Below are positions 1-64,000 of a stretch of DNA of 64,000 nt, piece after piece. Numbering within the stretch: position 1 is the first letter of the stretch; each line of letters starts with the position of its first letter. The DNA is taken from positions 248,001 to 312,000 of the forward strand of contig NZ_ML660167.1 in NCBI RefSeq assembly GCF_007004725.1. The letters are read 5' to 3'. Below the pieces are notes generated by a model, which worked only from the letters and a program-made list of their open reading frames with translations, ran no database searches and was not told the DNA's origin. The position numbers and the translations under genes are program-made. This DNA is from Aliikangiella coralliicola. Lineage in GTDB: Bacteria; Pseudomonadota; Gammaproteobacteria; Enterobacterales; Kangiellaceae.

Positions 1-2
1 TG

Positions 3-491
3 GCTCTGCAAGATGAAGTTCTAGCGCCGGGTTCAGGTAATGATTTTGTTCAGTATGTAGATGTTCGTGACGTTGCCGCATGGATTATTAATTGCGTTGA
101 ACAACATCGTGTAGGTATCCATAATATTTGCGGTCCGTCTGAGAAACTGACTTTTCGGTCCTTTCTTGAAGGAAGCCGTAAAGGGATAGAAAGTAATACA
201 CGACTTACCTGGGTAGATGCCGATTTTCTGCGTAAAGAGCAGGGAGTGCAATCATTCTCAAATATGCCGCTTTGGGCACCCTTGGATGAAGATGCTGGTT
301 TTTATCAAATTAATACTGCAAAGTCTGTGACAGCAGGAGCAACATTTCGTCCATTGACCGAAACAGCGCGTGATGCCTGGTTATGGTATCAGTCATACTT
401 CTTTAAAGACACGGCTTTTCCTGTCAGTGGGCAAGGATTAGCGAGAGAGCGAGAGCTCGAAGTGCTCAAAGCGTGGCATAATCGTAGTTAA
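3..491 (+). CDS. NAD-dependent epimerase/SDR-type reductase, 3' end only
   Basis: This is the C-terminal 162 codons of a gene that begins before the window. The frame is open from the first complete codon to a TAA at 489-491. The residues near the window edge read GNDFVQYVDVRDVAAWI and then HNICGP. That pattern is typical of the substrate-binding half of extended short-chain dehydrogenase/reductases (NAD-dependent epimerase/dehydratase family), where a conserved DVRD segment follows the catalytic domain. The Rossmann nucleotide-binding motif and the YxxxK catalytic pair would lie upstream and cannot be checked. The substrate is unknown. The gene ends where the AT-rich accessory region begins, so it may mark the conserved flank of an island. 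Confidence 0.75.
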   Translation, partial: ALQDEVLAPGSGNDFVQYVDVRDVAAWIINCVEQHRVGIHNICGPSEKLTFRSFLEGSRKGIESNTRLTWVDADFLRKEQGVQSFSNMPLWAPLDEDAGFYQINTAKSVTAGATFRPLTETARDAWLWYQSYFFKDTAFPVSGQGLARERELEVLKAWHNRS

Positions 492-1213
492 GATTGAGTA
501 ATATATTCAGTCAGTGGTGTACAAAACTAAGAACAGGCGGTCACAATTCAGGTTGTTTGAGTAAAGGAGTTTTCAAACTGTATGAGCTAAAATCGCAACT
601 GAATGTCTGTTATTTACCATGGTTTTAAAGCTGGAACAGTAGTCACTTCAATTAATCAGTGGAAGCCCGTGATATCGCAGAACAAGACTTGTTGGAAATG
701 GTGGCTAAGCCAAATACCTTTGAGTTTTGTTTCGAGCTTCAGCCATGCAGTCGAATTACCACAAAGCATATTGAAGGTTGTTCGACTAACCCTTAAGTAG
801 AAACCGAAAGCTATGTTGAAGTAATGAAGTATTTGCGTGGTCGTGTCGGTTTACCTGATAGACAAGCGTCGATCGCCAAATCTTATGTCAGTTTGGCGAT
901 TGATTGTTGTGGCCTCTGGTCATGGACGGGGTAAGGGTGTTACAGGCTTTTATTAAAAACGATTATAAAGTTTCTTCTCCTGGCGAATTTGCTCGCTCAA
1001 TTACGACTTAAAGTGTTTAATAATTAACCATTCAAAGAAATTTCAACGGTTTTTCAAAGCTTTTTCAAAAGTTTGTTTTGGAAATTAGTTAGTTTTTGAG
1101 GAATTGGAAGATATGTTCAATTTTGTGTTTCAGGAATGAATATCTCTTATTGCGACATCCCTTAAGAACTGTTTGAAATGGTCATTTTTTGACCGTAAGA
1201 TGAAACACTTGTT
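492..1213. other. Gene-poor stretch with decayed coding fragments
   Basis: About 720 bases without a convincing intact gene. Fragments in shifting frames have a protein-like look: one around 660-800 includes RDIAEQDLLEMVAKPNTF, another around 806-930 includes YVEVMKYLRGRV, and a small frame near 920-1011 begins MDGVRVLQAFIKNDY. Each is closed by stops or changes frame, which suggests a frameshifted remnant. I do not recognise the parent protein. There is no ribosome-binding site, terminator or RNA gene I can support. Confidence 0.35.
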
Positions 1214-1453
1214 ATGGAGAATGTTTCAGAGTGGATTTTGACAACAAACACGAAAAAATATAACTCCGAAATGCAGCTCTTTGATCAGGATGGCAACCGC
1301 CTCTACCTGACTGCTCAAGAAAAAGCTCTCGAAGAGCGCCTGTTTTGCTTCTTGGTACACTATACTGGCTGTTGTCCCACCGAAGCCCTAGAACTTACCG
1401 CCGAAAAAGATAAAAATTTTGGCGAAGCGTATAAGAATCGCCAGCGAATATAG
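1214..1453 (+). pseudogene. Truncated tyrosine recombinase (phage-type integrase), N-terminal fragment
   Basis: The 79-codon reading frame carries GNRLYLTAQEKALEERL followed by LVHYTGCCPTEALELT. The order LYLTA(E/Q)E...LHYTGCRxSEALxLT is characteristic of a family of phage-type tyrosine recombinases just before the catalytic region. Here the usual Arg of the CRxSEAL box reads as CCPTEAL, so the first catalytic arginine appears lost. Intact proteins of this kind run several hundred residues, but this frame stops after about 70 homologous codons. The break coincides with the start of a 99-bp stretch duplicated from 2715-2813, so the 3' end of the integrase gene has been replaced. It is a non-functional remnant of a mobile element. 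Confidence 0.6.
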
Positions 1454-1530
1454 AAAAGAAGATAATATTCCAGAAGGTGGGTATGTGACGATACATAATC
1501 TTAAAGTGGTCGGGTGGAGCAGGGATGTGA
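1432..1530 (+). repeat. Partial duplicate of the gene at 2684-2941 (copy A)
   Basis: These 99 bases align without gaps to 2715-2813, with about 85 identical positions counted by eye. In the matching frame the copy encodes RIASEYRKEDNIPEGGYVTI and then HNLKVVGWSRDV before meeting a stop. It has no start codon of its own and lies out of frame with the integrase fragment it interrupts. It is therefore a gene fragment left by duplication or recombination. Confidence 0.75.
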
Positions 1531-1561
1531 TTTGAATCAAAATAACGAAAGGATAAGCCTC

Positions 1562-1663
1562 ATGTTGTTTTCAATTATCGAAAAAACAAAACACTTTCTT
1601 GCTAAACGAAAAGCTAAGCGAGGTATGTTAAGGCTTGGCTTTACCAAGGAAGAGATAGATTAA
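1562..1663 (+). CDS. Short basic peptide, 33 aa, unrecognised
   Basis: A short frame starts at an ATG preceded by an AAAGGA Shine-Dalgarno-like sequence about 8 nt upstream. The product, beginning MLFSIIEKTKHFLAKRKAKR and ending FTKEEID, is amphipathic and basic. It could be a real small protein, or the N-terminal remnant of a longer gene cut off by a stop. It lies between the duplicated fragment and the membrane protein gene at 1777. Support is limited to the ribosome-binding site and composition. Confidence 0.25.
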   Translation: MLFSIIEKTKHFLAKRKAKRGMLRLGFTKEEID

Positions 1664-1776
1664 GCAAGACTTTATCTGTAGTAATTCAGACTTGATGCAA
1701 CAGTTACCGGTTTTGAAAGTGGCGAAGTAGAATGAGTTTCCTCAAGTGTTTAGTTAAAGCGAATAGGAGATAAAAA

Positions 1777-2529
1777 ATGCCAGAATGGATGACAAATAAG
1801 TTTTCAATACTAGTGTATGGAATTGTTTTAGCAGCGGGAGCGTGTTTCTTTCTGCATGAGTTTGTGACAAAGAATTTCTATGTAAAAAAAGAGGAGGCAA
1901 AAAAATATGTTACAAATATAGGGTTTAATTGTTTAACCAATGAGGAACAAAAAAGCAAGCAAACTCATGATGTAGTATGGTTGGGATATACAGAAAAACA
2001 GGCAATAATGATTTTTGATGCTGCAAGACTTCTAGGAGAGGCAAAGCACACAAGTGACAATAGTTTAATTACCCGTGCAGAAATCAATATCAAAAATTCG
2101 AAGTCATTTCGAGATTATATAACGATTTTTAATCGTTTTCGAAACAAAGGAGAAAATAATGTAAATTCGGATAGTGTGGAAGATTTAATTTTAGGTCTTC
2201 GCGGTGAAATCAAAAGTGTAAAACAAAAACATCATACAACAGAAATTCCGAATTCAATTATAAGCATAATAGAGCTATATTGGATTGTTCATCGGCGTAC
2301 TGATGAAAATACTCAGCAAGTTGTTCCTTCCTTGAGGCTTCTCAAAAAGGAGCTAATAAAGCTTGAACGAGGAAATCAAAGAATTAGTCATGTTATCAAG
2401 CAGGTTGAAGATGCAATCGATATTGGAAAAAAAGAAAACTGGTCCTCTCTAAAAGATAAGGTTTCTAGGCTGCGAGAGCCCTTATTTCTTGCGATAACAG
2501 GCAAACAACCTCCGATCAACCCATATTAA
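1777..2529 (+). CDS. Membrane-anchored hypothetical protein, 250 aa
   Basis: The protein starts with a short polar segment followed by one clear membrane helix at about residues 9-27 (FSILVYGIVLAAGACFFLH). The remaining 220 residues look soluble, charged and mostly helical, with a basic middle part and several Lys/Glu-rich stretches. The layout suggests a bitopic inner-membrane protein with a cytoplasmic or periplasmic helical domain. I do not recognise the family. The start ATG follows ATAGGAGATAAAAA, a good ribosome-binding site. Low GC and isolation among small orphan genes fit an accessory cassette or island gene. Confidence 0.7.
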   Translation: MPEWMTNKFSILVYGIVLAAGACFFLHEFVTKNFYVKKEEAKKYVTNIGFNCLTNEEQKSKQTHDVVWLGYTEKQAIMIFDAARLLGEAKHTSDNSLITRAEINIKNSKSFRDYITIFNRFRNKGENNVNSDSVEDLILGLRGEIKSVKQKHHTTEIPNSIISIIELYWIVHRRTDENTQQVVPSLRLLKKELIKLERGNQRISHVIKQVEDAIDIGKKENWSSLKDKVSRLREPLFLAITGKQPPINPY

Positions 2530-2683
2530 CCAAAGCTCCGTGTAAATGCCGGCGTATCAAATTAATTTCGAGGATTGAATATGAGCTTTGAAGTGTCCGA
2601 GTTGCTAAGATCGACCCCCGAACGAAATCACCTCAAATTAGCAACCCGCCTTAATAACTATCAGAATACGGAGGTTAATATGA

Positions 2684-2941
2684 ATGGAAATACAATCAGC
2701 TACTAAAGAGCTTTTAAGAATCGCAAGCGAATATAGAAAAACAGACGATATTCCAGATGGCGGGTATGTAGCGGTGCACAATCTTAAAGTAGTAGGGTGG
2801 AGCAGGGATGTGAAAGGAAAATCGCACGAACTTTTACCTGGAACATGGGCCGTCGACGCGTTAGGGCATAAATTTTTAGCTATAGGCGGGAACGATTATG
2901 ATGGCGTTAAAGAGTGGCAAATGATTTCTCATACTTCGTGA
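2684..2941 (+). CDS. Small hypothetical protein, 85 aa (parent of the fragment at 1432-1530)
   Basis: The product is compact, with a helical N-terminus (ELLRIASEYRK) followed by beta-rich sequence with many Gly, Trp and His residues (GGYVAVHNLKVVGWSRDV, LPGTWAVDALG, EWQMI). The family is not recognised. A GGAGG sequence lies upstream. It is closer to an overlapping ATG at 2680, which opens only a nine-codon frame, than to the ATG at 2684, so initiation here may be coupled or weak. Part of the gene is duplicated at 1432-1530, which shows that this segment has moved or recombined locally. Confidence 0.55.
   Translation: MEIQSATKELLRIASEYRKTDDIPDGGYVAVHNLKVVGWSRDVKGKSHELLPGTWAVDALGHKFLAIGGNDYDGVKEWQMISHTS
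2715..2813 (+). repeat. Source copy of the 99-bp duplicated segment (copy B)
   Basis: This is the in-frame counterpart of 1432-1530, covering roughly codons 11-43 of the 85-aa gene. The two copies have the same length with about 14 substitutions. Several of these change amino acids, so the duplication is not recent. Confidence 0.75.
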
Positions 2942-3024
2942 GCTTTATGATGGTGTAATTTCCCCTTTGGAAAGAAAAAAGATGTTAAAAATGAAACAAA
3001 ATAACGAATAGGACAAAGATTGTT

Positions 3025-3450
3025 ATGCGCATAGACCAAGAGTATTTGAAAAATATACTGGACCGTATTTTGGAACACAAAAGTGCTGATTTTGATTTAA
3101 ACCTATTTCTGGAGCTATGGAATAATGAAGAAGATGTAGATGCTCAACATAAGTTTGTCTTTCATTTAGAATTATTGGAAGACCAAGGCTTTATTGCTAG
3201 TTCAACCAGCATCAATGGAATCGGGATTCGTCGTTCAAGTAATAAAGCAGACCCATACAATTTGGCACTGACTCCGCTTCGATTGACGTCTTCAGGCCAT
3301 GATTTCGCCGCTGCATTAAACAAACCCGACGTATTTAAAATACTCAAAGAAAAGTTCAATAATGATGGTCCATTTGAGTTTGTTAAAGCGGCAATTATGC
3401 TGAGTACAAAAGCCGCCGAAAAGAAATTGACTGATTTATTAAATGATTAA
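3025..3450 (+). CDS. DUF2513-like protein, 141 aa
   Basis: The protein opens with MRIDQEYLKNILDRILEHK, passes through a second helical part (HKFVFHLELLEDQGFI), and has a beta segment ending LTPLRLTSSGHDFAAAL followed by a charged helix with VFKILKEKF. This order of an N-terminal helix with paired Asp, an HLxLLxxxGxI helix and an RLTxxGHxFLxA motif is the pattern of DUF2513, a small phage- and island-associated family that looks like a winged-helix fold. Its biochemical role is not established. The start ATG has an AGGACAAAGATTGTT leader with weak ribosome-binding character. The following gene fragment continues in the same frame after the stop. Confidence 0.65.
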   Translation: MRIDQEYLKNILDRILEHKSADFDLNLFLELWNNEEDVDAQHKFVFHLELLEDQGFIASSTSINGIGIRRSSNKADPYNLALTPLRLTSSGHDFAAALNKPDVFKILKEKFNNDGPFEFVKAAIMLSTKAAEKKLTDLLND

Positions 3451-3651
3451 ATAAAGCGTTTTGATAAAGGCTTTATTAGGTCTTGGCGTGTACTCCAGGA
3501 CATAAAGAATGCCATTGTTGGTCGCGATACCATTGCAGTAGAAATATACCCTAAAGAATCTGAAGTTACTGATACTGCAAATATGTATCACTTATGGGTT
3601 TTTGCTGATGGATACGGACCAACCGTATCCTTAATACCGCCCGAAAAGTGA
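3451..3651 (+). pseudogene. Start-less DUF7694-like fragment
   Basis: Immediately after the stop of the DUF2513-like gene, the same frame stays open for 66 codons to a TGA at 3649-3651. It encodes SWRVLQDIKNAIVGRDTIA followed by VEIYPKES and ANMYHLWVFADG. The WRxLQxIKNxxVGxxxxAVExYPxES...NxYHLWV pattern matches small phage and island proteins (DUF7694-type). There is no ATG, GTG or TTG in frame between the preceding TAA and the conserved Trp, so no independent start exists. It is either a truncated remnant or was once joined to the upstream gene. Confidence 0.45.
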
Positions 3652-3749
3652 AACGAAATTATGAATTTAGTGTACTTAAGATAACGGTTGTCGAGTGTTA
3701 AATGAATTAAGATTGGACACAAGCAAGATGAAAAATAAGGAGTTATTAT

Positions 3750-4208
3750 ATGGAAACAGACGGGTCAAAAAGCTTGAGAGAAGTTGAGTTTGAGAAGGCT
3801 CAAACAGAATTGAAGATTAAAGAGATTGAGCTGGAGATTCTAAAGCTTCCTTGGTATAAAAAATCAGCCACAACAATTTTAAGTTCGGTGGTTGGTGCTC
3901 TGGCAACAGGATCAGTTGCTATGTTTGTGTCCTTCACAAATGATCTGTCTCAGCAGCCGAATGATATAAAAAGACAGGTAATTGACAACTTAAATGGAGA
4001 ATCCTTCTCCGCAAAAATTCCAGATGCAAGCTTAGACAAATATCTCGTCAATTATTCGCTTGGATATGTAAATGCAGTACTAAGCAAAAATGAAGGGGCT
4101 GAGGCGCTTGATGCAGCAATAGCTACTGGCGAAAGGGATAAAGTTTTAGAAGTATATAGCAATGTAACTGCCAAGATGATGGATCGTGTTTCAAATGCAA
4201 TTAAGTAG
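3750..4208 (+). CDS. Hypothetical protein with coiled N-terminus and one membrane helix, 152 aa
   Basis: Residues 5-38 are a highly charged helix likely to form a coiled coil (REVEFEKAQTELKIKEIELE). A hydrophobic segment at about 46-64 (LSSVVGALATGSVAMFVSF) would span the membrane, and a soluble C-terminal domain of about 85 residues follows. The family is not recognised. The start ATG follows AAGGAGTTATT, a strong ribosome-binding site. The attC-like element at 4233-4288 lies 25 bp past the stop, the layout expected of an integron gene cassette, where one gene is followed by its recombination site. Confidence 0.6.
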   Translation: METDGSKSLREVEFEKAQTELKIKEIELEILKLPWYKKSATTILSSVVGALATGSVAMFVSFTNDLSQQPNDIKRQVIDNLNGESFSAKIPDASLDKYLVNYSLGYVNAVLSKNEGAEALDAAIATGERDKVLEVYSNVTAKMMDRVSNAIK

Positions 4209-4232
4209 TCTTAATTCTGAACGAGGCTAAAA

Positions 4233-4288
4233 GTTTAACAAAAAGGTCAGCCTGACACCTGGCGGTGCAAGCTAACTAAGCGTTATGT
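4233..4288 (+). other. attC-like integron recombination site (candidate)
   Basis: The 56-bp element has the parts of an integron attC in order. An outer box GTTTAAC fits the RYYYAAC consensus. A 5-nt spacer follows, then an inner box GGTCAGC and a central CACC-TGGC-GGTG hairpin. The opposing inner box GCTAACT, a 4-nt spacer and the closing outer box GTTATGT (consensus GTTRRRY, one mismatch) complete it. The inner boxes pair imperfectly and both outer boxes keep the TAAC/GTTA core. It sits between two small single-gene units. No integron integrase gene is in the window, and I could not compute the fold. Confidence 0.5.
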
Positions 4289-4337
4289 GCCAGTATTTTC
4301 CGCAACTAGTGGTCTCTAATATCTAGGTTTAAATTTT

Positions 4338-4817
4338 ATGAAATTTGAGTTAGTAGTAGTTGAAAAGCATGCTCTGAAAGACAGTCACCGTACTCTGTTT
4401 GCAGAAATGCTCAAAATGCAAGGTAAGGTTCAAGGTGATCTTAGAAAAAAAGCAGATCGATGTAAGTGTATCTGTATAGCCACTACTAATGGAAAATCTG
4501 TTGCGATTGGTGCAATTAAGAAAAAAACAGACTCTGACTTTGCTGAGCATAAAGCCAATATTCCTGAGTTAAGTAAAGAGTTTCAATGGGAGCTTGGTTA
4601 TTTATTTACTGATCCTGAATTTCAGGGTCATAAAATTGCAAGCTCTATTACTCAGTCATTAATTCGGTATTTTGGTAACGACAATCTAATGGCTTCAACT
4701 GAGATAACTGAAAATCCAGGAATGGTAAAAATTTTAGAAAATAATGCGTTTAAATTGCATGGAAAACCCTGGAAAGTGATATACACGGGAATCTTTTGGG
4801 GTTATTTCTTAAAATAA
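4338..4817 (+). CDS. GNAT-family N-acetyltransferase, 159 aa
   Basis: A central strand-turn-helix, WELGYLFTDPEFQGHKIASS, matches motif A of GNAT enzymes (consensus R/QxxGxG/A), where acetyl-CoA pyrophosphate is bound. The first Gly is replaced, reading QGHKIA. The later NPGMVKILENNAFKLHGKPW matches the NxxxxxxYxxxGF motif B. Length is normal for the family. The substrate cannot be told. The gene starts 50 bp after the attC-like site and is flanked by non-coding sequence, consistent with an integron cassette. GNAT genes are frequent passengers of chromosomal integrons. Confidence 0.75.
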   Translation: MKFELVVVEKHALKDSHRTLFAEMLKMQGKVQGDLRKKADRCKCICIATTNGKSVAIGAIKKKTDSDFAEHKANIPELSKEFQWELGYLFTDPEFQGHKIASSITQSLIRYFGNDNLMASTEITENPGMVKILENNAFKLHGKPWKVIYTGIFWGYFLK

Positions 4818-6097
4818 GTAACTCATAGCAAGTGGTTAAATTTTGAATTACCAGAGCAGTCACTCCATTTGCGACCGCATTGACTCAATAACAAAGTGGG
4901 TCTTGCAGCGATGAGACTAACGAACAAGCCAAAGAAGTTAACCGAAGATATTAGTTATCGTACAGTTGTTTGGTGTGGTAGTAAGATTATCATATGTCTC
5001 GTTTTTGTTATTAAAATGAGTCCATATACCTGCAAATAAAGGAGGTTGTTTATGAAACTATGTCCTGCAATTAAAAAAGATGGGAAAAAGTGCGAATACA
5101 AATGTATAAAGTGTCATCTTTGATTTTGAATCCTTGCCAGTCAATAGTGGGCGGCAAATAGCCACGACCACCTATCACAACAAGCTTACGGGCCAACATG
5201 GGGGCATTGTTTTTTGCGTTCCAATTTTTTATTGCTAAATTCTGATAATTTAGGCCAAAAGTAACAATCTGCACATAATTTCATATTTAACATAATATAC
5301 ATTATGCGTAATATTAGTTATTCCTTTAAGTCCAGCAGTATGATTATCCACTTTAAGAAAAGATGGTAAGTCTATGAAAATTAAAGATATTGTCAATTTC
5401 ATTGAATTGGACAAGATTTTCCAGCGACATGAACTCTATCATCGTTGCTCATCGAGCTTGCGAACTTAACTACACTTCTTAATGCTCAAGAAAACTTCTG
5501 CTAAGAATGAAAGTACCTGGAGCTGTTGTCAGATTCATGGCTTGAGCGGGAAGATATCCTAGCCGGTACATTTTCCCTTAAACAATTTGATGTGTAATAA
5601 ACAAGGCGAAAAATTCTTAAACGACTTTTTCTAGAAGTCTGGTATCCCTATTTAAACCGTTGATATTTTAGTCAAGTCCATAATCTATTGAACTCCATGA
5701 TTCGTCGCCCTTTTAATTACGATTTCTTTCGTACTTGATGTGCTCAATCTTTAGTTCCAACGTATTATGAGCTAATGTTTTTCGGTGTCTTCTTCATCGG
5801 GTTGTCTTTCTATTTATCACCTAAGTCGCCATTTACTATTTGAATCAGGTTTGAAAATTCAAGAAGTGGTGAAATAATCAATAGGAAAACAGATTAACAG
5901 TTAAACTGATTATCTGCATTTTAGATAAAATTACGAAAATAGACGATCTCTTACACGCGGATCAGAGATTGACTAACTACGCTGACCAGATTGATGCTAT
6001 AAGATCCAGTCTGTTTGATTGAATTGCGCAACCGGTTACACCGTTCATCAAACGAACAAAAAAACAAACAAACTTCAATTGAAAAAGGATTTTTTAA
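4818..6097. other. Non-coding or decayed stretch of 1.28 kb
   Basis: No convincing full gene lies here. There is a 23-codon frame with a strong ribosome-binding site (5052-5123, listed separately) and a 31-codon frame at 5374-5469 beginning MKIKDIVNFIELDKIF. A short hydrophobic frame near 5776 begins MFFGVFFIGLSFYL. The minus-strand frame across 5071-5274 has no ribosome-binding site and no recognised motif. The stretch is AT-rich and looks like accumulated remnants between the cassette-like genes and the secreted protein gene at 6098. Confidence 0.4.
5052..5123 (+). CDS. Possible Cys/Lys-rich micropeptide, 23 aa
   Basis: An ATG at 5052 follows AAAGGAGGTTGTTT, a near-ideal Shine-Dalgarno sequence with good spacing. 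The frame reads MKLCPAIKKDGKKCEYKCIK then CHL and stops. Four Cys residues in CxnC...CxxC spacing plus seven Lys suggest either a tiny metal-binding peptide or the N-terminal zinc-ribbon remnant of a larger truncated gene. The strong ribosome-binding site is the main support. Confidence 0.3.
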   Translation: MKLCPAIKKDGKKCEYKCIKCHL

Positions 6098-7282
6098 ATG
6101 AAATATTTATTATCAATTTTGCTATTAGCGTCTTCTTCATCATTGTTCGCAGCGGCAGATATTGTTGATGCCTGCATTAATTGTTCGGAAGCAAAAGCAA
6201 GACATACCGCGTTACAAGGAATGGAAGAATTTTATTATTCTACTCCGCAGCCTGGTAGCGTCAATGATGTTTCTCGTCGCGGAAAACCAAAACCTAAAAT
6301 CTTTAAGACACTCCATATATTCACCAATACCGGGCCTTATCACGGTTACTCTTACATCGCCCGAATTGTGAACGGGGGGGCCGTACTGGTGAAGGCTTAT
6401 GATACACCGCCATCAAAAGGAAGAGGCATTTTCAAGTCAATGCATGAATACCGGGTTGCTTACCTTCAGATGATTGCCGATGCGCAGGCAGGTATGGATT
6501 ACCGCTTTATGCAAGCTGTCGGTAAAGCTCACAATAAAGTAACCCCCGCGGATGCACGTAAAGGTGATGACGAAACCGGTGCTTGTAGCGAAAACGGGAG
6601 TCAGTCTTCCCCGTTTGATTATTTCACCGGGAACACGGCAATAGACACTAATGCCGCGATGCGCCTTGAGCTTAAAAATTATATTGGACAAACCAATGTC
6701 AAACATACTCAAATCAACTGGAACGTCGGCGGTTCACTAGGCACGGACGGCGCTTCGATGAATGGGAGTATTGGCGGAACTTTGGCTATTCAGGATGGGG
6801 TCGGGCATTTGAATGTCCAGTATTCAAATCATGGTCAACTGGTTTTTGACATAAGAAGGAATACTAATAATACGTACTACCCCACACTTAACCTAACCGC
6901 AAGCACCTTCGGGAATGGCGTTAACCGGAGTGATAATTTCGATTATGGTGAAGGTCCCGGTATGGATATGTTCCTCTATCAAAACGCAGATAAACAGTTC
7001 AAAATCAACAACCGTTCATTTACATTTGAGAATAACTGCATCGAGAAAGACTGGGCAGAAATGGCAAGAGATTTAGGCTTAAAAATTGTCAACGATACAG
7101 GGTTTGAAGGCGGTGGGTTTGATACACCCTGCCAAGCGAATCCCAGTGGAACGACCGAATATGTTTACAGATGGAAAGAATTTGTTCAGACATCGAGAGT
7201 CGTTGGAGACACGATGACTATTACAGGTATTTGGGTGCCTCGTTCATTAATGGTCACAACAGGCTCATCAAATCCTTGTTGA
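6098..7282 (+). CDS. Large secreted hypothetical protein, 394 aa
   Basis: The first 20 residues, MKYLLSILLLASSSSLFAAA, form a classical Sec signal peptide with likely cleavage after the Ala run. The mature protein starts with a CINC motif and contains further Cys residues at mid-length and near the C-terminus (CSENG, NNCIEKD, TPCQANP, final Cys), so disulfides are likely. Gly/Asn/Ser-rich segments in the middle (VGGSLGTDGASMNGSIGGTL) look like beta strands of an extracellular domain. I do not recognise the family. The start follows AAAAAGGATTTTTTAA. A hairpin lies downstream. It is a single-gene unit within the AT-rich accessory region. Confidence 0.75.
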   Translation: MKYLLSILLLASSSSLFAAADIVDACINCSEAKARHTALQGMEEFYYSTPQPGSVNDVSRRGKPKPKIFKTLHIFTNTGPYHGYSYIARIVNGGAVLVKAYDTPPSKGRGIFKSMHEYRVAYLQMIADAQAGMDYRFMQAVGKAHNKVTPADARKGDDETGACSENGSQSSPFDYFTGNTAIDTNAAMRLELKNYIGQTNVKHTQINWNVGGSLGTDGASMNGSIGGTLAIQDGVGHLNVQYSNHGQLVFDIRRNTNNTYYPTLNLTASTFGNGVNRSDNFDYGEGPGMDMFLYQNADKQFKINNRSFTFENNCIEKDWAEMARDLGLKIVNDTGFEGGGFDTPCQANPSGTTEYVYRWKEFVQTSRVVGDTMTITGIWVPRSLMVTTGSSNPC

Positions 7283-7290
7283 TGTCATTT

Positions 7291-7314
7291 ATCAGGGACT
7301 ATTATGTCCCTGAT
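7291..7314 (+). terminator. Hairpin after the secreted-protein gene
   Basis: ATCAGGGA and TCCCTGAT form a perfect 8-bp stem around an 8-nt loop, starting 9 nt after the stop codon. There is no strong T-run after it, so termination may be partial or factor-dependent. Confidence 0.45.
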
Positions 7315-7380
7315 TATGCTTGCCCCCTTCTGGCTTAATAATAACCACTGCTAAAACTATCCGTATTTGCAATGAGTTGT

Positions 7381-7923
7381 CTAAAACTTATCAGCCTCAT
7401 TAATAAGCTGGTCAATATCATCATTTAAAATGGTTATATTTAATTCCATTACAGTTGACTCCCTATAAGCACCTAAAGTATTTTTTTCGTGAAAACTTAT
7501 ATATTTTTTATTAACCAGTAACTCAACATCATTTTTAATTCGATTTAATGTTGACTCTCTTATTGGTACTAAAACACTGCCTGACTCCCGATCTTTTAAT
7601 CTCTTCCAGAAATACGTAGTATTCTTTTTTATATTAATTAACGCTCCAATAATCTTATTTTGAATTCTATTCTCTATTATGTTTCTGAAATCTTTACTCT
7701 CTAAGCTATTGTCAGCTATTTCAGATTTAACTTCCTCCAACTCAGTAACTACTTCATTACTAACAGATAGCTTTTCCAGCTTAATTTCATTTTTTCCAAA
7801 CTTTAGAACGTCCACTCTTTCGATAATACTTTTAACTTCTTTTCTTAAATATATCACTATAAAAACTATTAGCAGTTGCCAAAAGCTAAAACCCAATTTT
7901 TCAAGAATAAGTACAAAGTCCAT
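7381..7923 (-). CDS. Membrane-anchored coiled hypothetical protein, 180 aa
   Basis: An N-terminal membrane helix at about residues 10-27 (LGFSFWQLLIVFIVIYLRK) is followed by a long charged helical region rich in Glu and Lys (FGKNEIKLEKLS, VVTELEEVKSEIAD) that is likely coiled coil. A C-terminal helical domain completes it. It resembles small bitopic helical proteins of accessory regions but matches no family I can name. It converges on the secreted protein gene at 6098. Confidence 0.6.
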   Translation of the reverse strand: MDFVLILEKLGFSFWQLLIVFIVIYLRKEVKSIIERVDVLKFGKNEIKLEKLSVSNEVVTELEEVKSEIADNSLESKDFRNIIENRIQNKIIGALINIKKNTTYFWKRLKDRESGSVLVPIRESTLNRIKNDVELLVNKKYISFHEKNTLGAYRESTVMELNITILNDDIDQLINEADKF

Positions 7924-8489
7924 ATCTTTCCTATGACGCTGTTTAAAAGCACCTGACGTTCTTCAATAGTTAAATAAAGTCGATTACCGCTTTGCATTTC
8001 CGAGCTATATTTTTGTTTTTAGGTCATTTCACTCTATGAAATATTTTAATGGAGAATTGTTTCATACTAAGGTTAAAAAATAACCTTTTCAAACTTGTTT
8101 TATTATATATTGCTGGGTGAGATAAGTTGATTTAAAACGCGTTCCTGAAAAGATCGAAAGCGTGATTCAGAATACTTAGAAGTAAATTCATAAAATCTAA
8201 AAATTATAAGATTGTAGACAAAATAATTACCTTCAAATAAGATGCCTACTAAATTGCTTTTAACTCACTTTATAGATGCTTGTTCTAAAAACCTACTTAT
8301 GAGATATTTTATACAATGCCCTCTTTGGCTATGCTCGTGGTTCCGCAAATCAGCAATCGCTCGATTCGAATATAAGACCACGAAAATTGCTAAAAAGTCG
8401 GTATACACAGAACGACGATCTACAAATTACTAAATGGAAAAACTTGAATACAACAATCTGTATTCTTGCATGATTAAATAGGATTTTAT
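7924..8489. other. Intergenic region upstream of the sigma-factor gene
   Basis: About 560 AT-rich bases between two divergent genes. It should hold the promoters of the minus-strand membrane protein gene and the sigma-factor gene. A 63-codon frame at 8242-8433 has no ribosome-binding site or motif and I do not call it. No clear -35/-10 pair with good spacing stands out. Confidence 0.4.
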
Positions 8490-9077
8490 ATGGCTGACAT
8501 CGGACAGGTTACCCAGCTTTTAGTCACCATGCGTGACTCTGCAAATAGGGAACAAAATAATGCCAAGCAAGCATTAGTCGAACAGTGCTACGCTCATTTG
8601 CACCGGGACGCAAGACGTTTCTTGAGCGCAGAAAATAAAGATCATACGCTGCAAGTCACCGAGCTGGTTAACGAAGCTTACTTGAAACTTTTTGATCGGA
8701 CATCGCTCAATTGGAATGACCGACACCATTTCTTTGCTTCTGCCGCTATCGCCATGCGACGAATTTTGGTAGACCACGCAAGACGAAAACTCGCTGGTAA
8801 TCGTATTCCAAGTGACGCGATAGTCAGCCACGAAGCCGATGAGTTGAGTACCGATTGTCCTGAACCTTTTCTAATCGCATTGGATGATTCCCTAAACGAA
8901 TTAAAGACACTTAATCCACGGCATGCTGAAATCGCCATGTTGCGTTATTTTGGTGGTTTATCTGAAAGTGAGATTGCGGAGTCTCTTAATATATCTCGCT
9001 CCACGGTGACACGTGAATGGCGCATGGCAAAGTTGTGGCTTCAAAATCAAATTGAAGACAGTTTAAACAATGTCTGA
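8490..9077 (+). CDS. ECF-type RNA polymerase sigma factor (TIGR02999-like), 195 aa
   Basis: Region 2 is visible at about residues 20-95 (ARRFLSAENKDHTLQVTELV, NEAYLKLF, ASAAIAMRRILVDHARR). A region 4 helix-turn-helix occupies the last 65 residues (LRYFGGLSESEIAESLNISR, STVTREWRMAK). The LVNEAYLKL, ILVDHARRK and STVTREWRxAKxWL signatures are those of the ECF subgroup usually encoded beside Ser/Thr kinases instead of membrane anti-sigma factors. It should direct core polymerase to a small regulon. The kinase gene follows at once, with a 13-nt tandem repeat bridging the two, so the pair is very likely co-transcribed. Confidence 0.9.
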   Translation: MADIGQVTQLLVTMRDSANREQNNAKQALVEQCYAHLHRDARRFLSAENKDHTLQVTELVNEAYLKLFDRTSLNWNDRHHFFASAAIAMRRILVDHARRKLAGNRIPSDAIVSHEADELSTDCPEPFLIALDDSLNELKTLNPRHAEIAMLRYFGGLSESEIAESLNISRSTVTREWRMAKLWLQNQIEDSLNNV

Positions 9078-9121
9078 ATGTCATGTCTAAATATCATGTC
9101 TAAATATCATGTCTAAATACT
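9070..9121 (+). repeat. 13-nt tandem repeat (x4) bridging sigma-factor stop and kinase start
   Basis: Four adjacent 13-nt units read ATGTCTGAATGTC, ATGTCTAAATATC, ATGTCTAAATATC and ATGTCTAAATACT. The first holds the TGA of the sigma-factor gene and the last supplies the ATG of the kinase. Each of the first three units opens a six-codon mini-frame (MSECHV or MSKYHV) whose stop lies within the next unit. Because 13 is not a multiple of 3, successive ATGs are in different frames. Confidence 0.9.
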
Positions 9122-11694
9122 ATCAGCGGTTGACTGATGTTGTCGACCAAGCGCTGGATCTACCATCAGAGCAACGTCAGAGTTTTATTATAGACGCTTG
9201 CCCCGATGTTCCTGATTTAGCTAAAGAAGCGCTGGCACTGATTGCGCTGGAAGAACAGGATACCAATGAACTTCTCCGTCCTGGACAAGCGCAACAACTC
9301 TTCACCCACCTTAAAAACGAAACTCACCTTAAAAACGAATCGGAATTCCAAAATGCTATCCCGGAGAAAATCGATAAATTTACCATTCGAGAAAAATTGG
9401 GCGAAGGCGGAATGGGCGTGGTTTATCGGGCGGAGCAAACCAACCCTGTTGAACGTGAGGTTGCGCTTAAATTAATTAATAACATTCACCATGAAGGTTT
9501 GCGTAGGCGTTTTATCTTGGAGTGCCAGGCGCTGGCGCGACTCTCTCACGCTAATATTGCAGCTTTCTACGAAGCCGGTGCTCTCAAACAAGAAACACCT
9601 TATGTTGCGATGGAATTGGTAGACGGACTCCCTATCACGCAATATTGCGATAAGCATCAATTGGCCTTACACCAGCGTATCGAACTTTTTTGTCAGGTGT
9701 GTGAAGGTATTGCCTACGCCCATGAAAAAGGAATTTTACATCGAGATCTCAAACCCTCTAATGTTCTGGTTAAACAGGTGCATGGTAAAGGGCTAGCCAA
9801 GGTGATTGATTTTGGGATTGCACGAGCGATAGGTGATGAGCACCAAGACAACCAACAAACTCGCGAACAACTCCTCGGTTCACCGGCGTATATCAGCCCT
9901 GAACGGATCACCGATTTGAGCGACGGCTCGGCGGACACACGCAGTGATGTTTATTCGCTAGGCGTGCTGCTCCATAAACTGCTTGTTGGTGCTTATCCTT
10001 TTCCTCAACAGGATATTTCACTCGGACGACTGTTGAATGCCATTGTTCAAGATGATCCCCCTTTGCCCAGCCATAATTTTTCTCAATTGGAGCAGTCTGA
10101 ACAAATCAAAATTGCCCAATCGCGCGGCCTGAGTGCTAAAGAGCTAAAGCGGCGTTTAAAGGGGGATTTAGACGCGGTTTTAATTAAAGCAATTTCGAGA
10201 AAGGCCACAGCTCGTTACGCCTCGCCATTAGAATTAATGAATGAGCTAAATCGAATTTTGAGTCAACGTCCGGTAAAAGCCAGGACCGCCTCAAAGGGAT
10301 ATGTGCTGAGTCGATTTTTAAGACGCAACTGGATGTCAGCCAGCTTTAGTCTGGCATTGGTAGTCATTATAACCATTGGTGGCACTAGCGCATTATTGCA
10401 AGCGCAGCGGATCGAACGCGAAGCGCGTAACGCTAAAGAGTTAATGGGATTTATTACCAATATTTTTGAAATGGCTGATCCCACTAATAGTCAGGGGAAC
10501 AAGGAATTTGCAAGACGCTTGCTTGACGAAAGTGTCGCTCGCCTTGATCGTCATGATTTTGCGCCACTATTAAAATCTGAAGTATTGACTACACTCGGCG
10601 ATCTCTACTCCGAGATTGGGTTACAAGATAAGGCAGCCGAGTTGATCGAGTTATCGCTTAATTTACAAAGAAACGAAATGACAACCAACGGACTAAAGCT
10701 CGCAAGTAATCTTATTAGTCTGTCGATTTTACGCGGTGAGACAGGTAAATATGACGAAGCGATGGCGCTTGCCAAGGAAGCTTTAGAGCTGCAGTTAAAA
10801 GAACTTAGTGCCACTGACAGAATTGTTCTAGCAACGAGATCACAAATTGCAAATATTGCAAACTATCAAGGAGATTACCAATTTTCTATAGACGAATACA
10901 CCGCAATACTCGCAATTCTTGAAAGTATTGAGAAGCCTGATTATTTATTATTCAGCGATATTTTGGCGAGTCTAGCTTGGGAGAAAGCTTACCAATTGGG
11001 CGATTTTCAAAGTGCCCTGGAGTTAACCCAAAAAGCAATCGATATTATCGAAAAAAACTACGGCGCTAAACATATATTAATGATTGAAGTGCTCAGTGAT
11101 TACGGTTCTATACTTTCAGATATGTCACCCGATAGTGACGCAGAACCCTACTTTTTGAGAGCCCTTAGCCTGGCTGAAACACTGTTAGAGCCTGGACATT
11201 CAACCACTATTCGTCTTCATGTTAATCAAGGTAGTTTTTACCTGAATAGAAAAGAATACCAAAAAGCATTATCCATATTGCAAAAAGGCCTCAGGTTGAC
11301 AAAGGAAAATAATGGAAGTGATGATCGGTTACTGTCACCAATAATTAATAATATAGGAGTCGCGCTTATCGAGTTAGGCAGACATGCTGAAGCGATTCAT
11401 TATTTACAAGAGGAGCTAAAAATTCTACAAAGTACTTTGAAACCGGATCACTATGATTTTTCCTATACTTTTTGGGGGCTAGCGAACGCGCTGGCTGGTA
11501 TTGGTAAACATGATAAAGCTGAAGCCTATTTCTTAAAAACGCTTAAGATTAAAGAATCTCGCCCGGCAGTCGGAGAAAACAGTGATTTGTCAGAAGTGTA
11601 TGAGGAATATGCAGACCTGCTGAACAAAATGGAGCGACATGTTGAAGCAGAAAAAATGATGACCAGGGCAAAAGCAATTTCTAGTGAAAAATAA
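9109..11694 (+). CDS. Transmembrane Ser/Thr protein kinase with C-terminal TPR repeats, 861 aa
   Basis: A Hanks-type kinase domain spans about residues 90-345. It has the glycine loop GEGGMG, the VALKLI lysine, HRDLKPSN near residue 211, the DFG motif near 234 and SPAYISPER as activation-segment end. All key catalytic residues appear present. A single membrane helix lies at about 410-432 (ASFSLALVVIITIGGTSAL), which puts the kinase in the cytoplasm. The last 380 residues are helical repeats of TPR type (DKAAELIELSLNL, DEAMALAKEALEL, QKALSILQKGL, DKAEAYFLKTLKI). Kinases of this architecture are commonly paired with ECF sigma factors of the preceding type and are thought to control them. The start is the last of four repeated ATGs; no Shine-Dalgarno is evident, so coupling to the sigma gene is likely. 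Confidence 0.9.
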   Translation: MSKYYQRLTDVVDQALDLPSEQRQSFIIDACPDVPDLAKEALALIALEEQDTNELLRPGQAQQLFTHLKNETHLKNESEFQNAIPEKIDKFTIREKLGEGGMGVVYRAEQTNPVEREVALKLINNIHHEGLRRRFILECQALARLSHANIAAFYEAGALKQETPYVAMELVDGLPITQYCDKHQLALHQRIELFCQVCEGIAYAHEKGILHRDLKPSNVLVKQVHGKGLAKVIDFGIARAIGDEHQDNQQTREQLLGSPAYISPERITDLSDGSADTRSDVYSLGVLLHKLLVGAYPFPQQDISLGRLLNAIVQDDPPLPSHNFSQLEQSEQIKIAQSRGLSAKELKRRLKGDLDAVLIKAISRKATARYASPLELMNELNRILSQRPVKARTASKGYVLSRFLRRNWMSASFSLALVVIITIGGTSALLQAQRIEREARNAKELMGFITNIFEMADPTNSQGNKEFARRLLDESVARLDRHDFAPLLKSEVLTTLGDLYSEIGLQDKAAELIELSLNLQRNEMTTNGLKLASNLISLSILRGETGKYDEAMALAKEALELQLKELSATDRIVLATRSQIANIANYQGDYQFSIDEYTAILAILESIEKPDYLLFSDILASLAWEKAYQLGDFQSALELTQKAIDIIEKNYGAKHILMIEVLSDYGSILSDMSPDSDAEPYFLRALSLAETLLEPGHSTTIRLHVNQGSFYLNRKEYQKALSILQKGLRLTKENNGSDDRLLSPIINNIGVALIELGRHAEAIHYLQEELKILQSTLKPDHYDFSYTFWGLANALAGIGKHDKAEAYFLKTLKIKESRPAVGENSDLSEVYEEYADLLNKMERHVEAEKMMTRAKAISSEK

Positions 11695-11962
11695 CCCGAA
11701 ATACCAGTCATTTTCGTGTCTGAAAGCGCTAAACACTAAATAACACTCTCCCCAATTTGACTCTTACCCCACTCTGATTCTCCCAATGTAGCTCCTCCTG
11801 CTCTCCCCCATTTTTCAATTAATTTGAAAAAAAATAAATTTTTTGACGCATTTTTCATTTGGTAGACGCTTTATATCAGTAGGCGGATTAATTTTTGCCC
11901 TGCTGTTCCAGTTTTCGAAGATCGTTTACTGAGAGCAAAGTTTATTTATGTGGAGATTTTAA

Positions 11963-12148
11963 ATGGAAGTTAAGAGGTTATACACAGGGGCCGCAGCGTT
12001 GGTGTTGGTGTTAGGACAAACATTAGGACAAGCATGTCAATCAGCGCAAACAAAATCCGGGTCTGTCGCCCAGCCCTCACCTCCTGCCACCAAAAATAAC
12101 ATCACCATTGCGAACGAATATGTGCAAACACAAGTGAATACACTGTAG
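11963..12148 (+). CDS. Small exported peptide, 61 aa
   Basis: The start ATG follows GTGGAGATTTTAA, a good ribosome-binding site. The N-terminus MEVKRLYTGAAALVLVLGQT is a short basic segment with a hydrophobic core and should act as a signal peptide. A Cys follows in LGQAC, which recalls a lipobox but lacks the usual Leu at position -3, so lipidation is uncertain. The rest is Ser/Gln/Pro-rich and disordered. It opens the Tc-like locus, 18 bp before the next gene, and a strand change is absent through 28697, so it is probably the first gene of that operon. Confidence 0.6.
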   Translation: MEVKRLYTGAAALVLVLGQTLGQACQSAQTKSGSVAQPSPPATKNNITIANEYVQTQVNTL

Positions 12149-12166
12149 CACTAACGGAGGGATACA

Positions 12167-12604
12167 ATGAAAAATGCAACTGGAATGAGTCTTAAAGATC
12201 TCAACCGCTTATTAAGAAAAAACAAATCCATTGACTTTCGAACTCACGATTTTCTGCGCCAGATCAGCATCGATCAACTTAACTGGAAAGGCCTGGAAGA
12301 CGAAAAAAACAACTTAATACCCCAACTTAAAGCTTATCAACGCATGTTGCGAATCGTACCGGAGGACGATACTGATATAGCTAAAGAGCTGTTGGAAATG
12401 GGCATTAGTTCTTCCCTGCAAATTGCTGAGATGGGTAAGAAAATGTTTATCGAAGATAGTGAAAAAGCATTTCGTAAAAAACCTGAGCTTGCACAAGACG
12501 TGTATCAAAAAGCCCTCACTTTACGAAAGTTATTAGCCCTTCAATATATCGACCAAATCCAGCGCAGCGAAGCCCACAGCAAAGCTGCCGGCCTAAATAA
12601 ATAA
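12167..12604 (+). CDS. Helical protein preceding the TcA-like gene, 145 aa
   Basis: The whole protein is predicted helical, with a central block LIPQLKAYQRMLRIVP followed by AKELLEMGISSSLQIAEMG. I have a weak recollection of similar helical segments near the N-terminus of very large neuraminidase-like/TcA-type proteins, which would make this a split-off piece, but I cannot verify it. It starts after ACGGAGGGATACA, a strong ribosome-binding site. It ends 35 bp before the giant gene on the same strand. A role as partner or chaperone of the TcA-like protein is inferred from position only. Confidence 0.6.
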   Translation: MKNATGMSLKDLNRLLRKNKSIDFRTHDFLRQISIDQLNWKGLEDEKNNLIPQLKAYQRMLRIVPEDDTDIAKELLEMGISSSLQIAEMGKKMFIEDSEKAFRKKPELAQDVYQKALTLRKLLALQYIDQIQRSEAHSKAAGLNK

Positions 12605-12639
12605 TACGTTCCATCAGCACAAAAGGATTGCTACCAACT

Positions 12640-15600
12640 ATGAGTATTCAAAAGAACTTACCGACTTACGCAGGAATTTTTGGCGACGTTGATTTTAAAG
12701 AGGGTGACGAAAATCGCTCAGTGTATTCGCCCGCCGCCTATTTAACCGATTTACTACAAATGTTGGACGACGAATTCGATGACAGTGTCGATATTGACAG
12801 TCGCCGCTCAGACATAAAATCCATTCCTCTGGATGCTGAGAATACCACAACCTTGATCCCGTACCTGGACATTGTCAATGAAGTATTAGAGAAAAAAATT
12901 AACGACGACCCACAACAGGTTTACCAACAGCTTGAACAAGCGCTCTACCCATTTAATAGCCCTTTCTCATTAAATAACGAGCGCACTAAAACCCACCTTA
13001 AATACCTTGGACTGCGCGCCGATCAACTCTACCGACTGTTTGCCGATCAGTTAGACTACTTGCGAGTGGCGCGCGATTATCTCGGTTTAAGTGAGTCAGA
13101 GTACGAAGTGCTGAAAGACCCCGCTAACGACGAAGCTGAACTCATGCAGATCGCTAGCGCCTACGGCTATCAAGGCGACAACTTTATTGGCGACATGTCT
13201 AAAGTATCGACCTTTATCGACAGTACCGGATTGAGCCCGAGTGCGATTCGCGAACTGCTTTATCAAAATTTATATGTCGCACCGTCGGACCATAGCAAAG
13301 TTGAAAACGGCCGCGATCTATTTTATGTCAATACTCATTCCACGTCTCGCGGATATGTAGGTCTGAGTGAAGACGAAACCACCCTACAGTGGTACAGCAG
13401 TGACGAGGATCAGAACCCCACTGACGTGCCGCTGTTCTGGTTTGATCGCGCACAACGCTTTGTACGCTTTGCGCAAAAAATCGGCTTAAGCTTTACCGAA
13501 CTGGATCACCTCCTGCGCCACTGTTGCTTACAAAATAATATTGCTCGCATCAATGATCAGAGTCTGCCCATCATTGCGCAAGTTCGTTACTTACAGACAA
13601 CGCTGGAACAACCACTAGATGCGATTATTGCGACCATCAGCTCCATTAGCTTTGCCGGTCGTGGTAACGAAGCACTACCACAAGATCAGTTTAACCGCAT
13701 ATTTAACCTTGATTGCGCCAGGGTAGATAAAAAATATCTGCACCTGCCAGCGGTAATGGGCGAAACGCCAGTTCAGTATTCGGATACGCAATATCATACC
13801 TACGAAGCCATCGACTACTTTGCTGATTTATTTTCCGACGCCAATGACGCTATTCGAAAACGACTGCAACATACGCTGGGCTTTAGTGAAACCGATCTTC
13901 GCAATATTACCCAGCGACTAAAATTGGCTAACTCTGCCAATGACTCTCTGTATCTTGAACAGCAGCAGCTGTGGCCACTGCTCAATGTTCTTTATCGAGT
14001 TCACTCGCTATCGAGTGCGCTGGACATCCCTTTTATGGGACTATTTACTCTGTTTGATCTGCTCGAACAAGATGCCTTTGTTGGCCGCTATGATCCCCAT
14101 AACCAATTTATTTACCGCGCACCGAGCACACAAAAATGTTTCGATATCCTGCTTGGTAACAACACATCTGATCGACTTTGGTTGCTTGAGTCCTTAACCT
14201 CACTCAACCAATGGATGAAACAATTCGGCTTTTCACCGGAATTACTTTGGTACATTGCTAATGGTACCGCGAGAACTGACAGCGAAGAAAAAGCTCAGCA
14301 GCAACAGCATCTACAACTTTTTAACGGTTTGCTCAGCGCGGTAAAAGCCGAAGCACTTTCACCTGAAAGTTTTAGCGAAGGGCTCGACGACGAACGCGCT
14401 GCACATTTTGCTTATTCCTTACAGAAGCAGCATTGCCAAAGCAAAATGGACGATGGTAAAAACGCGGTCGCTTCCCACCATCTGGTCCACTATCAAGCCA
14501 ACCATAATCAGGATCTGGCCGAACAGTTTATCGCTCAGCTACAACATGTCAGGCCAACTGAATTTATTGGTTTATCACTGCAAGAAAAACTCACAGACAA
14601 GCTGCGCCATAACCTTATGAATAAAGGATTTATTGATGGCAGCGGAGCCATTGTGATGCGCACATTGCCTGCGCTCGATGAATTCCTGCTGGAATCAGAC
14701 TTCAGCGAATTGAGCGAACGGGTTTACTACGCTTTTCATGAAATATTTCTGCAACAAAGCGCCGGGCAAGATCTAAGTCCCGCTGACGTAGAACTTCAGC
14801 TGTTTAAATCTGATCTGGATAATTTGGGGCTGGAAACTAAACAAGTACGAGAGCTGTTCGACAACCTGATCTTTTTAGGCTACATCGATGAACAAGGTTA
14901 CGTCAGTCAGGTTGAAAAGTTCAGCGGATCTGATGGCGAGTCGATAGCACTCAATTGCGGTTTAAACGCATTGGCACCCGCGCTGCACCAACATTTGCAA
15001 TCACAATTAGAGAAGTTTTCGGCCAGTCGAGTCAAAATTACCGAATCCATGTTTGAATCACTGATGCTCAAACCAGTAGCGTTGGCCGAGTTATTCGACA
15101 ATCTCCAGGCTAACGGTTACATCGACCAACACCACAACTTGACCAACAAATTAGCCCTGCTCGATGAAACCCCGGAAACCATTAAACTGGCGCTGCAATT
15201 CTACCCCCAACGCACCGCCATTTTGGCCGCTTTGCAAAGCGCCATCGCCAATGACAGAGACATGTATTTGCAGGTAGACATGCAAATATTGTCAAAGATC
15301 GCCGACCAAAATGTCTCCCAATGGATTCACCGAGATCTTCAAAACGGCTACCTCCAGGGCAACCAGCTGAGCGAGTACGCTGTTGAATTTTTTCAACAGG
15401 AAGATAACCAGAACCGATTTAAATTGCGGCCTTATTTCGACACCAGCAAAAACGCGATTATTTTTGAACACCTGGCTAAGCTGCTCAAGTACAGCCAGCG
15501 CTACCAGTTTAAAGCCGGCTCGCTCAGGGCTCTGGATTTTGATGATCAAGAAGCGGCTAGTGCTATTGGACAGTTGATGGACAGGAAGATACTCAACGCC

Positions 15601-18600
15601 CAGGGACATCTCAACGTTTCGCAGCTGGACTATTTTAGCGTGGCAGAAAACGCCGCTGACTTTAGCCTGCCGGGTTATGAGGATTATGAGCGCGAAGTAT
15701 TCTTCTTACTCTACGAACTCGCCGGCGCAGTGAAAACTACCGTTGCGGCGATCGACAACGCCATGAAAATTCGTAGCGACAGTCAGCAGACTAGCGTACT
15801 ACAACATTTGCAAAGTGCATTAGGGATTGACCAAAAGACTATTGCCATGCTGTCTAAGGCATTGTTTAAAGCGGAGCATGTCCATATCGCCTGGCTGCAG
15901 CCATTGTACGAAACTGCCATGGGGCTGGAACAGCTTAACGAGCTGCCGACCGATATGCACTATCTACAAACGGTAAAACGCATTATCCAGCTGGCGTTAC
16001 TGGTGAAAAAACTCCAGCTAGATCACTACGAACTAGCGCTTGCGCTGCAAGACCAGAGCTTGGTGGAGAAATTCCCGGAAGACATCGTTTTGCCTGAAGG
16101 AATCACTTCCATTGACTGCCTGTTGCGCGGCGAAGAGTTTATCTATCTGTTTAAAGACGATCAGTACTGGCTATACAATGCCCACGACTACACCATGATC
16201 GATAAAAAACAGCTGGCCCCCGGCGACCCGTTACTACATTTGCAAAAACAGGATGAGGCCCTGCAATTAAGATTGCGTGAAGACCCAATTCGCCAGCTGT
16301 TCGACAAGGAAAATCTGCAACGAGTCGATGCCGCATTTATTGATCGCTATGGCACTTGGTGCGTTATCTCCGATAGTTTTCACTATGTTCTTGAGAGAGA
16401 CGCTCGTGAGGGACACAGCGATACCTGGGACAAACGGGACAATCATTTCGGTCAGACTCAAAACGACTTTGAAAAACTGGAGATGATCGACGCAACTTAT
16501 GTCGATGAGCAACAGCGCCTATATCTGTTAGCTAACGATAAATACGTGCGTTACACCGACACCAATCAAACTCACGTTGACCAGGGCTATCCTAAAACCA
16601 TCAGTGAACATTGGAACGAAGAAAACCTGCCGCTCCAATTGCCGGCGTCTTTTGAACACGGCTTGGGCCCCATGTTCGACGGCACCGACGGTCACAGCTA
16701 TGCCTTCCTGGGGAACACTTTTGTCAGTTCAGAAAATGGGCAGCAGCGCAACGTGGCCAGCCAGTGGGGTCACAGCCGTTATGATTTTGGTCACGCTGAG
16801 CAGATCGATGCCGCTATGGATAGCAACGGCCAAACTTTGATATTTGCCGGCGACCGAGTGGTTAAATATAGCTGCAGCCTGGAGATGGCCAACTTACAGC
16901 CTGTGGAAGGCTACCCTAAACCTATTCACGAAGAGTTCCCGTCAATCCCCGGAGAGTTTGCGGCTGGTCTGGACGCCGCTCTGCATGGTCTTGACGATAA
17001 AGTCTATTTATTCAAAGACGATGAGTGTGTTCACATCGACCCGCAAAGCGGCGCTATTACCGAGGCGCAAACCAATACTCTGTGGGGCAAAATCGACAAT
17101 TCAATTACCGACAACGGCACCGTCGATGCGGCCTTCGTTGGACTGGATGGATATACCTACCTGTTTTCCGGTGAGCAGTACGTGCGCTATAGCAGTGGCG
17201 ACTACCAGGAAGTCGACGATGGTTTTCCCCGCAATATTGCTGACGACTGGCAGGGACTTACTCACGTAACCGCAGCATTTGTGTTGGGCAAACATACTTA
17301 CTTATTCGGTACGCACATGGAAAGTGGCCCGGTGTATGTGCGCTACACCGCCGTTCATCGACAGGAAGATGATTATTTGGAAACGGATCAACCGGATCCA
17401 ACCGAACGCAAGATTGAAACGGTACTTTCCAAGCGACCCGATGTCGACGAAATCGAAATATTCCCTGCCCCCATCGACGCCGAATTTTGGAGTCTGCCCG
17501 CTAGCCTCACGGCAAGCAGAGAAGACTTTAAGGTGGATGCTGTGATGAACGGTCCTAATGGCAAGGTATACTTGTTTGCCGGCGATGTTTGCATCGAACA
17601 CGATCACGCCAGTCGCTGGTGGTCTGAGCCTAAAGTGTTTAGCGAACAATGGGACCGCGTCCCCGCCGGACTGGGCCAGCTTAACGCTGCACTCTATGGC
17701 AAAGATGGCAATACTTATTTGTTTTACCCGGGCCAGTTTCTGCGCTTTGGCGATCCAGAATTATTAAAACTGGACCGTGGCTATCCTCGCGCGACCAAAA
17801 AAGTCTGGGGTAAAGTGCGCAATAATATTGAACGTACTGGTAAAGTTGACGCTGCAGTCGTGGTTGAGTCCCGCTGGCGTGAGCAGGGCCACGATAAATT
17901 ACTGCATGATCGTGTGCAAATGCATACCTATCTGTTCTCCGGCGATCAGTTTTTCCGCTACAGCGGTAATCAATATCAGTCGGTGGAACCGGGCTACCCG
18001 CGTTCGATCAAGCGACTAATTGAAGAACCACGTTTTCGCAGCCTCAAGCCAGACTTTCTTAAGGATGGCACTGGCCCAGACGCCGCTTTTGCTGATCAGC
18101 GCCAGGTGTATTTATTTAAAGGACGTAGTTTTTGTGCCACCGTGGGTGACGAAGATAATTACCTGCAGTATATCGACCCAGCCTTTGCCCAGGTATCCGC
18201 AGTCACTCAGGAAGACGGCGTTACTTATCTCGCTCGTAGCGAAAACGGTACTCAGAGCTGGCATCAACTCAATCATATTGAAGACAAAACGCCTCAACTA
18301 AGCCCGGCCACACCGCGCATAGTGCAACAGGCAAAACCTTCTTTGTCTGCGGACATTTCCGCAGTTTTACACGGCACCGACGGCAACCGTTACGTGTTTG
18401 CCGGTCATCAATTTTACGACGCACAACTTGAGCGCAGTTTTAACATCGAAGAGATCTGGGGGCGCTCTCGCAACGCGATTTACGAGGACGAAAGTATCGA
18501 TGCTGCGTTTGTCGGCAAGGACGGCATTACCTATGTGTTTTCCGGTGATCACTTCGTGCAATATGCCACGCATCAATACATTGGAGAACGAACAAGTTAC

Positions 18601-21600
18601 CCGCCGCGCCTGATCCAGGATAAATGGGCCGGGCTGCAAAACGTCGCACTGGCTTACGTTTGGAAAGAAGATACCTTTATCTTTGAAAAACCAGACCAAA
18701 ATGGCCAGTTCCGTTATCTGCGCTATTCTCCTGCGGGTGATGGTGCAATGGATTACCGACAACCCGATGCCGGTTACCCCAAACAGGCCGGTGAAGACTT
18801 CTGGCAAATTCCAGAGGCCTTGCAACGCGAGGGCTTTGATCAATTTGACACAATTTTTGTGCAAAATGAAAACCTGCTATTTATTAGTGATCAAAAATTC
18901 ATTCGCTTTAACCTGGACGACGAAACCTGGAGTTACCCACAGCCGCTGGAACTGCTTTATCCTGGTATTCCTTTTAACAAAACCAACTTCCGAGACTTGC
19001 AATCAGGCTTCGTCGGTGGTGACGGCTCGGTGTATTTCTTTAATCAGGACAGCTACGTACACTTTAATCCTGAAGAAAATCGCTGGAGTGAGGTGGCCGA
19101 CATTCGCGATGATTGGGGGCTGCAGGAAAACATTCTCGCGCAGGGTGTTCAGGCAAGCTATGTTGATGCTCAGGGTATTACTTACCTGTTTTCCGGTGAT
19201 AAATATGTCAGGTATTCCAGTAGCGATTTTCGATTTATTGACCAGGGCTATCCCAAAGACATCACTACCTATTTGCGCCAAGAACCCGGCTTTAATTTTT
19301 TGACGGAACATGTTCAGGACTATTTCGATGGCCTGGAACACGTTCAACACCGCCCCTACTTTACCGGCATACTGCGCCATGGCTTTAGTGTGAGTTTGTT
19401 TAGCCAGGACAGCGTGTGGGTGGGTTCGCCGGTAAAATATGCCCAATATAGTATCGAAGGGCTGGGAAAAATCGATAACCCGTTTACCGAGGGCGCGAGT
19501 GTTGATGCCGCATTTGTGCAGCCTGGTACTGATCGTACCTACCTGTTTTCTGATGAAAAATACATCCGCTATACAGGTAAAGATTACCGTTATATTGACG
19601 AAGGCTATCCCAAGCTGATTGCTGAGGGGCTGGCTGAAGATCTCGGGATTGCAGACCTGGCTGAACATTACCGCGATGGCCTGGATGCAGCGCTATACCA
19701 TCCCGATCTCGGCACTGTTTTGTTTAGCGAGCGCCAGTACCTGACTATAAAAAGTCCGAATGGAGAAAATTCGAACATAGCAGACGGTCAAGTTAGCGAA
19801 GGTTTTGCCGAACAGCAGGAAGGAAATATCAACGATCGCTGGGGTCGCATTTACAACGCTTTCATGGAAGACGAAGTCAACAGCGTGGATGGCGCCTACA
19901 TTGATGATGCCACAGGCGCGCTTCACATGTTTAAGGGCCGCCAGCATATTCGCTACAGTGACACAGCGGCACTATTTGAACTTAACCCCTATCGAGAAGC
20001 GCGCTATGTCGATGAGGAGTACCCGCAATTTATTCACCAAAGCTGGCCTCATATGCCTGCGGACATTGTCAGGGAATACGGCGCCGAAGCTGTATTTAAA
20101 TTTGAAGGGAAAGTTCATTTTCACCACAGCGGACAGTTTGTTCGCTACCAGTTGGATTTAAGTGACCAATATGAGCAGCACCCAACCCAAACTCTCGCTT
20201 ATCGCTGGGGCCGTTGGTCTGATTACCTGCTGAGCGATATTCATCAGCTCAGTCGTTTTAAAGATTTAAATCAGCGCTACAGTGGTGGTGATATTAGCCT
20301 CAGTGCGTTGGTGAGCGGCAGTGACGGGGTGGTACGAGAACCTTATATGCACTTTGCCGATATTTTTGGTTTCGAAAAAGAACAGCTGCGCTGGCTTAAA
20401 CAACGCAATGGCTTTTTGCCGTCAAAAGTGAATCGCTTAGAGCGCGAATTTGACGTGGAACTGAGCTTACGACTATACGACACGCTAAGCACTTGCCAGC
20501 GCATTCGAGTGGATGTGGCGCCACTGTATCATAAAGTCTGGCACCCGTTGTACAGCAACACCCCTAACTTAGCTGCTGCGGCGGAAGCTAGCTATGCACA
20601 GTTGGTCGCGGTCGATTGCAACAACAATTACCAAACCCTGGTACGCCAGATCCGCGATGAGGTTAACACCTTAAAGCGTGATGCGCTGGTCCCATACGTG
20701 ATTGCCAACGACCCCGAAGTCAATACGGCGCGAGAGTTGTATCAAAAATTGCTAATTGATATTCAAATGGCCAGTTGTGCGGATACTTCACGTATTAAAG
20801 AAGCGACTGCAGCCATTCAGTTGTATTTGCATCGCTACTTTGTGAACTTAGAGGACATCGACCTCGACGCAAGCGATCAACAAGCTACTCGCGAAGCGCA
20901 GAAAGAACAATGGCAGTGGCTGAAAAACTATCGTGTATGGGAGGCCAACCGCAAAGTATTCCTGTATCCGGAAAATTATATTCGTCCCGAATTGCGCGAC
21001 AGCAAAACGCCTGCTTTTGGCGCGCTGGAAGAGAGTTTATCCCAGGGCGAATTAACGGAAAACACGGTTGAGAGTGCCTATTTCAACTATCTGGATGCTT
21101 ATACCGAAGTGTCTGAATTGGAAATTTCCGGCGGCTATGTATTTGACGACCAAGCCTCGGGTAGCGCAGATAAAACCCTGGTGTTGTTCGGTCGTACCAA
21201 AACTAATCCCAAGCGTTATTTTTATCGCTTCGGCACCTTTATTGGCGGTGATAGTAATGCGGCCACCTGGAAGCCCTGGATTGAATTAAACATTCAAATC
21301 GAAGCTGACCGTGTGCAGCCGGTTTACGCTTTTAACCGCGTGTTTGTATTTTGGGCCGTTATTGAACACAGTATTAAGGATAACGGACAAACTCAAATTG
21401 TGGAAAGCGGCAATACCTATAGTGCAAGCGCTAATAATAATTCGCAGTACGAAGTTAAAATATATTATTCGTTTTACAATTTAAATAAGCGCTGGTCGCA
21501 GCCGCAGTTGATGAATACCTTCGGCCAGTTAAGCCACAGTCAGGCCATAGCTCATGCTGACCTGTTCGTGGAGCACTCCTCTAAGCTAACGCAAAACGCT

Positions 21601-24600
21601 ACTGATCATCAGTACGACAACATTTATGTTAGCACGCAGTTCTACTTCCGCTCTTCGCCCCATGCGACCCACTATCGGGCATTTAATTTAACCCCCGAGT
21701 TGTATTCGCAAACAGCGGCTGTGCAAACCATCGTAAACCGCGGCCGAGCACTATTTAACGAATTATTTAATGAAGGCGACATATCGCCGCAAAATGTCGT
21801 TAAGCTCAATTCCCTCGAAAACTCGATGGACGGCCCCTGGTTTGCGTACAATCACAAAGGTTGTGGCTTCATGGTGAAACCTGAACCTGAAGCGCTGCCC
21901 AGTAATACGCAACTAACACCACTGAGCAGCAACGACATCAATATCCCGACAGGCGTCACCGCAGCCGTACAGGTAGGTGACGGCGGTGAGGTTTACTACT
22001 TTACTAATGGCACCTATAGCAGCCGCAGTTCCACCGAAGAAATTGACGTAGCGACACGCTGGGGGCGACGAGATAACGAACTGTTTCGAGATGGTATCGT
22101 CGACAGCGCGTTGGTAGGCGATGATGCGACTTATCTGACCCGCGGCCCAAATGTCTATGAATATCGCGGCGACAGCTATCAAAAGCTGGCCGTTGACCCC
22201 TACCCTATCCATCAGCTTGACCCCAGGGTTCCACCCAGCTGGCAAAGTATTGATGCCGCCTTCACTGCACCTAATGGCCATCGTTTTTATTTCAATAATA
22301 CCAATGGTGCGGTATTGAACAGCGGCACGGGGGAAGTGAATTCTTACCCCATGCACTTTGGTCTGGCGGGCGAAGGACTAATAGACGAGATTGGCTCTGC
22401 AGTGGTGTATAACGGCGCATTACATGACGTTTCACGTAATGGTTATCGCCGATTTCTGCCCAATGGCAGAGTGATTGAGGAAACTGACGGGCGCCGCTGG
22501 ACAAACACTGGTGAATTGGTGTCCGGGCTTTTGGGAGCAAAACAGCGCTTCCCCGGATCAAGAAGACGAGTGACTGGGCTTATGTCCATTGGTGGTGGTG
22601 TATTAATCCGCGACTCTCATAGCAGTATGATTTTTGTCAAAGATGGCACTTATCGTCTAAATTACCATCCCGAGCCCTTGAACAATGGTCACGACTATTG
22701 GAATACCGGTCTTTCCTATCAACAGGGTGATCGGCACTACTGCATGACCTTTGTCTTTAGCTCAAGCTCCGATCCATTCGGTGGCTCACACGATAAAGTA
22801 ACTGTTAGAGCTTGGGTAAAAGAAGGAGACGACGGAAAATACCAACCTTACCGCTTCAGTAATAATTCTGAAGAGTTGATTATCCGTGAGCGGCCTATTT
22901 GCGCTTTCACCTCAGCTGATGGTACCTATTTAATTCTTACCACGAACACGGGCAGTTCCGATTTATCAAGAAAGTATCGTCTATTTTACAACCACCTGAA
23001 TCCGGAAGAAGTGGCCACTCAATTTGACGCGAAGCATAATGAGGGGATCATTAGTGATCTCGGTCGCGGTCTGTTTTTTAGCGACTCCAGTTTGTCGTTA
23101 AATCAGGTTGACGCTGCTTTCGTTGGCACCGGCAGTGTTGGCGCACAAAATGCCCTTTACTTATTCTCTGGTGAAGAGTATTTCCGCTACTCGCTGGATG
23201 AAGGTAATCAATATAGCGGCAAATCTGACACAGGTTACCCTAAGCCTATCCTCGGCAATGATGAAGGCTTCCCTGATGACTGGACACATATTAATGCAGC
23301 CTTTACCGGGGTCAACAATACCCACTATTTCTTTGACAATGATCAATCGCGTTATATCGGCATCCGCGCCGAAGAAGACAGCCCAGATCTACTCAGTGAA
23401 GTAATGCCAAGCCCAGGGGCATGGGGAGTAATGCCGGACACGGCCCTTATGACCCATAAAACCGTCGATGCAGCTTATACCAAAGGGGGCAATCTCTATC
23501 TGTTGGCCAAAGATGAATATTACCGTTATACCTTAGGCGGCGACAATCTGGATCAAATTTCCGAGTTTGTCGACGTAGGCTACCCCAAAACTTTGCCCAA
23601 TAACATTAGCGACATTGACGCCGCTTTTGCCATCGACGATTTTACTTATTTGTTCCATGGTCAAAACTACTATCGTCTGGATTCCTCCAGCGCTGACCCA
23701 GCTCAACTGGGCAGCCCTTCCACCGTTAGCGGTAACTGGGGAAATATTCCGTCTGAGTTGCGTTTTCACGGAATGGACGCCGGTTTTAACGCCAATATTG
23801 ATGGCGAACAGCGTGTGTACTTGGTACGGGATGACGGCTACATTGTTTACGACATGGTCAATGGACCGATGTTGTACGATATCAATGTCGTCAACTACGA
23901 CATAGTGCGTCTTACTTCCAGTACCGCCGAACAGCTAAATCAGATTCTATTTTCCGGGGGGGTCAAAACGCTACTTAAACTTAGCACCCAGCAAATCGAT
24001 GAATCCCCCACCATCAGTTTCAATCGGGCCACGCCGGAAAATATTTCCATGCGTCCCGAACGGTTTTCCGAAACCCCCACCAATAGCCATCTCGACTATA
24101 ACAGTGCCAACGGCCTCTACTATTGGGAAGTCTTTTTTCATGCGCCGTTTTTAATTGCGCAAACCTTAAATAACGACCAGAAATTCGAATATGCGAAAAC
24201 CTGGTACGAGTTTATTTACGACCCAACCGAAGTATCCGACTACTGGAAATTTCTTCCCTTTTTAGCCGCTGATCCACAGGCGTTGATGCTGAGCATTCGC
24301 AGTGATCTGGATGCCTTTGCCGATGTTTATGGTAACGCCGCAGCACTGCAACCTTCTCGCGACGCACTCGACGCACTGGCATTGGCGCTGGCCCCCTATC
24401 AGGCCATCTTCCTTGGCCAGATTAACAAAGCCACCTTCGAGCAAAACCAAAATCGTCGCCTGAGTGAGATCGAAGATGCCGCGCAATGGCCCGAGTTTGC
24501 CCTGCTGCAAACACACATTGTCGAGTTGGCAACCCTGGCAAACCAGGAGAGTCATGCTGATTCAGATAAAGCGCTATTGGTGCGCTGGCAAAAAGAAATG

Positions 24601-27144
24601 CTGGAAATTTTGGAAGTGGTGAAAAAACTGGATTTTCGCGTTGATTTAATGAGTAATCACGCAGCCCAGTTAAAACTGTATTTGAACGACCCCTTCGATC
24701 CACACGCCATCGCTGCGCTGCGGGTGATTGCCTATCGCAAAGCCATTATTATGCGTTACGTCGATAATCTGCTGGATTGGGGCGATTTACTCTTTCGTCA
24801 GTACACCCGCGAAAGCATCAATGAAGCACGTATGCTCTATATTTTGGCGCACGATCTATTGGGTGAAAAGCCCCGCAATATGGGCCGAGTCGTATTGGAA
24901 CCCACGCAGGCATATAAGGACTTTTTACACTATACCGGCGATGAAACGGAAAACTACGACTTTTTAATCGACATGGAAAATCAAATTCCAGCGGACGTTG
25001 AAACGGCACAACAAAGCCTGAGTTTTGCGGCCAGTCAATCTGACACGGTATTACGCCCTTACTTCTATCTCAAGGAGAATGAACTATTCACCGAATACTG
25101 GCAACGAGTGGAAGACCGCCTGGACAAAATCCGTAATTGTTTGAATATCGACGGTATTGCTCAACCTCTACCGTTATTTCAACCACCGATCAACCCGATG
25201 GCGCTGGTCAATGCCGCCGCCAGCGGTGCCGGTTTGGCTGGTGCAGGTATGGTCGGCGGTGTTGCCACTGTACCCGACTACCGTTTCGATGTGTTGTTGG
25301 GTAAATCGCGCGAGTTAGTGGGCAAACTCAAAGGCTTTAGTGATGCGCTGCTATCAGCACTCGAGAAACAAGATGCCGAAACCATGAGTTTGCTACAAAA
25401 CGACCAAGAAGCCAGCGTGCTTGATATGAGTACGCAAATGAAAAAAGCACAAATTGATGAGGCTATGGCAACGCGTAAAAACCTGGTGGAAACCCAGCAA
25501 CGAGCTAAAGATCAGGAAAAGCACTATGGCAACCTGATATCCACCGGTTATTTGAAAGAAGAGGAAGTTCAAATCCAGATGATGACCGCTGCTGCGGTGT
25601 TACACGGTGTAGTGGCTCTGGGGCGTATCGTCAGTGGCCTGTCTTATGTCGTACCACAATTTACCGCCGGACCTTTCAGTTTTGGCGTAACCTCCGGCGG
25701 AAAAAATGTCGGAGATATGGTTTCTGAATTTGGCCAGGCTGTGCAGTCTATTTCCGAAGGCTTAAGCATGGGCGGCGAAGTTGCCGGCATTGTCGCGCAA
25801 TTTAAGCGTTCCGCTGAAGACTGGGAGTTACAGAAAAAAGTTGCCGTGAGTGAGATCAAACAGCTCGAGCATCAAATTGAGGCGCATGACGCACGTACCG
25901 CAATGCTCAAACAAGAACTCAAAGTGCACGAGAAAGAGATCGATAATAAAGCCGCCATTCGCCAGTTTATGAACGACAAATTCACCAATAAAGAATTGTA
26001 CAACTGGATCAGCGGGAAGATTTCCGGTCTGTATTTCCAAACCTATAAAATGGCTCATGACTACGCTAAGCAAGCTGAACAAGCCTTTGTTTTTGAAAAA
26101 GGTTTACAGGCGGACAAGGTCAATTACGTTCGCGGCGCTTACTGGGACAGTCAGAGAAAAGGCTTGCTTGCAGGCGGTGCGCTGGAGCTGGATTTAGATC
26201 GCATGGATAAAGCTTTTATGGAAAACGACTCCCGCTCAATGGAAATCACCAAAAACGTCTCGCTTATCGAGAACGATCCGATGGCATTGTTGCAATTAAA
26301 AACCAAGGGCCACTGTCAATTCCGGCTGAGTGAAGACATGTTCGACTACGACTTCCCCGGTCACTACCGCCGTCAATTAGTCAGCATATCTTTGAGCTTT
26401 GAAATTGGTGAAGGCCAGAGTGTTAACGCGACTTTGACTCAATTGAGCAGTCATTTGGTCATGGAACCAGACATAAAAGCGGTGAAGCACTTGTTGGATC
26501 CAAGCAATGAAACCACTACCAATGTACGCTCCAACTGGCGAGCTAATCAGCAGGTCGCTTTATCCCACGTTGATCAATACACGGAAAACAACGGGATGTT
26601 TCAATTGAACTTTGGCGATGCGCGCTACTTACCGTTTGAGGGCACCGGCGCTGTCTCCCACTGGCGTCTGGAGCTGAATGGTAAAAAAGGCGATTACAAC
26701 CCGGCCGACTTAATGGATGTGACGGTGAAGGTTCGCTACCGTGCGATGCAGGGAGGTAATCGCTTTGCCAATGAAGTTAAAGGCGTACTAAAACCTTATC
26801 ATGCCACGGCGTTTTTCGATATGGCATACAATTTCCCGGATCAGTGGAACGCTTTAACTCAGGGTGATGAAGGAGAAGTTGAGTTTGCGTTCAGCCGGGA
26901 TCAGTTCCCCAATATCAGCAGCAGTCGCATTATTGGTTTGTTTGTGCGTTATGAGTATCAAGACGGCGAAAGCGGCCCGATATTTACCATTAATGATCAA
27001 TTGGATGCTCCCAACAATACCTACCTGCAACAGACCAACCTGGGTGTGGGCCAACAAGGGGCGCTATGGAAATTCAGTCTCAAAGGTGATCCGGCTGGGC
27101 TTAAAAATGCTGAGTTGGTACTGGTGTATAAAGCGAAGGTGTAA
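12640..27144 (+). CDS. Giant TcA-like insecticidal-toxin-complex protein with hemopexin repeats, 4834 aa
   Basis: The N-terminus carries the VRP1/TcA motif (SVYSPAAYLTDLLQMLDDEF, residues about 25-45), and helical shell sequence continues to about 1150. A first array of about 24 hemopexin-type repeats (DAAFVGxDGxTYLFSGxxYVRY) fills 1150-2500. Helical and neuraminidase-like segments follow (about 2500-3100), then a second array of about nine repeats (3100-3750). The TcA pore part starts with YYWEVFFHAPFLIAQTL (about 3825), then come long coiled helices (4350-4490) and the C-terminal TcB-binding-like domain with LPFEGTGAVSHWRLEL (about 4665). Known TcA subunits are about 2,500 residues, pentameric, translocate a TcB-TcC cocoon and carry receptor-binding domains where the hemopexin arrays sit here. 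I infer an enlarged receptor-recognition surface. An upstream TTG at 12628 is in frame, but the ATG at 12640 is preferred. There is no signal peptide. Confidence 0.88.
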   Translation: MSIQKNLPTYAGIFGDVDFKEGDENRSVYSPAAYLTDLLQMLDDEFDDSVDIDSRRSDIKSIPLDAENTTTLIPYLDIVNEVLEKKINDDPQQVYQQLEQALYPFNSPFSLNNERTKTHLKYLGLRADQLYRLFADQLDYLRVARDYLGLSESEYEVLKDPANDEAELMQIASAYGYQGDNFIGDMSKVSTFIDSTGLSPSAIRELLYQNLYVAPSDHSKVENGRDLFYVNTHSTSRGYVGLSEDETTLQWYSSDEDQNPTDVPLFWFDRAQRFVRFAQKIGLSFTELDHLLRHCCLQNNIARINDQSLPIIAQVRYLQTTLEQPLDAIIATISSISFAGRGNEALPQDQFNRIFNLDCARVDKKYLHLPAVMGETPVQYSDTQYHTYEAIDYFADLFSDANDAIRKRLQHTLGFSETDLRNITQRLKLANSANDSLYLEQQQLWPLLNVLYRVHSLSSALDIPFMGLFTLFDLLEQDAFVGRYDPHNQFIYRAPSTQKCFDILLGNNTSDRLWLLESLTSLNQWMKQFGFSPELLWYIANGTARTDSEEKAQQQQHLQLFNGLLSAVKAEALSPESFSEGLDDERAAHFAYSLQKQHCQSKMDDGKNAVASHHLVHYQANHNQDLAEQFIAQLQHVRPTEFIGLSLQEKLTDKLRHNLMNKGFIDGSGAIVMRTLPALDEFLLESDFSELSERVYYAFHEIFLQQSAGQDLSPADVELQLFKSDLDNLGLETKQVRELFDNLIFLGYIDEQGYVSQVEKFSGSDGESIALNCGLNALAPALHQHLQSQLEKFSASRVKITESMFESLMLKPVALAELFDNLQANGYIDQHHNLTNKLALLDETPETIKLALQFYPQRTAILAALQSAIANDRDMYLQVDMQILSKIADQNVSQWIHRDLQNGYLQGNQLSEYAVEFFQQEDNQNRFKLRPYFDTSKNAIIFEHLAKLLKYSQRYQFKAGSLRALDFDDQEAASAIGQLMDRKILNAQGHLNVSQLDYFSVAENAADFSLPGYEDYEREVFFLLYELAGAVKTTVAAIDNAMKIRSDSQQTSVLQHLQSALGIDQKTIAMLSKALFKAEHVHIAWLQPLYETAMGLEQLNELPTDMHYLQTVKRIIQLALLVKKLQLDHYELALALQDQSLVEKFPEDIVLPEGITSIDCLLRGEEFIYLFKDDQYWLYNAHDYTMIDKKQLAPGDPLLHLQKQDEALQLRLREDPIRQLFDKENLQRVDAAFIDRYGTWCVISDSFHYVLERDAREGHSDTWDKRDNHFGQTQNDFEKLEMIDATYVDEQQRLYLLANDKYVRYTDTNQTHVDQGYPKTISEHWNEENLPLQLPASFEHGLGPMFDGTDGHSYAFLGNTFVSSENGQQRNVASQWGHSRYDFGHAEQIDAAMDSNGQTLIFAGDRVVKYSCSLEMANLQPVEGYPKPIHEEFPSIPGEFAAGLDAALHGLDDKVYLFKDDECVHIDPQSGAITEAQTNTLWGKIDNSITDNGTVDAAFVGLDGYTYLFSGEQYVRYSSGDYQEVDDGFPRNIADDWQGLTHVTAAFVLGKHTYLFGTHMESGPVYVRYTAVHRQEDDYLETDQPDPTERKIETVLSKRPDVDEIEIFPAPIDAEFWSLPASLTASREDFKVDAVMNGPNGKVYLFAGDVCIEHDHASRWWSEPKVFSEQWDRVPAGLGQLNAALYGKDGNTYLFYPGQFLRFGDPELLKLDRGYPRATKKVWGKVRNNIERTGKVDAAVVVESRWREQGHDKLLHDRVQMHTYLFSGDQFFRYSGNQYQSVEPGYPRSIKRLIEEPRFRSLKPDFLKDGTGPDAAFADQRQVYLFKGRSFCATVGDEDNYLQYIDPAFAQVSAVTQEDGVTYLARSENGTQSWHQLNHIEDKTPQLSPATPRIVQQAKPSLSADISAVLHGTDGNRYVFAGHQFYDAQLERSFNIEEIWGRSRNAIYEDESIDAAFVGKDGITYVFSGDHFVQYATHQYIGERTSYPPRLIQDKWAGLQNVALAYVWKEDTFIFEKPDQNGQFRYLRYSPAGDGAMDYRQPDAGYPKQAGEDFWQIPEALQREGFDQFDTIFVQNENLLFISDQKFIRFNLDDETWSYPQPLELLYPGIPFNKTNFRDLQSGFVGGDGSVYFFNQDSYVHFNPEENRWSEVADIRDDWGLQENILAQGVQASYVDAQGITYLFSGDKYVRYSSSDFRFIDQGYPKDITTYLRQEPGFNFLTEHVQDYFDGLEHVQHRPYFTGILRHGFSVSLFSQDSVWVGSPVKYAQYSIEGLGKIDNPFTEGASVDAAFVQPGTDRTYLFSDEKYIRYTGKDYRYIDEGYPKLIAEGLAEDLGIADLAEHYRDGLDAALYHPDLGTVLFSERQYLTIKSPNGENSNIADGQVSEGFAEQQEGNINDRWGRIYNAFMEDEVNSVDGAYIDDATGALHMFKGRQHIRYSDTAALFELNPYREARYVDEEYPQFIHQSWPHMPADIVREYGAEAVFKFEGKVHFHHSGQFVRYQLDLSDQYEQHPTQTLAYRWGRWSDYLLSDIHQLSRFKDLNQRYSGGDISLSALVSGSDGVVREPYMHFADIFGFEKEQLRWLKQRNGFLPSKVNRLEREFDVELSLRLYDTLSTCQRIRVDVAPLYHKVWHPLYSNTPNLAAAAEASYAQLVAVDCNNNYQTLVRQIRDEVNTLKRDALVPYVIANDPEVNTARELYQKLLIDIQMASCADTSRIKEATAAIQLYLHRYFVNLEDIDLDASDQQATREAQKEQWQWLKNYRVWEANRKVFLYPENYIRPELRDSKTPAFGALEESLSQGELTENTVESAYFNYLDAYTEVSELEISGGYVFDDQASGSADKTLVLFGRTKTNPKRYFYRFGTFIGGDSNAATWKPWIELNIQIEADRVQPVYAFNRVFVFWAVIEHSIKDNGQTQIVESGNTYSASANNNSQYEVKIYYSFYNLNKRWSQPQLMNTFGQLSHSQAIAHADLFVEHSSKLTQNATDHQYDNIYVSTQFYFRSSPHATHYRAFNLTPELYSQTAAVQTIVNRGRALFNELFNEGDISPQNVVKLNSLENSMDGPWFAYNHKGCGFMVKPEPEALPSNTQLTPLSSNDINIPTGVTAAVQVGDGGEVYYFTNGTYSSRSSTEEIDVATRWGRRDNELFRDGIVDSALVGDDATYLTRGPNVYEYRGDSYQKLAVDPYPIHQLDPRVPPSWQSIDAAFTAPNGHRFYFNNTNGAVLNSGTGEVNSYPMHFGLAGEGLIDEIGSAVVYNGALHDVSRNGYRRFLPNGRVIEETDGRRWTNTGELVSGLLGAKQRFPGSRRRVTGLMSIGGGVLIRDSHSSMIFVKDGTYRLNYHPEPLNNGHDYWNTGLSYQQGDRHYCMTFVFSSSSDPFGGSHDKVTVRAWVKEGDDGKYQPYRFSNNSEELIIRERPICAFTSADGTYLILTTNTGSSDLSRKYRLFYNHLNPEEVATQFDAKHNEGIISDLGRGLFFSDSSLSLNQVDAAFVGTGSVGAQNALYLFSGEEYFRYSLDEGNQYSGKSDTGYPKPILGNDEGFPDDWTHINAAFTGVNNTHYFFDNDQSRYIGIRAEEDSPDLLSEVMPSPGAWGVMPDTALMTHKTVDAAYTKGGNLYLLAKDEYYRYTLGGDNLDQISEFVDVGYPKTLPNNISDIDAAFAIDDFTYLFHGQNYYRLDSSSADPAQLGSPSTVSGNWGNIPSELRFHGMDAGFNANIDGEQRVYLVRDDGYIVYDMVNGPMLYDINVVNYDIVRLTSSTAEQLNQILFSGGVKTLLKLSTQQIDESPTISFNRATPENISMRPERFSETPTNSHLDYNSANGLYYWEVFFHAPFLIAQTLNNDQKFEYAKTWYEFIYDPTEVSDYWKFLPFLAADPQALMLSIRSDLDAFADVYGNAAALQPSRDALDALALALAPYQAIFLGQINKATFEQNQNRRLSEIEDAAQWPEFALLQTHIVELATLANQESHADSDKALLVRWQKEMLEILEVVKKLDFRVDLMSNHAAQLKLYLNDPFDPHAIAALRVIAYRKAIIMRYVDNLLDWGDLLFRQYTRESINEARMLYILAHDLLGEKPRNMGRVVLEPTQAYKDFLHYTGDETENYDFLIDMENQIPADVETAQQSLSFAASQSDTVLRPYFYLKENELFTEYWQRVEDRLDKIRNCLNIDGIAQPLPLFQPPINPMALVNAAASGAGLAGAGMVGGVATVPDYRFDVLLGKSRELVGKLKGFSDALLSALEKQDAETMSLLQNDQEASVLDMSTQMKKAQIDEAMATRKNLVETQQRAKDQEKHYGNLISTGYLKEEEVQIQMMTAAAVLHGVVALGRIVSGLSYVVPQFTAGPFSFGVTSGGKNVGDMVSEFGQAVQSISEGLSMGGEVAGIVAQFKRSAEDWELQKKVAVSEIKQLEHQIEAHDARTAMLKQELKVHEKEIDNKAAIRQFMNDKFTNKELYNWISGKISGLYFQTYKMAHDYAKQAEQAFVFEKGLQADKVNYVRGAYWDSQRKGLLAGGALELDLDRMDKAFMENDSRSMEITKNVSLIENDPMALLQLKTKGHCQFRLSEDMFDYDFPGHYRRQLVSISLSFEIGEGQSVNATLTQLSSHLVMEPDIKAVKHLLDPSNETTTNVRSNWRANQQVALSHVDQYTENNGMFQLNFGDARYLPFEGTGAVSHWRLELNGKKGDYNPADLMDVTVKVRYRAMQGGNRFANEVKGVLKPYHATAFFDMAYNFPDQWNALTQGDEGEVEFAFSRDQFPNISSSRIIGLFVRYEYQDGESGPIFTINDQLDAPNNTYLQQTNLGVGQQGALWKFSLKGDPAGLKNAELVLVYKAKV
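16096..20160 (+). repeat. First hemopexin-type repeat array in the TcA-like protein
   Basis: About 24 degenerate repeats of roughly 50-60 codons share (V/I)DAA(F/L) followed by a glycine turn, (T/V)YLF and a (F/Y)xRY strand. Linkers between every second unit often contain GYP(K/R)xI or WG(R/K). Hemopexin repeats fold as blades of four-bladed propellers, so 24 units would make about six propellers; that count is an estimate by eye. Confidence 0.8.
21930..23880 (+). repeat. Second hemopexin-type repeat array in the TcA-like protein
   Basis: About nine units, including IDAAFTAPNGHRFYF, VDAAFVGTGS...LYLFSGEEYFRY, INAAFTGVNNTHYFF and IDAAFAIDDFTYLFHG. Units in the middle (around 22400-22990) are too diverged to delimit. 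The array is separated from the first by neuraminidase-like sequence, so the two insertions lie at different points of the TcA chain. Confidence 0.75.
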
Positions 27145-28697
27145 TGGGTATGAGCTTAACTAAAAAGCAAAAAGTCATTCGCAAGCTAAAAGCCATCAGG
27201 GAAAAACAGAAAACGGTGCCCGCTTCGCGCGGGCGCCAACGGGCAATTGCAGGCGCCGATGTGAAACCGCGCCCAGGATTCTTGATCAAACCGTCGGCTG
27301 AACAAGCACCTGGTGTTGGCTTTAATGCGGTTAAGGACATGCCGACCAAAAGGGATTTTAACACCGGCCGCACTTTATTCCCCACTCATACGGGCGGCGG
27401 CAAAGTGCAGTATTTGCCGAGAAAAAGTGAAGCCACTGCACGGGAATTGCAGCGCGGTTTATTTGTCAGCAACGAGTCCGTTACGGTTGCACCTGCTAAT
27501 ACGCTGCTTAAGGCGGGCAGCGTTAATAAAACTTCGCTACGAGACTTCAACACGGGTCGTACTGTATTCGCGACCCAGGATGCTAATGGCGAGACGGAAT
27601 ATTTACCCAGGCAAAGTGAAGCTACTGCCCAGGAACTCCTTCTGGGCAAATATGTACTCGACGATCAGGTAGAAACTCCTGCTGTGCCTAATGTGGTACT
27701 CAAGGAAAAACCGGTGTTAGATCTGAATTATCGGCGCCTGCTCTACCCTACTCGAGACACGAATGGTGAAACGGAATATTTGCCTGGCCAAAGCGAAGCC
27801 ACAGCGCAAGAGTTGTTTAACGGGCGTTATATCCCCGAACAAAATGTGCCTGCGCAAAAAATTGCGGGCTTGGCAAATCCACTGGAAAATCGCGCGACGA
27901 AGTTCGATTTTACCCGACAACGTAAAGTCTATCCGATCAAAAACGTACACGGCAAAGTGCTTTATCTGCCACGTCTTAGTGATGCGTTGCCTGACGAACG
28001 CGCGCGAGGAATTTTTATTCCTGACGATATTGTCAATCAGCATGAACAAAGTCGGCGCAAGGATAAAAATGACCCGGCTGAATTGGCAAAACGACGTGCC
28101 GATCGCGCCCATCGTCTGCATGGCAAGCCGCCAGGTGGTGTTCCACCCTACACGCCTGTACACAAGGCCAAAGATGGAACGCCACTGTGGGATGGAGTGA
28201 GTGCAATAAGGCTAAGCGAACAAAAGCAACAGTCGGTGTTGGTGCAGCAACGTAAGCAGTTCGACCCTTATCGGCAACGCATGCTTTACCAAACGCAAAC
28301 AGCGAGAGGACAACTGGAATGGTTGCCCCTTCACGCTGATGCGACGGCGAAAGAGCGTATCGAGGGACGTTATGTTGCTTTTGTGCCGCCTGAATCGCTA
28401 GCGGTGTTTATACAGCAGCGACATATCGATAAGCGTCATTTTGACACTGCGAAAGGTGAGCTCGAATCTTACGCCAAAGCTGATATCGCACAAGCGCTGG
28501 AGCAAACACCGCAGTTGGTTTTGCACTCAGCGCGCTTTGTTAGCGACACAGCTAAGTTGACCCCTGCTTTACAACAGGCATCGCTAAAGCAAAGTGTGAT
28601 TTCGCAAGATTCACAAAAACAAAACTCGCCCTCTTCAGCGGCATCGCACAGGTTACAGCAAAGCCTGTTGGACCAAATTTTGTCCCTGGGCTTTTAA
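27144..28697 (+). CDS. Repeat protein downstream of TcA, 517 aa, unknown function
   Basis: Five degenerate repeats of about 60 residues begin near residues 70, 132, 192, 254 and 373. Each reads like (F/L)(D/N)xxxxRxLFPTxxxxGxxxYLP followed by SEATAxELxxGxYVxxD. The last 100 residues are Gln/Ser-rich and the first 60 very basic. I do not recognise the family. The ATG overlaps the TcA stop by one base (TAATG), so the two are translationally coupled; a second in-frame ATG lies at 27150. Coupling to a TcA-like subunit suggests a structural partner, chaperone or cargo carrier, but nothing in the sequence proves it. It is unlike TcB (no SpvB or integrin-like motifs) or TcC (no RHS repeats). Confidence 0.75.
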   Translation: MGMSLTKKQKVIRKLKAIREKQKTVPASRGRQRAIAGADVKPRPGFLIKPSAEQAPGVGFNAVKDMPTKRDFNTGRTLFPTHTGGGKVQYLPRKSEATARELQRGLFVSNESVTVAPANTLLKAGSVNKTSLRDFNTGRTVFATQDANGETEYLPRQSEATAQELLLGKYVLDDQVETPAVPNVVLKEKPVLDLNYRRLLYPTRDTNGETEYLPGQSEATAQELFNGRYIPEQNVPAQKIAGLANPLENRATKFDFTRQRKVYPIKNVHGKVLYLPRLSDALPDERARGIFIPDDIVNQHEQSRRKDKNDPAELAKRRADRAHRLHGKPPGGVPPYTPVHKAKDGTPLWDGVSAIRLSEQKQQSVLVQQRKQFDPYRQRMLYQTQTARGQLEWLPLHADATAKERIEGRYVAFVPPESLAVFIQQRHIDKRHFDTAKGELESYAKADIAQALEQTPQLVLHSARFVSDTAKLTPALQQASLKQSVISQDSQKQNSPSSAASHRLQQSLLDQILSLGF

Positions 28698-28739
28698 GCC
28701 GGGATTTTTATATCAGGACTTTAAAACCCAACCCAACCC

Positions 28740-29216
28740 CTAAATTTTTTTTCGAAGGAAATGAATATGTGTAACAAAACCAAAATCGCGATAAAAGGAC
28801 AACGCTGGTTCGTTGAAACCCCAGGCTTCCAGACGCAGCTCTGTAGCGCCAAGGGACAGGCAATGGGCTTGGGCTTGTTGCAGCAACTCGCGACCAATAC
28901 CACCACCGCGATACTGCTCAAGCAGGAATATTTCATTAATAGCGCCATAGCGCATCGACTTTAACAAAGGCGATCGCTCTTGAATAATTTCGCCCACCAC
29001 AAATCCTACAGCTTGTTCGCCTTCAGTTGCGATCAGGGCAAAGGCCTGTTCACTTTCAATATAGTGCTTCAAAGATTTTTGCAAAGAAATTTCGGCTGGA
29101 TGGCGAAAATATTCAGGATCAGCCCGGTGATGCATTTCACTAAGCTGATACAAGGCATCATGCATAAATTTCAGATCCTGGTATTGCGCGTGGCGTATCT
29201 CGATCAAAACGAACAT
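28740..29216 (-). CDS. GNAT-family N-acetyltransferase, 158 aa
   Basis: The central INEIFLLEQYRGGGIGRELL matches GNAT motif A with an intact RGGGIG acetyl-CoA loop, and AWGFNEPALSFYRDFGF matches motif B. N-terminal strands (ALIATEGEQAVGFVVGEI) fit the rest of the fold. All key residues appear present, so it should be active on an unknown amine substrate. It lies on the opposite strand inside the Tc-like locus, between the repeat protein and the 853-aa protein, which splits the plus-strand transcription unit. Confidence 0.85.
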   Translation of the reverse strand: MFVLIEIRHAQYQDLKFMHDALYQLSEMHHRADPEYFRHPAEISLQKSLKHYIESEQAFALIATEGEQAVGFVVGEIIQERSPLLKSMRYGAINEIFLLEQYRGGGIGRELLQQAQAHCLSLGATELRLEAWGFNEPALSFYRDFGFVTHIHFLRKKI

Positions 29217-29260
29217 TCCTCACAGTAAGCGTAAACAATTTTAGTAAGAGGCAAAAAATT

Positions 29261-31822
29261 ATGGAAACAATAACGAAGAAATTTACCAAACGCAAAAATA
29301 AATCTCGGCTAACTAACCCAGTTATCACCGTTTCAAACCACAGCAATAAGAGTCTTAAAGAAAATAAGGCCAACAAGTTCATTGAGGATACAGATTTGAA
29401 TCAGCCTGCATTGCAAGTGGAACAAGCCAACAACGAGGATCTAACCATTAATCCTCTTGCCCCGAGCAACCAAAGATTGAGCGTCGCCGTCAACGTAGAC
29501 GACACGAGCTTCTTGAATGATCTCGACAATGATAACGCACTGAACGACAAGGAGAATGATTTTAACGACGAGAACCTAACCATTAATCCCCTTGCCCAGA
29601 GCAACCAGCGACTGAGCGTCGCCGCCAACGTGGGCGACACGAGTTTCTTGAATGATCTCGACAATAATAATAATGCACTGAATGCCTTCGATGAGAAACA
29701 ATTTGATGTAAAACAACGAAAAAGTCGCGCCTATACTGTTTTTCCTGACCCTAATAAAAAAGCACTGAGTGATCTGGAAAAATTTTTAACGCAGCCTAAG
29801 GGCAACATTTTTGATAATAAGGCGAAGAATGAAGAAGATGCCATAACCGACCTCGCCACATATCATCCCAGTGGCTTTTCTACCTGGCGAACTCAGACGG
29901 AAGCTCAAAAAACGAATTGGATTAAACCCACGAAAGAAGTTTCCAATGCACTACAGGAGCTTAAAAAAAATGTTCAGAAACCCCGTTTGGACATCGATCA
30001 GCGTTTATCAAGTCTGCTCGACGTTGTCTACTCATTTGAAAATAACGGTTTAGTCTCGGCCCAAATACTCAATGATCTGTTTTATTTAACTGACGCCCGG
30101 CTCAAACAAAAGCTGCCCCATCCAATGAATCCAAGTCCAGCTGAATCCAATCTCAGAAAAAACGCAACCAGACTGCGCAACGCGATTGGTAGCCATCCGC
30201 TTCAATATTCCTTTCTGTCCAGTGTTAACGCTGAGGGCTACAATGCCTACCTGCTCAGTCAAATCAGCTCCAATTCCTCGTTGGGGACAGGTGCAGCCAA
30301 CGTGTTGAAATCGGGGTATTACTCGAAAGTGAAAGGCGTATCATTCATACGCAACAGTGCAACGGGCAGGTATAGCGAACTCATTAGAGGTCACAGAAAA
30401 CAGATACGCATTTTTTTATCTAATCCGATCGATGCTTTAGGTGGTCAGTTTAAGTCCAGTAGCAGTAAAATCGAAGAGATCGACATGCTGCAAGCAGGTA
30501 AACGCCTAAAAGAGATGCTTGCCAAAATGGATAATATGTTGGCATCTGAGCCCAATAAGGACGCCGATAGGAAAACTATTCTGGAACTGGATTTAGCCAT
30601 TGCCTACATGCAAGAGTCTGCAAAATCCCTGTTACGCACAAAAGCTGCTCCCAACGCAAAACTGATCGCAGGACAAATTCTCGACTATCTCGATCTTTTT
30701 ACGATGTCTGATATCGACATCCTTAACCAGGATTCCAGCAACCTATACAACAATTTAAATTTGGTGCGTGAAAATTTGCTAGCTACTGTAAGCAAAGATG
30801 AAGTGGCAGCTTTCGATAAATTTATCGAGCGACTACATGAGCCCAGTGAGCCCGAGAAAGAGAAGGAACACCGCGATAAAATAATGAAAGAGTTGAAAGA
30901 GTGGAACACCGCATACGAAAATGCTCTTTACAATAATGGCAAGAAGCCTTCAAAAAAATTCAAAGGGGCAGGTGCCCAAACCGTTTCCTATTCGGGTAAA
31001 GCCGGTACCACGTCGGAAAAAGCGGATGATTCTGGTCCAGCATTTTTAAGTGATGCGCATGGTAACGTCCTATTGGCAAGTGGGGGTGCTGTAGGTGGAG
31101 CATATGAGTTGCTTAATATTGGCGAACGGATTTACAACCTTAGTCGCACCGGTGGTGTTAAAGAAATGACCTATGCCGACAAAGGTAAATTTGTAGACGG
31201 TGCGCTTAAAACCATTAAATACGGCGCTAATATTACTGATGCCTTTCTTACCACCGGCGGTGAGGCGGCAGCAATGGTGGGCAACTACGCAGCAGGGGTG
31301 ATCGCTGCCGGCGTAGTCGTGCAAAGTGGTGTTGCAGCTTATAAGACAGTGCACAAAATTAAAATTGCTGACGAAATTGACTCGCCTGAAATTCGTGCAG
31401 AAATTCGCCGACGTCTGAAGCGCAAAGAATTTCATATGTACGCCAAAATGCTGGGCGGTACCTTGGCCTTTGTGGGTGGAACACTGTTGATTGTTGGCAC
31501 TGCAGGTATCGCCGCCCCTGTGGTCGCCGCTGCAGGTGGTGTGGTTATGGGCCTACTGCTGGCGCAGAAGTCCAGCAGTAAAATTTCTAAAGCACTCAAG
31601 GGCACTTTGAAGTCACGTGAAGAGTTTGCGGAAACCATCATCACTTATATGCAGAAACAGGTGAAAGAGGGCCACGCGCAGGAAGTGCAAAATATTTTAA
31701 AGTCGCTGGCCAATGATCCTTTAAAACGCTCAGCAATGTTAAAGGGAATTATGGCTGATGATAAATCCCCGGAGCGGGTCATTGCAGCTAAGCTTATTAC
31801 TAATAAATTAAAAACCTGGTAA
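29261..31822 (+). CDS. Large hypothetical protein with hydrophobic C-terminal segments, 853 aa
   Basis: Residues about 55-145 contain two copies of a 45-residue repeat (LTINPL, NQRLSV, DTSFLNDLDN), followed by a long helical soluble region (170-600). The C-terminal third has glycine/alanine-rich hydrophobic segments (GNVLLASGGAVGGAYELL; AAAMVGNYAAGVIAAGVVVQ; LAFVGGTLLIVGTAGIAAPV), which could insert into membranes. It ends in a charged helical tail. No signal peptide and no family match. Start after AGTAAGAGGCAAAAAATT. The layout of disordered N-terminus, helical body and hydrophobic hairpins resembles exported effectors, and the place beside a TcA-like gene makes a cargo or accessory toxin possible. 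This is inference. Confidence 0.65.
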   Translation: METITKKFTKRKNKSRLTNPVITVSNHSNKSLKENKANKFIEDTDLNQPALQVEQANNEDLTINPLAPSNQRLSVAVNVDDTSFLNDLDNDNALNDKENDFNDENLTINPLAQSNQRLSVAANVGDTSFLNDLDNNNNALNAFDEKQFDVKQRKSRAYTVFPDPNKKALSDLEKFLTQPKGNIFDNKAKNEEDAITDLATYHPSGFSTWRTQTEAQKTNWIKPTKEVSNALQELKKNVQKPRLDIDQRLSSLLDVVYSFENNGLVSAQILNDLFYLTDARLKQKLPHPMNPSPAESNLRKNATRLRNAIGSHPLQYSFLSSVNAEGYNAYLLSQISSNSSLGTGAANVLKSGYYSKVKGVSFIRNSATGRYSELIRGHRKQIRIFLSNPIDALGGQFKSSSSKIEEIDMLQAGKRLKEMLAKMDNMLASEPNKDADRKTILELDLAIAYMQESAKSLLRTKAAPNAKLIAGQILDYLDLFTMSDIDILNQDSSNLYNNLNLVRENLLATVSKDEVAAFDKFIERLHEPSEPEKEKEHRDKIMKELKEWNTAYENALYNNGKKPSKKFKGAGAQTVSYSGKAGTTSEKADDSGPAFLSDAHGNVLLASGGAVGGAYELLNIGERIYNLSRTGGVKEMTYADKGKFVDGALKTIKYGANITDAFLTTGGEAAAMVGNYAAGVIAAGVVVQSGVAAYKTVHKIKIADEIDSPEIRAEIRRRLKRKEFHMYAKMLGGTLAFVGGTLLIVGTAGIAAPVVAAAGGVVMGLLLAQKSSSKISKALKGTLKSREEFAETIITYMQKQVKEGHAQEVQNILKSLANDPLKRSAMLKGIMADDKSPERVIAAKLITNKLKTW
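29435..29690 (+). repeat. Tandem 135-bp repeat inside the 853-aa gene
   Basis: Two adjacent copies with a period of 135 nt (45 codons) encode LTINPLAPSNQRLSVAVNV... and LTINPLAQSNQRLSVAANV..., each ending in DTSFLNDLDN plus Asn/Asp-rich sequence. The copies remain highly similar at DNA level, so the duplication is recent. The second copy is slightly shorter at its end. Confidence 0.85.
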
Positions 31823-31891
31823 ACATTGCGAGTTTCTATCGATTTCTTGGTGGGAACTCGCTAGTATTTTAGCGTTCCTTCAAGACCAGGT

Positions 31892-31928
31892 AAAAGAGCA
31901 GTCCTTTTAACAAAAGGGCAGCTCTTTT
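31892..31928. terminator. Bidirectional terminator between convergent genes
   Basis: AAAAGAGC and GCTCTTTT form the outer stem, with an inner CCTTTT/AAAAGG pairing around a short loop and small internal mismatches. The A-rich left and T-rich right flanks suit termination from both strands, between the 853-aa gene and the MscS-family gene. A second hairpin (GGAAC...CGCTA with TAGCG-TTCC) lies just upstream at 31853-31878. Confidence 0.7.
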
Positions 31929-31972
31929 CTGGATTGATCAAAAGGTCAATCGGCTCGGGTCAAACGTTAAAA

Positions 31973-34096
31973 CTAATCCTCACTGTGTTCCAAACTTGAA
32001 ATAATACTTTTATTAACCTTAGTGACTCGCTTCAAATAGATTTCCTTTTGCGGCACAGGCACTTCAATATTTGCCTCACGCAAAGCAGATTCAACTTTCC
32101 ATAAATAAGCCGCTTCAACACCGTCGTTGTCAGGGAGTTTGTTAGCATTAACCCAAACGACTAGTTCAAATTCCAGGCTAAATTCGCCGATAGTTTTCAG
32201 CCATAAGTCAGGCGCATGCTGTTTATCTTTTTGAGTAAAGTTTATTTCTTCAGCCGCGGCAATCACCACCTTTCTTACTTTATCTTTATCGCTATCGAGC
32301 GAAGTTCTAAAAGGAATATGGATGCGTCTGAGCGGATCTGAAAAGGTATAGTTAATGACGCGGAAGTTAACAAACTCGGAGTTAGGAACCAGTACATCAA
32401 TATTGTCTCTCGTTTTTAGTTGAGTAGAACGCACATTAATTGCTTTGATCCGCCCTCTTACGCCAGATTCCAGTTCGACTAAATCACCGACCTTTAGCGG
32501 ACGTTCAAATAACAAAATTAGGCCAGAAACAAAGTTATTAAATATTGCCTGTAAACCAAAACCGATACCAACTGACAAAGCCCCAGCTATTAACGTGATT
32601 TTCGAAGAATCGATACCTAAAATAGAAAGTGCTATGAGCGCTGCGGTCGTAATAATCACATAGTGTAAAACACGCGCCACGTTAAATATTGTTGATTCAC
32701 TTACCGCTTTCTTCTGACCGAATTTGTACAATACCTTTTTCAGAAACTTTGAAAAAAGAATGCTCAGCACGATAACCAAAATTGCGTTTAACAAATCGAA
32801 AAGCGTTACTGGATATTCATTAACAGTGAACAAGGTAAAGTTAATAGTGCTGTCAAGACTACTACCTGCTTGATCACTCCATAAACTCCAGCCAAATCCT
32901 AATTCAGATAACCATCCTTTCCGCAATGAAATAAATTGCTGATAAGACTGTAAATAAAAGTCGACATCTCTAAGCTTCGACTTTAATTCGTTAGATAGTT
33001 TTTGATTAGCCTCCAGATATTCCCAAACCGTCCTTTGAGTTTTGGCATAGATCATTTCGTTGGCCGCCTCACCACTCACCAATACTTGCTCGCGATAAGA
33101 GGCCAACTGCGAGTTGAGCAGTTCATACTCCTGGATAAGTCGTGCTTTTTTGCCGCCCCACTCCGGTTGAGACACTTGCCCCATTCCCTGCAACATTTGA
33201 CTGATGTGAAGGAGAATATCAATCGACAATAACTGGCTTTGTGCCGATATCAGTTTTAATTTTTCTTCCTGATAGGACAGTTGAAAAACAATTTCTTTTT
33301 CACCCTTCAGTGACGACCAGGCTCTTCTTTGAAGAGAACTCATAATACTCTTTAGTTTTTCAATGCTAGCCAGCAAATTATTTTTTTGTAGCGTCAGTTG
33401 TTTATCAAAACTTGGGGAGCTAGTAATTTCTTCCGCACTTTGTGCCAGTCGAAGTGTTGTTGTCTTAAACTTTGCCTGCGTTGAGTTAAGTTGTTTATCG
33501 GTGCTGATTAATTTTTCCTGCGCGTAAAGCATGTTTATCTGTGCGGCGTAAAATGCGATTCCATTGGACGCGCGTTCAAAAGATTGTGGCTCAAGTTTTC
33601 GATGAAGCACATTCAGTTCTTGCAATTGCCCTTGAATATATCTTATTGCATCTGTTCTTTGTCTTTTTTCGGCTTGAATTCTTTGCCGTTCGTTGTTGAG
33701 TCTTTCCGTTGAGCGATACAGTGCCAACCAGGATTGCAAAGTGAGTTCGCTTTTGGGTTCGGGTAATTGCTCCTCAGGCTGATGAGTGACTAATTTATTT
33801 AACGAGTCCAACAAATCATGAATCAAAACAATGTTTTCATGTCGTTCACTTGAATAATCGATGTCAGACACAACACCATCAAAGTTCTTTCGAATAGCCG
33901 TCAGCCATTTGTTTTTTTCTTCTTGCGATAACTGGGGCCATTCAGTCCACCAGTCGTTGTTAATCTCTTCGAAATTTGGTGTAAGCAATTTTTCAGAGGC
34001 TTCCGCTTGAGATAGTGCATATGTGGAAGGAACAAATAGACCACAACACCACACTATAAGTATGATGTTAAGAATGCGATAAACTTTATTGGACAT
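31973..34096 (-). CDS. Mechanosensitive channel of the MscS family with long periplasmic domain, 707 aa
   Basis: The ATG at 34096 gives a signal peptide at once (MSNKVYRILNIILIVWCCGL ending in TYALS). The longer frame to 34231 begins with TTG and would bury it. Residues about 25-430 are charged helical and coiled-coil sequence, probably periplasmic. Membrane helices follow (VTLFDLLNAILVIVLSILF, VLHYVIITTAALIALSIL), then the pore helix and beta domain of MscS (ALSVGIGFGLQAIFNNFVSG; RPLKVGDLVELESGVRG; STQLKTRDNIDVLVPNSEF). These are diagnostic of small-conductance mechanosensitive channels, here of the large MscK/MscM-like layout. It releases solutes on hypo-osmotic shock. Confidence 0.9.
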   Translation of the reverse strand: MSNKVYRILNIILIVWCCGLFVPSTYALSQAEASEKLLTPNFEEINNDWWTEWPQLSQEEKNKWLTAIRKNFDGVVSDIDYSSERHENIVLIHDLLDSLNKLVTHQPEEQLPEPKSELTLQSWLALYRSTERLNNERQRIQAEKRQRTDAIRYIQGQLQELNVLHRKLEPQSFERASNGIAFYAAQINMLYAQEKLISTDKQLNSTQAKFKTTTLRLAQSAEEITSSPSFDKQLTLQKNNLLASIEKLKSIMSSLQRRAWSSLKGEKEIVFQLSYQEEKLKLISAQSQLLSIDILLHISQMLQGMGQVSQPEWGGKKARLIQEYELLNSQLASYREQVLVSGEAANEMIYAKTQRTVWEYLEANQKLSNELKSKLRDVDFYLQSYQQFISLRKGWLSELGFGWSLWSDQAGSSLDSTINFTLFTVNEYPVTLFDLLNAILVIVLSILFSKFLKKVLYKFGQKKAVSESTIFNVARVLHYVIITTAALIALSILGIDSSKITLIAGALSVGIGFGLQAIFNNFVSGLILLFERPLKVGDLVELESGVRGRIKAINVRSTQLKTRDNIDVLVPNSEFVNFRVINYTFSDPLRRIHIPFRTSLDSDKDKVRKVVIAAAEEINFTQKDKQHAPDLWLKTIGEFSLEFELVVWVNANKLPDNDGVEAAYLWKVESALREANIEVPVPQKEIYLKRVTKVNKSIISSLEHSED

Positions 34097-34373
34097 ATTA
34101 GATCGAACTGCTCTTATGAGATTTATTAGATACCTGTTAAACCTTGCTTTATCCATGTCGGCGGCCCAACTTCCAGGTTGAGCAATAAGCTTAACAAGTT
34201 TAAACAATCGATTATATCCCTTGTTGTACAATAGTTAACCGCGAATGCTTCACATTTTACGCAGTCAGCAGGCGACCTTGATAACTAGTTAACTTGCTAA
34301 TTTTTGTTATTTCTGTGCGACTATAATATTTTCAGCTACGCTTAATAATTGAAGAGTTTCATAAGGAGAGAAA

Positions 34374-34781
34374 GTGAATAGTTCGTTATTTGCTAGAATT
34401 GGCAGTGAAGCCACCGTTGAAGCTGCTGTCAATCGTTTTTATAGCAAGTTTCTGCAATACGATGATATTAAACCCCTTTTTGACGGTGTTGATATTAATA
34501 ATCAAAAAAAGAAACTGCGACAGTTTTTCACTGTGATATTACGTGGCCAAACTGAAATACCTTTACAGACGCTCATTAAAATTCACAAACCCTTGGTTAG
34601 AAAAGGCCTCAGAATCGAACACGCTCGCTTATGGCTAAGCTTAACAGAAGAAACATTGCACGAGCTTCATATTCCACCAGAGTTAATCGATGAGTTTATG
34701 GAGTTGTGCGAACCCTATAAAAGAGCGATTTATTCGCTACTTCAGGATTCGACATACCCTGAAGAGCTGAGCAATCGATAG
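34374..34781 (+). CDS. Truncated (2/2) hemoglobin-family protein, 135 aa
   Basis: The protein begins SLFARIGSEATVEAAVNRFY, the AB-helix pattern of bacterial truncated globins (xLFxxIGGxxxVxxxVxxFY), with Tyr/Phe at the B9/B10 distal sites. KIHKPLVRKGLRIEHARLWL carries His in the EF and G-helix regions, one of which should be the proximal heme ligand. Length fits the family. Such globins bind O2 or NO and often act in NO detoxification. The start is GTG at 34374 with AAGGAG seven nt upstream; a TATAAT hexamer lies at 34322-34327. The gene converges on the Usp gene and sits beside nap genes, which suits a low-oxygen/nitrosative role. Confidence 0.85.
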   Translation: MNSSLFARIGSEATVEAAVNRFYSKFLQYDDIKPLFDGVDINNQKKKLRQFFTVILRGQTEIPLQTLIKIHKPLVRKGLRIEHARLWLSLTEETLHELHIPPELIDEFMELCEPYKRAIYSLLQDSTYPEELSNR

Positions 34782-34803
34782 TTTCTCACCCAACCACTAA
34801 AAC

Positions 34804-35751
34804 TCAATTAACGAATTCTGCTAACGACGGAGCGGTAAAGTCAGCAGATTTAACCACCAGAATATCGCATTCCACCTGGCTGATAATCGATTCAGCGGTG
34901 TTACCGGTTAATAATCCTGAAAGTCCATCACGAGCATTGGTACCGAGAACCAGCAAACTGCATTGGTTGCTTTCCGTATAATTCACTATGACCTGGCTGG
35001 CCTCCCCTGCGAAAACATGGCAGTTTTGTTCTGTAATCCCCATCGAACTTAATAAATTCTCTAAAGAACGTCGGCGTTCTCGCTCTACTTGTTGCAGATA
35101 ATCATTCTCAAAAACGCTAACGAATTGCACGTGGGCCGCTACAGGCAATGCAGGAAAAGCATTGATTATCTCAAGCTTTTGATCAAACAACTTTGATAAG
35201 TAGTTGGCTTGTTCAACTACTCGAACGGTCATGCTATTGTTTTTCGCATTATGACTTTCAATGTCGTCATCATCTAGATCAACTGCAGCCAGAATCCCGT
35301 TTCTTGATTCGTTTTCTGGTTTCACAATCCAAACAGAACAAGGACAGGTTCGTAAGATATTCCAGTCTGTTGGCCTGGAAACTAAACGCCCTAATGGTGA
35401 CACTCTATTTGGTGTTTTGACTAATAAATCGTAGTGATATTTTTTAACAAGATCGATAGCGGTAACGGCCATGTGCTCACACCATTCGACACGAACTGAA
35501 ACATTGATGTGATCGGTTTTGAGTTGATTCAATACTTCGACTACTCTTTCCGAAAGCGCAGTTTCTATCGTTTGCTTTAGTTCGTCTATCTGCCCTGAAG
35601 TTTTTAACCGTGGCAACTCCGATGAGTGTTGAAAAATTACTACGTCGACACTTGCACGACTTCGAGACGCTATTTCAATCGCTTTATCAATTTCAATGTG
35701 TTTTTCGTGTTTTGGATCCAGGATAACCAGTATTCGTTCAAAATTTTTCAT
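34804..35751 (-). CDS. uspE: Tandem universal stress protein (UspE-like), 315 aa
   Basis: Two UspA domains lie in tandem, residues about 1-145 and 150-305. The first begins ERILVILDPKHEKHIEIDKA, typical of UspE. The second ends with LVLGTNARDGLSGLLTGNTA, which holds the G-x2-G-x9-G-(S/T)-like nucleotide-binding loop in slightly diverged form, followed by AESIISQVECDILVVKS. UspE proteins act in the cytoplasm during stasis and oxidative or low-oxygen stress. The gene is divergent from napE, and the FNR box between them could also serve it. The symbol rests on the tandem layout and N-terminal sequence. Confidence 0.85.
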   Translation of the reverse strand: MKNFERILVILDPKHEKHIEIDKAIEIASRSRASVDVVIFQHSSELPRLKTSGQIDELKQTIETALSERVVEVLNQLKTDHINVSVRVEWCEHMAVTAIDLVKKYHYDLLVKTPNRVSPLGRLVSRPTDWNILRTCPCSVWIVKPENESRNGILAAVDLDDDDIESHNAKNNSMTVRVVEQANYLSKLFDQKLEIINAFPALPVAAHVQFVSVFENDYLQQVERERRRSLENLLSSMGITEQNCHVFAGEASQVIVNYTESNQCSLLVLGTNARDGLSGLLTGNTAESIISQVECDILVVKSADFTAPSLAEFVN

Positions 35752-35853
35752 AGTGTGACTCTAGCCGTTAAGGAGTATTGTAAGACTCAGAAAGTTAAAA
35801 TTGAATCATCTAAAAGCTAGTTCTTAAGATAACATTAATTACACCTGACCTAG

Positions 35854-35867
35854 TTGATCAGAATCAA
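35854..35867. promoter_or_regulatory. FNR/ANR-type binding site
   Basis: TTGATcagaATCAA is a perfect match to the FNR consensus TTGAT-N4-ATCAA. It lies between the divergent Usp and nap transcription units. Its centre is about 58 bp upstream of the transcription start expected from the promoter at 35884-35912, a position compatible with class I activation. It suggests oxygen-limited induction of nap, and possibly of the Usp gene. Confidence 0.8.
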
Positions 35868-35883
35868 TCAAATCGGTTTGAAA

Positions 35884-35912
35884 TTGACGGTCCTAAAATA
35901 GCTGACTATACT
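35884..35912 (+). promoter_or_regulatory. Sigma-70 promoter of the nap operon
   Basis: TTGACG and TATACT are separated by exactly 17 bp, giving five of six matches in each hexamer. Transcription should start near 35919, about 42 nt before the napE ATG. The FNR site lies directly upstream. Confidence 0.7.
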
Positions 35913-35960
35913 TTTCCAATGCATCTCACCGGCTTGTCGAATGAGTAATCAGGAGAATTA

Positions 35961-36137
35961 ATGGAAGACTCAGATAATGCACAACACGATAGTGCTGAAA
36001 CTCGCCGTACTGAACTTAACACATTCTTATTTCTCACCATTTTTGTTGCGCCAATCTTATCAGTCATGATCGTCGGCGGTTATGGATTTATCGTGTGGAT
36101 TAGTCAAATGTACTTTGGTCCGCCGACTGGCGGTTAG
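35961..36137 (+). CDS. napE: NapE, small membrane subunit of the periplasmic nitrate reductase system, 58 aa
   Basis: The peptide has a charged N-terminus ending RRTELNTFLFLTIFVAPILS and continues with a single membrane helix to VMIVGGYGFIVWISQMYFGP. The E(L/I)xxFLFLxxxxxPxLSVxxVGGYGFxVWxxQxxxGPP pattern is characteristic of NapE. Its exact role is unclear; it is a one-helix inner-membrane protein encoded at the head of many nap operons. The ATG follows CAGGAGAATTA, a strong ribosome-binding site. NapD starts 104 bp downstream. Confidence 0.85.
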   Translation: MEDSDNAQHDSAETRRTELNTFLFLTIFVAPILSVMIVGGYGFIVWISQMYFGPPTGG

Positions 36138-36241
36138 GCGAAAAATTAAAGCAAAATCAATCTATTAAAATAATAAATTTCCAGCAGTTCAATTTGTTCC
36201 ATTAAAAAATTCTTAACCCTAACTTGGTTCTAATAGACTAA

Positions 36242-36511
36242 ATGAAAAGTAAGACAACCCAGGAACACCATGTGACGAGTTTAGTTTGCCAGACTATCCC
36301 CGGTAGCACAAAAAATACGATATCTCTTGTTGAGAAAATCAAAGGCGCAGAAGTCCATGGAGAAAACACCAACGGAAAAATAGTGGTAACTCTAGAAGGC
36401 GACAGCCAGGCATATCTTAGTGAAAGTATTGAAGCATTAAGAGGCATTGAAGGAATTCTAACATTGGCACCGGTTTATCACGAATATATTACTGAGAATC
36501 ATTCACAATGA
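36242..36511 (+). CDS. napD: NapD, chaperone for NapA maturation and Tat export, 89 aa
   Basis: The small ferredoxin-like fold is apparent: [20 protein letters not shown] then a helix, the strand [18 protein letters not shown], a second helix ending [17 protein letters not shown]. NapD binds the twin-arginine signal of NapA in the cytoplasm and holds back export until the molybdenum cofactor is inserted. Length is as expected. The frame overlaps the napA start by four bases (ATGA), so the chaperone and its client are translationally coupled. Confidence 0.88.
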
Positions 36512-39003
36512 AGTTAGATAGAAGAGAATTTATGAAAGCTAATGCGGTTGCTGCGGCAGCTGCAGTTGCGGGAATATGTGTCCCTGCGACCGCAACGAAC
36601 TTAATCACCGGTAGCAACCAGACACGACTAAAATGGGATAAAGCGCCCTGCCGTTTTTGTGGTACCGGCTGTAGTGTTAATGTGGCCACCATGGATGGAA
36701 AAGTTGTCGCGACTCATGGTGATATCAAGTCGCCTGTAAATAAAGGATTAAACTGCATCAAAGGGTATTTTCTGTCAAAAATAATGTATGGCAAAGACCG
36801 GTTAATTTCACCCATGTTGAGAATGAAAAATGGAAAGTTTTCGAAAGACGGAGACTTCGAACCAATTTCCTGGGAGCAAGCATTTGACATCATGGCTGAA
36901 AAAGCCAAACAAACACTTAAAGATAAAGGACCAACCGCTATAGGTATGTTTGGTTCTGGTCAATGGACCGTAATGGAAGGATATGCCGCGGTAAAACTAA
37001 TGAAAGCGGGATTTCGCAGTAACAATATTGATCCTAACGCGCGTCATTGCATGGCATCAGCTGTTGGTGGCTTTATGCGAACCTTTGGTATCGATGAACC
37101 AATGGGATGCTACGACGATATTGAAGCAACTGACGCCATGGTTCTTTGGGGATCGAATATGTCTGAGATGCATCCTATTTTATGGACCAGAATCACCGAT
37201 CGCAGATTGAGCGCGCCTCACGTCAAAGTTGCGGTGTTATCAACCTATACCCATCGTAGTTTCGATCTGGCCGACAATGGAATGATTTTTACCCCACAAA
37301 CCGACTTGGCGATTCTCAATTTTATTGCCAATTATATTATTCAGAATAAAAAAGTGAATTTTGATTTTGTGAATAAGCATACTAACTTCCGATTGGGTAA
37401 CACGGACATTGGTTATGGCTTGAGACCCGAACATCCATTGGAGAAAAAAGCGAAAAACGCTGACAAAGCCGGTGGCTCAAAGAAAATTAACTTTAAACAA
37501 TATGCAAAATTTGTCAGCCAATATAGCGCTGAATCGGTTTCCAAACTTTCCGGTGTGTCAGTTAAAAAACTTAATGAACTGGCTGAGCTTTACGCTGATC
37601 CGAATAAAAAAGTCTGTTCCTTCTGGACCATGGGATTTAACCAACACACTCGTGGCGTGTGGGCTAATAACCTTATTTATAATATTCACTTACTAACCGG
37701 AAAAATCTCTACGCCGGGTAACAGCCCATTTTCTCTAACCGGCCAACCCTCTGCTTGTGGTACTGCGCGCGAAGTAGGAACATTCTCACATCGACTCCCG
37801 GCAGATATGGTAGTTGCCAACCCGAAGCATCGTAAAAAGGCGGAAAAAATCTGGGGATTACCCGATGGCACAATTCCACCCAAACCTGGCTATCATGCGG
37901 TCCTCCAAAACCGCATGCTTAAGGATGGTAAGTTAAATTTTTACTGGGTTCAGTGTAACAACAATATGCAAGCGGCGGCGAATATCGCTCAAGAAGCCTT
38001 TCCTGGTTATCGCAACCCGAACAATTTTATTGTGGTCTCTGATCCCTACCCCACAGTTACTGCGCAGGCAGCAGATTTAGTTTTGCCCACAGCTATGTGG
38101 GTGGAAAAAGAAGGCGCTTATGGTAATGCCGAGCGACGTACTCAGTCTTGGTATCAAATGGTAAATGCACCCGGTGAAGCTCGTTCTGATTTGTGGCAGC
38201 TGGTCGAGTTTTCAAAAAGATTCACTACCGATGAAGTTTGGTCTAAAGATTTGTTGGATAAGAAACCAAAACTCAAAGGCAAAACTTTATTTGAAGTGTT
38301 ATTCAAAGATTCTGACGTCGGCAAGTTTCCCTTATCGGAAGTCCCTGAAGAAAGACTAAATCAAGAGTCCCGTGATTTTGGATTTTATATTCAAAAAGGA
38401 CTGTTTGAAGAATACGCTCAGTTTGGTCGTGGTAAAGCGCACGACTTAGCACCTTATGATCGTTATCATCAAGAAAGAGGTTTACGTTGGCCAGTGGTTG
38501 ATGGCAAAGAAACCTTGTGGCGGTTTAAGGAAGGTAGCGATCCCTACGTTAAACCTGGAGCCGATTTTGAGTTTTATGGTAAGCCTGATGGTCGAGCAAT
38601 TATTTTTGCGTTGCCTTATGAACCTGCGCCAGAGTCACCCGACGAAGAATATGATTTATGGCTAAGTACTGGTCGAGTGATTGAACACTGGCATACCGGT
38701 TCAATGACGCAACGAGTTCCAGAACTTTATAAAGCGATGCCAGACGCACTGGTTTATATGCATCCAGATGACGCAAAGAAACGCGGGATGCGTCGTGGTG
38801 ACCTGGTAAAAATTTCTTCGCGTCGTGGCTCGGTGCAAACGCGCATTGAAACACGAGGCAGAAATCAAGTACCGGTTGGCCTTGTATTTATGCCATTTTT
38901 TGATGCGAGTCGGCTGGTCAACAAATTAACGCTGGACGCCACTGATCCGCTTTCGAAAGAAACCGATTATAAAAAATGTGCAGTAAAAATCGAACGTGTA
39001 TAG
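36508..39003 (+). CDS. napA: NapA, periplasmic nitrate reductase catalytic subunit, 831 aa
   Basis: The N-terminus [20 protein letters not shown] is a twin-arginine (Tat) signal. A [4Fe-4S] cluster motif C48-x2-C51-x3-C55-x27-C83 follows. Cys181 in [13 protein letters not shown] is the expected molybdenum ligand. The rest has the bis-MGD-binding order of the DMSO reductase family, with [32 protein letters not shown] and the C-terminal [20 protein letters not shown]. Full length for NapA. It reduces nitrate to nitrite in the periplasm with electrons from NapB. It overlaps napD. Confidence 0.95.
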
Positions 39004-39048
39004 CAGCTAAAAATTATTAATTTTCACCCTGATAAGAATCGGTACACT

Positions 39049-39579
39049 ATGAATCAGTTGATAGCCAAAAGGTCTTTAGCAAATAACGAGTTACTACGCA
39101 GTCGAGTATTAACTCGTTTGTTTAGTGCATTGTTTTTATTCGCAGCAGTGTTGTCACAGATGGCGCTCAGCACTGAAAAAGAAATTGCTACATTACGTGA
39201 CGAAACCGCTATCGATGACCAGAAGCGACCCGCGGTTTTACCAAAAGTTGATAACTCTGATATTAAAAAGACAAGAAACTATCCAATGCAGCCGCCTCTG
39301 ATCCCTCACACTGTGAGAGGTTATGAAGTCAATTTAAAAGTGAATAAATGTATGTCCTGTCATTCTCGTTCGAGAACTGAAGATTCGCAAGCACCAATGG
39401 TAAGCGTTACTCACTTTATGGATAGAGACGGCAATTTTCTCGCAGAGATTTCACCCAGACGGTACTTTTGCAATCAGTGCCATGTCACCCAAATGAAAAC
39501 GAAAGAACTGGTTGAAAATACCTTTGTCGACATGCATCAATTGATGAAAGAAAAGCAATCAAAAAACTCTAATCGCTAA
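39049..39579 (+). CDS. napB: NapB, diheme cytochrome c subunit of periplasmic nitrate reductase, 176 aa
   Basis: A long N-terminal signal segment ([17 protein letters not shown] at about 22-38) precedes the mature domain. Two CxxCH heme motifs are present, CMSCH at residues 101-105 and CNQCH at 141-145, with [20 protein letters not shown] between them and the N-terminus, as in NapB. Distal His ligands are likely His85 in IPHT and His123 in THFMD. NapB passes electrons from NapC to NapA. It follows napA by 45 bp. Confidence 0.93.
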
Positions 39580-39589
39580 GGAACTGCAT

Positions 39590-40180
39590 GTGAAAAAAAT
39601 TATTCGACTTGGTTGGCAGACATTACGCAAGCCCAGCGCCCATTTTAGCTTAGGATTCCTGGTAGTTGGCGGCTTTATTTCCGGTGTAATTTTTTGGGGC
39701 GGATTCAATACAGCGCTTGAGCTAACCAACACCGAAGAGTTTTGTATTTCTTGCCACGAAATGGAAAGTAACCCTTATGCGGAATTGAAACCGACTATTC
39801 ACTTTAGCAATCGTTCCGGTGTGAGAGCCACCTGCCCTGATTGCCATGTTCCCCACAAGTGGACTGATAAAATTGCACGAAAAATGCAGGCTTCGAAAGA
39901 AGTTTGGGGAAAAGTATTTGGTACCATCAATACGCGCGAAAAGTTCCAGAATTTACGGCGACACTTAGCCGAGAATGAATGGCGACGCCTGAAAGCGAAT
40001 GACTCACTTGAGTGTCGCAACTGCCATAACTTCGACTATATGGATTTTACCGAGCAAAGCGAACGAGCAGCGAATCAACATTCAACTTCCTTGGCTTCCG
40101 GTGAAAAAACATGTATTGATTGTCACAAAGGCATTGCACATCAATTGCCTGATATGAAAGGCGTTGAAGGCTGGAATTAA
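39590..40180 (+). CDS. napC: NapC, tetraheme membrane-anchored quinol dehydrogenase, 196 aa
   Basis: One membrane anchor ([20 protein letters not shown], residues 19-38) is followed by four CxxCH heme sites: CISCH 52-56, CPDCH 82-86, CRNCH 142-146 and CIDCH 175-179. This is the NapC/NirT layout that takes electrons from menaquinol or ubiquinol to NapB. The start is GTG at 39590; the ATG two bases upstream reads ATG-TGA and cannot be used. AAGGA lies ten nt upstream. The operon is napEDABC without napF, napG or napH, so NapC is the only quinol link here. Confidence 0.93.
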
Positions 40181-40215
40181 AAATTATGTTCTGGAAATGC
40201 GTTTCAATTTATTTC

Positions 40216-41271
40216 TCAAAAACGATAAGCAAATGTAATCGTTCCATATTCTGTTAGATTTTTTAATTGTTCCTCAGAGTCATCACTTATCAAGTTAGCA
40301 TCATTAAAGGCAACTGATAACGAATAATCTTTCCAGGAATACGCCAGTCCGATGCTGATACCAACAAATTCGTTTCGATAATCTATGGAACGACTATCTC
40401 GAAAAGTATTTCCGTCTGTAAAAATTTGATTGAAAAGATAGCCTGAATTAACAATTGTGTAGATGTACCACCCTCCGTCAATTGCCGCGGGGTTTGAAGT
40501 TCGTGTAGTGTTCAATAGTTCTGTCGCGTAAGTTCGGCTGAGATCTGTTCCATAGCGGAACATAACGCCGACGTTAACCGAGCTGGAAATTGTTCCAAGA
40601 CTCGCTTCAACACTCGTAACAAGGTCCATGCTTTGATCATCTGAAATCCAGGACCGCCAAGCTCGCGCTCTTGAAAATTGGAATACCAGTTCATTTTTCA
40701 ATTGGGTATCCCATCCTAAAGGCTCATCAGCGCCGATCAATTCATGAACGAATTTTTGCGACTCTTCCGCGAGCGACAAAGGGCCAACGACACCAATCGA
40801 CGTACTTATTTTGTCTGCAAAATTTTCGTTGATCGCTAAAAACGTATTGTTAATAAATAATAATCCTGCATAGGGTAAATCTTCTTCACTGGGAACTTCA
40901 ACTTGAATGTCTTCTGGAGTAATCATCGACTGGCCTATGGTATAAATATTAACGGCGCCCATGTAGCCTTCATCCTTCAAAGACCACAAAAGTGGCGATA
41001 ACATCCAGGATGGTTTTGGTTGAGGATCTTTTCCAGCGAAACCTCCCTCTTCTCCACTACTTTCTTCACTATCGTAAAGTGCAACGGATAAACCATTAGT
41101 ATAACCACTATCATTTCCGATAAATAAATCGTTATCCAGCGTGTAAGATACCCACTCAAATTCTGCGTAGGCATTCAATGGAAGAATAAAAGATATTAAC
41201 AATACCGTGATAGGTATCTTACGAAATTTTCGTATATGCAACCTGCGATTTTGCCGGTTATTTTTTCGCAT
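40216..41271 (-). CDS. LpxR-like outer-membrane protein (DUF2219 family), 351 aa
   Basis: A signal peptide begins at the ATG at 41271 (KIPITVLLISFILPLNAYA). The mature start EWVSYTLDNDLFIGNDSGYT followed by NGLSVALY matches the ExDNDxFxxxDxxYTNG motif of the LpxR/DUF2219 family. Alternating strands end in the aromatic terminus GTITFAYRF, typical of outer-membrane barrels. LpxR removes the 3'-acyloxyacyl group of lipid A. The Asn and Asp of the motif are present, but a distinct catalytic His/Ser pair cannot be assigned by eye. A longer frame to 41589 overlaps gltS and has no start signal. The gene follows gltS by 14 bp. Confidence 0.8.
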   Translation of the reverse strand: MRKNNRQNRRLHIRKFRKIPITVLLISFILPLNAYAEFEWVSYTLDNDLFIGNDSGYTNGLSVALYDSEESSGEEGGFAGKDPQPKPSWMLSPLLWSLKDEGYMGAVNIYTIGQSMITPEDIQVEVPSEEDLPYAGLLFINNTFLAINENFADKISTSIGVVGPLSLAEESQKFVHELIGADEPLGWDTQLKNELVFQFSRARAWRSWISDDQSMDLVTSVEASLGTISSSVNVGVMFRYGTDLSRTYATELLNTTRTSNPAAIDGGWYIYTIVNSGYLFNQIFTDGNTFRDSRSIDYRNEFVGISIGLAYSWKDYSLSVAFNDANLISDDSEEQLKNLTEYGTITFAYRF

Positions 41272-41285
41272 TTGTCTGTACCTTT

Positions 41286-42485
41286 TTACATCGCTAAAGC
41301 CATACGGATCACAAAAGCATTGGCTACGTCCACAAAAAAAGCGGCTACTAGCGGTAAAATAATAAATGCTGTAGGTGCCGGACCGTTTGCTTTGGTGACT
41401 GCCGTCATATTGGCAATTGCTGTCGGTGTAGCACCTAAGGCAAAGCCGCCGAATCCAGCGCTCAAAACCGCAGCTTGATAGTTTTTTCCCATCAGCGGGA
41501 ACAATATCCACAAAATAAACATTATCGCGATCGCCGTTTGCAAAATCAGAATGATCAGAAGCGAACCCGCCAACTCCGCGATGGTCCATAGCTGCATGCT
41601 CATTAGTGACATCGCTAAAAATAAACCTAGCGAGAAATCAGAAACAAGCGCCAGTGCTCTGGTATGCGCCGGCCAATGGATTTTAGGCATTATTCGTGGA
41701 ATCGAGTTCGAAAGAAGGATTGCTGTTAATAAGCAGGTGACAAACAACGGTAGTTTAAAACCGGCTTCTGCAATAGCCTGGTTAGCCAAATATCCTAGAA
41801 TAATGGCGATATGCAAAGTTAACAGTACAGCCATGATATTGAGGTGATTGATAGACTCTGTCTGATCATAGGCGATACCAACACTTGCTTCGACTTCCTC
41901 TTCCCGTTTTCCGCTGAGTTGATATTTTTTCAACAAAAAGCGCGCTATCGGTCCACCAATCAGGCTAGCAAGTACTAGTCCAAGGGTTGCACTGGCCACG
42001 CCGATTTCCATCGCATTGGAAATTCCTTGTTTAGACACTTCGGGAGCCCAGGCAATAGCTGTTCCATGACCACCGATCAAAGACATAGACCCAGCAAGAA
42101 CACCGACTTCTGATGGTACACCAACCAGTTGAGCGCCAGCCAGGCCAATGACGTTTTGTATTACGATAAACGATAAAGTTAACACTAACAAAATAAACAA
42201 TGGCTTGCCGCCATCGATTAAATCTGAAAGTCTGGCATTCAAGCCAATTGCCGTAAAGAAGTAAACCAATAATCGATCACGCGTATCTAGCTCAAATTGA
42301 ATTTCTACATCTGCAATCAGATAAATCGCAAATACAATTAGCGCAGCAATTAACCCTCCTGTCACTGGCTCGGGTATATTAAAATTGCGAAGAACAGAAA
42401 ATTTTTTATTAAGATGAACTCCAATAAAAAATACTAAAATTCCAATGGTATAAGAAAGAAAACTGTCTACGTTATAGTTATTCAT
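41286..42485 (-). CDS. gltS: GltS-type sodium/glutamate symporter, 399 aa
   Basis: About ten membrane helices are visible. The diagnostic segments are FNIPEPVTGGLIAAL near residue 36, FTAIGLNARLSDLIDGG near 78, the re-entrant loop AGSMSLIGGHGTAIAWAPEV near 130 and its partner SAGFGGFALGATPTAIANMT near 340. All are characteristic of GltS (ESS family), which takes up glutamate with Na+. Length is as expected. It lies one base after the K+ channel gene and just before the LpxR-like gene, so the three may be co-transcribed. Confidence 0.93.
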   Translation of the reverse strand: MNNYNVDSFLSYTIGILVFFIGVHLNKKFSVLRNFNIPEPVTGGLIAALIVFAIYLIADVEIQFELDTRDRLLVYFFTAIGLNARLSDLIDGGKPLFILLVLTLSFIVIQNVIGLAGAQLVGVPSEVGVLAGSMSLIGGHGTAIAWAPEVSKQGISNAMEIGVASATLGLVLASLIGGPIARFLLKKYQLSGKREEEVEASVGIAYDQTESINHLNIMAVLLTLHIAIILGYLANQAIAEAGFKLPLFVTCLLTAILLSNSIPRIMPKIHWPAHTRALALVSDFSLGLFLAMSLMSMQLWTIAELAGSLLIILILQTAIAIMFILWILFPLMGKNYQAAVLSAGFGGFALGATPTAIANMTAVTKANGPAPTAFIILPLVAAFFVDVANAFVIRMALAM

Positions 42486-42486
42486 T

Positions 42487-42918
42487 TTAATTGTTTATTT
42501 GCTTGTTGGTCAAAGTTGGTCGACTTATCTTGCTAGAAAAGAAAGATTCTTTCATCGCCAATTGACTATTAAACTCCTGTTTAAGTTTGTTTAGTTCTTT
42601 TTCATCGATGTGTTTTTCAAATGCAACTGAAGCTGTATTCAGTGTCACTGCGACAAGAATGCCGGTAAACATCAAACCCAAAAAAGCAATTAAAACAGAT
42701 ATTACTTTTGAAGCTTTCTTTAGCGGCCTGATATCACCATAACCAACAGTCGTTGCGGTAATAAATGTCCAATAAAGTGCATCAAAGCGATTCCATTTTT
42801 CGATACTGGCGACCCACTGACCTAATACAATGACAATAAAGCAAAGTAGCAGCAATAGTGGTGACACCAGGTAAGTAATCCAGAAGAATAATTTGATAAA
42901 AGTCAATGTAAATGCCAT
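42487..42918 (-). CDS. Two-helix potassium channel (Ion_trans_2 type), 143 aa
   Basis: The order is helix (TYLVSPLLLLLCFIVIVLGQ), pore loop (ALYWTFITATTVGYGDIRPL) and second helix (VISVLIAFLGLMFTGILVAV). TVGYGD is the canonical K+ selectivity filter. The C-terminus is a short charged tail with no visible RCK or cyclic-nucleotide domain. It should assemble as a tetrameric inner-membrane K+ channel. It ends one base before the gltS start, which makes a shared transcript very likely. Confidence 0.88.
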   Translation of the reverse strand: MAFTLTFIKLFFWITYLVSPLLLLLCFIVIVLGQWVASIEKWNRFDALYWTFITATTVGYGDIRPLKKASKVISVLIAFLGLMFTGILVAVTLNTASVAFEKHIDEKELNKLKQEFNSQLAMKESFFSSKISRPTLTNKQINN

Positions 42919-43007
42919 TTCGGACCTGCATGCCTAATCGGTCAAGCCATAAAAAATACGCAATAAAAAATTAATCAATAAAGCGCTATTTCCACTGATC
43001 GAAAAAA

Positions 43008-43496
43008 CTACTGTTTAACCAATGGTATTTGACTGATGTAGGCGTATCGAATCATAGTGTCGAGATTATTTTCAGCATGAAAATACCGCCATACTAGTTT
43101 AGCAGGCAGTTTTTTTGTAAACTTTTTCATATAGCGAGCTTTTAAATTGATTCGACTTAAGTCAACCTGTAAAAACTCGCTCATTAACCTGTTTGCGATT
43201 TCATTTGAAACCTCATTGTTGTTATAACTTTTGGCGTAGTCTTTCAGGAGTTGAATAGTTTTCGTATCAATATTACTAACGGCTTTTCGATATTCTTTGT
43301 AAAGTGGCCAAAATTGTTTGCTCTCATCTGTTGATAACATCAAAGTCTTAGCAATAAAGTTTTCCCGTTTCAATTCCAATTTAGCTCTGTCTAGCTGCAA
43401 AACCTCGTTAAAATTATCACTAGCCGAAATCCCGGTGCTCAGGCTAGTAACAATGGTGAAACTTATCAGGTAATAAATAGTTTTAAGATAGTTCAT
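43008..43496 (-). CDS. Periplasmic helical protein, Spy/CpxP-like layout, 162 aa
   Basis: The ATG at 43496 opens directly on a signal peptide (MNYLKTIYYLISFTIVTSLS); an upstream in-frame start at 43577 would add a 27-residue charged extension. The mature protein is fully helical, with LSTDESKQFWPLYKEYRKAV, a pattern often seen in small periplasmic proteins of Spy-like type. I cannot name a family with certainty. It is the last minus-strand gene before the multi-protease operon ends at 43665, with 168 bp between them. Confidence 0.65.
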   Translation of the reverse strand: MNYLKTIYYLISFTIVTSLSTGISASDNFNEVLQLDRAKLELKRENFIAKTLMLSTDESKQFWPLYKEYRKAVSNIDTKTIQLLKDYAKSYNNNEVSNEIANRLMSEFLQVDLSRINLKARYMKKFTKKLPAKLVWRYFHAENNLDTMIRYAYISQIPLVKQ

Positions 43497-43664
43497 TGGT
43501 TTCTCATTTTTTATACTTAATGAAACTTCGGGCTTTGCCAAGTATCTTCTTGCTTCCAGTTTTTTATCAAAGTCCATTTAGCCAAGTCGCTAACGTATAG
43601 ATTAGATAAAGTTGTTTAATATCGCCAGAAAACAAGACTGATTTCCTCTCGAAAATCTAGCTGG

Positions 43665-45233
43665 TTAACTCTGACCTTGCGGAGTCTGACCTTGCGGAGC
43701 CTGACCTTGCGGAGTCTGGCCTTGCGGAGTCTGACCTTGCGGAGTCTGGCCCTGTGGAGTCTGGCCCTGTGGAGTCTGGCCCTGTGGAGTCTGGCCCTGT
43801 GGAGTCTGGCCCTGTGGAGTCTGGCCCTGTGGAGTCTGGCCCTGTGGAGTCTGGCCCTGTGGAGTCTGTCGGCTATTTGGGGTTGGCGGTGTCAGAGGTG
43901 TGGTTGCCATAGCCGGTGGTGTTAAATTACTGATTCTCTGTGCCCGTTGCTGTTCCGCAGCTCTTTGCTCCCTTTGGCGAACCGCTCGATTATTCGCTGT
44001 TGTATCTGTTGTTGGCGTAGGGTTTAGGGAAGCTTGTCTTATTCGCTCGGCCTGAGCGCTAGCCGCCATTTGATTTAGAGGTAAGTAATCGGTTCTAAAG
44101 TTAAGTTCAACTGAGGAGTTTAATTCGAGATCAGTATTAATTTCTTCGGTTCGCTGACTTCTCTGGGTTGATACATAGCTGATATTATTTTCAACTTCAG
44201 CCGATGCCCCCCAAGGACCAACGCCAAATGATCCCGATGCGCGAACGCGGTTTTGCATACCAAACTCACGCCCACGATCTTCGCTGGCAGCGCTCCTGGT
44301 ATCAATGTGAAAACGCATCGACGCGTTGATCTTTCCGCTATCGATAACAATTCTCTGCATACCAAGAGTGACCATTGTCGCTAACATTTGTTGTCTCTGT
44401 CTCGCGATTTGGCGGCGGGCAAAAGGTACTAATTGTTCAGGGTTACTGGCGGTGACATTTTCCTCTGGCTCCATGCCAAAAACAGCGCGCATTGCATCCT
44501 GTGAAGGCATGGTGCCACCCGATCTTAATCGCAATCTCGCGGGCTCTACTTCATCATCTTCATCAGGTTCCTCATCTTCAAAATCGCTTTCGCCGCCTTC
44601 CAGTTCAAACGAGCCGGGAAACTGTTCAAGTAACCACTGGCGAACACCGTTTGCAGAAAATTGTGTTTGTTCAAAACCTGATACTGAAGCCGAAACATTG
44701 TTGAGTAATTCGACATACATTTGCATTTGTTGCGAGGTTGAATCAAGCATCGCGGTGAAAACACCGTTAACAAGATCAGTGACAAAACGAGGAAATGAAA
44801 CTGCATTCAGAACACTTTGCGTGACACCGGCAATTCGATTTGCCGACTCACCAAAGCCAGGCTGACTTTGTGCTCTGGCGAGTATCGGTTCTACTTTGTT
44901 TTGTGCGGTATCGGATTGTTCGGCATTGGATTGATCAGATTGTTCCGATAATGCTCGCGCGGTTGGGCTTGGCTCTGACTGAGGGTGATCCTTTTGTTCT
45001 TGTTCAACGCGAGATTGCGCCAGATTTTCTTCAGCAATTAACTTTGCGGCGATATCTGAAACTTTGACCATCGCACGCGCCAGGCTGCGCTTTTCGGAAT
45101 CTTCCAGTTGACGATAACTGTCGGAGTTATCTAGTAAGTTTTTAACCGCTGAACGCAACCAGACAGGCGGTGCTTCATGATCGCTACGATAGAGATCTTG
45201 CGCCTGCGCCACCTGCCCCATCATGTCATCCAA
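43665..45233 (-). CDS. Member A of the four-paralog family, with C-terminal TPQGQ repeats, 522 aa
   Basis: Four blocks are shared with the genes at 46214 and 47504: an N-terminal helix (VKNLLDNSDSYRQL...KRSLARAMVKV), the FPxFVxxLVNGVF helix near 165, the RQQMLATMVTLGMQRIVI segment near 285, and VELNFRTDYLPLNQMA near 375. An acidic patch (FEDEEPDEDDEVE) lies before the third. After residue 400 the chain is low-complexity Gln/Pro/Thr and ends with about 13 TPQGQ units. No signal peptide or membrane helix is clear. It is the last gene of the operon, and its start overlaps the preceding gene by 13 nt. Function is not known. Confidence 0.8.
   Translation of the reverse strand: MDDMMGQVAQAQDLYRSDHEAPPVWLRSAVKNLLDNSDSYRQLEDSEKRSLARAMVKVSDIAAKLIAEENLAQSRVEQEQKDHPQSEPSPTARALSEQSDQSNAEQSDTAQNKVEPILARAQSQPGFGESANRIAGVTQSVLNAVSFPRFVTDLVNGVFTAMLDSTSQQMQMYVELLNNVSASVSGFEQTQFSANGVRQWLLEQFPGSFELEGGESDFEDEEPDEDDEVEPARLRLRSGGTMPSQDAMRAVFGMEPEENVTASNPEQLVPFARRQIARQRQQMLATMVTLGMQRIVIDSGKINASMRFHIDTRSAASEDRGREFGMQNRVRASGSFGVGPWGASAEVENNISYVSTQRSQRTEEINTDLELNSSVELNFRTDYLPLNQMAASAQAERIRQASLNPTPTTDTTANNRAVRQREQRAAEQQRAQRISNLTPPAMATTPLTPPTPNSRQTPQGQTPQGQTPQGQTPQGQTPQGQTPQGQTPQGQTPQGQTPQGQTPQGQTPQGQAPQGQTPQGQS
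43681..43860 (-). repeat. Tandem 15-nt repeat encoding TPQGQ
   Basis: Twelve perfect-length 15-nt units. The eight at 43741-43860 are identical (plus strand GGAGTCTGGCCCTGT), while the four nearest the stop codon vary at two or three positions. Unit length is a multiple of three, so copy-number change would lengthen or shorten the tail without breaking the frame. Confidence 0.95.
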
Positions 45234-46192
45234 GCTGGTAAGTTTTGATTAGCTGAATTATGTGTAGAAGAACTATTTCCGTTTGAATTATCGCTTGCGA
45301 ATAACGATTGTCCAGGAGAAGATTCGAGCGTAGCAAACGCAAGCAACCAGCGGTGCGCTGCCGAAAATAATCGCGATGAGACTTGGGGATTACTAAATTG
45401 AATTTGCCCCGCATTTGGAGTCGCCATCCAATTGATAATATACATACCGGCACTCGCCATTTCAGCGTGCTGTCGAACTTTGTATTCCTGCTTGTCGGCA
45501 CTAACCGCTAGCAATCCCCACAAACTATGAACACCAAATGCCGTGAGTAATGCGCGCGCTTTTAAGAATGTGAGAGCGAGTGATATCGAGTTTAATATAT
45601 CTTCGGAAGCAAAAGTAATCATACCAAGAGAGCGAGAGTAAAAATATTCTCTGAGACTCTGCAAAATGATATCCAGACTCACTTCTTCCTGAAAATCTCT
45701 TTGTTGCTCGTTGTCGGCTAAGGCCGTCACCGCTTCGCATAGTTTGCTAAACTGCGGATAGAAAAATCGTGCTTCAAAAGTTTGTTGGAGTAATGTTTCT
45801 CGTTCCGATTGATTTAAACGCTTATGGCGATTTTGCCAAAATTGGTTGATGGCTTTCTCTGCATCGCCAAGGCTCTGATCAATTGCGCCGCTAAAGAAAA
45901 GCCCTGAAATTCTCTCAGCTGTCGTAAGTAACCCTGCCTGCTCTAACTCAAATGCAAGGTAAAGCGGCGCTAGTGTTTTTAACGCAGAATAATCTCGTGC
46001 CTGCCCGCTAATATCGCCGCGTAAATCCGGTAAAGCTATGTCGCTAAGCGCCTGCATTGTTTGAGCGAGACTCGGCGAGTTTTCCATCACCAGCGCTTGC
46101 GCAAAATCGACGGCTAGTTCTAACTGTTGAGGACTAATGGGTTCAGCAACGGGCAGAAATCTTGAAGAGATTTGGCTTAGTCTGGTCATCAA
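45221..46192 (-). CDS. Helical hypothetical protein of the multi-protease operon, 323 aa
   Basis: Nearly the whole chain is predicted helical (LELAVDFAQALVMENSPSLA; LAPLYLAFELEQAGLL; ALLTAFGVHSLWGLLAV), with a Ser/Asn-rich tail and final PAWMT. No catalytic motif or signal peptide is visible. I do not recognise the family. It lies between two paralog genes, 21 bp after one and overlapping the other, so it should be made in step with them. A scaffold or adaptor role would fit but is not shown. Confidence 0.65.
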   Translation of the reverse strand: MMTRLSQISSRFLPVAEPISPQQLELAVDFAQALVMENSPSLAQTMQALSDIALPDLRGDISGQARDYSALKTLAPLYLAFELEQAGLLTTAERISGLFFSGAIDQSLGDAEKAINQFWQNRHKRLNQSERETLLQQTFEARFFYPQFSKLCEAVTALADNEQQRDFQEEVSLDIILQSLREYFYSRSLGMITFASEDILNSISLALTFLKARALLTAFGVHSLWGLLAVSADKQEYKVRQHAEMASAGMYIINWMATPNAGQIQFSNPQVSSRLFSAAHRWLLAFATLESSPGQSLFASDNSNGNSSSTHNSANQNLPAWMT

Positions 46193-46213
46193 CTTCCTCG
46201 TAATTTCCTTCGG

Positions 46214-47449
46214 TCAGGGATTATTGTTATCGCTTTGCTGCGAACCTGCCGCCGATCTTTTTTCCGGTAGATAGTTAGGGTCAAATGGCGTCGCATTTCC
46301 TTGTATGGCAGAGATCATTCCAGGAGATGCGAGTTTTTCCATTGGAAAATAATCAGACTTAAAGTTCACACGAACTTCCCCTGATAATTTGCTTTTTATT
46401 TCGGCTTTTGATTCGGAAGTTTCGTCAACCGATGAGGAGACGGCTGTCATGTGGCTCTGCACGTTGGTGTTTTTGGTTGCAGCCCCGCCCCATCCAAAAT
46501 GTGCACCAGCTGCTGTGGTATTGCGATTGTAGCTGGAATCTCGATCATACAGGGAAGCTTTAGCGCCTCGTTCGGCCACATCTTGAGCCTTTAAACGAAA
46601 TACTACTTTGGCGTTAATAGCGCCATCGGTAATCACAATTCTATTGATTCCCAATACAACCATTGATGCTAACAACTGTTGCCTGGAGCGAGCCATTTGT
46701 AATCTGGCGGCTTGCACTAAACGTGATTCTTCTTCTGGATCAGAAATATCCGACACCGGACTTGCCAATTCCATTTCCTGATTTACCTGGGTGTAAAACG
46801 CGTCTTCGTCGTCGCCTTGCACTGCCAGTTGAGGGCTACCGTTTTCCTCAATATTTTCTTCATCGAGACCGAGTTGACCGGGAAATTTATCGACCAGCCA
46901 ATCGCGTGCATTGTTTAAACTGATATTGTCCTGAGCGAACTGATCAACGGTTTGAGCAACAGCTTTGAGCATATCAGCGTAAGCTTCCATCTGTTGAATC
47001 GAAGCGTTAACAATCGCCTGAAAGACGTTGTCAATCAGCCCGCCGACAAACATTGGAAAGTCGACCGCGCCAATTAGTTCTTTGAATTGTTCGACCCCTT
47101 GTTCAAGGGCCCCAGCTTGAAAGTCTGCGCCTGCAAATGTACCGATTTTCCCTGACGCTTTTTGTTTCGCACTGTCCACTGCATCTGCTTGCGCATGGGC
47201 AAGAATATTTTCTCCCGGCGTTAGTTCTTTTTCCGCCAAACCTTGCGGATTACTCATATAAGCCGCGACATGAACCATATTTTGCGCAATTTCTTTTTGC
47301 TTATCGGCCGATAGTTCGCGAAACCCCGGCGATTGTTCGAGTAGTCGCTTAACCTGAGGTCGCACTGCTGACAAAGTAGAATCTGCCAGCCAGGCTGGTT
47401 CTTCACTCCCACCTGTTTGTTCTGTTAGTGCTTGGCTGATTTGCGACAT
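46214..47449 (-). CDS. Member B of the four-paralog family, 411 aa
   Basis: It shares the N-terminal helix (VKRLLEQSPGFREL...QKEIAQNMVHV), the FPMFVGGLIDNVF block, RQQLLASMVVLGINRIVITD and VRVNFKSDYFPMEKLA with the other members. Between the third and last blocks lies a stretch of charged and Ser/Thr-rich residues ending in a repeated beta-like pattern (SKAEIKSKLSGEVRVNF). The ATG at 47449 is preferred: it has AACAGGA upstream, whereas the longer frame to 47479 starts with TTG. No signal peptide. Unknown function; see the family comparison in the findings. Confidence 0.8.
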   Translation of the reverse strand: MSQISQALTEQTGGSEEPAWLADSTLSAVRPQVKRLLEQSPGFRELSADKQKEIAQNMVHVAAYMSNPQGLAEKELTPGENILAHAQADAVDSAKQKASGKIGTFAGADFQAGALEQGVEQFKELIGAVDFPMFVGGLIDNVFQAIVNASIQQMEAYADMLKAVAQTVDQFAQDNISLNNARDWLVDKFPGQLGLDEENIEENGSPQLAVQGDDEDAFYTQVNQEMELASPVSDISDPEEESRLVQAARLQMARSRQQLLASMVVLGINRIVITDGAINAKVVFRLKAQDVAERGAKASLYDRDSSYNRNTTAAGAHFGWGGAATKNTNVQSHMTAVSSSVDETSESKAEIKSKLSGEVRVNFKSDYFPMEKLASPGMISAIQGNATPFDPNYLPEKRSAAGSQQSDNNNP

Positions 47450-47503
47450 CTGTTTCGGTCCTGTTAATAATCCAGTCAATGATTTTTCGAAAATCCGCTT
47501 TGG

Positions 47504-48823
47504 CTAATTCGATCCTGACTGGTTGGAAGGTTGTGGCCGATTCGCCAGGTTTTTAACCATTCCCGGTTGCGCATTCATTTGAATTGCGGCGATAGATTCA
47601 GGGTTAGCCAGTTTTTCAAGTGGTAGATAATCACTTTTAAAATTCACTTCAACTGAACCCGATAAAGAAGCCCGGGTTTGTAAACTTGCGTCAACGGAAG
47701 TCTGCGAAGCCGATGCTAATTTCAAAACAGGTTGTGAAGTATTTTTGTATTGGCCTTTCGAATAAAAACTTGCGTTGCGACTGCCTCCCTGATAACTACC
47801 GTCAGCGCCACGACTACCGCCCTGGCGATTGACAGCGCCTTCTCTTTCAAAGTTTCCGCTGCGGGTGGTAATTTGTTGATCGCCATAATCAAATTGTTGT
47901 GCACTTTTACGAAACTTCATATTGTCTCGCGCGCGGAAATCGTACATGACTTTTGCAGCGATTCTGCCATCGGTCACGACCACCCTGTTAATACCCAACA
48001 TAATAGTAGTGGCGAGTAATTGTTGTCGACTGCTGGCGAGTTGACTTCTGGCAGCAGGAACCAGTAGCGCCTCAACCAAACGATCGTCGAGCCGCTCAAC
48101 CGGCTGATCGAGTGGCAGTTCTCGGTTAATCCTTTCAACCGCGGCAGACTGATCAATGCCACTTCGTACCGATACTCTTGGTCCACCGGATTGCTCACTC
48201 CCTTCTCCGCCTTCACCATCAAAATCGCCAAAGTCTGATCCAAACTCTCCGGTATCTACTTTTAATTCAAAAATATCGGGAAAACTTTCAACCAGGTGAT
48301 CGCGCCCCTGATTTTGCGTGGTATTTTCATCTCTGAACTGGTTTAAACTTTTCGAAACATCGGCCACTAATTTGGCATAAGCTTCCATCTGCTCAATAGA
48401 ACTGGTAACGATTGAATGAAAGACGCCGTCGATTAGTCCAGAAACAAATTCAGGAAAGTTAACTGCCTCGAGTAATGCGCCAGCAACTGCTGCGCCTTCG
48501 CGTGCGCTTTGCGCGACAAATTCTCCATCACCTTGTTGCTGTTGTGTTCGTCGACTTCTGACGCCTTCTTCGGCTAACGCACGAACCGAATCACTTTGTT
48601 TAGAAGGGTCAATACGAACACCATCAGGTTCCGCAAGGTATGTTCCAATTTGCACAAGGTCATTGGCCAACGCCCGTCGCTTAACCTCATCGAGTTCGTT
48701 GTAGGCAGCGCTTTTTTGTAATAAATCACGCACTGCGGTACGCGTACTATCGACGTTTTCCTGACTTGCCATTGGGCGTGATGTTCCCGACGGGTTTGTC
48801 GTTGGCACTGGGTTGTTGGACAT
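47504..48823 (-). CDS. Member C of the four-paralog family, 439 aa
   Basis: The same four blocks occur in order: VRDLLQKSAAYNEL...RRALANDLVQI, FPEFVSGLIDGVF, RQQLLATTIMLGINRVVVTD and VEVNFKSDYLPLEKLA. A Gly-rich acidic insert (FGDFDGEGGEGSEQSGG) lies near residue 205, and a Gly/Ser/Gln/Asn-rich stretch follows the third block. The ATG at 48823 has GAGGAGAAAGTT directly upstream, a strong ribosome-binding site. It is the nearest relative of member B, with which it is adjacent. Unknown function. Confidence 0.8.
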   Translation of the reverse strand: MSNNPVPTTNPSGTSRPMASQENVDSTRTAVRDLLQKSAAYNELDEVKRRALANDLVQIGTYLAEPDGVRIDPSKQSDSVRALAEEGVRSRRTQQQQGDGEFVAQSAREGAAVAGALLEAVNFPEFVSGLIDGVFHSIVTSSIEQMEAYAKLVADVSKSLNQFRDENTTQNQGRDHLVESFPDIFELKVDTGEFGSDFGDFDGEGGEGSEQSGGPRVSVRSGIDQSAAVERINRELPLDQPVERLDDRLVEALLVPAARSQLASSRQQLLATTIMLGINRVVVTDGRIAAKVMYDFRARDNMKFRKSAQQFDYGDQQITTRSGNFEREGAVNRQGGSRGADGSYQGGSRNASFYSKGQYKNTSQPVLKLASASQTSVDASLQTRASLSGSVEVNFKSDYLPLEKLANPESIAAIQMNAQPGMVKNLANRPQPSNQSGSN

Positions 48824-48837
48824 AACTTTCTCCTCAA

Positions 48838-49893
48838 TCAGGCCAGAGCGCGACCTTCTTCAATGTTATCTCTCAATTCAAATTCAATCGGTCTGACATA
48901 TAAGCTGATGCTGGCTTCTTTCTTCGGCGTTACTCGAACGCTAAGCACCGAAAAATGTCCTTGTTCGGTTGCACTATCAACCCCAAACGCAGCAAGCCAA
49001 CGATCCATTGCGCTTAATTGTCTTGGTCTTTCCGCTAGCCCCAGTCGTAATAAATCGAGAAAGCGTGTTGGTAAGTCAGGCAACGATGCCAATAAAATTT
49101 CGAGCTTTAATTCGACGCCGTCTGGCGTGTGCCTTAATCCAATCAGAGCACCGCCCTGCGGAATTTCGAAACGTCCGCCGAGTGCCAATCCTACTACTCG
49201 CATTAAGCTGGGTAGCTGATGACCGATCCCGAGATTATTCATTAACGGGCCAAGATTGCTCACATTTAACGGGCCGCGATGCATAAATGTTATCCGCTGA
49301 CTGGCGAGTTCGCGCTTGCATCCAATGGAGGTAAAAATCGGGTAAAGTGTTGGCATGTGAGTCATAACCAAACGACTGGTCTGTGCGAGTTGCGGCGAGA
49401 GTGCTTCGATCTGTGATGGTAGTAACTCATAATAAATTTTGGCGGCGTACAGACCGTCTTCATCAAATGCACTACCAAACCAGGCACCGTAGGACATCCA
49501 ACCTAATCCGCTCAATCCGCGCCATTCTTCACTACGAGAATCAAACCAGTTGAGCGCGTCTTTTCCAAATGCCGGTCCGACAATTCGGCGCATCTCTCGC
49601 GTGGCGTCATTGCGTCTTGAAATTGGCGGCGCAGATGGGCCAAGGGGCTGAATGGTAAAACGGAGTTTATTGGGCTCGGATTCGGAAAACGACGGTTCAT
49701 AAGGGACCGCACCAGGAACCAGCGCATTGTCCGCATAAGCGATATCATCTTCCGGTAAACTGAATGAACGGTTGATGAAATCATCCATGTAGTTGAGCGG
49801 CGATTGCACGCCCAACATTTTCGAAGCCGAGTTAAGTGATTGCTTAACATAGTCAGACATTGGCCGCGCTGTTTTACTGTGATGATGTTGCAT
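48838..49893 (-). CDS. Hypothetical protein of the multi-protease operon, 351 aa
   Basis: After a polar N-terminus with HHH, the sequence alternates helices and two-strand units (GLYAAKIYYELL; SQRITFMHRGPL; GVELKLEILLAS; KKEASISLYVRPIEFEL). The repeated strand-pair plus helix arrangement vaguely recalls the ABBA fold of aromatic prenyltransferases, but I see no diagnostic substrate motif and treat that as speculation. Otherwise unrecognised. It sits 14 bp before paralog C and 23 bp after the 583-aa gene. The start ATG follows ACAGGACGGAATTTGTT. Confidence 0.6.
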   Translation of the reverse strand: MQHHHSKTARPMSDYVKQSLNSASKMLGVQSPLNYMDDFINRSFSLPEDDIAYADNALVPGAVPYEPSFSESEPNKLRFTIQPLGPSAPPISRRNDATREMRRIVGPAFGKDALNWFDSRSEEWRGLSGLGWMSYGAWFGSAFDEDGLYAAKIYYELLPSQIEALSPQLAQTSRLVMTHMPTLYPIFTSIGCKRELASQRITFMHRGPLNVSNLGPLMNNLGIGHQLPSLMRVVGLALGGRFEIPQGGALIGLRHTPDGVELKLEILLASLPDLPTRFLDLLRLGLAERPRQLSAMDRWLAAFGVDSATEQGHFSVLSVRVTPKKEASISLYVRPIEFELRDNIEEGRALA

Positions 49894-49916
49894 AACAAAT
49901 TCCGTCCTGTTTAAAT

Positions 49917-51668
49917 TTACATACCCGGTAGATCAATACCGACGCTTTCGAGTACGTCGCGCGCAACCTGCGGCATCACTGTCGGTTTACTGGCAATCGG
50001 TGGTGACTCGATGGGTTGCGAATATTGATCAACGCTATCGTCTTGAACGCCGCCGACGGCAAGCCACTGTTCGCAAGCATTAACAAAGTCCCAATCCGAT
50101 GGTTTCACTAGCGGACGATTTCCTTCTATATTGCGTAAATGAGGACTACGTAAAACGTCAGTTGATATCACATCTAATCCTGGGCGACCGACTAATCTTT
50201 GATGATTATTGGCCAGCCAACGAATGATTATTGCGCCTGAGTGGGCTTGAATACGATAGCGATAAGTATTACGCAGCCCGCCCAGATAATTAGCATTCAC
50301 CTGGTCGACAACTTGCCACATGTCTCTTGAACCAAATGCTCTTAGCACTTCAGGATCAGATAATAAATCTCGATAATCGAGGATGGTTTGTTGTAACTCA
50401 ACGGCTGTATAGTGAGCCATACCATAACCGTTAACCGAGAGATTTGCGGCAAGTTCGCGGCAGGCTTTTCTGATGGATTCTTGCGAAAGAAATACATTGT
50501 CTCTAGAAAACTTTCTGAAATATTGTGAGACCGCGGAAGTGGTTCTTAGCATCAATTCATAGAAGAGCGCGTTATCGCGACCATATTCAGGATCACCACC
50601 AGGTGTACCAAAAGTTCCCATGAAAAAATTTCTTCTTTCAATTTCATTAAGGCGCTCCGGCATCGTGCGATGATAGCGGTAAAGTGCATCACCGGCGGTT
50701 CCTTTACCCAACGCGATTGCACCACGACGCCATGCTTCGGAGATATAGTCAACCACTTGCGGTAAACGAGCTTCCTCCAGCATCATAAAGAAATAAATCG
50801 CTTGTACCGCTTCAAGGTTTTCTTTAATAATCTCAACGTCTACCGCTTCTTCTAAATCCGGCAGCGCAATTTCCATTGATGAAATTGCACCACTATCATA
50901 AGAACCCGTTGTACCTTCGAATACCGCTTCAATTTTGGTTTCGAGAAAAGAATCGTTTTCAGAAACGCGATCAGAAACAAGTTTTCGTACAACATTGGCT
51001 AATGATTTACTTGATAAGGCAATCACATGATCCGTAATGTGAGGTTTTACTTTTCTTTTGTTAATCGTTCCGAGCATTTCGCCTGTATCCGGATCACGTC
51101 TTTGCGAAATTGTATATCTTGTATCTCCAGGTTCAACACAGCCAATAATTCCATCATAAATTAACTTTTGTTTAATCTGGCTTTCCAGACTGACATTGTG
51201 ACGAGCTTCGAGCCAATTAAAAACTTTTCGGAAAAGATTTAAGTGACTGTCATATTCACCGCGAGCTTCACTTACTTTTTTAGTAAAGTGCTCACGATCG
51301 GGATCAGTGATTCCATCAAGTTGCATCAAGCCACAGATCGCAATTATTTCGAGTTCTTCATCCGAAATGTCAACACCGGGAGCAGCGCCTTTTTGAGTAC
51401 CGACTAGCCCGTGTTCGTGCAAAAGCTCTTCTAATTGTTCATCGGGGGTTTTTAAAACTGTGCCGACAACAGCGCGATAGAAAGGATCGATAACTTCATC
51501 ATGATCGAGCAAGTACTCATAACGCTTTAATTGCCGTTCTTGTTCTGCACTTAAGCCAACTCTTGGGTGTTTATCGCGAATAATCCTCAGGCTTTGCGCC
51601 TTTTCTTCCATTTCGATCCGAACACGGTGGTCACGTTCGCCCAGATCAACTAACACTTTGCGGTTCAT
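49917..51668 (-). CDS. Large soluble hypothetical protein of the multi-protease operon, 583 aa
   Basis: The protein is charged and largely helical, without membrane segments or signal peptide. Recognisable features are only compositional: an N-terminal coiled region (RDHRVRIEMEEKAQSLRIIR), an acidic helix (DISDEELEIIAICGLMQLDG) and a C-terminal part with SGAIIIRWLANNHQRL and a Pro-rich tail. No family match. The ATG has GAGGAGGTAACATC upstream, the strongest ribosome-binding site of the operon. A 222-bp gap separates it from the subtilase gene, so an internal promoter is possible. Confidence 0.65.
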   Translation of the reverse strand: MNRKVLVDLGERDHRVRIEMEEKAQSLRIIRDKHPRVGLSAEQERQLKRYEYLLDHDEVIDPFYRAVVGTVLKTPDEQLEELLHEHGLVGTQKGAAPGVDISDEELEIIAICGLMQLDGITDPDREHFTKKVSEARGEYDSHLNLFRKVFNWLEARHNVSLESQIKQKLIYDGIIGCVEPGDTRYTISQRRDPDTGEMLGTINKRKVKPHITDHVIALSSKSLANVVRKLVSDRVSENDSFLETKIEAVFEGTTGSYDSGAISSMEIALPDLEEAVDVEIIKENLEAVQAIYFFMMLEEARLPQVVDYISEAWRRGAIALGKGTAGDALYRYHRTMPERLNEIERRNFFMGTFGTPGGDPEYGRDNALFYELMLRTTSAVSQYFRKFSRDNVFLSQESIRKACRELAANLSVNGYGMAHYTAVELQQTILDYRDLLSDPEVLRAFGSRDMWQVVDQVNANYLGGLRNTYRYRIQAHSGAIIIRWLANNHQRLVGRPGLDVISTDVLRSPHLRNIEGNRPLVKPSDWDFVNACEQWLAVGGVQDDSVDQYSQPIESPPIASKPTVMPQVARDVLESVGIDLPGM

Positions 51669-51890
51669 GATGTTACCTCCTCTCAGGCATTAAATTTCAA
51701 CAGTGTTATCTTTAACGGTTTCCGCCGTGTGATGAGTGATAAATAATTCCAGTGACACTCACGCTACTTCTTAAAAACCTATTCCTAAAACCAAATCTTA
51801 AAATCTGCTCTTAATACAATTCTTAAAACCTAATACTCAATTCAATTTTTTTGCTCAAACAATTCAACTGATGAGTCAAATCAATAACGC

Positions 51891-53396
51891 CTAACCTGTC
51901 ATTTCCAAATTGCTTTGATCAAGCATGCTATTTTGACCATCTAAATAGTGGTGACTGTCTAGTGTTTGAGACAACAATTGCAGTGCTGCCAGCGCATCAA
52001 CGACACCACTGCCATAACCTTCAACATTCGCTGAGGCAAATGGCCGCGCAGATTGACGTAATATATCTGCCGCTATTGATGCATTTAGCGGGAGAGCTCG
52101 ACGCGCCGCATGGGCCGCCATTAATGCACAGACACCGGCGACAAAAGGAGCGGCAAAACTGGTTCCGGTGACTTGTTGGTATCCATTCATGCCGGTGGTC
52201 CAGACTTTTTTGCCTGGCGCGCACAAATCGACATGGTTTCCTCGCGTACTAAATGCGCATGGGTTTGCGTGATTATCAACGGCACCAACGGCGATTACAC
52301 CTTCGTGTGCCGCGGGATAATATGCTTCTTCAATTCCCGAGTTTCCGCTGGCGGCAACAAGAATGACATCTCTCGATAATGCGTATTTCACTACCTCTTC
52401 GTGAGGGAGCGGCGAAAATTGGCTCAGGCTGGATTTGGCTGTACCAAAACTCATGTTGACGACTTTGACATTCAGATCGATCAGGCGCTTCATTCCTGCG
52501 TCGATATTCGATAATGCGCCGATACCGATTCGTTTTTGAGCAGATAGCCCTGCCCCCAAAACTCGCACTGGCGTGAGTCCGCAACGACCGGCGCCGCCCG
52601 GTGGCAGCAAACCGCCGCTGGCTTGCAGAATTCCGGCACACCCGGTGCCATGGCCCACTTCGTCAAATGGTAGCTCATCAAAACTTCGGTTATCGCCAAC
52701 CAACTGCAGGTCGCCGACCATTGAAGGTTTGAGGTCGACCGTATCAAAACCTCTGCGAATATTAGCGGTTAATGCCCGGTGGTTGGCCATGATTCCCGTA
52801 TCGGCCAGTCCAACAACGACAGAGGGGTCACCAGGCTCAAATCCAAGTGCCTGAGGCAACTGAGTCAGTAAGCGCGACTGCCAGGCTTGCGCCTCGTCAG
52901 TTTCTGTAATTGAATTGGAAGCGTCGGTTTCTGGTGTTCGCTCGAAAACGGGTTCTGAATAAAAAGGTGCAATGCAAATTCGATCAGCCTGAACTTTTTC
53001 AACTATCGGAATTTGTGCAACAGCCTCCATCAGTTGTCTTGCGTGGACGTCGTTCTGAGTTTGAATAAGCAGCACTCTGGCTACGCCGGAAAGTTGCTCG
53101 GCTTCATCGAACCTTCTTGCGCCGATTACGCCAGGTCGTTGTGCCGCCTTGGTGCGCGAATTATGTAGTCGGCAAATTCTGGTGCTGCCACCGTGGTGAC
53201 GTAAAATCCGATCAAAAGGACCACCGTCGAGCCGGTTGGCAGGATGGACGCCGAAGTGACGACAAGCAACCATACTGGGAATTTTTTCTGGCATTTCACC
53301 CAGTTTTAAAGTGACCAGGAAACGCCTTGGTACCGCGTAGTGATTTAAGGTGTTCTGATTTGCAGCATTTTGATAGGGAACTTGAGCTGTCATCAT
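51891..53396 (-). CDS. Subtilisin-like serine peptidase (S8 family), 501 aa
   Basis: The catalytic triad is intact: Asp199 in VGLADTGIMANHRA, His249 in DEVGHGTGCAGIL and Ser413 in GTSFAAPFVAGVC. The oxyanion Asn is likely in VAASGNSG. About 150 residues precede the catalytic domain and may be a propeptide-like domain (VLLIQTQNDVHARQLMEAVA then IPIVEKVQADRI), but no Sec signal is present, so the enzyme is cytoplasmic or leaves the cell by another route. Its ATG overlaps the stop of the trypco2-like gene (ATGA), so the two are translated together. Confidence 0.93.
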   Translation of the reverse strand: MMTAQVPYQNAANQNTLNHYAVPRRFLVTLKLGEMPEKIPSMVACRHFGVHPANRLDGGPFDRILRHHGGSTRICRLHNSRTKAAQRPGVIGARRFDEAEQLSGVARVLLIQTQNDVHARQLMEAVAQIPIVEKVQADRICIAPFYSEPVFERTPETDASNSITETDEAQAWQSRLLTQLPQALGFEPGDPSVVVGLADTGIMANHRALTANIRRGFDTVDLKPSMVGDLQLVGDNRSFDELPFDEVGHGTGCAGILQASGGLLPPGGAGRCGLTPVRVLGAGLSAQKRIGIGALSNIDAGMKRLIDLNVKVVNMSFGTAKSSLSQFSPLPHEEVVKYALSRDVILVAASGNSGIEEAYYPAAHEGVIAVGAVDNHANPCAFSTRGNHVDLCAPGKKVWTTGMNGYQQVTGTSFAAPFVAGVCALMAAHAARRALPLNASIAADILRQSARPFASANVEGYGSGVVDALAALQLLSQTLDSHHYLDGQNSMLDQSNLEMTG

Positions 53397-54256
53397 TGCC
53401 CTGCTCCCGAATCGTTTATTTGGCTGGCGCGTTTACTGCCGGCCAAATGCTCAAGCGCCTGCAGGCTACCATCGAATCCATCGATTAACTGTAATGGCAT
53501 TTTTTCGCCGTTGTCCCACTCTAATATTGCGTCACTGCCTAATTGCACCGCGAGTGGTTCAAGTAACAGTTCGCCATTTTTTAATTCAACCACCGGAACC
53601 CGTTCGCCCCGGGCAAAAACTTTAGGCATTTTAGTTTGATCAATCAACGGCGAACGGACTCTTAGCCTGGCCGGTAAATCGCGGTTGGTCATGCCCGGCT
53701 GTCGTTCGGTGTTGACAGGAGAAGAAACCTCTTGCTGAACTCTGGGAGCGTCTGCTACTTTCAGAAGACGTTGTAAACGATTGTGAGGAAGCCGCGCCAG
53801 TCGGGCAATAACATCGGAGCCGGCTGTTTTTCTCAACTCAACCAGTTGATTAACATTTCGCACGCCAATTCTTTCAAGCTTACGTTGAGTGTCTTCGCTT
53901 TCCTGGCCTCCACCCAATGCATCCCGAAGTGATATTTCTGGTTTTCCAGGTTCGAAATCGATGGCGTTTTCCTCGATCATTGGTTTAGTGATCGTCGTTA
54001 AGCCGAGCTTGATGGTGCTCGCCTCGGTATCGCCAGGCCCGGCTGGTCTGACGTAAACTTCATCATCTAATATTTCGACAAATGCCTTTAAGTCCAGGTC
54101 CACTTCTTTGACGGCGAAAGTCAACGGCATTTTGCCGACTCTGGCTTTTAACGCCATTGAGGCTTGCGCTTTGTCTAACTGTTCGGTTAATGCCTGAATA
54201 AACATGTCAAAGGGCACGCCGCTTTCCTGAATTAAATTTGGGATGTCAGCTTTCAT
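53393..54256 (-). CDS. Trypco2-like plus helix-hairpin domain protein, 287 aa
   Basis: The N-terminus is a helix plus beta-sheet domain (MFIQALTEQLDKAQASM; MPLTFAVKEVDLDLKAFVEI; ASTIKLGLTTITKP) that resembles trypco2, a small domain described as co-occurring with trypsin-like peptidases in bacterial conflict systems. A helix-hairpin-helix-like part follows (LERIGVRNVNQLVELRKTAG; LARLPHNRLQRLLKV), and a beta-rich C-terminus (MPKVFARGERVPVVELKNGE; LLLEPLAVQLGSDAILEWDN). Assignment of trypco2 is by eye. ATGA overlaps on both sides couple it to the subtilase and the 89-aa gene. Confidence 0.55.
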   Translation of the reverse strand: MKADIPNLIQESGVPFDMFIQALTEQLDKAQASMALKARVGKMPLTFAVKEVDLDLKAFVEILDDEVYVRPAGPGDTEASTIKLGLTTITKPMIEENAIDFEPGKPEISLRDALGGGQESEDTQRKLERIGVRNVNQLVELRKTAGSDVIARLARLPHNRLQRLLKVADAPRVQQEVSSPVNTERQPGMTNRDLPARLRVRSPLIDQTKMPKVFARGERVPVVELKNGELLLEPLAVQLGSDAILEWDNGEKMPLQLIDGFDGSLQALEHLAGSKRASQINDSGAGQ

Positions 54257-54522
54257 TGATCGATCTCACCGGTTACTGAATGAACTGACATTTGTTGCCA
54301 ATGAATACGTATTCTGGAAATTCGTTGAAACCAGTTTGCCGCGTCATTTGAACGGGGAACATCGCCTTGCAATACGGTTCCCTGATCGCGAAAAATAACA
54401 CGCATATCAATCGGTAATAACATCTCGGCATCCACAATTGAAACCGGGTTAAGCGGATCGCTACTCACCTCAGTTAGCGCTAATTGCAGATCTTGCAATA
54501 CCATTGAAAAATCTCTTAGCAT
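54253..54522 (-). CDS. Small hypothetical protein of the multi-protease operon, 89 aa
   Basis: The product combines a helical start (DFSMVLQDLQLALTEV) with a strand region (LLPIDMRVIFRDQGTVLQ) and an aromatic helix with strand (WFQRISRIRIHWQQM). No family recognised. It overlaps member D by one base (TAATG) and the trypco2-like gene by four (ATGA), so it is embedded in a chain of coupled genes. A small co-folding partner is plausible but not shown. Confidence 0.6.
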   Translation of the reverse strand: MLRDFSMVLQDLQLALTEVSSDPLNPVSIVDAEMLLPIDMRVIFRDQGTVLQGDVPRSNDAANWFQRISRIRIHWQQMSVHSVTGEIDQ

Positions 54523-55577
54523 TATCCCTGCCCTCCGCTATTGTTCGGCTGATTAGGGGCAATTGCCGGTTGCTGACCGCCGGACTGAGGCACCAGTTGT
54601 CGGTTTTGTTGTTGAGCTATGCCGGGCGCATGTCCTTGAATTAACGCGATACTCGCCGCATCAGTGAGTTGATCAAGTGGCAGAGTTTCACTCACAAAAT
54701 TTAGTTTTACTTCGCCGAATAAATCGGCGCGCACATTGGATTCGTTTTGTGCATTTACAGCCAGCGTAGACACCATGGTATTTCCCTGGCTATAAGTTCG
54801 ACTGCCTCTTTGCCCCCAGTTCTGATCGAGTTCCTGTTGGGGATCGGTGCCAACGGCATAATTTACCTTAGCGGTATCTTGCGCGTTGGCTCTGAACATG
54901 ACTTTAGCGGTAATGGAACCATCACGAACGGCTATTCGGTTAATCCCCAACATCACCATACTGGCGAGCAAGCTCTGCCTCTCGGCGCCGACTTTACTTC
55001 TTACTCTGGGTAAAATTCTTTGTTCTAACATTTCGCTGGTGAGTTCTTCACCTTGCATGTCAAAATCATCTAACCACTCAGGACTTAAGCCCTGACTTCG
55101 TGGTAGCAATTGTGGCTGAGCCTCAGAACCATTAGCCGGTAAAACCAGTTGCACATCGCTGGTATATTTTTGCGATAGCCAGTCGCGCGCCTGATTGTCG
55201 GTCACATTTTCCGAGGTAAATTGATCAACACTTTTACTGATAGCGGCAACCAGATCACTATAACTTTCTAATTGACGAATTGACGCGTCGACAACCGCGT
55301 CAAATGTACCATTCACTAATTGGGAAACGAATCCTGGGAAATCGATTTCGTTGATCATCGAGCCGGCTTTAGCCGCGATTGTGTCGGTTGCCTGTTTTTT
55401 CGGCGTCGGCACTGTCGCCGGGTCGGACTCATCAGCGAACGTTCTGGTCATTTGTCCCTGGCCACCTTGCTGATTCTCACGACCGACTTCGACTCGACGC
55501 TGCGCGAAATTTTGGTCGAGTGTTTCGTCAAAACCGAGGGTGGCCGGTGGAGGACTTGCCAGATGCGGATCTTTCAT
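54522..55577 (-). CDS. Member D of the four-paralog family, 351 aa
   Basis: This is the shortest member: it keeps the FPGFVSQLVNGTF block near 100, RQSLLASMVMLGINRIAVRD near 205 and VKLNFVSETLPLDQLT near 295, but lacks the N-terminal helical block of members A-C. Gln/Gly/Asn-rich termini replace it. Sequence between blocks is more diverged than among A-C, so it is the oldest or most specialised copy. No signal peptide. It lies directly after the triple-protease gene. Confidence 0.8.
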   Translation of the reverse strand: MKDPHLASPPPATLGFDETLDQNFAQRRVEVGRENQQGGQGQMTRTFADESDPATVPTPKKQATDTIAAKAGSMINEIDFPGFVSQLVNGTFDAVVDASIRQLESYSDLVAAISKSVDQFTSENVTDNQARDWLSQKYTSDVQLVLPANGSEAQPQLLPRSQGLSPEWLDDFDMQGEELTSEMLEQRILPRVRSKVGAERQSLLASMVMLGINRIAVRDGSITAKVMFRANAQDTAKVNYAVGTDPQQELDQNWGQRGSRTYSQGNTMVSTLAVNAQNESNVRADLFGEVKLNFVSETLPLDQLTDAASIALIQGHAPGIAQQQNRQLVPQSGGQQPAIAPNQPNNSGGQG

Positions 55578-55617
55578 CTCGCTATCTCTTTATCCATGAA
55601 TCATAGAAATTCATTAA

Positions 55618-58600
55618 CTATTGCTCCCAGCGTCCGGTCAGGTTGTAGCGGCCGTTAGCGAATAAATGGAGGTCCCGAATCGCAATTTTGTCGCTGCCAA
55701 TAGTGCGAGTGAAACGGTATTCGAAACGCACTCTTAAGGCGGCAAATTCTGGCGCGTTTCTTGGGTAGACTATGTTGTCATCCATAATTTTTGCTTTAAC
55801 GGTTAAGCCCCAGCCCACAGCGTCGTTTGTGGCGACGTTGCTAATCAAAATATTGCCGAGGCTCTTGCCATTGTATTGCCAGTTAACTTCAAAACCGGCG
55901 CTGATCTGATCGGTTAAGTAGTTTTCGATGTAAGGCCAATCAGTTAATCGAATGACCGTGCCGTCATGGGCCGGCGGCACTGGCGAAGGTGCGGTATCGT
56001 TTGGATGCTTAAAGCCGCGTAATTGATCTAACTCCCAGGTGATATCGCCTTCGTTATTGACCAGTCGCTCCATAACTGCCCCGGCAACAACCGAGGCGAT
56101 AGCGACTGTGGCACCTTCCATTGAGTGAGCCAGTTCACCATTAGTCGGCTGTTGGGTAACGGCTTCAGGAGATGGAATCAACGCTGGCGTATAATCAGCA
56201 TTTGGTCCATTTGTCTGCCCGTTTGGTGGTACGTCAGATTGTTCATGGCCGGCAACGGGTTTCGCTGAAAATGCAGATGCTGTGCCCGGTTGTAATCCTT
56301 GAGGAATTTGTCCTGAATGTAATATCTGGTACTCAAGATGACCACCAGAATTATCTGTCCTACCTTCGTATAAACTGAGGAAGTCTGCGAAACTCAGGGT
56401 AATTTTTCCTTTAGTTCCAGGCCACGGGTCGTACATAAACATGCGCGTATCTGAACCATCAGCGGCGCCATCGCTTTCCATGCCGACTAACACTCGAGCG
56501 TGTCCTCCGCTATTGGGCGAAAAGTTCATATCCACATACAAAGGACCGTTGGATTGCAGTAATTGGCGCCAGGAGTTAATCGAATAGGAAGCCGGTGGCT
56601 CTGCGACCAGGTTCCAGGTGTCGGCCAGAGCTTGTCTTTGTCGGGGCCAGAGGCCATTTTTGTAGGCGTCAATTACCGGCACTTTTGCCGCAATATCACT
56701 ATCGGCAATCGACATTTGGTCGCGCCAGCCGACGACCATTGCGGCGCAGGCCGCCCAACAGGATGCGACACTACTTTGTGGTTGAAATGGCACACCTTGC
56801 CAGTGAATTGCAAAACTACTGTTTAATGCCCGTGAATGACTGGCAGTTCTTGATAAAGCGATTCCCAGGGGCACATCTTCGGCCAACAGGTGACCGACAT
56901 AATCGAGGCGATCACCAAATAGATCAACAATATCATCAGGAGTACTGGTGGATGGACGAACACCTAACGGGACACTGGCTTGCTCATAGGCATCGAATAC
57001 TAGCTCTGAACAATAAGTTGCACCTGCTTGTCCGATTCTTAGTCCTAACCGATCGGCAATCGCGTTTATCAGCATCGATTTGCCGGGATTAAGAATGCTA
57101 TAACCCACATAAGCAACGCCGGCGTAATTATATGGGTTGCCGATGCGAGTTTTAGCGTAGTTAACTATCTGATTTGCTATCGCGGAATTAACCCGAGGAT
57201 CTCGATAAGCCACAGCAATTAGCGCGCCATTGAGTGCTTGTTCTAAACCGACTTCTCGAACGCCATCGCCGACAGCCTCAATGACTTTGCCGTCACCGAC
57301 ATATAACATTGCATGGCTTACTGCTGATAAAGTGCCTAATCTGATGACGTAGGAAACGATGTGTCGAGCCGTTGAGACGATAATATCACCGGGACTTAAC
57401 GCTTCGATACTAATCGACATGCCGCCTTCGCCAGGATCAAGGGGAATCGCCATCGCCCGACTGTGACCATTTTGCTGCTGATTGCGATTGTGGTAATCAC
57501 AGTCTAAGCCTTTCGCCAATGCAAAACTGGTAGTGCGGCCTTCAATCCAGTCAATCTTGTCCGGTGTGATAAAACAACCACCGTTCAAACCATTTGCTGC
57601 TTGCTCACTGTTCACGTGAACTGCAGCAATTAATGCTTCGAGTTGTCCTGATTCATCACTGAGATGGTAAACCGGAGAACCGCTCGCGCCCATCAGCGTT
57701 AAGATGGGATATTCGATAGTTTCGGGGCTACTTTGACTGTCTACGTATCCGCCGTGTAAATGCTGCATATCGGGATCGATAATTTCATTTAACTCTGGAA
57801 CGACTCTTGAACCAGCCGAATAACCACACACCACGATGGGCATTTGTGTGGAAGGTGTCATATGCAGGAATTTAAAGTATTGCCCGTTAGGTGCCGCAAT
57901 TGGCACGTTATCGATCACTGCTAAATCATTCGCCCAATCACCGGAACCAGAATAATTCGGCGCTATTCTCCACGATGATGAGGTGACCGTTGTTTCTGAA
58001 TAGGGTTTATTTGAAGAGCCGTTTCGCGCCGGAATAATCGTCACCGAAGCTTTATTGGCGAGGTTGTGCGCACAGGTGAGAATGCGGTTAGAACCAATAT
58101 AAAAACCGGTGCCTTGAAACAGGCGACCATCACTGGTTCTCATCAATAACTGGCAAATCGCCGAGTGAGGAAACATCTGTGTGTTAGGAACACCGGCAAA
58201 CCATTCTTCCCGCTCCAGACTGAAGGCATTGTTTTGGCTCATCAATGCGCTTGATGGGTCACTTGGATCATAAAAGGGTCTGATTAATTCCAGCGGCTGA
58301 CTGGTAGCGCCTGGCTGTAGCGGTTGTGAATGGCCGTTATTTGCTCTGTCGCCATCTGTACCGTTATCGGGTGTAGCACCCGGCTGAGTTAGCGTATTTT
58401 GCGCTGGATTACTGGCACTGTTGTCTATTGGCTGGCCGTCAGGTGACTGTCCATTGGTTTGTGGTCGATTGGTTTGTGGTCCATTGGTTTGTCCATTATT
58501 CTGGCTTCCATTGGCCTGGTCGGCGGCACCATTGTTGGTCTCTTCAACCACCGGTAGAGGACCGAAACCATCATCGTAATCGAGCGGCGGACTGGCTTGT

Positions 58601-59142
58601 CCATTAGTGTCGGTAGCTTGACCATTGTTGCCTACCGTTGGCGTTGTTGCCACGTTACTGTCATTAGCGGCAGCCGGCAAAGCATCACCGCCCCACTCTA
58701 AACTGGGGTTACCGTTGGCGACGTTGTTGACGTAACCAGGCGGCGTGAAATTATTAACTACGCGTTGTAAACCTCGGCCAGAAAGACCGCTGATACTGAC
58801 ATACATACTGCCGTTTGACGGTGTCTGTACAAAGTCTGGTTTGCCGTGGGAATTATCAGAATAGGTGGCTAACCCGAAATAAAGTCGTTGTTTGCCAATA
58901 AAATTTGAGAGCACATGAGGGGGCAGCAAGTAAACCGCTTCCCCCCTCGGGGCTCTGATCGCTCCGACTGCGCGACTGGAGTAAAAATTATTGCGGTTTC
59001 TTTGGTTACGATTTTGCGGATGAAACAAAGCAGGATCTGTAGTAACCCCCACTTCGAACAAAGGACTCTCGGTTTGGATATTAAAACCGAGAACACTGAA
59101 CCGATCATCAATTGAATCTCGGTTGGCTCGAATTTGCGGCAT
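55618..59142 (-). CDS. Multi-peptidase protein: trypsin-like, YiiX/NlpC-like and papain-like domains, 1174 aa
   Basis: N-terminal domain (residues 1-140, with NFYSSRAVGAIRAPRGEAVY). A Gln/Asn/Gly-rich linker follows to about 285. A trypsin-like domain comes next with His359 (TCAHNL), Asp406 (NDLAVI) and Ser487 (GASGSP). A YiiX/NlpC-type domain has His610 (VSHAMLYVGDG) and Cys711 (TYCSELVF). A papain-like domain has Cys795 (SCWAACAAM), His881 (GGHARVLVG) and Asp905 (YDPWPG). A C-terminal beta-rich domain of unknown type ends in GRYNLTGRWEQ. All three catalytic sets appear complete. There is no signal peptide. The ATG at 59142 has AGGAGGAG upstream and is preferred to 59157. Such a chain of proteases in one polypeptide suggests ordered activation, but substrates are unknown. 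Confidence 0.88.
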   Translation of the reverse strand: MPQIRANRDSIDDRFSVLGFNIQTESPLFEVGVTTDPALFHPQNRNQRNRNNFYSSRAVGAIRAPRGEAVYLLPPHVLSNFIGKQRLYFGLATYSDNSHGKPDFVQTPSNGSMYVSISGLSGRGLQRVVNNFTPPGYVNNVANGNPSLEWGGDALPAAANDSNVATTPTVGNNGQATDTNGQASPPLDYDDGFGPLPVVEETNNGAADQANGSQNNGQTNGPQTNRPQTNGQSPDGQPIDNSASNPAQNTLTQPGATPDNGTDGDRANNGHSQPLQPGATSQPLELIRPFYDPSDPSSALMSQNNAFSLEREEWFAGVPNTQMFPHSAICQLLMRTSDGRLFQGTGFYIGSNRILTCAHNLANKASVTIIPARNGSSNKPYSETTVTSSSWRIAPNYSGSGDWANDLAVIDNVPIAAPNGQYFKFLHMTPSTQMPIVVCGYSAGSRVVPELNEIIDPDMQHLHGGYVDSQSSPETIEYPILTLMGASGSPVYHLSDESGQLEALIAAVHVNSEQAANGLNGGCFITPDKIDWIEGRTTSFALAKGLDCDYHNRNQQQNGHSRAMAIPLDPGEGGMSISIEALSPGDIIVSTARHIVSYVIRLGTLSAVSHAMLYVGDGKVIEAVGDGVREVGLEQALNGALIAVAYRDPRVNSAIANQIVNYAKTRIGNPYNYAGVAYVGYSILNPGKSMLINAIADRLGLRIGQAGATYCSELVFDAYEQASVPLGVRPSTSTPDDIVDLFGDRLDYVGHLLAEDVPLGIALSRTASHSRALNSSFAIHWQGVPFQPQSSVASCWAACAAMVVGWRDQMSIADSDIAAKVPVIDAYKNGLWPRQRQALADTWNLVAEPPASYSINSWRQLLQSNGPLYVDMNFSPNSGGHARVLVGMESDGAADGSDTRMFMYDPWPGTKGKITLSFADFLSLYEGRTDNSGGHLEYQILHSGQIPQGLQPGTASAFSAKPVAGHEQSDVPPNGQTNGPNADYTPALIPSPEAVTQQPTNGELAHSMEGATVAIASVVAGAVMERLVNNEGDITWELDQLRGFKHPNDTAPSPVPPAHDGTVIRLTDWPYIENYLTDQISAGFEVNWQYNGKSLGNILISNVATNDAVGWGLTVKAKIMDDNIVYPRNAPEFAALRVRFEYRFTRTIGSDKIAIRDLHLFANGRYNLTGRWEQ

Positions 59143-59156
59143 AACTCCTCCTACCA

Positions 59157-59504
59157 TTATTTGGGCTTGGTTTTCGGCGCTTTTGCGGTGACATTGTTGT
59201 CAAGTCGTTGACCGTTAGTTTGGGGATCAATGGAGGACTCATTCATCAGATCCCAGAAATTCGCCAGAGATTCAATCCCGAGCGCCTCAATATAAGGTTT
59301 CATAAAAGTCTGAATGCACCTTAAATCCTGAAAGTAAGTTTTCTCACCGGACTGAACTTGCTCGATTGAACCTCGCCAATCCACCTGCTCTTTCGCTGTA
59401 TTTCCCCCTTCACGCCATATTCGGACAATAAAGGAAGTGGACTTTTCATCGCTCAATGTCATTTCGCTGTTCTCACTGTTAGCTTCAGTATCAATCAGCG
59501 TCAT
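59157..59504 (-). CDS. Small conserved-looking hypothetical protein, first gene of the operon, 115 aa
   Basis: The core reads SFIVRIWREGGNTAKEQVDW followed by RGSIEQVQSGEKTYFQDL. The FxVRIWxE...WRGxIExVQSGExxYFxDL pattern is one I associate with short proteins or domains of unknown function in several bacterial phyla, often beside signalling or protease genes. The flanks are polar and disordered. The ATG at 59504 is chosen over a GTG one codon earlier; neither has a clear ribosome-binding site. Its TAA overlaps the alternative start of the next gene. Confidence 0.6.
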   Translation of the reverse strand: MTLIDTEANSENSEMTLSDEKSTSFIVRIWREGGNTAKEQVDWRGSIEQVQSGEKTYFQDLRCIQTFMKPYIEALGIESLANFWDLMNESSIDPQTNGQRLDNNVTAKAPKTKPK

Positions 59505-59620
59505 CACTGCGGCGTCACATGGTTATCACCGCGTTATCACACGAGAAAATTGTCTGGTGATTGGTTAGTGATGTTGATGAAATTGAAGCGCCGAAAGAGA
59601 TGGTGTGATTTAGGTTTGGC

Positions 59621-59747
59621 TCCCTCTCCCCCAGGGTGGTACGGCATTCCGGGAGGGTTGGGGAGAGGGAAATTTGCACAAGTTGAGGCTTACTTTAGAC
59701 CGAAAAGCCCTCACCTCTCCCTAGCCCTCTCCTCAAGGAGAGGGGAC
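59621..59747. repeat. Paired GC-rich inverted elements (REP/MITE-like) upstream of the operon
   Basis: Two palindromic units lie between the regulator gene and the operon. The first (59621-59670) pairs CCCTCTCCCCCAGG with a later GGGGAGAGGG; the second (59707-59747) pairs CCTAGCCCTCTCC with GGAGAGGGG. The CCCTCTCC...GGAGAGGG theme is a widespread intergenic repeat of Gammaproteobacteria. The rest of the 370-bp gap (59505-59877) has no gene and should contain the operon promoter. Confidence 0.7.
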
Positions 59748-59877
59748 AAAAACAGGTACGGTTATTTCAAGGACATCACTTTAAAGGAAAAAAGGGAGGT
59801 AATATTGGCTAGTAAACCAAGGCTAAAAATAACTTTAATAATCTTATATTTCAATGGTATAAAGATTAAAATTAAAG

Positions 59878-60864
59878 CTATTTATTAAAGTGTTTAATCG
59901 TTTTCCTAAGCCGCTCATCCGCCAGCGCAATATGCTTTCGTGCCTGATTAATGAGTTTGCCTGGTGATGAATCTGTTGAAGGCCCGACAGTATCAACAGG
60001 AAACTGATCGGTTAGTTCTGGTGGTAATTGTTCGAGTACATTGAATGTTTCAATTGGCAGCTCATCAGATTCGGTTTTTAACTTATGTTCGGGATGTAAC
60101 GCGTGTTCAGCAATTTGATGGTAAAGCTGCATTGTTTGCCGCATGGGTGGAATGGCCAATTCTTTACGCAATAAATTACGGCATTCCTCAAACTGTCGTA
60201 ATGCCATTGCCCTTTGTCCGCTCAGCTCATAAAGTTCCATCAACTCTCGATGGACGTCTTCTCGCAAGGGTTCATTATCGAGAATAAGTTGAGCATATCG
60301 AATACTCGAACGGTAATCTTTCTGAAAGCGATAATACTCGATTAATTTCCGCAGCACGTTGAAATACACGCGCCTGATTTTCTCTCTTTCTCGCAATGCC
60401 CACTCTGCAGTGAAGTTGCCGAGAATATCAGCGCTATATAACTCTACCGATTCACACAATGAATTGACCTGTGTTTGAGTGAGCTTGTCCACTCGATTAG
60501 TCGTTGACTGGCATGCTTTACGTTTAAATTCCTCGATATCCAGGTAAACGTCGGCTTCTTTGCGAAAGCAGAGAAAGCCTCTGCAGTCCCGACGGAAAAG
60601 CTCGCCGGCGCGATAATATTTTTTCTCGATTTTTTTTCTCAGTCGCCACAAGGTTGTGTTAAAAGCCCCTTGCGAGACCTCTTTGCCATAGTTATCTTCC
60701 CAAATTTCGGAAACCAGTTCATCACGGCTAAAATATCGGCCGCGAAATAAAGATAGAAAAGCTAAAATATCGCCCACTTTGGTGGTTAAAGTTAACGGGT
60801 TGATATTTCCATCAGGCATAGCATGTTGCACCGACAAAGATCCAAACAATTGAATATGAATCAT
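59878..60864 (-). CDS. BTAD-domain (SARP-like) transcriptional regulator, 328 aa
   Basis: An OmpR-type winged helix occupies residues 1-100 (IHIQLFGSLSVQ; RGRYFSRDELVSEIWEDNYG; GAFNTTLWRLRKKIEKKYYR). A BTAD helical domain follows at about 105-255 (RVYFNVLRKLIEYYRFQKDY; LREDVHRELMELYELSGQRA; LRQFEECRNLLRKELAIPP). This is the SARP/DnrI-AfsR layout, common in Actinobacteria and less so in Gammaproteobacteria, where it usually activates a nearby cluster. It lacks the ATPase domain of AfsR. It lies just upstream of, and on the same strand as, the multi-protease operon, so it is the natural candidate for its regulator. Confidence 0.88.
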   Translation of the reverse strand: MIHIQLFGSLSVQHAMPDGNINPLTLTTKVGDILAFLSLFRGRYFSRDELVSEIWEDNYGKEVSQGAFNTTLWRLRKKIEKKYYRAGELFRRDCRGFLCFRKEADVYLDIEEFKRKACQSTTNRVDKLTQTQVNSLCESVELYSADILGNFTAEWALREREKIRRVYFNVLRKLIEYYRFQKDYRSSIRYAQLILDNEPLREDVHRELMELYELSGQRAMALRQFEECRNLLRKELAIPPMRQTMQLYHQIAEHALHPEHKLKTESDELPIETFNVLEQLPPELTDQFPVDTVGPSTDSSPGKLINQARKHIALADERLRKTIKHFNK

Positions 60865-61360
60865 TAAACCAATCCATTGATTCGAGCGCTTGCTGATTGT
60901 GTTGTTGCTATTGTTTAGCGAGTCGCAGTTTTAAACTACATAAGCCCCATTACGCGCGCCGGAAATTGTCACCGGATAGCTAACCAAGTAATAAGCTGCA
61001 TTTTCATGATTGGCGAAGGGAATTAGAGTCCGTTTTTTATTATTGCAATCTAACGGAATAAATTTATATAGTCGTCAATTTTTTTTATGTCAAGTAGGGA
61101 AAATGCTGACAGGCTTTTAAGCAGGACAGTTTTTTTATCTGTATTAACGACTTAGAAACTATTGTTAATTAACTTTCAATTTTAAAATAAACTACCATTT
61201 TCTCACATCGAGATAATTGTCGGCGACTTGTTGCACAGGTTAACCAATTCCAATATTCGATTAATACAGCATCGCAGGAATGTCATCAGGCACCAGGTAC
61301 AACGATTAGCTCACCACACCCATGGCGAGAGTGAGGAATATTGACAGAAAATGAGCTTTG
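60865..61360. other. Intergenic region, nothing identified
   Basis: About 500 AT-rich bases between the regulator gene and the N-hydroxylase gene, both on the minus strand. It should contain the regulator's promoter. I see no gene, no RNA and no convincing terminator. Confidence 0.4.
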
Positions 61361-62611
61361 TTAAAAATTAATCAGCGCTTCCCTACTCATTTTAAATAAC
61401 TCTTCTCCAAACAAAGAGTTCGCTATAACGCTCGCTCGCCATGCCGCCAAACTGATATTAGGGTCACTCACGCCGTGGGTGTGCTTCGCGCCGTTTTGCA
61501 CATAAATTTTATTCGTAGCGCTATGACGCCAGTTGATCGAATAATCCTCGCATATCTCCGGCTCGTTTAGCTCTGAATGATTCGCCGATACATTCGATAG
61601 TAAGCTTTGATAACGGGTGGTGTATCCTGTCGCAAAAATTAAGTCGTCGACAATATACTCTGAGACTTCGGAAGTTAGCTGGCATTTTACAAAGATCTTA
61701 TAACCTTCGTTAAGTTCTTCAACTTCGATCAAGCGAGAGCTGACTTTAACGTTGTAATTAGTATCTACGCCCAGAAAGTATTTGTTTTCAAAAAGCTCAT
61801 TGTAAATCGCATCAGATAAGGATTGCGTGACGCCATCACTGGTGTAAAGAAATTCGCGGTTAAGCTTTTCTTTTTTTTCGGCAGGTAAGGTATAAAACTT
61901 CGCAATGTATTCAGGCGTATAAATTTCATTTGAAAAACAAGAGTCTTCTAGCGGTGCGATATGCGATCGGCCAGAAAACCACGAAATAGATTCAGGTTGG
62001 TCGTTGCTGATAATATCGTAAAAAATTTCAGCGCCACTTTGGCCGCCGCCGATAATAGCGACCTTTCTACCATCATATTTTTTTTTGTATTTCATGTGGG
62101 CCGCAGAATGATGATAGCTGGAAATATTTTTGGGCTCAGCGCATGCTGGAAATTTGAGTTTAATCCCGCACCCCAGCACCAAGTGTTTACTACGCAAATA
62201 TCGACCTTTATCAGTCTCTACAAAAAATTGATTATCTTCATAGTTGATACTAGTTACATCAACAGAATATTGAATACTCTTGATGCCGTTGGCAGCCCAT
62301 TTAAGATATTCACTGAACTGCTTTCTTGTTGTCGCGTGTCCTTTGCGGTTAAAGAATTGGTAGAGAATACCTCGCTCTTGTAGGTAGTTTAAAAAGCTAA
62401 ATCGATTCGTCGGCTCAACTGGAGTGACGATATCTTTTATTGGATCGGTTTGCATTTCTGTTTTTGGCAGCATCATATCGCCATGCCATGAAAACTGACT
62501 CTTCTTATCTAAAAAAACATAGTTGCTATGTCCTTTATCCTCCAGTAAAGCAGCCAGACTTAAATTAAAGACACCAGCCCCTACACCGATAAATTCGTAT
62601 AGTTCTTCCAT
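61361..62611 (-). CDS. L-lysine N6-/L-ornithine N5-monooxygenase, 416 aa
   Basis: The FAD site GVGAGVFNLSLAALL opens the protein, followed by FSWHGDMMLPKTEMQTDPIK with the MQT substrate-side motif. The second dinucleotide motif VAIIGGGQSGAEIFYDI (NADPH) lies near 185, and DDLIFATGYTTR with ATGY near 325. These are the ordered signatures of the IucD/PvdA/SidA N-hydroxylating monooxygenases, which make hydroxamate precursors for siderophores from Lys or Orn. Length fits. The ATG at 62611 has GGAG seven nt upstream; the frame to 62623 starts with TTG. No clear Fur box was found upstream. Confidence 0.9.
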   Translation of the reverse strand: MEELYEFIGVGAGVFNLSLAALLEDKGHSNYVFLDKKSQFSWHGDMMLPKTEMQTDPIKDIVTPVEPTNRFSFLNYLQERGILYQFFNRKGHATTRKQFSEYLKWAANGIKSIQYSVDVTSINYEDNQFFVETDKGRYLRSKHLVLGCGIKLKFPACAEPKNISSYHHSAAHMKYKKKYDGRKVAIIGGGQSGAEIFYDIISNDQPESISWFSGRSHIAPLEDSCFSNEIYTPEYIAKFYTLPAEKKEKLNREFLYTSDGVTQSLSDAIYNELFENKYFLGVDTNYNVKVSSRLIEVEELNEGYKIFVKCQLTSEVSEYIVDDLIFATGYTTRYQSLLSNVSANHSELNEPEICEDYSINWRHSATNKIYVQNGAKHTHGVSDPNISLAAWRASVIANSLFGEELFKMSREALINF

Positions 62612-63787
62612 ATAATACTCCAATTATTTTTGTTATGAACTCGACTACCAATACCCTTAAAATATTATTAATATCCAATGTTTAAGTTTAGTTCCGTACA
62701 ATCAAGCTCCATTATTCCTCTCATACGGAAAAGTTTCTGGCGCGCTAGCCCACTCAACAAACCTGGTTTATTGAATAAATAAAATGCTACAACTCATTAT
62801 TTCCTGACAAGTCATAGCCGAACACCTTTTCATGTTCGAGGATAAAGATTAATTATTACTTTTGTCTGAAATTAACTTGACTGTCTTTTTTTCGGTTCGT
62901 TCAACAATCTTTTTATCAACTGAAATCTTTTTATCAACCAAATATTTATAAATCTATTTGTGAGATTTTAATCAACCAAAACAACAAACACTCACTCCTT
63001 CCTATCCTTGCATATTGAATTACCTTGATATTTTCCTTGTCCTCTACTCCCTCCTCCCAAAAAAAATTATAAACGCCAACTTGAATATCGAAATAAGAAA
63101 TATTATTGGACAACCTTTAAATCGTCAACGATTTTTATCACATATACAGATAATTAAAGCGCTCGAAAATTAAGCGGTGTAGAAAAAAACAAATTCATAA
63201 AACTGTCACGTAAAGCTTTCTTGTCCAAGAGTAAAAACAAAAAGCGAACAAAACCATTATCAAAAATCTAGAAAGCCCGTAAGGTTCGGCGTTAGTCCAC
63301 CTTTGTTTTTTTTACCTCTATTCAGCTATCGATTAATGACATAACAATTTCATAACGCACTAGCTAGCCAATCTTGCTTATCAAATTTTATGATAGAGTT
63401 TTGAAGCATAGGTTCCTCTCTTGCCAATATTGCAAACCAGAAATAATTAAAGAAACATCTCTCAAAGAGAACTCTTGAATTGTTTTATCGATTCTGTGGA
63501 GATAGAGGCCTGAGAAGGTGTGCTTTCTGTTTCAAACAGCATGACAGATAACCAGGGCGAGATAATTTCCAATTAACATTAGTCACTCCATTCAAGTTCA
63601 GCGCGCTTGCTAATCATTCCTTTTCAAATGATTCTCTCGCCAATTGCTCGCAAAAAAAATCCTGCATGACTTTTACTTTTAAACTTTCAGTTTCTGATTT
63701 AGTAAAGCTTACTTCGAATTCTACTTGACAGGCTTCGGGCTGCCTGTCTAATGTAACAAAAATTTTCCAACAGGAAGGATGAAAATA
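62612..63787. other. Divergent intergenic region, 1.18 kb, no gene found
   Basis: AT-rich sequence between the N-hydroxylase gene (minus) and the arginase-family gene (plus). It holds the promoters of both units and one hairpin at 63727-63748. No open frame with a ribosome-binding site and no RNA gene can be supported. Confidence 0.45.
63727..63748 (+). promoter_or_regulatory. Leader hairpin before the arginase-family gene
   Basis: GACAGGC and GCCTGTC form a perfect 7-bp stem around TTCGGGCT. It ends 40 nt before the start codon, in the expected 5' leader. It could be an mRNA structure, an operator or part of an attenuator. There is no T-run directly after it. Confidence 0.35.
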
Positions 63788-64000
63788 ATGAAAAAAAAAT
63801 TCAAAAAAATGTTATTGGTAGAGTGTGATTTAGGTGGGCCAGAAGCTGGTGCGGCTTTAGGGCCAAACGCACTGTATTCTCTATTGGGCGAGAATGCAGA
63901 GTTGGTTGATGTCATTCGTTGTGCAGAAATATCCGATTGCCACAATACGACACCACAAGCACACAACCTGAAAGAAATTAACGATTGTCTCTATCAAATA
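63788..64000 (+). CDS. Arginase/agmatinase (ureohydrolase) family protein, 5' end only
   Basis: The frame runs off the window end. The first 71 codons read LLVECDLGGPEAGAALGPNA followed by LYSLLG, a typical start of ureohydrolase-fold enzymes (a strand, then GxxxGxxxGPxAL). The metal-binding motifs (GGDHS, DAHxD) would lie beyond the edge. ATG at 63788 has AGGAAGG about nine nt upstream; a second in-frame ATG at 63779 is too close to it. It is divergent from the N-hydroxylase gene, so a link to siderophore or guanidino-compound metabolism is possible. Confidence 0.75.
   Translation, partial: MKKKFKKMLLVECDLGGPEAGAALGPNALYSLLGENAELVDVIRCAEISDCHNTTPQAHNLKEINDCLYQI

Follow-up and report, generated by a model that had tools for sequence, protein, structure and literature searches.

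A run of minus-strand genes in Aliikangiella coralliicola appears to encode an undescribed machine, relative to the libraries and open papers searched. It lies in the window, a stretch of 64,000 nucleotides (contig NZ_ML660167.1). Ten core genes (paralogs A, B, C, and D of one family, g4 to g8, and g11), with g2 upstream, form one co-inherited unit, whose recurrence in fixed order over many phyla marks it as a single machine, perhaps a membrane-attacking or conflict device. The operon holds protein families that are unnamed in the libraries searched, a hidden branch of the ABBA prenyltransferases, and a protein with interchangeable catalytic cassettes.

Positions 43665-59507 of the window are filled by 12 open reading frames (ORFs), all on the minus strand and transcribed in the order g1 to g12. 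Overlaps join g1/g2 and g3/g4 (1 nt each), g4/g5 and g5/g6 (4 nt each), and g11/g12 (13 nt), while the remaining junctions are gaps of 40, 23, 14, 24, and 21 nt and one of 222 nt before g7 (51669-51890), in which a scan found no promoter- or terminator-like site. The ORF coordinates thus bear out the dense packing of about 12 genes described in an earlier sequence-only reading, which had also placed the operon under a BTAD regulator. A BTAD/OmpR-type regulator (PF03704, E 3.9e-21; PF00486, E 2.5e-9) is indeed encoded on the minus strand at 59878-60864, 370 nt from g1, and likely controls the operon. However, it is not a constant part of the system elsewhere, the BTAD model having matched 6 of 20 upstream stretches of relatives' loci. 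The first ORF, g1 (116 aa, 59157-59507), was matched by its model in 2 of 20 such stretches.

Beyond weak matches, the names given by Pfam, NCBIfam, PADLOC, and PHROGs are confined to the subtilase, the regulator, and the peptidase domains of g2 (NCBIfam and PADLOC were scanned with 10 of the 12 proteins, without paralogs B and C, and PHROGs without g2 and paralog B). No clear signal peptide or membrane helix was detected in the operon proteins by crude hydropathy, in line with the earlier remark that signal peptides are absent; the highest 19-residue means were found in g6 (1.62, near the catalytic Ser), g11 (1.59), and g2 and paralog C (1.57 each). The start of g11 is moderately hydrophobic by the same crude measure.

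The same set is present, gene for gene, on a plasmid of Burkholderia pyrrocinia, where the copies are annotated merely as hypothetical proteins, S8 peptidase, amidase, and DUF3467, the DUF3467 protein occupying the position of g1. Proteins of the window and of Burkholderia are about 25-47% identical; g1 and g4 gave no BLAST match on this plasmid, and g4 is matched there by profile. Further relatives were collected by scanning GTDB genomes with an alignment of paralogs B and C, by which 124 were confirmed and the best 80 kept. The gene order A-g4-g5-g6-g7-g8-B-C-g11-D is kept in all 80 of these best-scoring loci, some of which hold as few as three families and therefore test the order weakly, and chance clustering is ruled out by this constancy. 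All ten core families occur in 55 of the 80 loci, the others being without at least one, some owing to contig ends; B and C are present by selection because they served as search queries, and the other core families were not so selected. A g2 match was found upstream of A in 65 of 91 sources, in which the upstream flank is often cut, and a fifth paralog occurs in five loci (L098-L102). The co-conserved multi-protease system with four paralogs, as it had been proposed from the sequence, is upheld by these loci. Conservation of an eleven-gene order across phyla at such low identity is rare outside essential or dedicated machines.

Carriers include Lysobacter, Xanthomonas, Ramlibacter, Burkholderia, Sphingomonas, Roseobacter, Bradyrhizobium, Cyanobacteria, Acidobacteriaceae, Anaerolineae, Cellulomonas, Desulfobulbus, and Myxococcales, several of them being MAGs in which contamination is possible. 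Homologues scattered apart from one another, which the earlier reading had named as a refutation, were not seen: in 34 of 34 carrier genomes searched, the paralogs lie on one contig and inside the cluster only. These whole genomes, which were picked as carriers and hence test scatter rather than prevalence, hold four paralogs in 30 cases (once in two pieces) and five in the other four. In a sample of 198 genomes from the family of a Lysobacter, g8 was found in 20, each of which also carries three or four paralogs. In a further genome, which has three paralogs (C at a contig start), g8 was not matched, and three others yielded no g8 and one short stretch of paralog similarity each (E 1.2e-6 to 2.2e-9).

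The system is accessory, since three of the seven genomes of the window's genus carry it, and rare, since among the 398 genomes of a phylum sample the sole matches were the window genome itself and a single weak fragment (E 5.4e-4). In a cyanobacterial sample, 3 of 292 genomes matched, one of which was the genome at its centre. A phage origin was considered and rejected: in scans built from a few short peptide patterns, no relative of g7 or g8 was confirmed among viral contigs, and 50,697 phage records contained nothing that matched paralog C.

The four-member paralog family noted in the first reading is real, with B (g9, 47504-48823), C (g10, 46214-47479), and D (g12, 43665-45233) being 35, 32, and 26% identical to A (g3, 54522-55577), respectively. 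In a quick tree of 133 paralogs, B forms one clade, as do A, C, and D apart from the reduced systems L008, L107, and L109; outside these, the clades span phyla with SH-aLRT values of 95-100. Because each paralog corresponds to one clade, the set of four predates its dispersal across phyla, and A-D represent four old paralog lineages, one of which was modelled with a hairpin. The AF2 model of paralog C (mean pLDDT 72) comprises helices and a beta-hairpin (279-323/334-377) with a low-confidence tip. Fold searches of this model against solved and viral structures returned only weak matches at the level of the hairpin, with binary-toxin translocases, lysenin, aerolysin, FliF rings, and phage collars; the first-ranked viral entry was the lower collar protein of a podovirus (E 5.2e-4, TM 0.11).

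At the level of sequence, the four paralogs support amphipathic beta arms. Among sequences with a motif-detected hairpin (A 53/74, B 70/82, C 71/90, and D 15/82), the beta-type hydrophobic moment exceeded that of shuffles in 105/106 arms of A, 136/140 of B, 141/142 of C, and 30/30 of D, the arms of D being thinly sampled because the motif was found in so few of its sequences. The tips of C and D are uncharged and rich in Gly and aromatic residues, with 6% charged residues versus 31% (C) and 24% (D) in the arms. Paralog A is intermediate (tip 15%, arms 20%), and B, which has the longest hairpin, has a charged tip (33%). A tip Trp is near-invariant in A (Trp254, 65/71), C (79/89), and D (77/80), these counts, like those for g8 residues below, taking in the window, Burkholderia, reduced systems, and extra paralogs (under C), with two genomes entered twice. 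In the alignment of B, no column has Trp in more than 30% of sequences. Other Trp residues (133 and 168 of A, 200 of D) are kept equally well, and D ends in a TPQGQ repeat tail.

With regard to the unnamed core proteins, g4 (89 aa, 54253-54522) is a small protein recognized by its conservation across loci, and g7 (583 aa, 49917-51668) belongs to no known family and is related through its C-terminal half to g11 (45221-46192). The idea that g7 is a distant member of the hairpin family was rejected (probability 0.14%). Profile searches of the PDB with the paralogs, g7, and g5 gave no informative match.

The product of g8 (351 aa, 48838-49893) is a hidden DMATS-fold protein that forms a branch of the ABBA prenyltransferase superfamily, its prenyl transfer activity being putative. 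Fold comparison revealed an ABBA barrel across the whole chain, with the DMATS-type enzymes CymD, PriB, and DMATS1 among the closest known proteins (10-18% identity among the matches listed). A modest sequence relationship is also suggested by hhalign against 11 bacterial DMATS enzymes, which aligned 320 columns (local mode, E 3.3e-4, probability 38%; global mode, E 6.8e-6, probability 67%), whereas three other operon families used as controls reached at most 0.1% in local mode. The Pfam scan of g8 gave no hit (PF11991 was not reached), and a PDB profile search returned noise at E <= 1 and, at E <= 10, noise together with the AuraA prenyltransferase (E 1.3-1.4). ABBA/DMATS enzymes use a catalytic Glu and a diphosphate-binding set of Arg, Lys, and Tyr. 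Well-kept residues of g8 are E66 (78/80), R78 (73/80), K152 (70/80), Y154 (72/80), and Y332 (75/80), but the Arg-x-Lys-x-Tyr strand motif of DMATS enzymes is not preserved and reads Gln-Arg-x-Thr-Phe in the window. In addition, g8 is found among proteases and hairpin paralogs and not in a metabolite cluster.

The predicted triple-peptidase protein was confirmed as g2 (1179 aa, 55618-59157), a modular hydrolase with Trypsin_2, Peptidase_C92, and Peptidase_C70 domains in Pfam, in which the motifs that are presumed to hold the catalytic residues of all three domains (trypsin, C92, and C70) are present. It is a protein whose catalytic cassettes are exchanged between relatives, a feature that, like the prenyltransferase fold of g8 and the long hairpins of the paralogs, lay beyond the reach of the sequence-only reading. 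Besides the window and Burkholderia copies, 20 further full-length relatives were scanned; all 20 share a conserved N-terminal region of about 200 aa, and the profile reaches the C-terminal end in 16. Their cassette sets vary among Trypsin_2, Amidase_2, C92, C70, M15, and DUF3238, and in two loci (L129 and L130) no cassette is visible to Pfam. Proteins or peptidoglycan are the targets of most of these families.

The subtilase, likewise certain in the earlier reading, is g6 (S8 family, 51891-53396; PF00082, E 1.2e-34) with the triad D199/H249/S413. Of 77 aligned family sequences, that of the window included, 75 have Asp, His, and Ser, and the other two are gapped there, so that the triad is intact in 75/75 ungapped sequences. 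This invariance fits a complex that may be proteolytically activated. As for the trypco2-like protein, g5 (53393-54256) in the window has no match in Pfam, Trypco2 included, but 12 of 25 members of its family match Trypco2 at E <= 0.1 (best 1.4e-4), so that this label is a weak one.

The favoured mechanism, possible but doubtful as a whole, would join these components. Paralogs A-D may assemble as a hetero-oligomeric ring, a heteromer being proposed because each of them forms one clade across phyla outside the reduced systems. Their long amphipathic beta-hairpins would act at or in the membrane, as is suggested by the model of C, the amphipathic arms, and the uncharged tips of C and D. The g6 subtilase, perhaps held by the Trypco2-like g5, would cut a component and thereby trigger assembly, and g8 would have a component as its target, with prenylation of tip tryptophans as one possibility, or alternatively serve as a scaffold. 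It is further supposed that g4, g7, and g11 are structural or gating parts and that the assembled complex deploys g2, whose swapped cassettes would attack proteins and peptidoglycan, the likely outcome being that a rival cell, or else the infected cell, is lysed or killed.

Tryptophan is a common prenylation target of DMATS enzymes. Together with the conserved Trp of the tips and the absence of a recognized metabolite gene from the core, this leads to a more specific version, which is quite improbable: g8 would prenylate the tip tryptophans of A, C, and D to give a lipidated four-part complex, which, after a cut by g6, would insert into the membrane and deploy g2 as a warhead. Against it, Trp is often conserved, and the further Trp residues of A and D noted above are kept equally well.

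The hairpins of the paralogs resemble those of beta-hairpin pores (binary-toxin translocases, lysenin, and aerolysin) in being long and amphipathic with, in C and D, uncharged aromatic/Gly tips, but the paralogs differ from these pores in their weak fold matches, their helical remainder, and their four co-occurring copies. An explanation without a pore, which is rather doubtful, is a cytoplasmic, abortive-infection-like cascade, in which a complex of the proteins detects infection and sets trypsin, C70, and subtilase activities free, with the paralogs as scaffold or sensor. The Trypco2-like g5, the lack of clear secretion signals by crude hydropathy, and the patchy distribution within the genus (3/7 genomes) would agree with it. 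According to PMC7159879 and PMC10907252, the name Trypco2 was given to genes that neighbour trypsin-like peptidases in predicted conflict systems of the vWA-MoxR type. The VMAP/MoxR-vWA ternary systems (PMC7159879) may share with the operon a Trypco2-like protein near a trypsin-domain protein; the operon, in contrast, has no MoxR ATPase or vWA domain (Pfam, 12 proteins) and adds the fixed eleven-gene order, the hairpin paralogs, and the prenyltransferase fold. Because MoxR and vWA are missing and g5 persists when trypsin goes undetected in g2 (Burkholderia and 8 of the 20 further g2 loci), which also weighs against the cascade, the operon is not filed with these systems. Moreover, neither NTPase nor STAND domains were found by Pfam in the 12 proteins, and peptidoglycan amidase cassettes would make little sense in the cytoplasm. 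The cytoplasmic conflict role suggested in the first reading gained no support from a direct test, PADLOC having matched few of 92 proteins downstream of the operon, a count without a baseline.

It is unlikely, but conceivable, that the genes encode an apparatus for secretion or at the surface, similar to a phage tail, collar, or ring, through which g2 is exported to break down walls and proteins in the surroundings, serving predation or nutrient release. The weak resemblance of paralog C to phage collar/upper-tail proteins and to the FliF ring, the cassettes suited to external targets, and the occurrence in Lysobacter and Myxococcota, which have a lytic habit, point this way, but no tube, sheath, baseplate, or ATPase homologue was found (Pfam; PHROGs without g2 and paralog B) and no clear membrane helix was seen by crude hydropathy. 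Cyanobactin (PatA/F/G) pathways contain a subtilase and an ABBA-fold protein, as the operon does. A maturation pathway of this kind, in which g8 prenylates and g6/g2 trim a gene-encoded substrate (the paralogs or g4), would suit the fold of g8 and the fact that g6 weakly resembles the PatA/PatG protease model, but it is improbable: g6 scores 74 bits against this model (TIGR03895, cut-off 421), no YcaO domain (Pfam, 12 proteins) or visible precursor peptide is present, the paralogs as substrates would be 350-520 aa long, and g4 has no core-peptide pattern by eye.

Membership of a known anti-phage system was also rejected, since the signature proteins of PADLOC-DB 2.0.0 gave no system match with the ten proteins scanned (all but paralogs B and C) and the partial hits concerned only the subtilase and trypsin domains (to subtilase, IetS, LmuA, and RT-Protease). 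No description of the operon was found in open PMC papers, and PMC12419801 is unrelated to it; a match to a described system, which by the earlier reading would refute the idea, was thus not encountered in the sources searched. The nearest clusters are reduced ones, namely that on a Tolypothrix plasmid (L008), with one or two paralogs, a g5-like protein, an S8 peptidase, and g7, and a three-gene set in another genus of the family (L109), with one or two paralogs and a g5-like protein; compared with the full operon, both lack a g8 match and the four-paralog set.

If the operon does encode a membrane-acting device, prenylation, proteolytic maturation, and the hydrolysis of cell walls or proteins would be joined in one system. 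If the tip-Trp version were true, a DMATS-like enzyme would be prenylating tryptophan within proteins, and the operon would represent a novel type of bacterial weapon or immune effector. Residues offered for testing are Ser413 of g6, Glu66 of g8, and the tip Trp of A, C, and D.

The number of hairpin-family paralogs varies among relatives of the operon. In all five of the loci L098-L102, whose hosts are Myxococcota and two gammaproteobacteria, a fifth paralog adjoins paralog C, and a gene similar to that of the modular hydrolase g2 is located after paralog D in L098-L101. The C-terminal tail of paralog D, which carries TPQGQ tandem repeats in the window (about 43668-43870), is not the same in relatives.

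Smaller sets have also been detected. Another genus of the window's family contains a three-gene miniature system (L109, 10042-12484; L loci have their own coordinates), in which a pair of hairpin-family paralogs precedes a protein whose start, judged by eye, is Trypco-like. Two paralogs are also present in the reduced system L107, and small sets of this type possibly represent an ancestral core. On a Tolypothrix plasmid, a reduced, cyanobacterial form (L008, 10632-20803) encodes a subtilase, a peptidoglycan-binding coiled-coil protein, the 583-aa protein g7, one paralog, a small protein resembling g4 (by eye), a g5-like protein, and two unknowns. A solitary g7 relative occurs in Paraburkholderia (L009, 13737-14903); a large protein (18352-22341), which on visual inspection appears STAND NTPase-like with beta-propeller repeats, is encoded a few kb away.

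With regard to neighboring genes, a domain scan found sigma-54 factor domains in 2 of 92 flank proteins, presumably the sigma-54 factor-like genes that paralog D directly precedes in the Roseobacter-group loci L072 (13730-14962) and L077 (13770-15038). In the Burkholderia plasmid locus, a sigma-54 regulator lies upstream of the operon.

In the window, a small ion-channel protein (Ion_trans_2) beside a sodium/glutamate symporter (41286-42918) sits immediately downstream of the operon. A plus-strand 4838-aa ORF (12628-27144) and a lysine/ornithine monooxygenase gene (61361-62623) may, as a guess, be parts of a siderophore-type assembly line.
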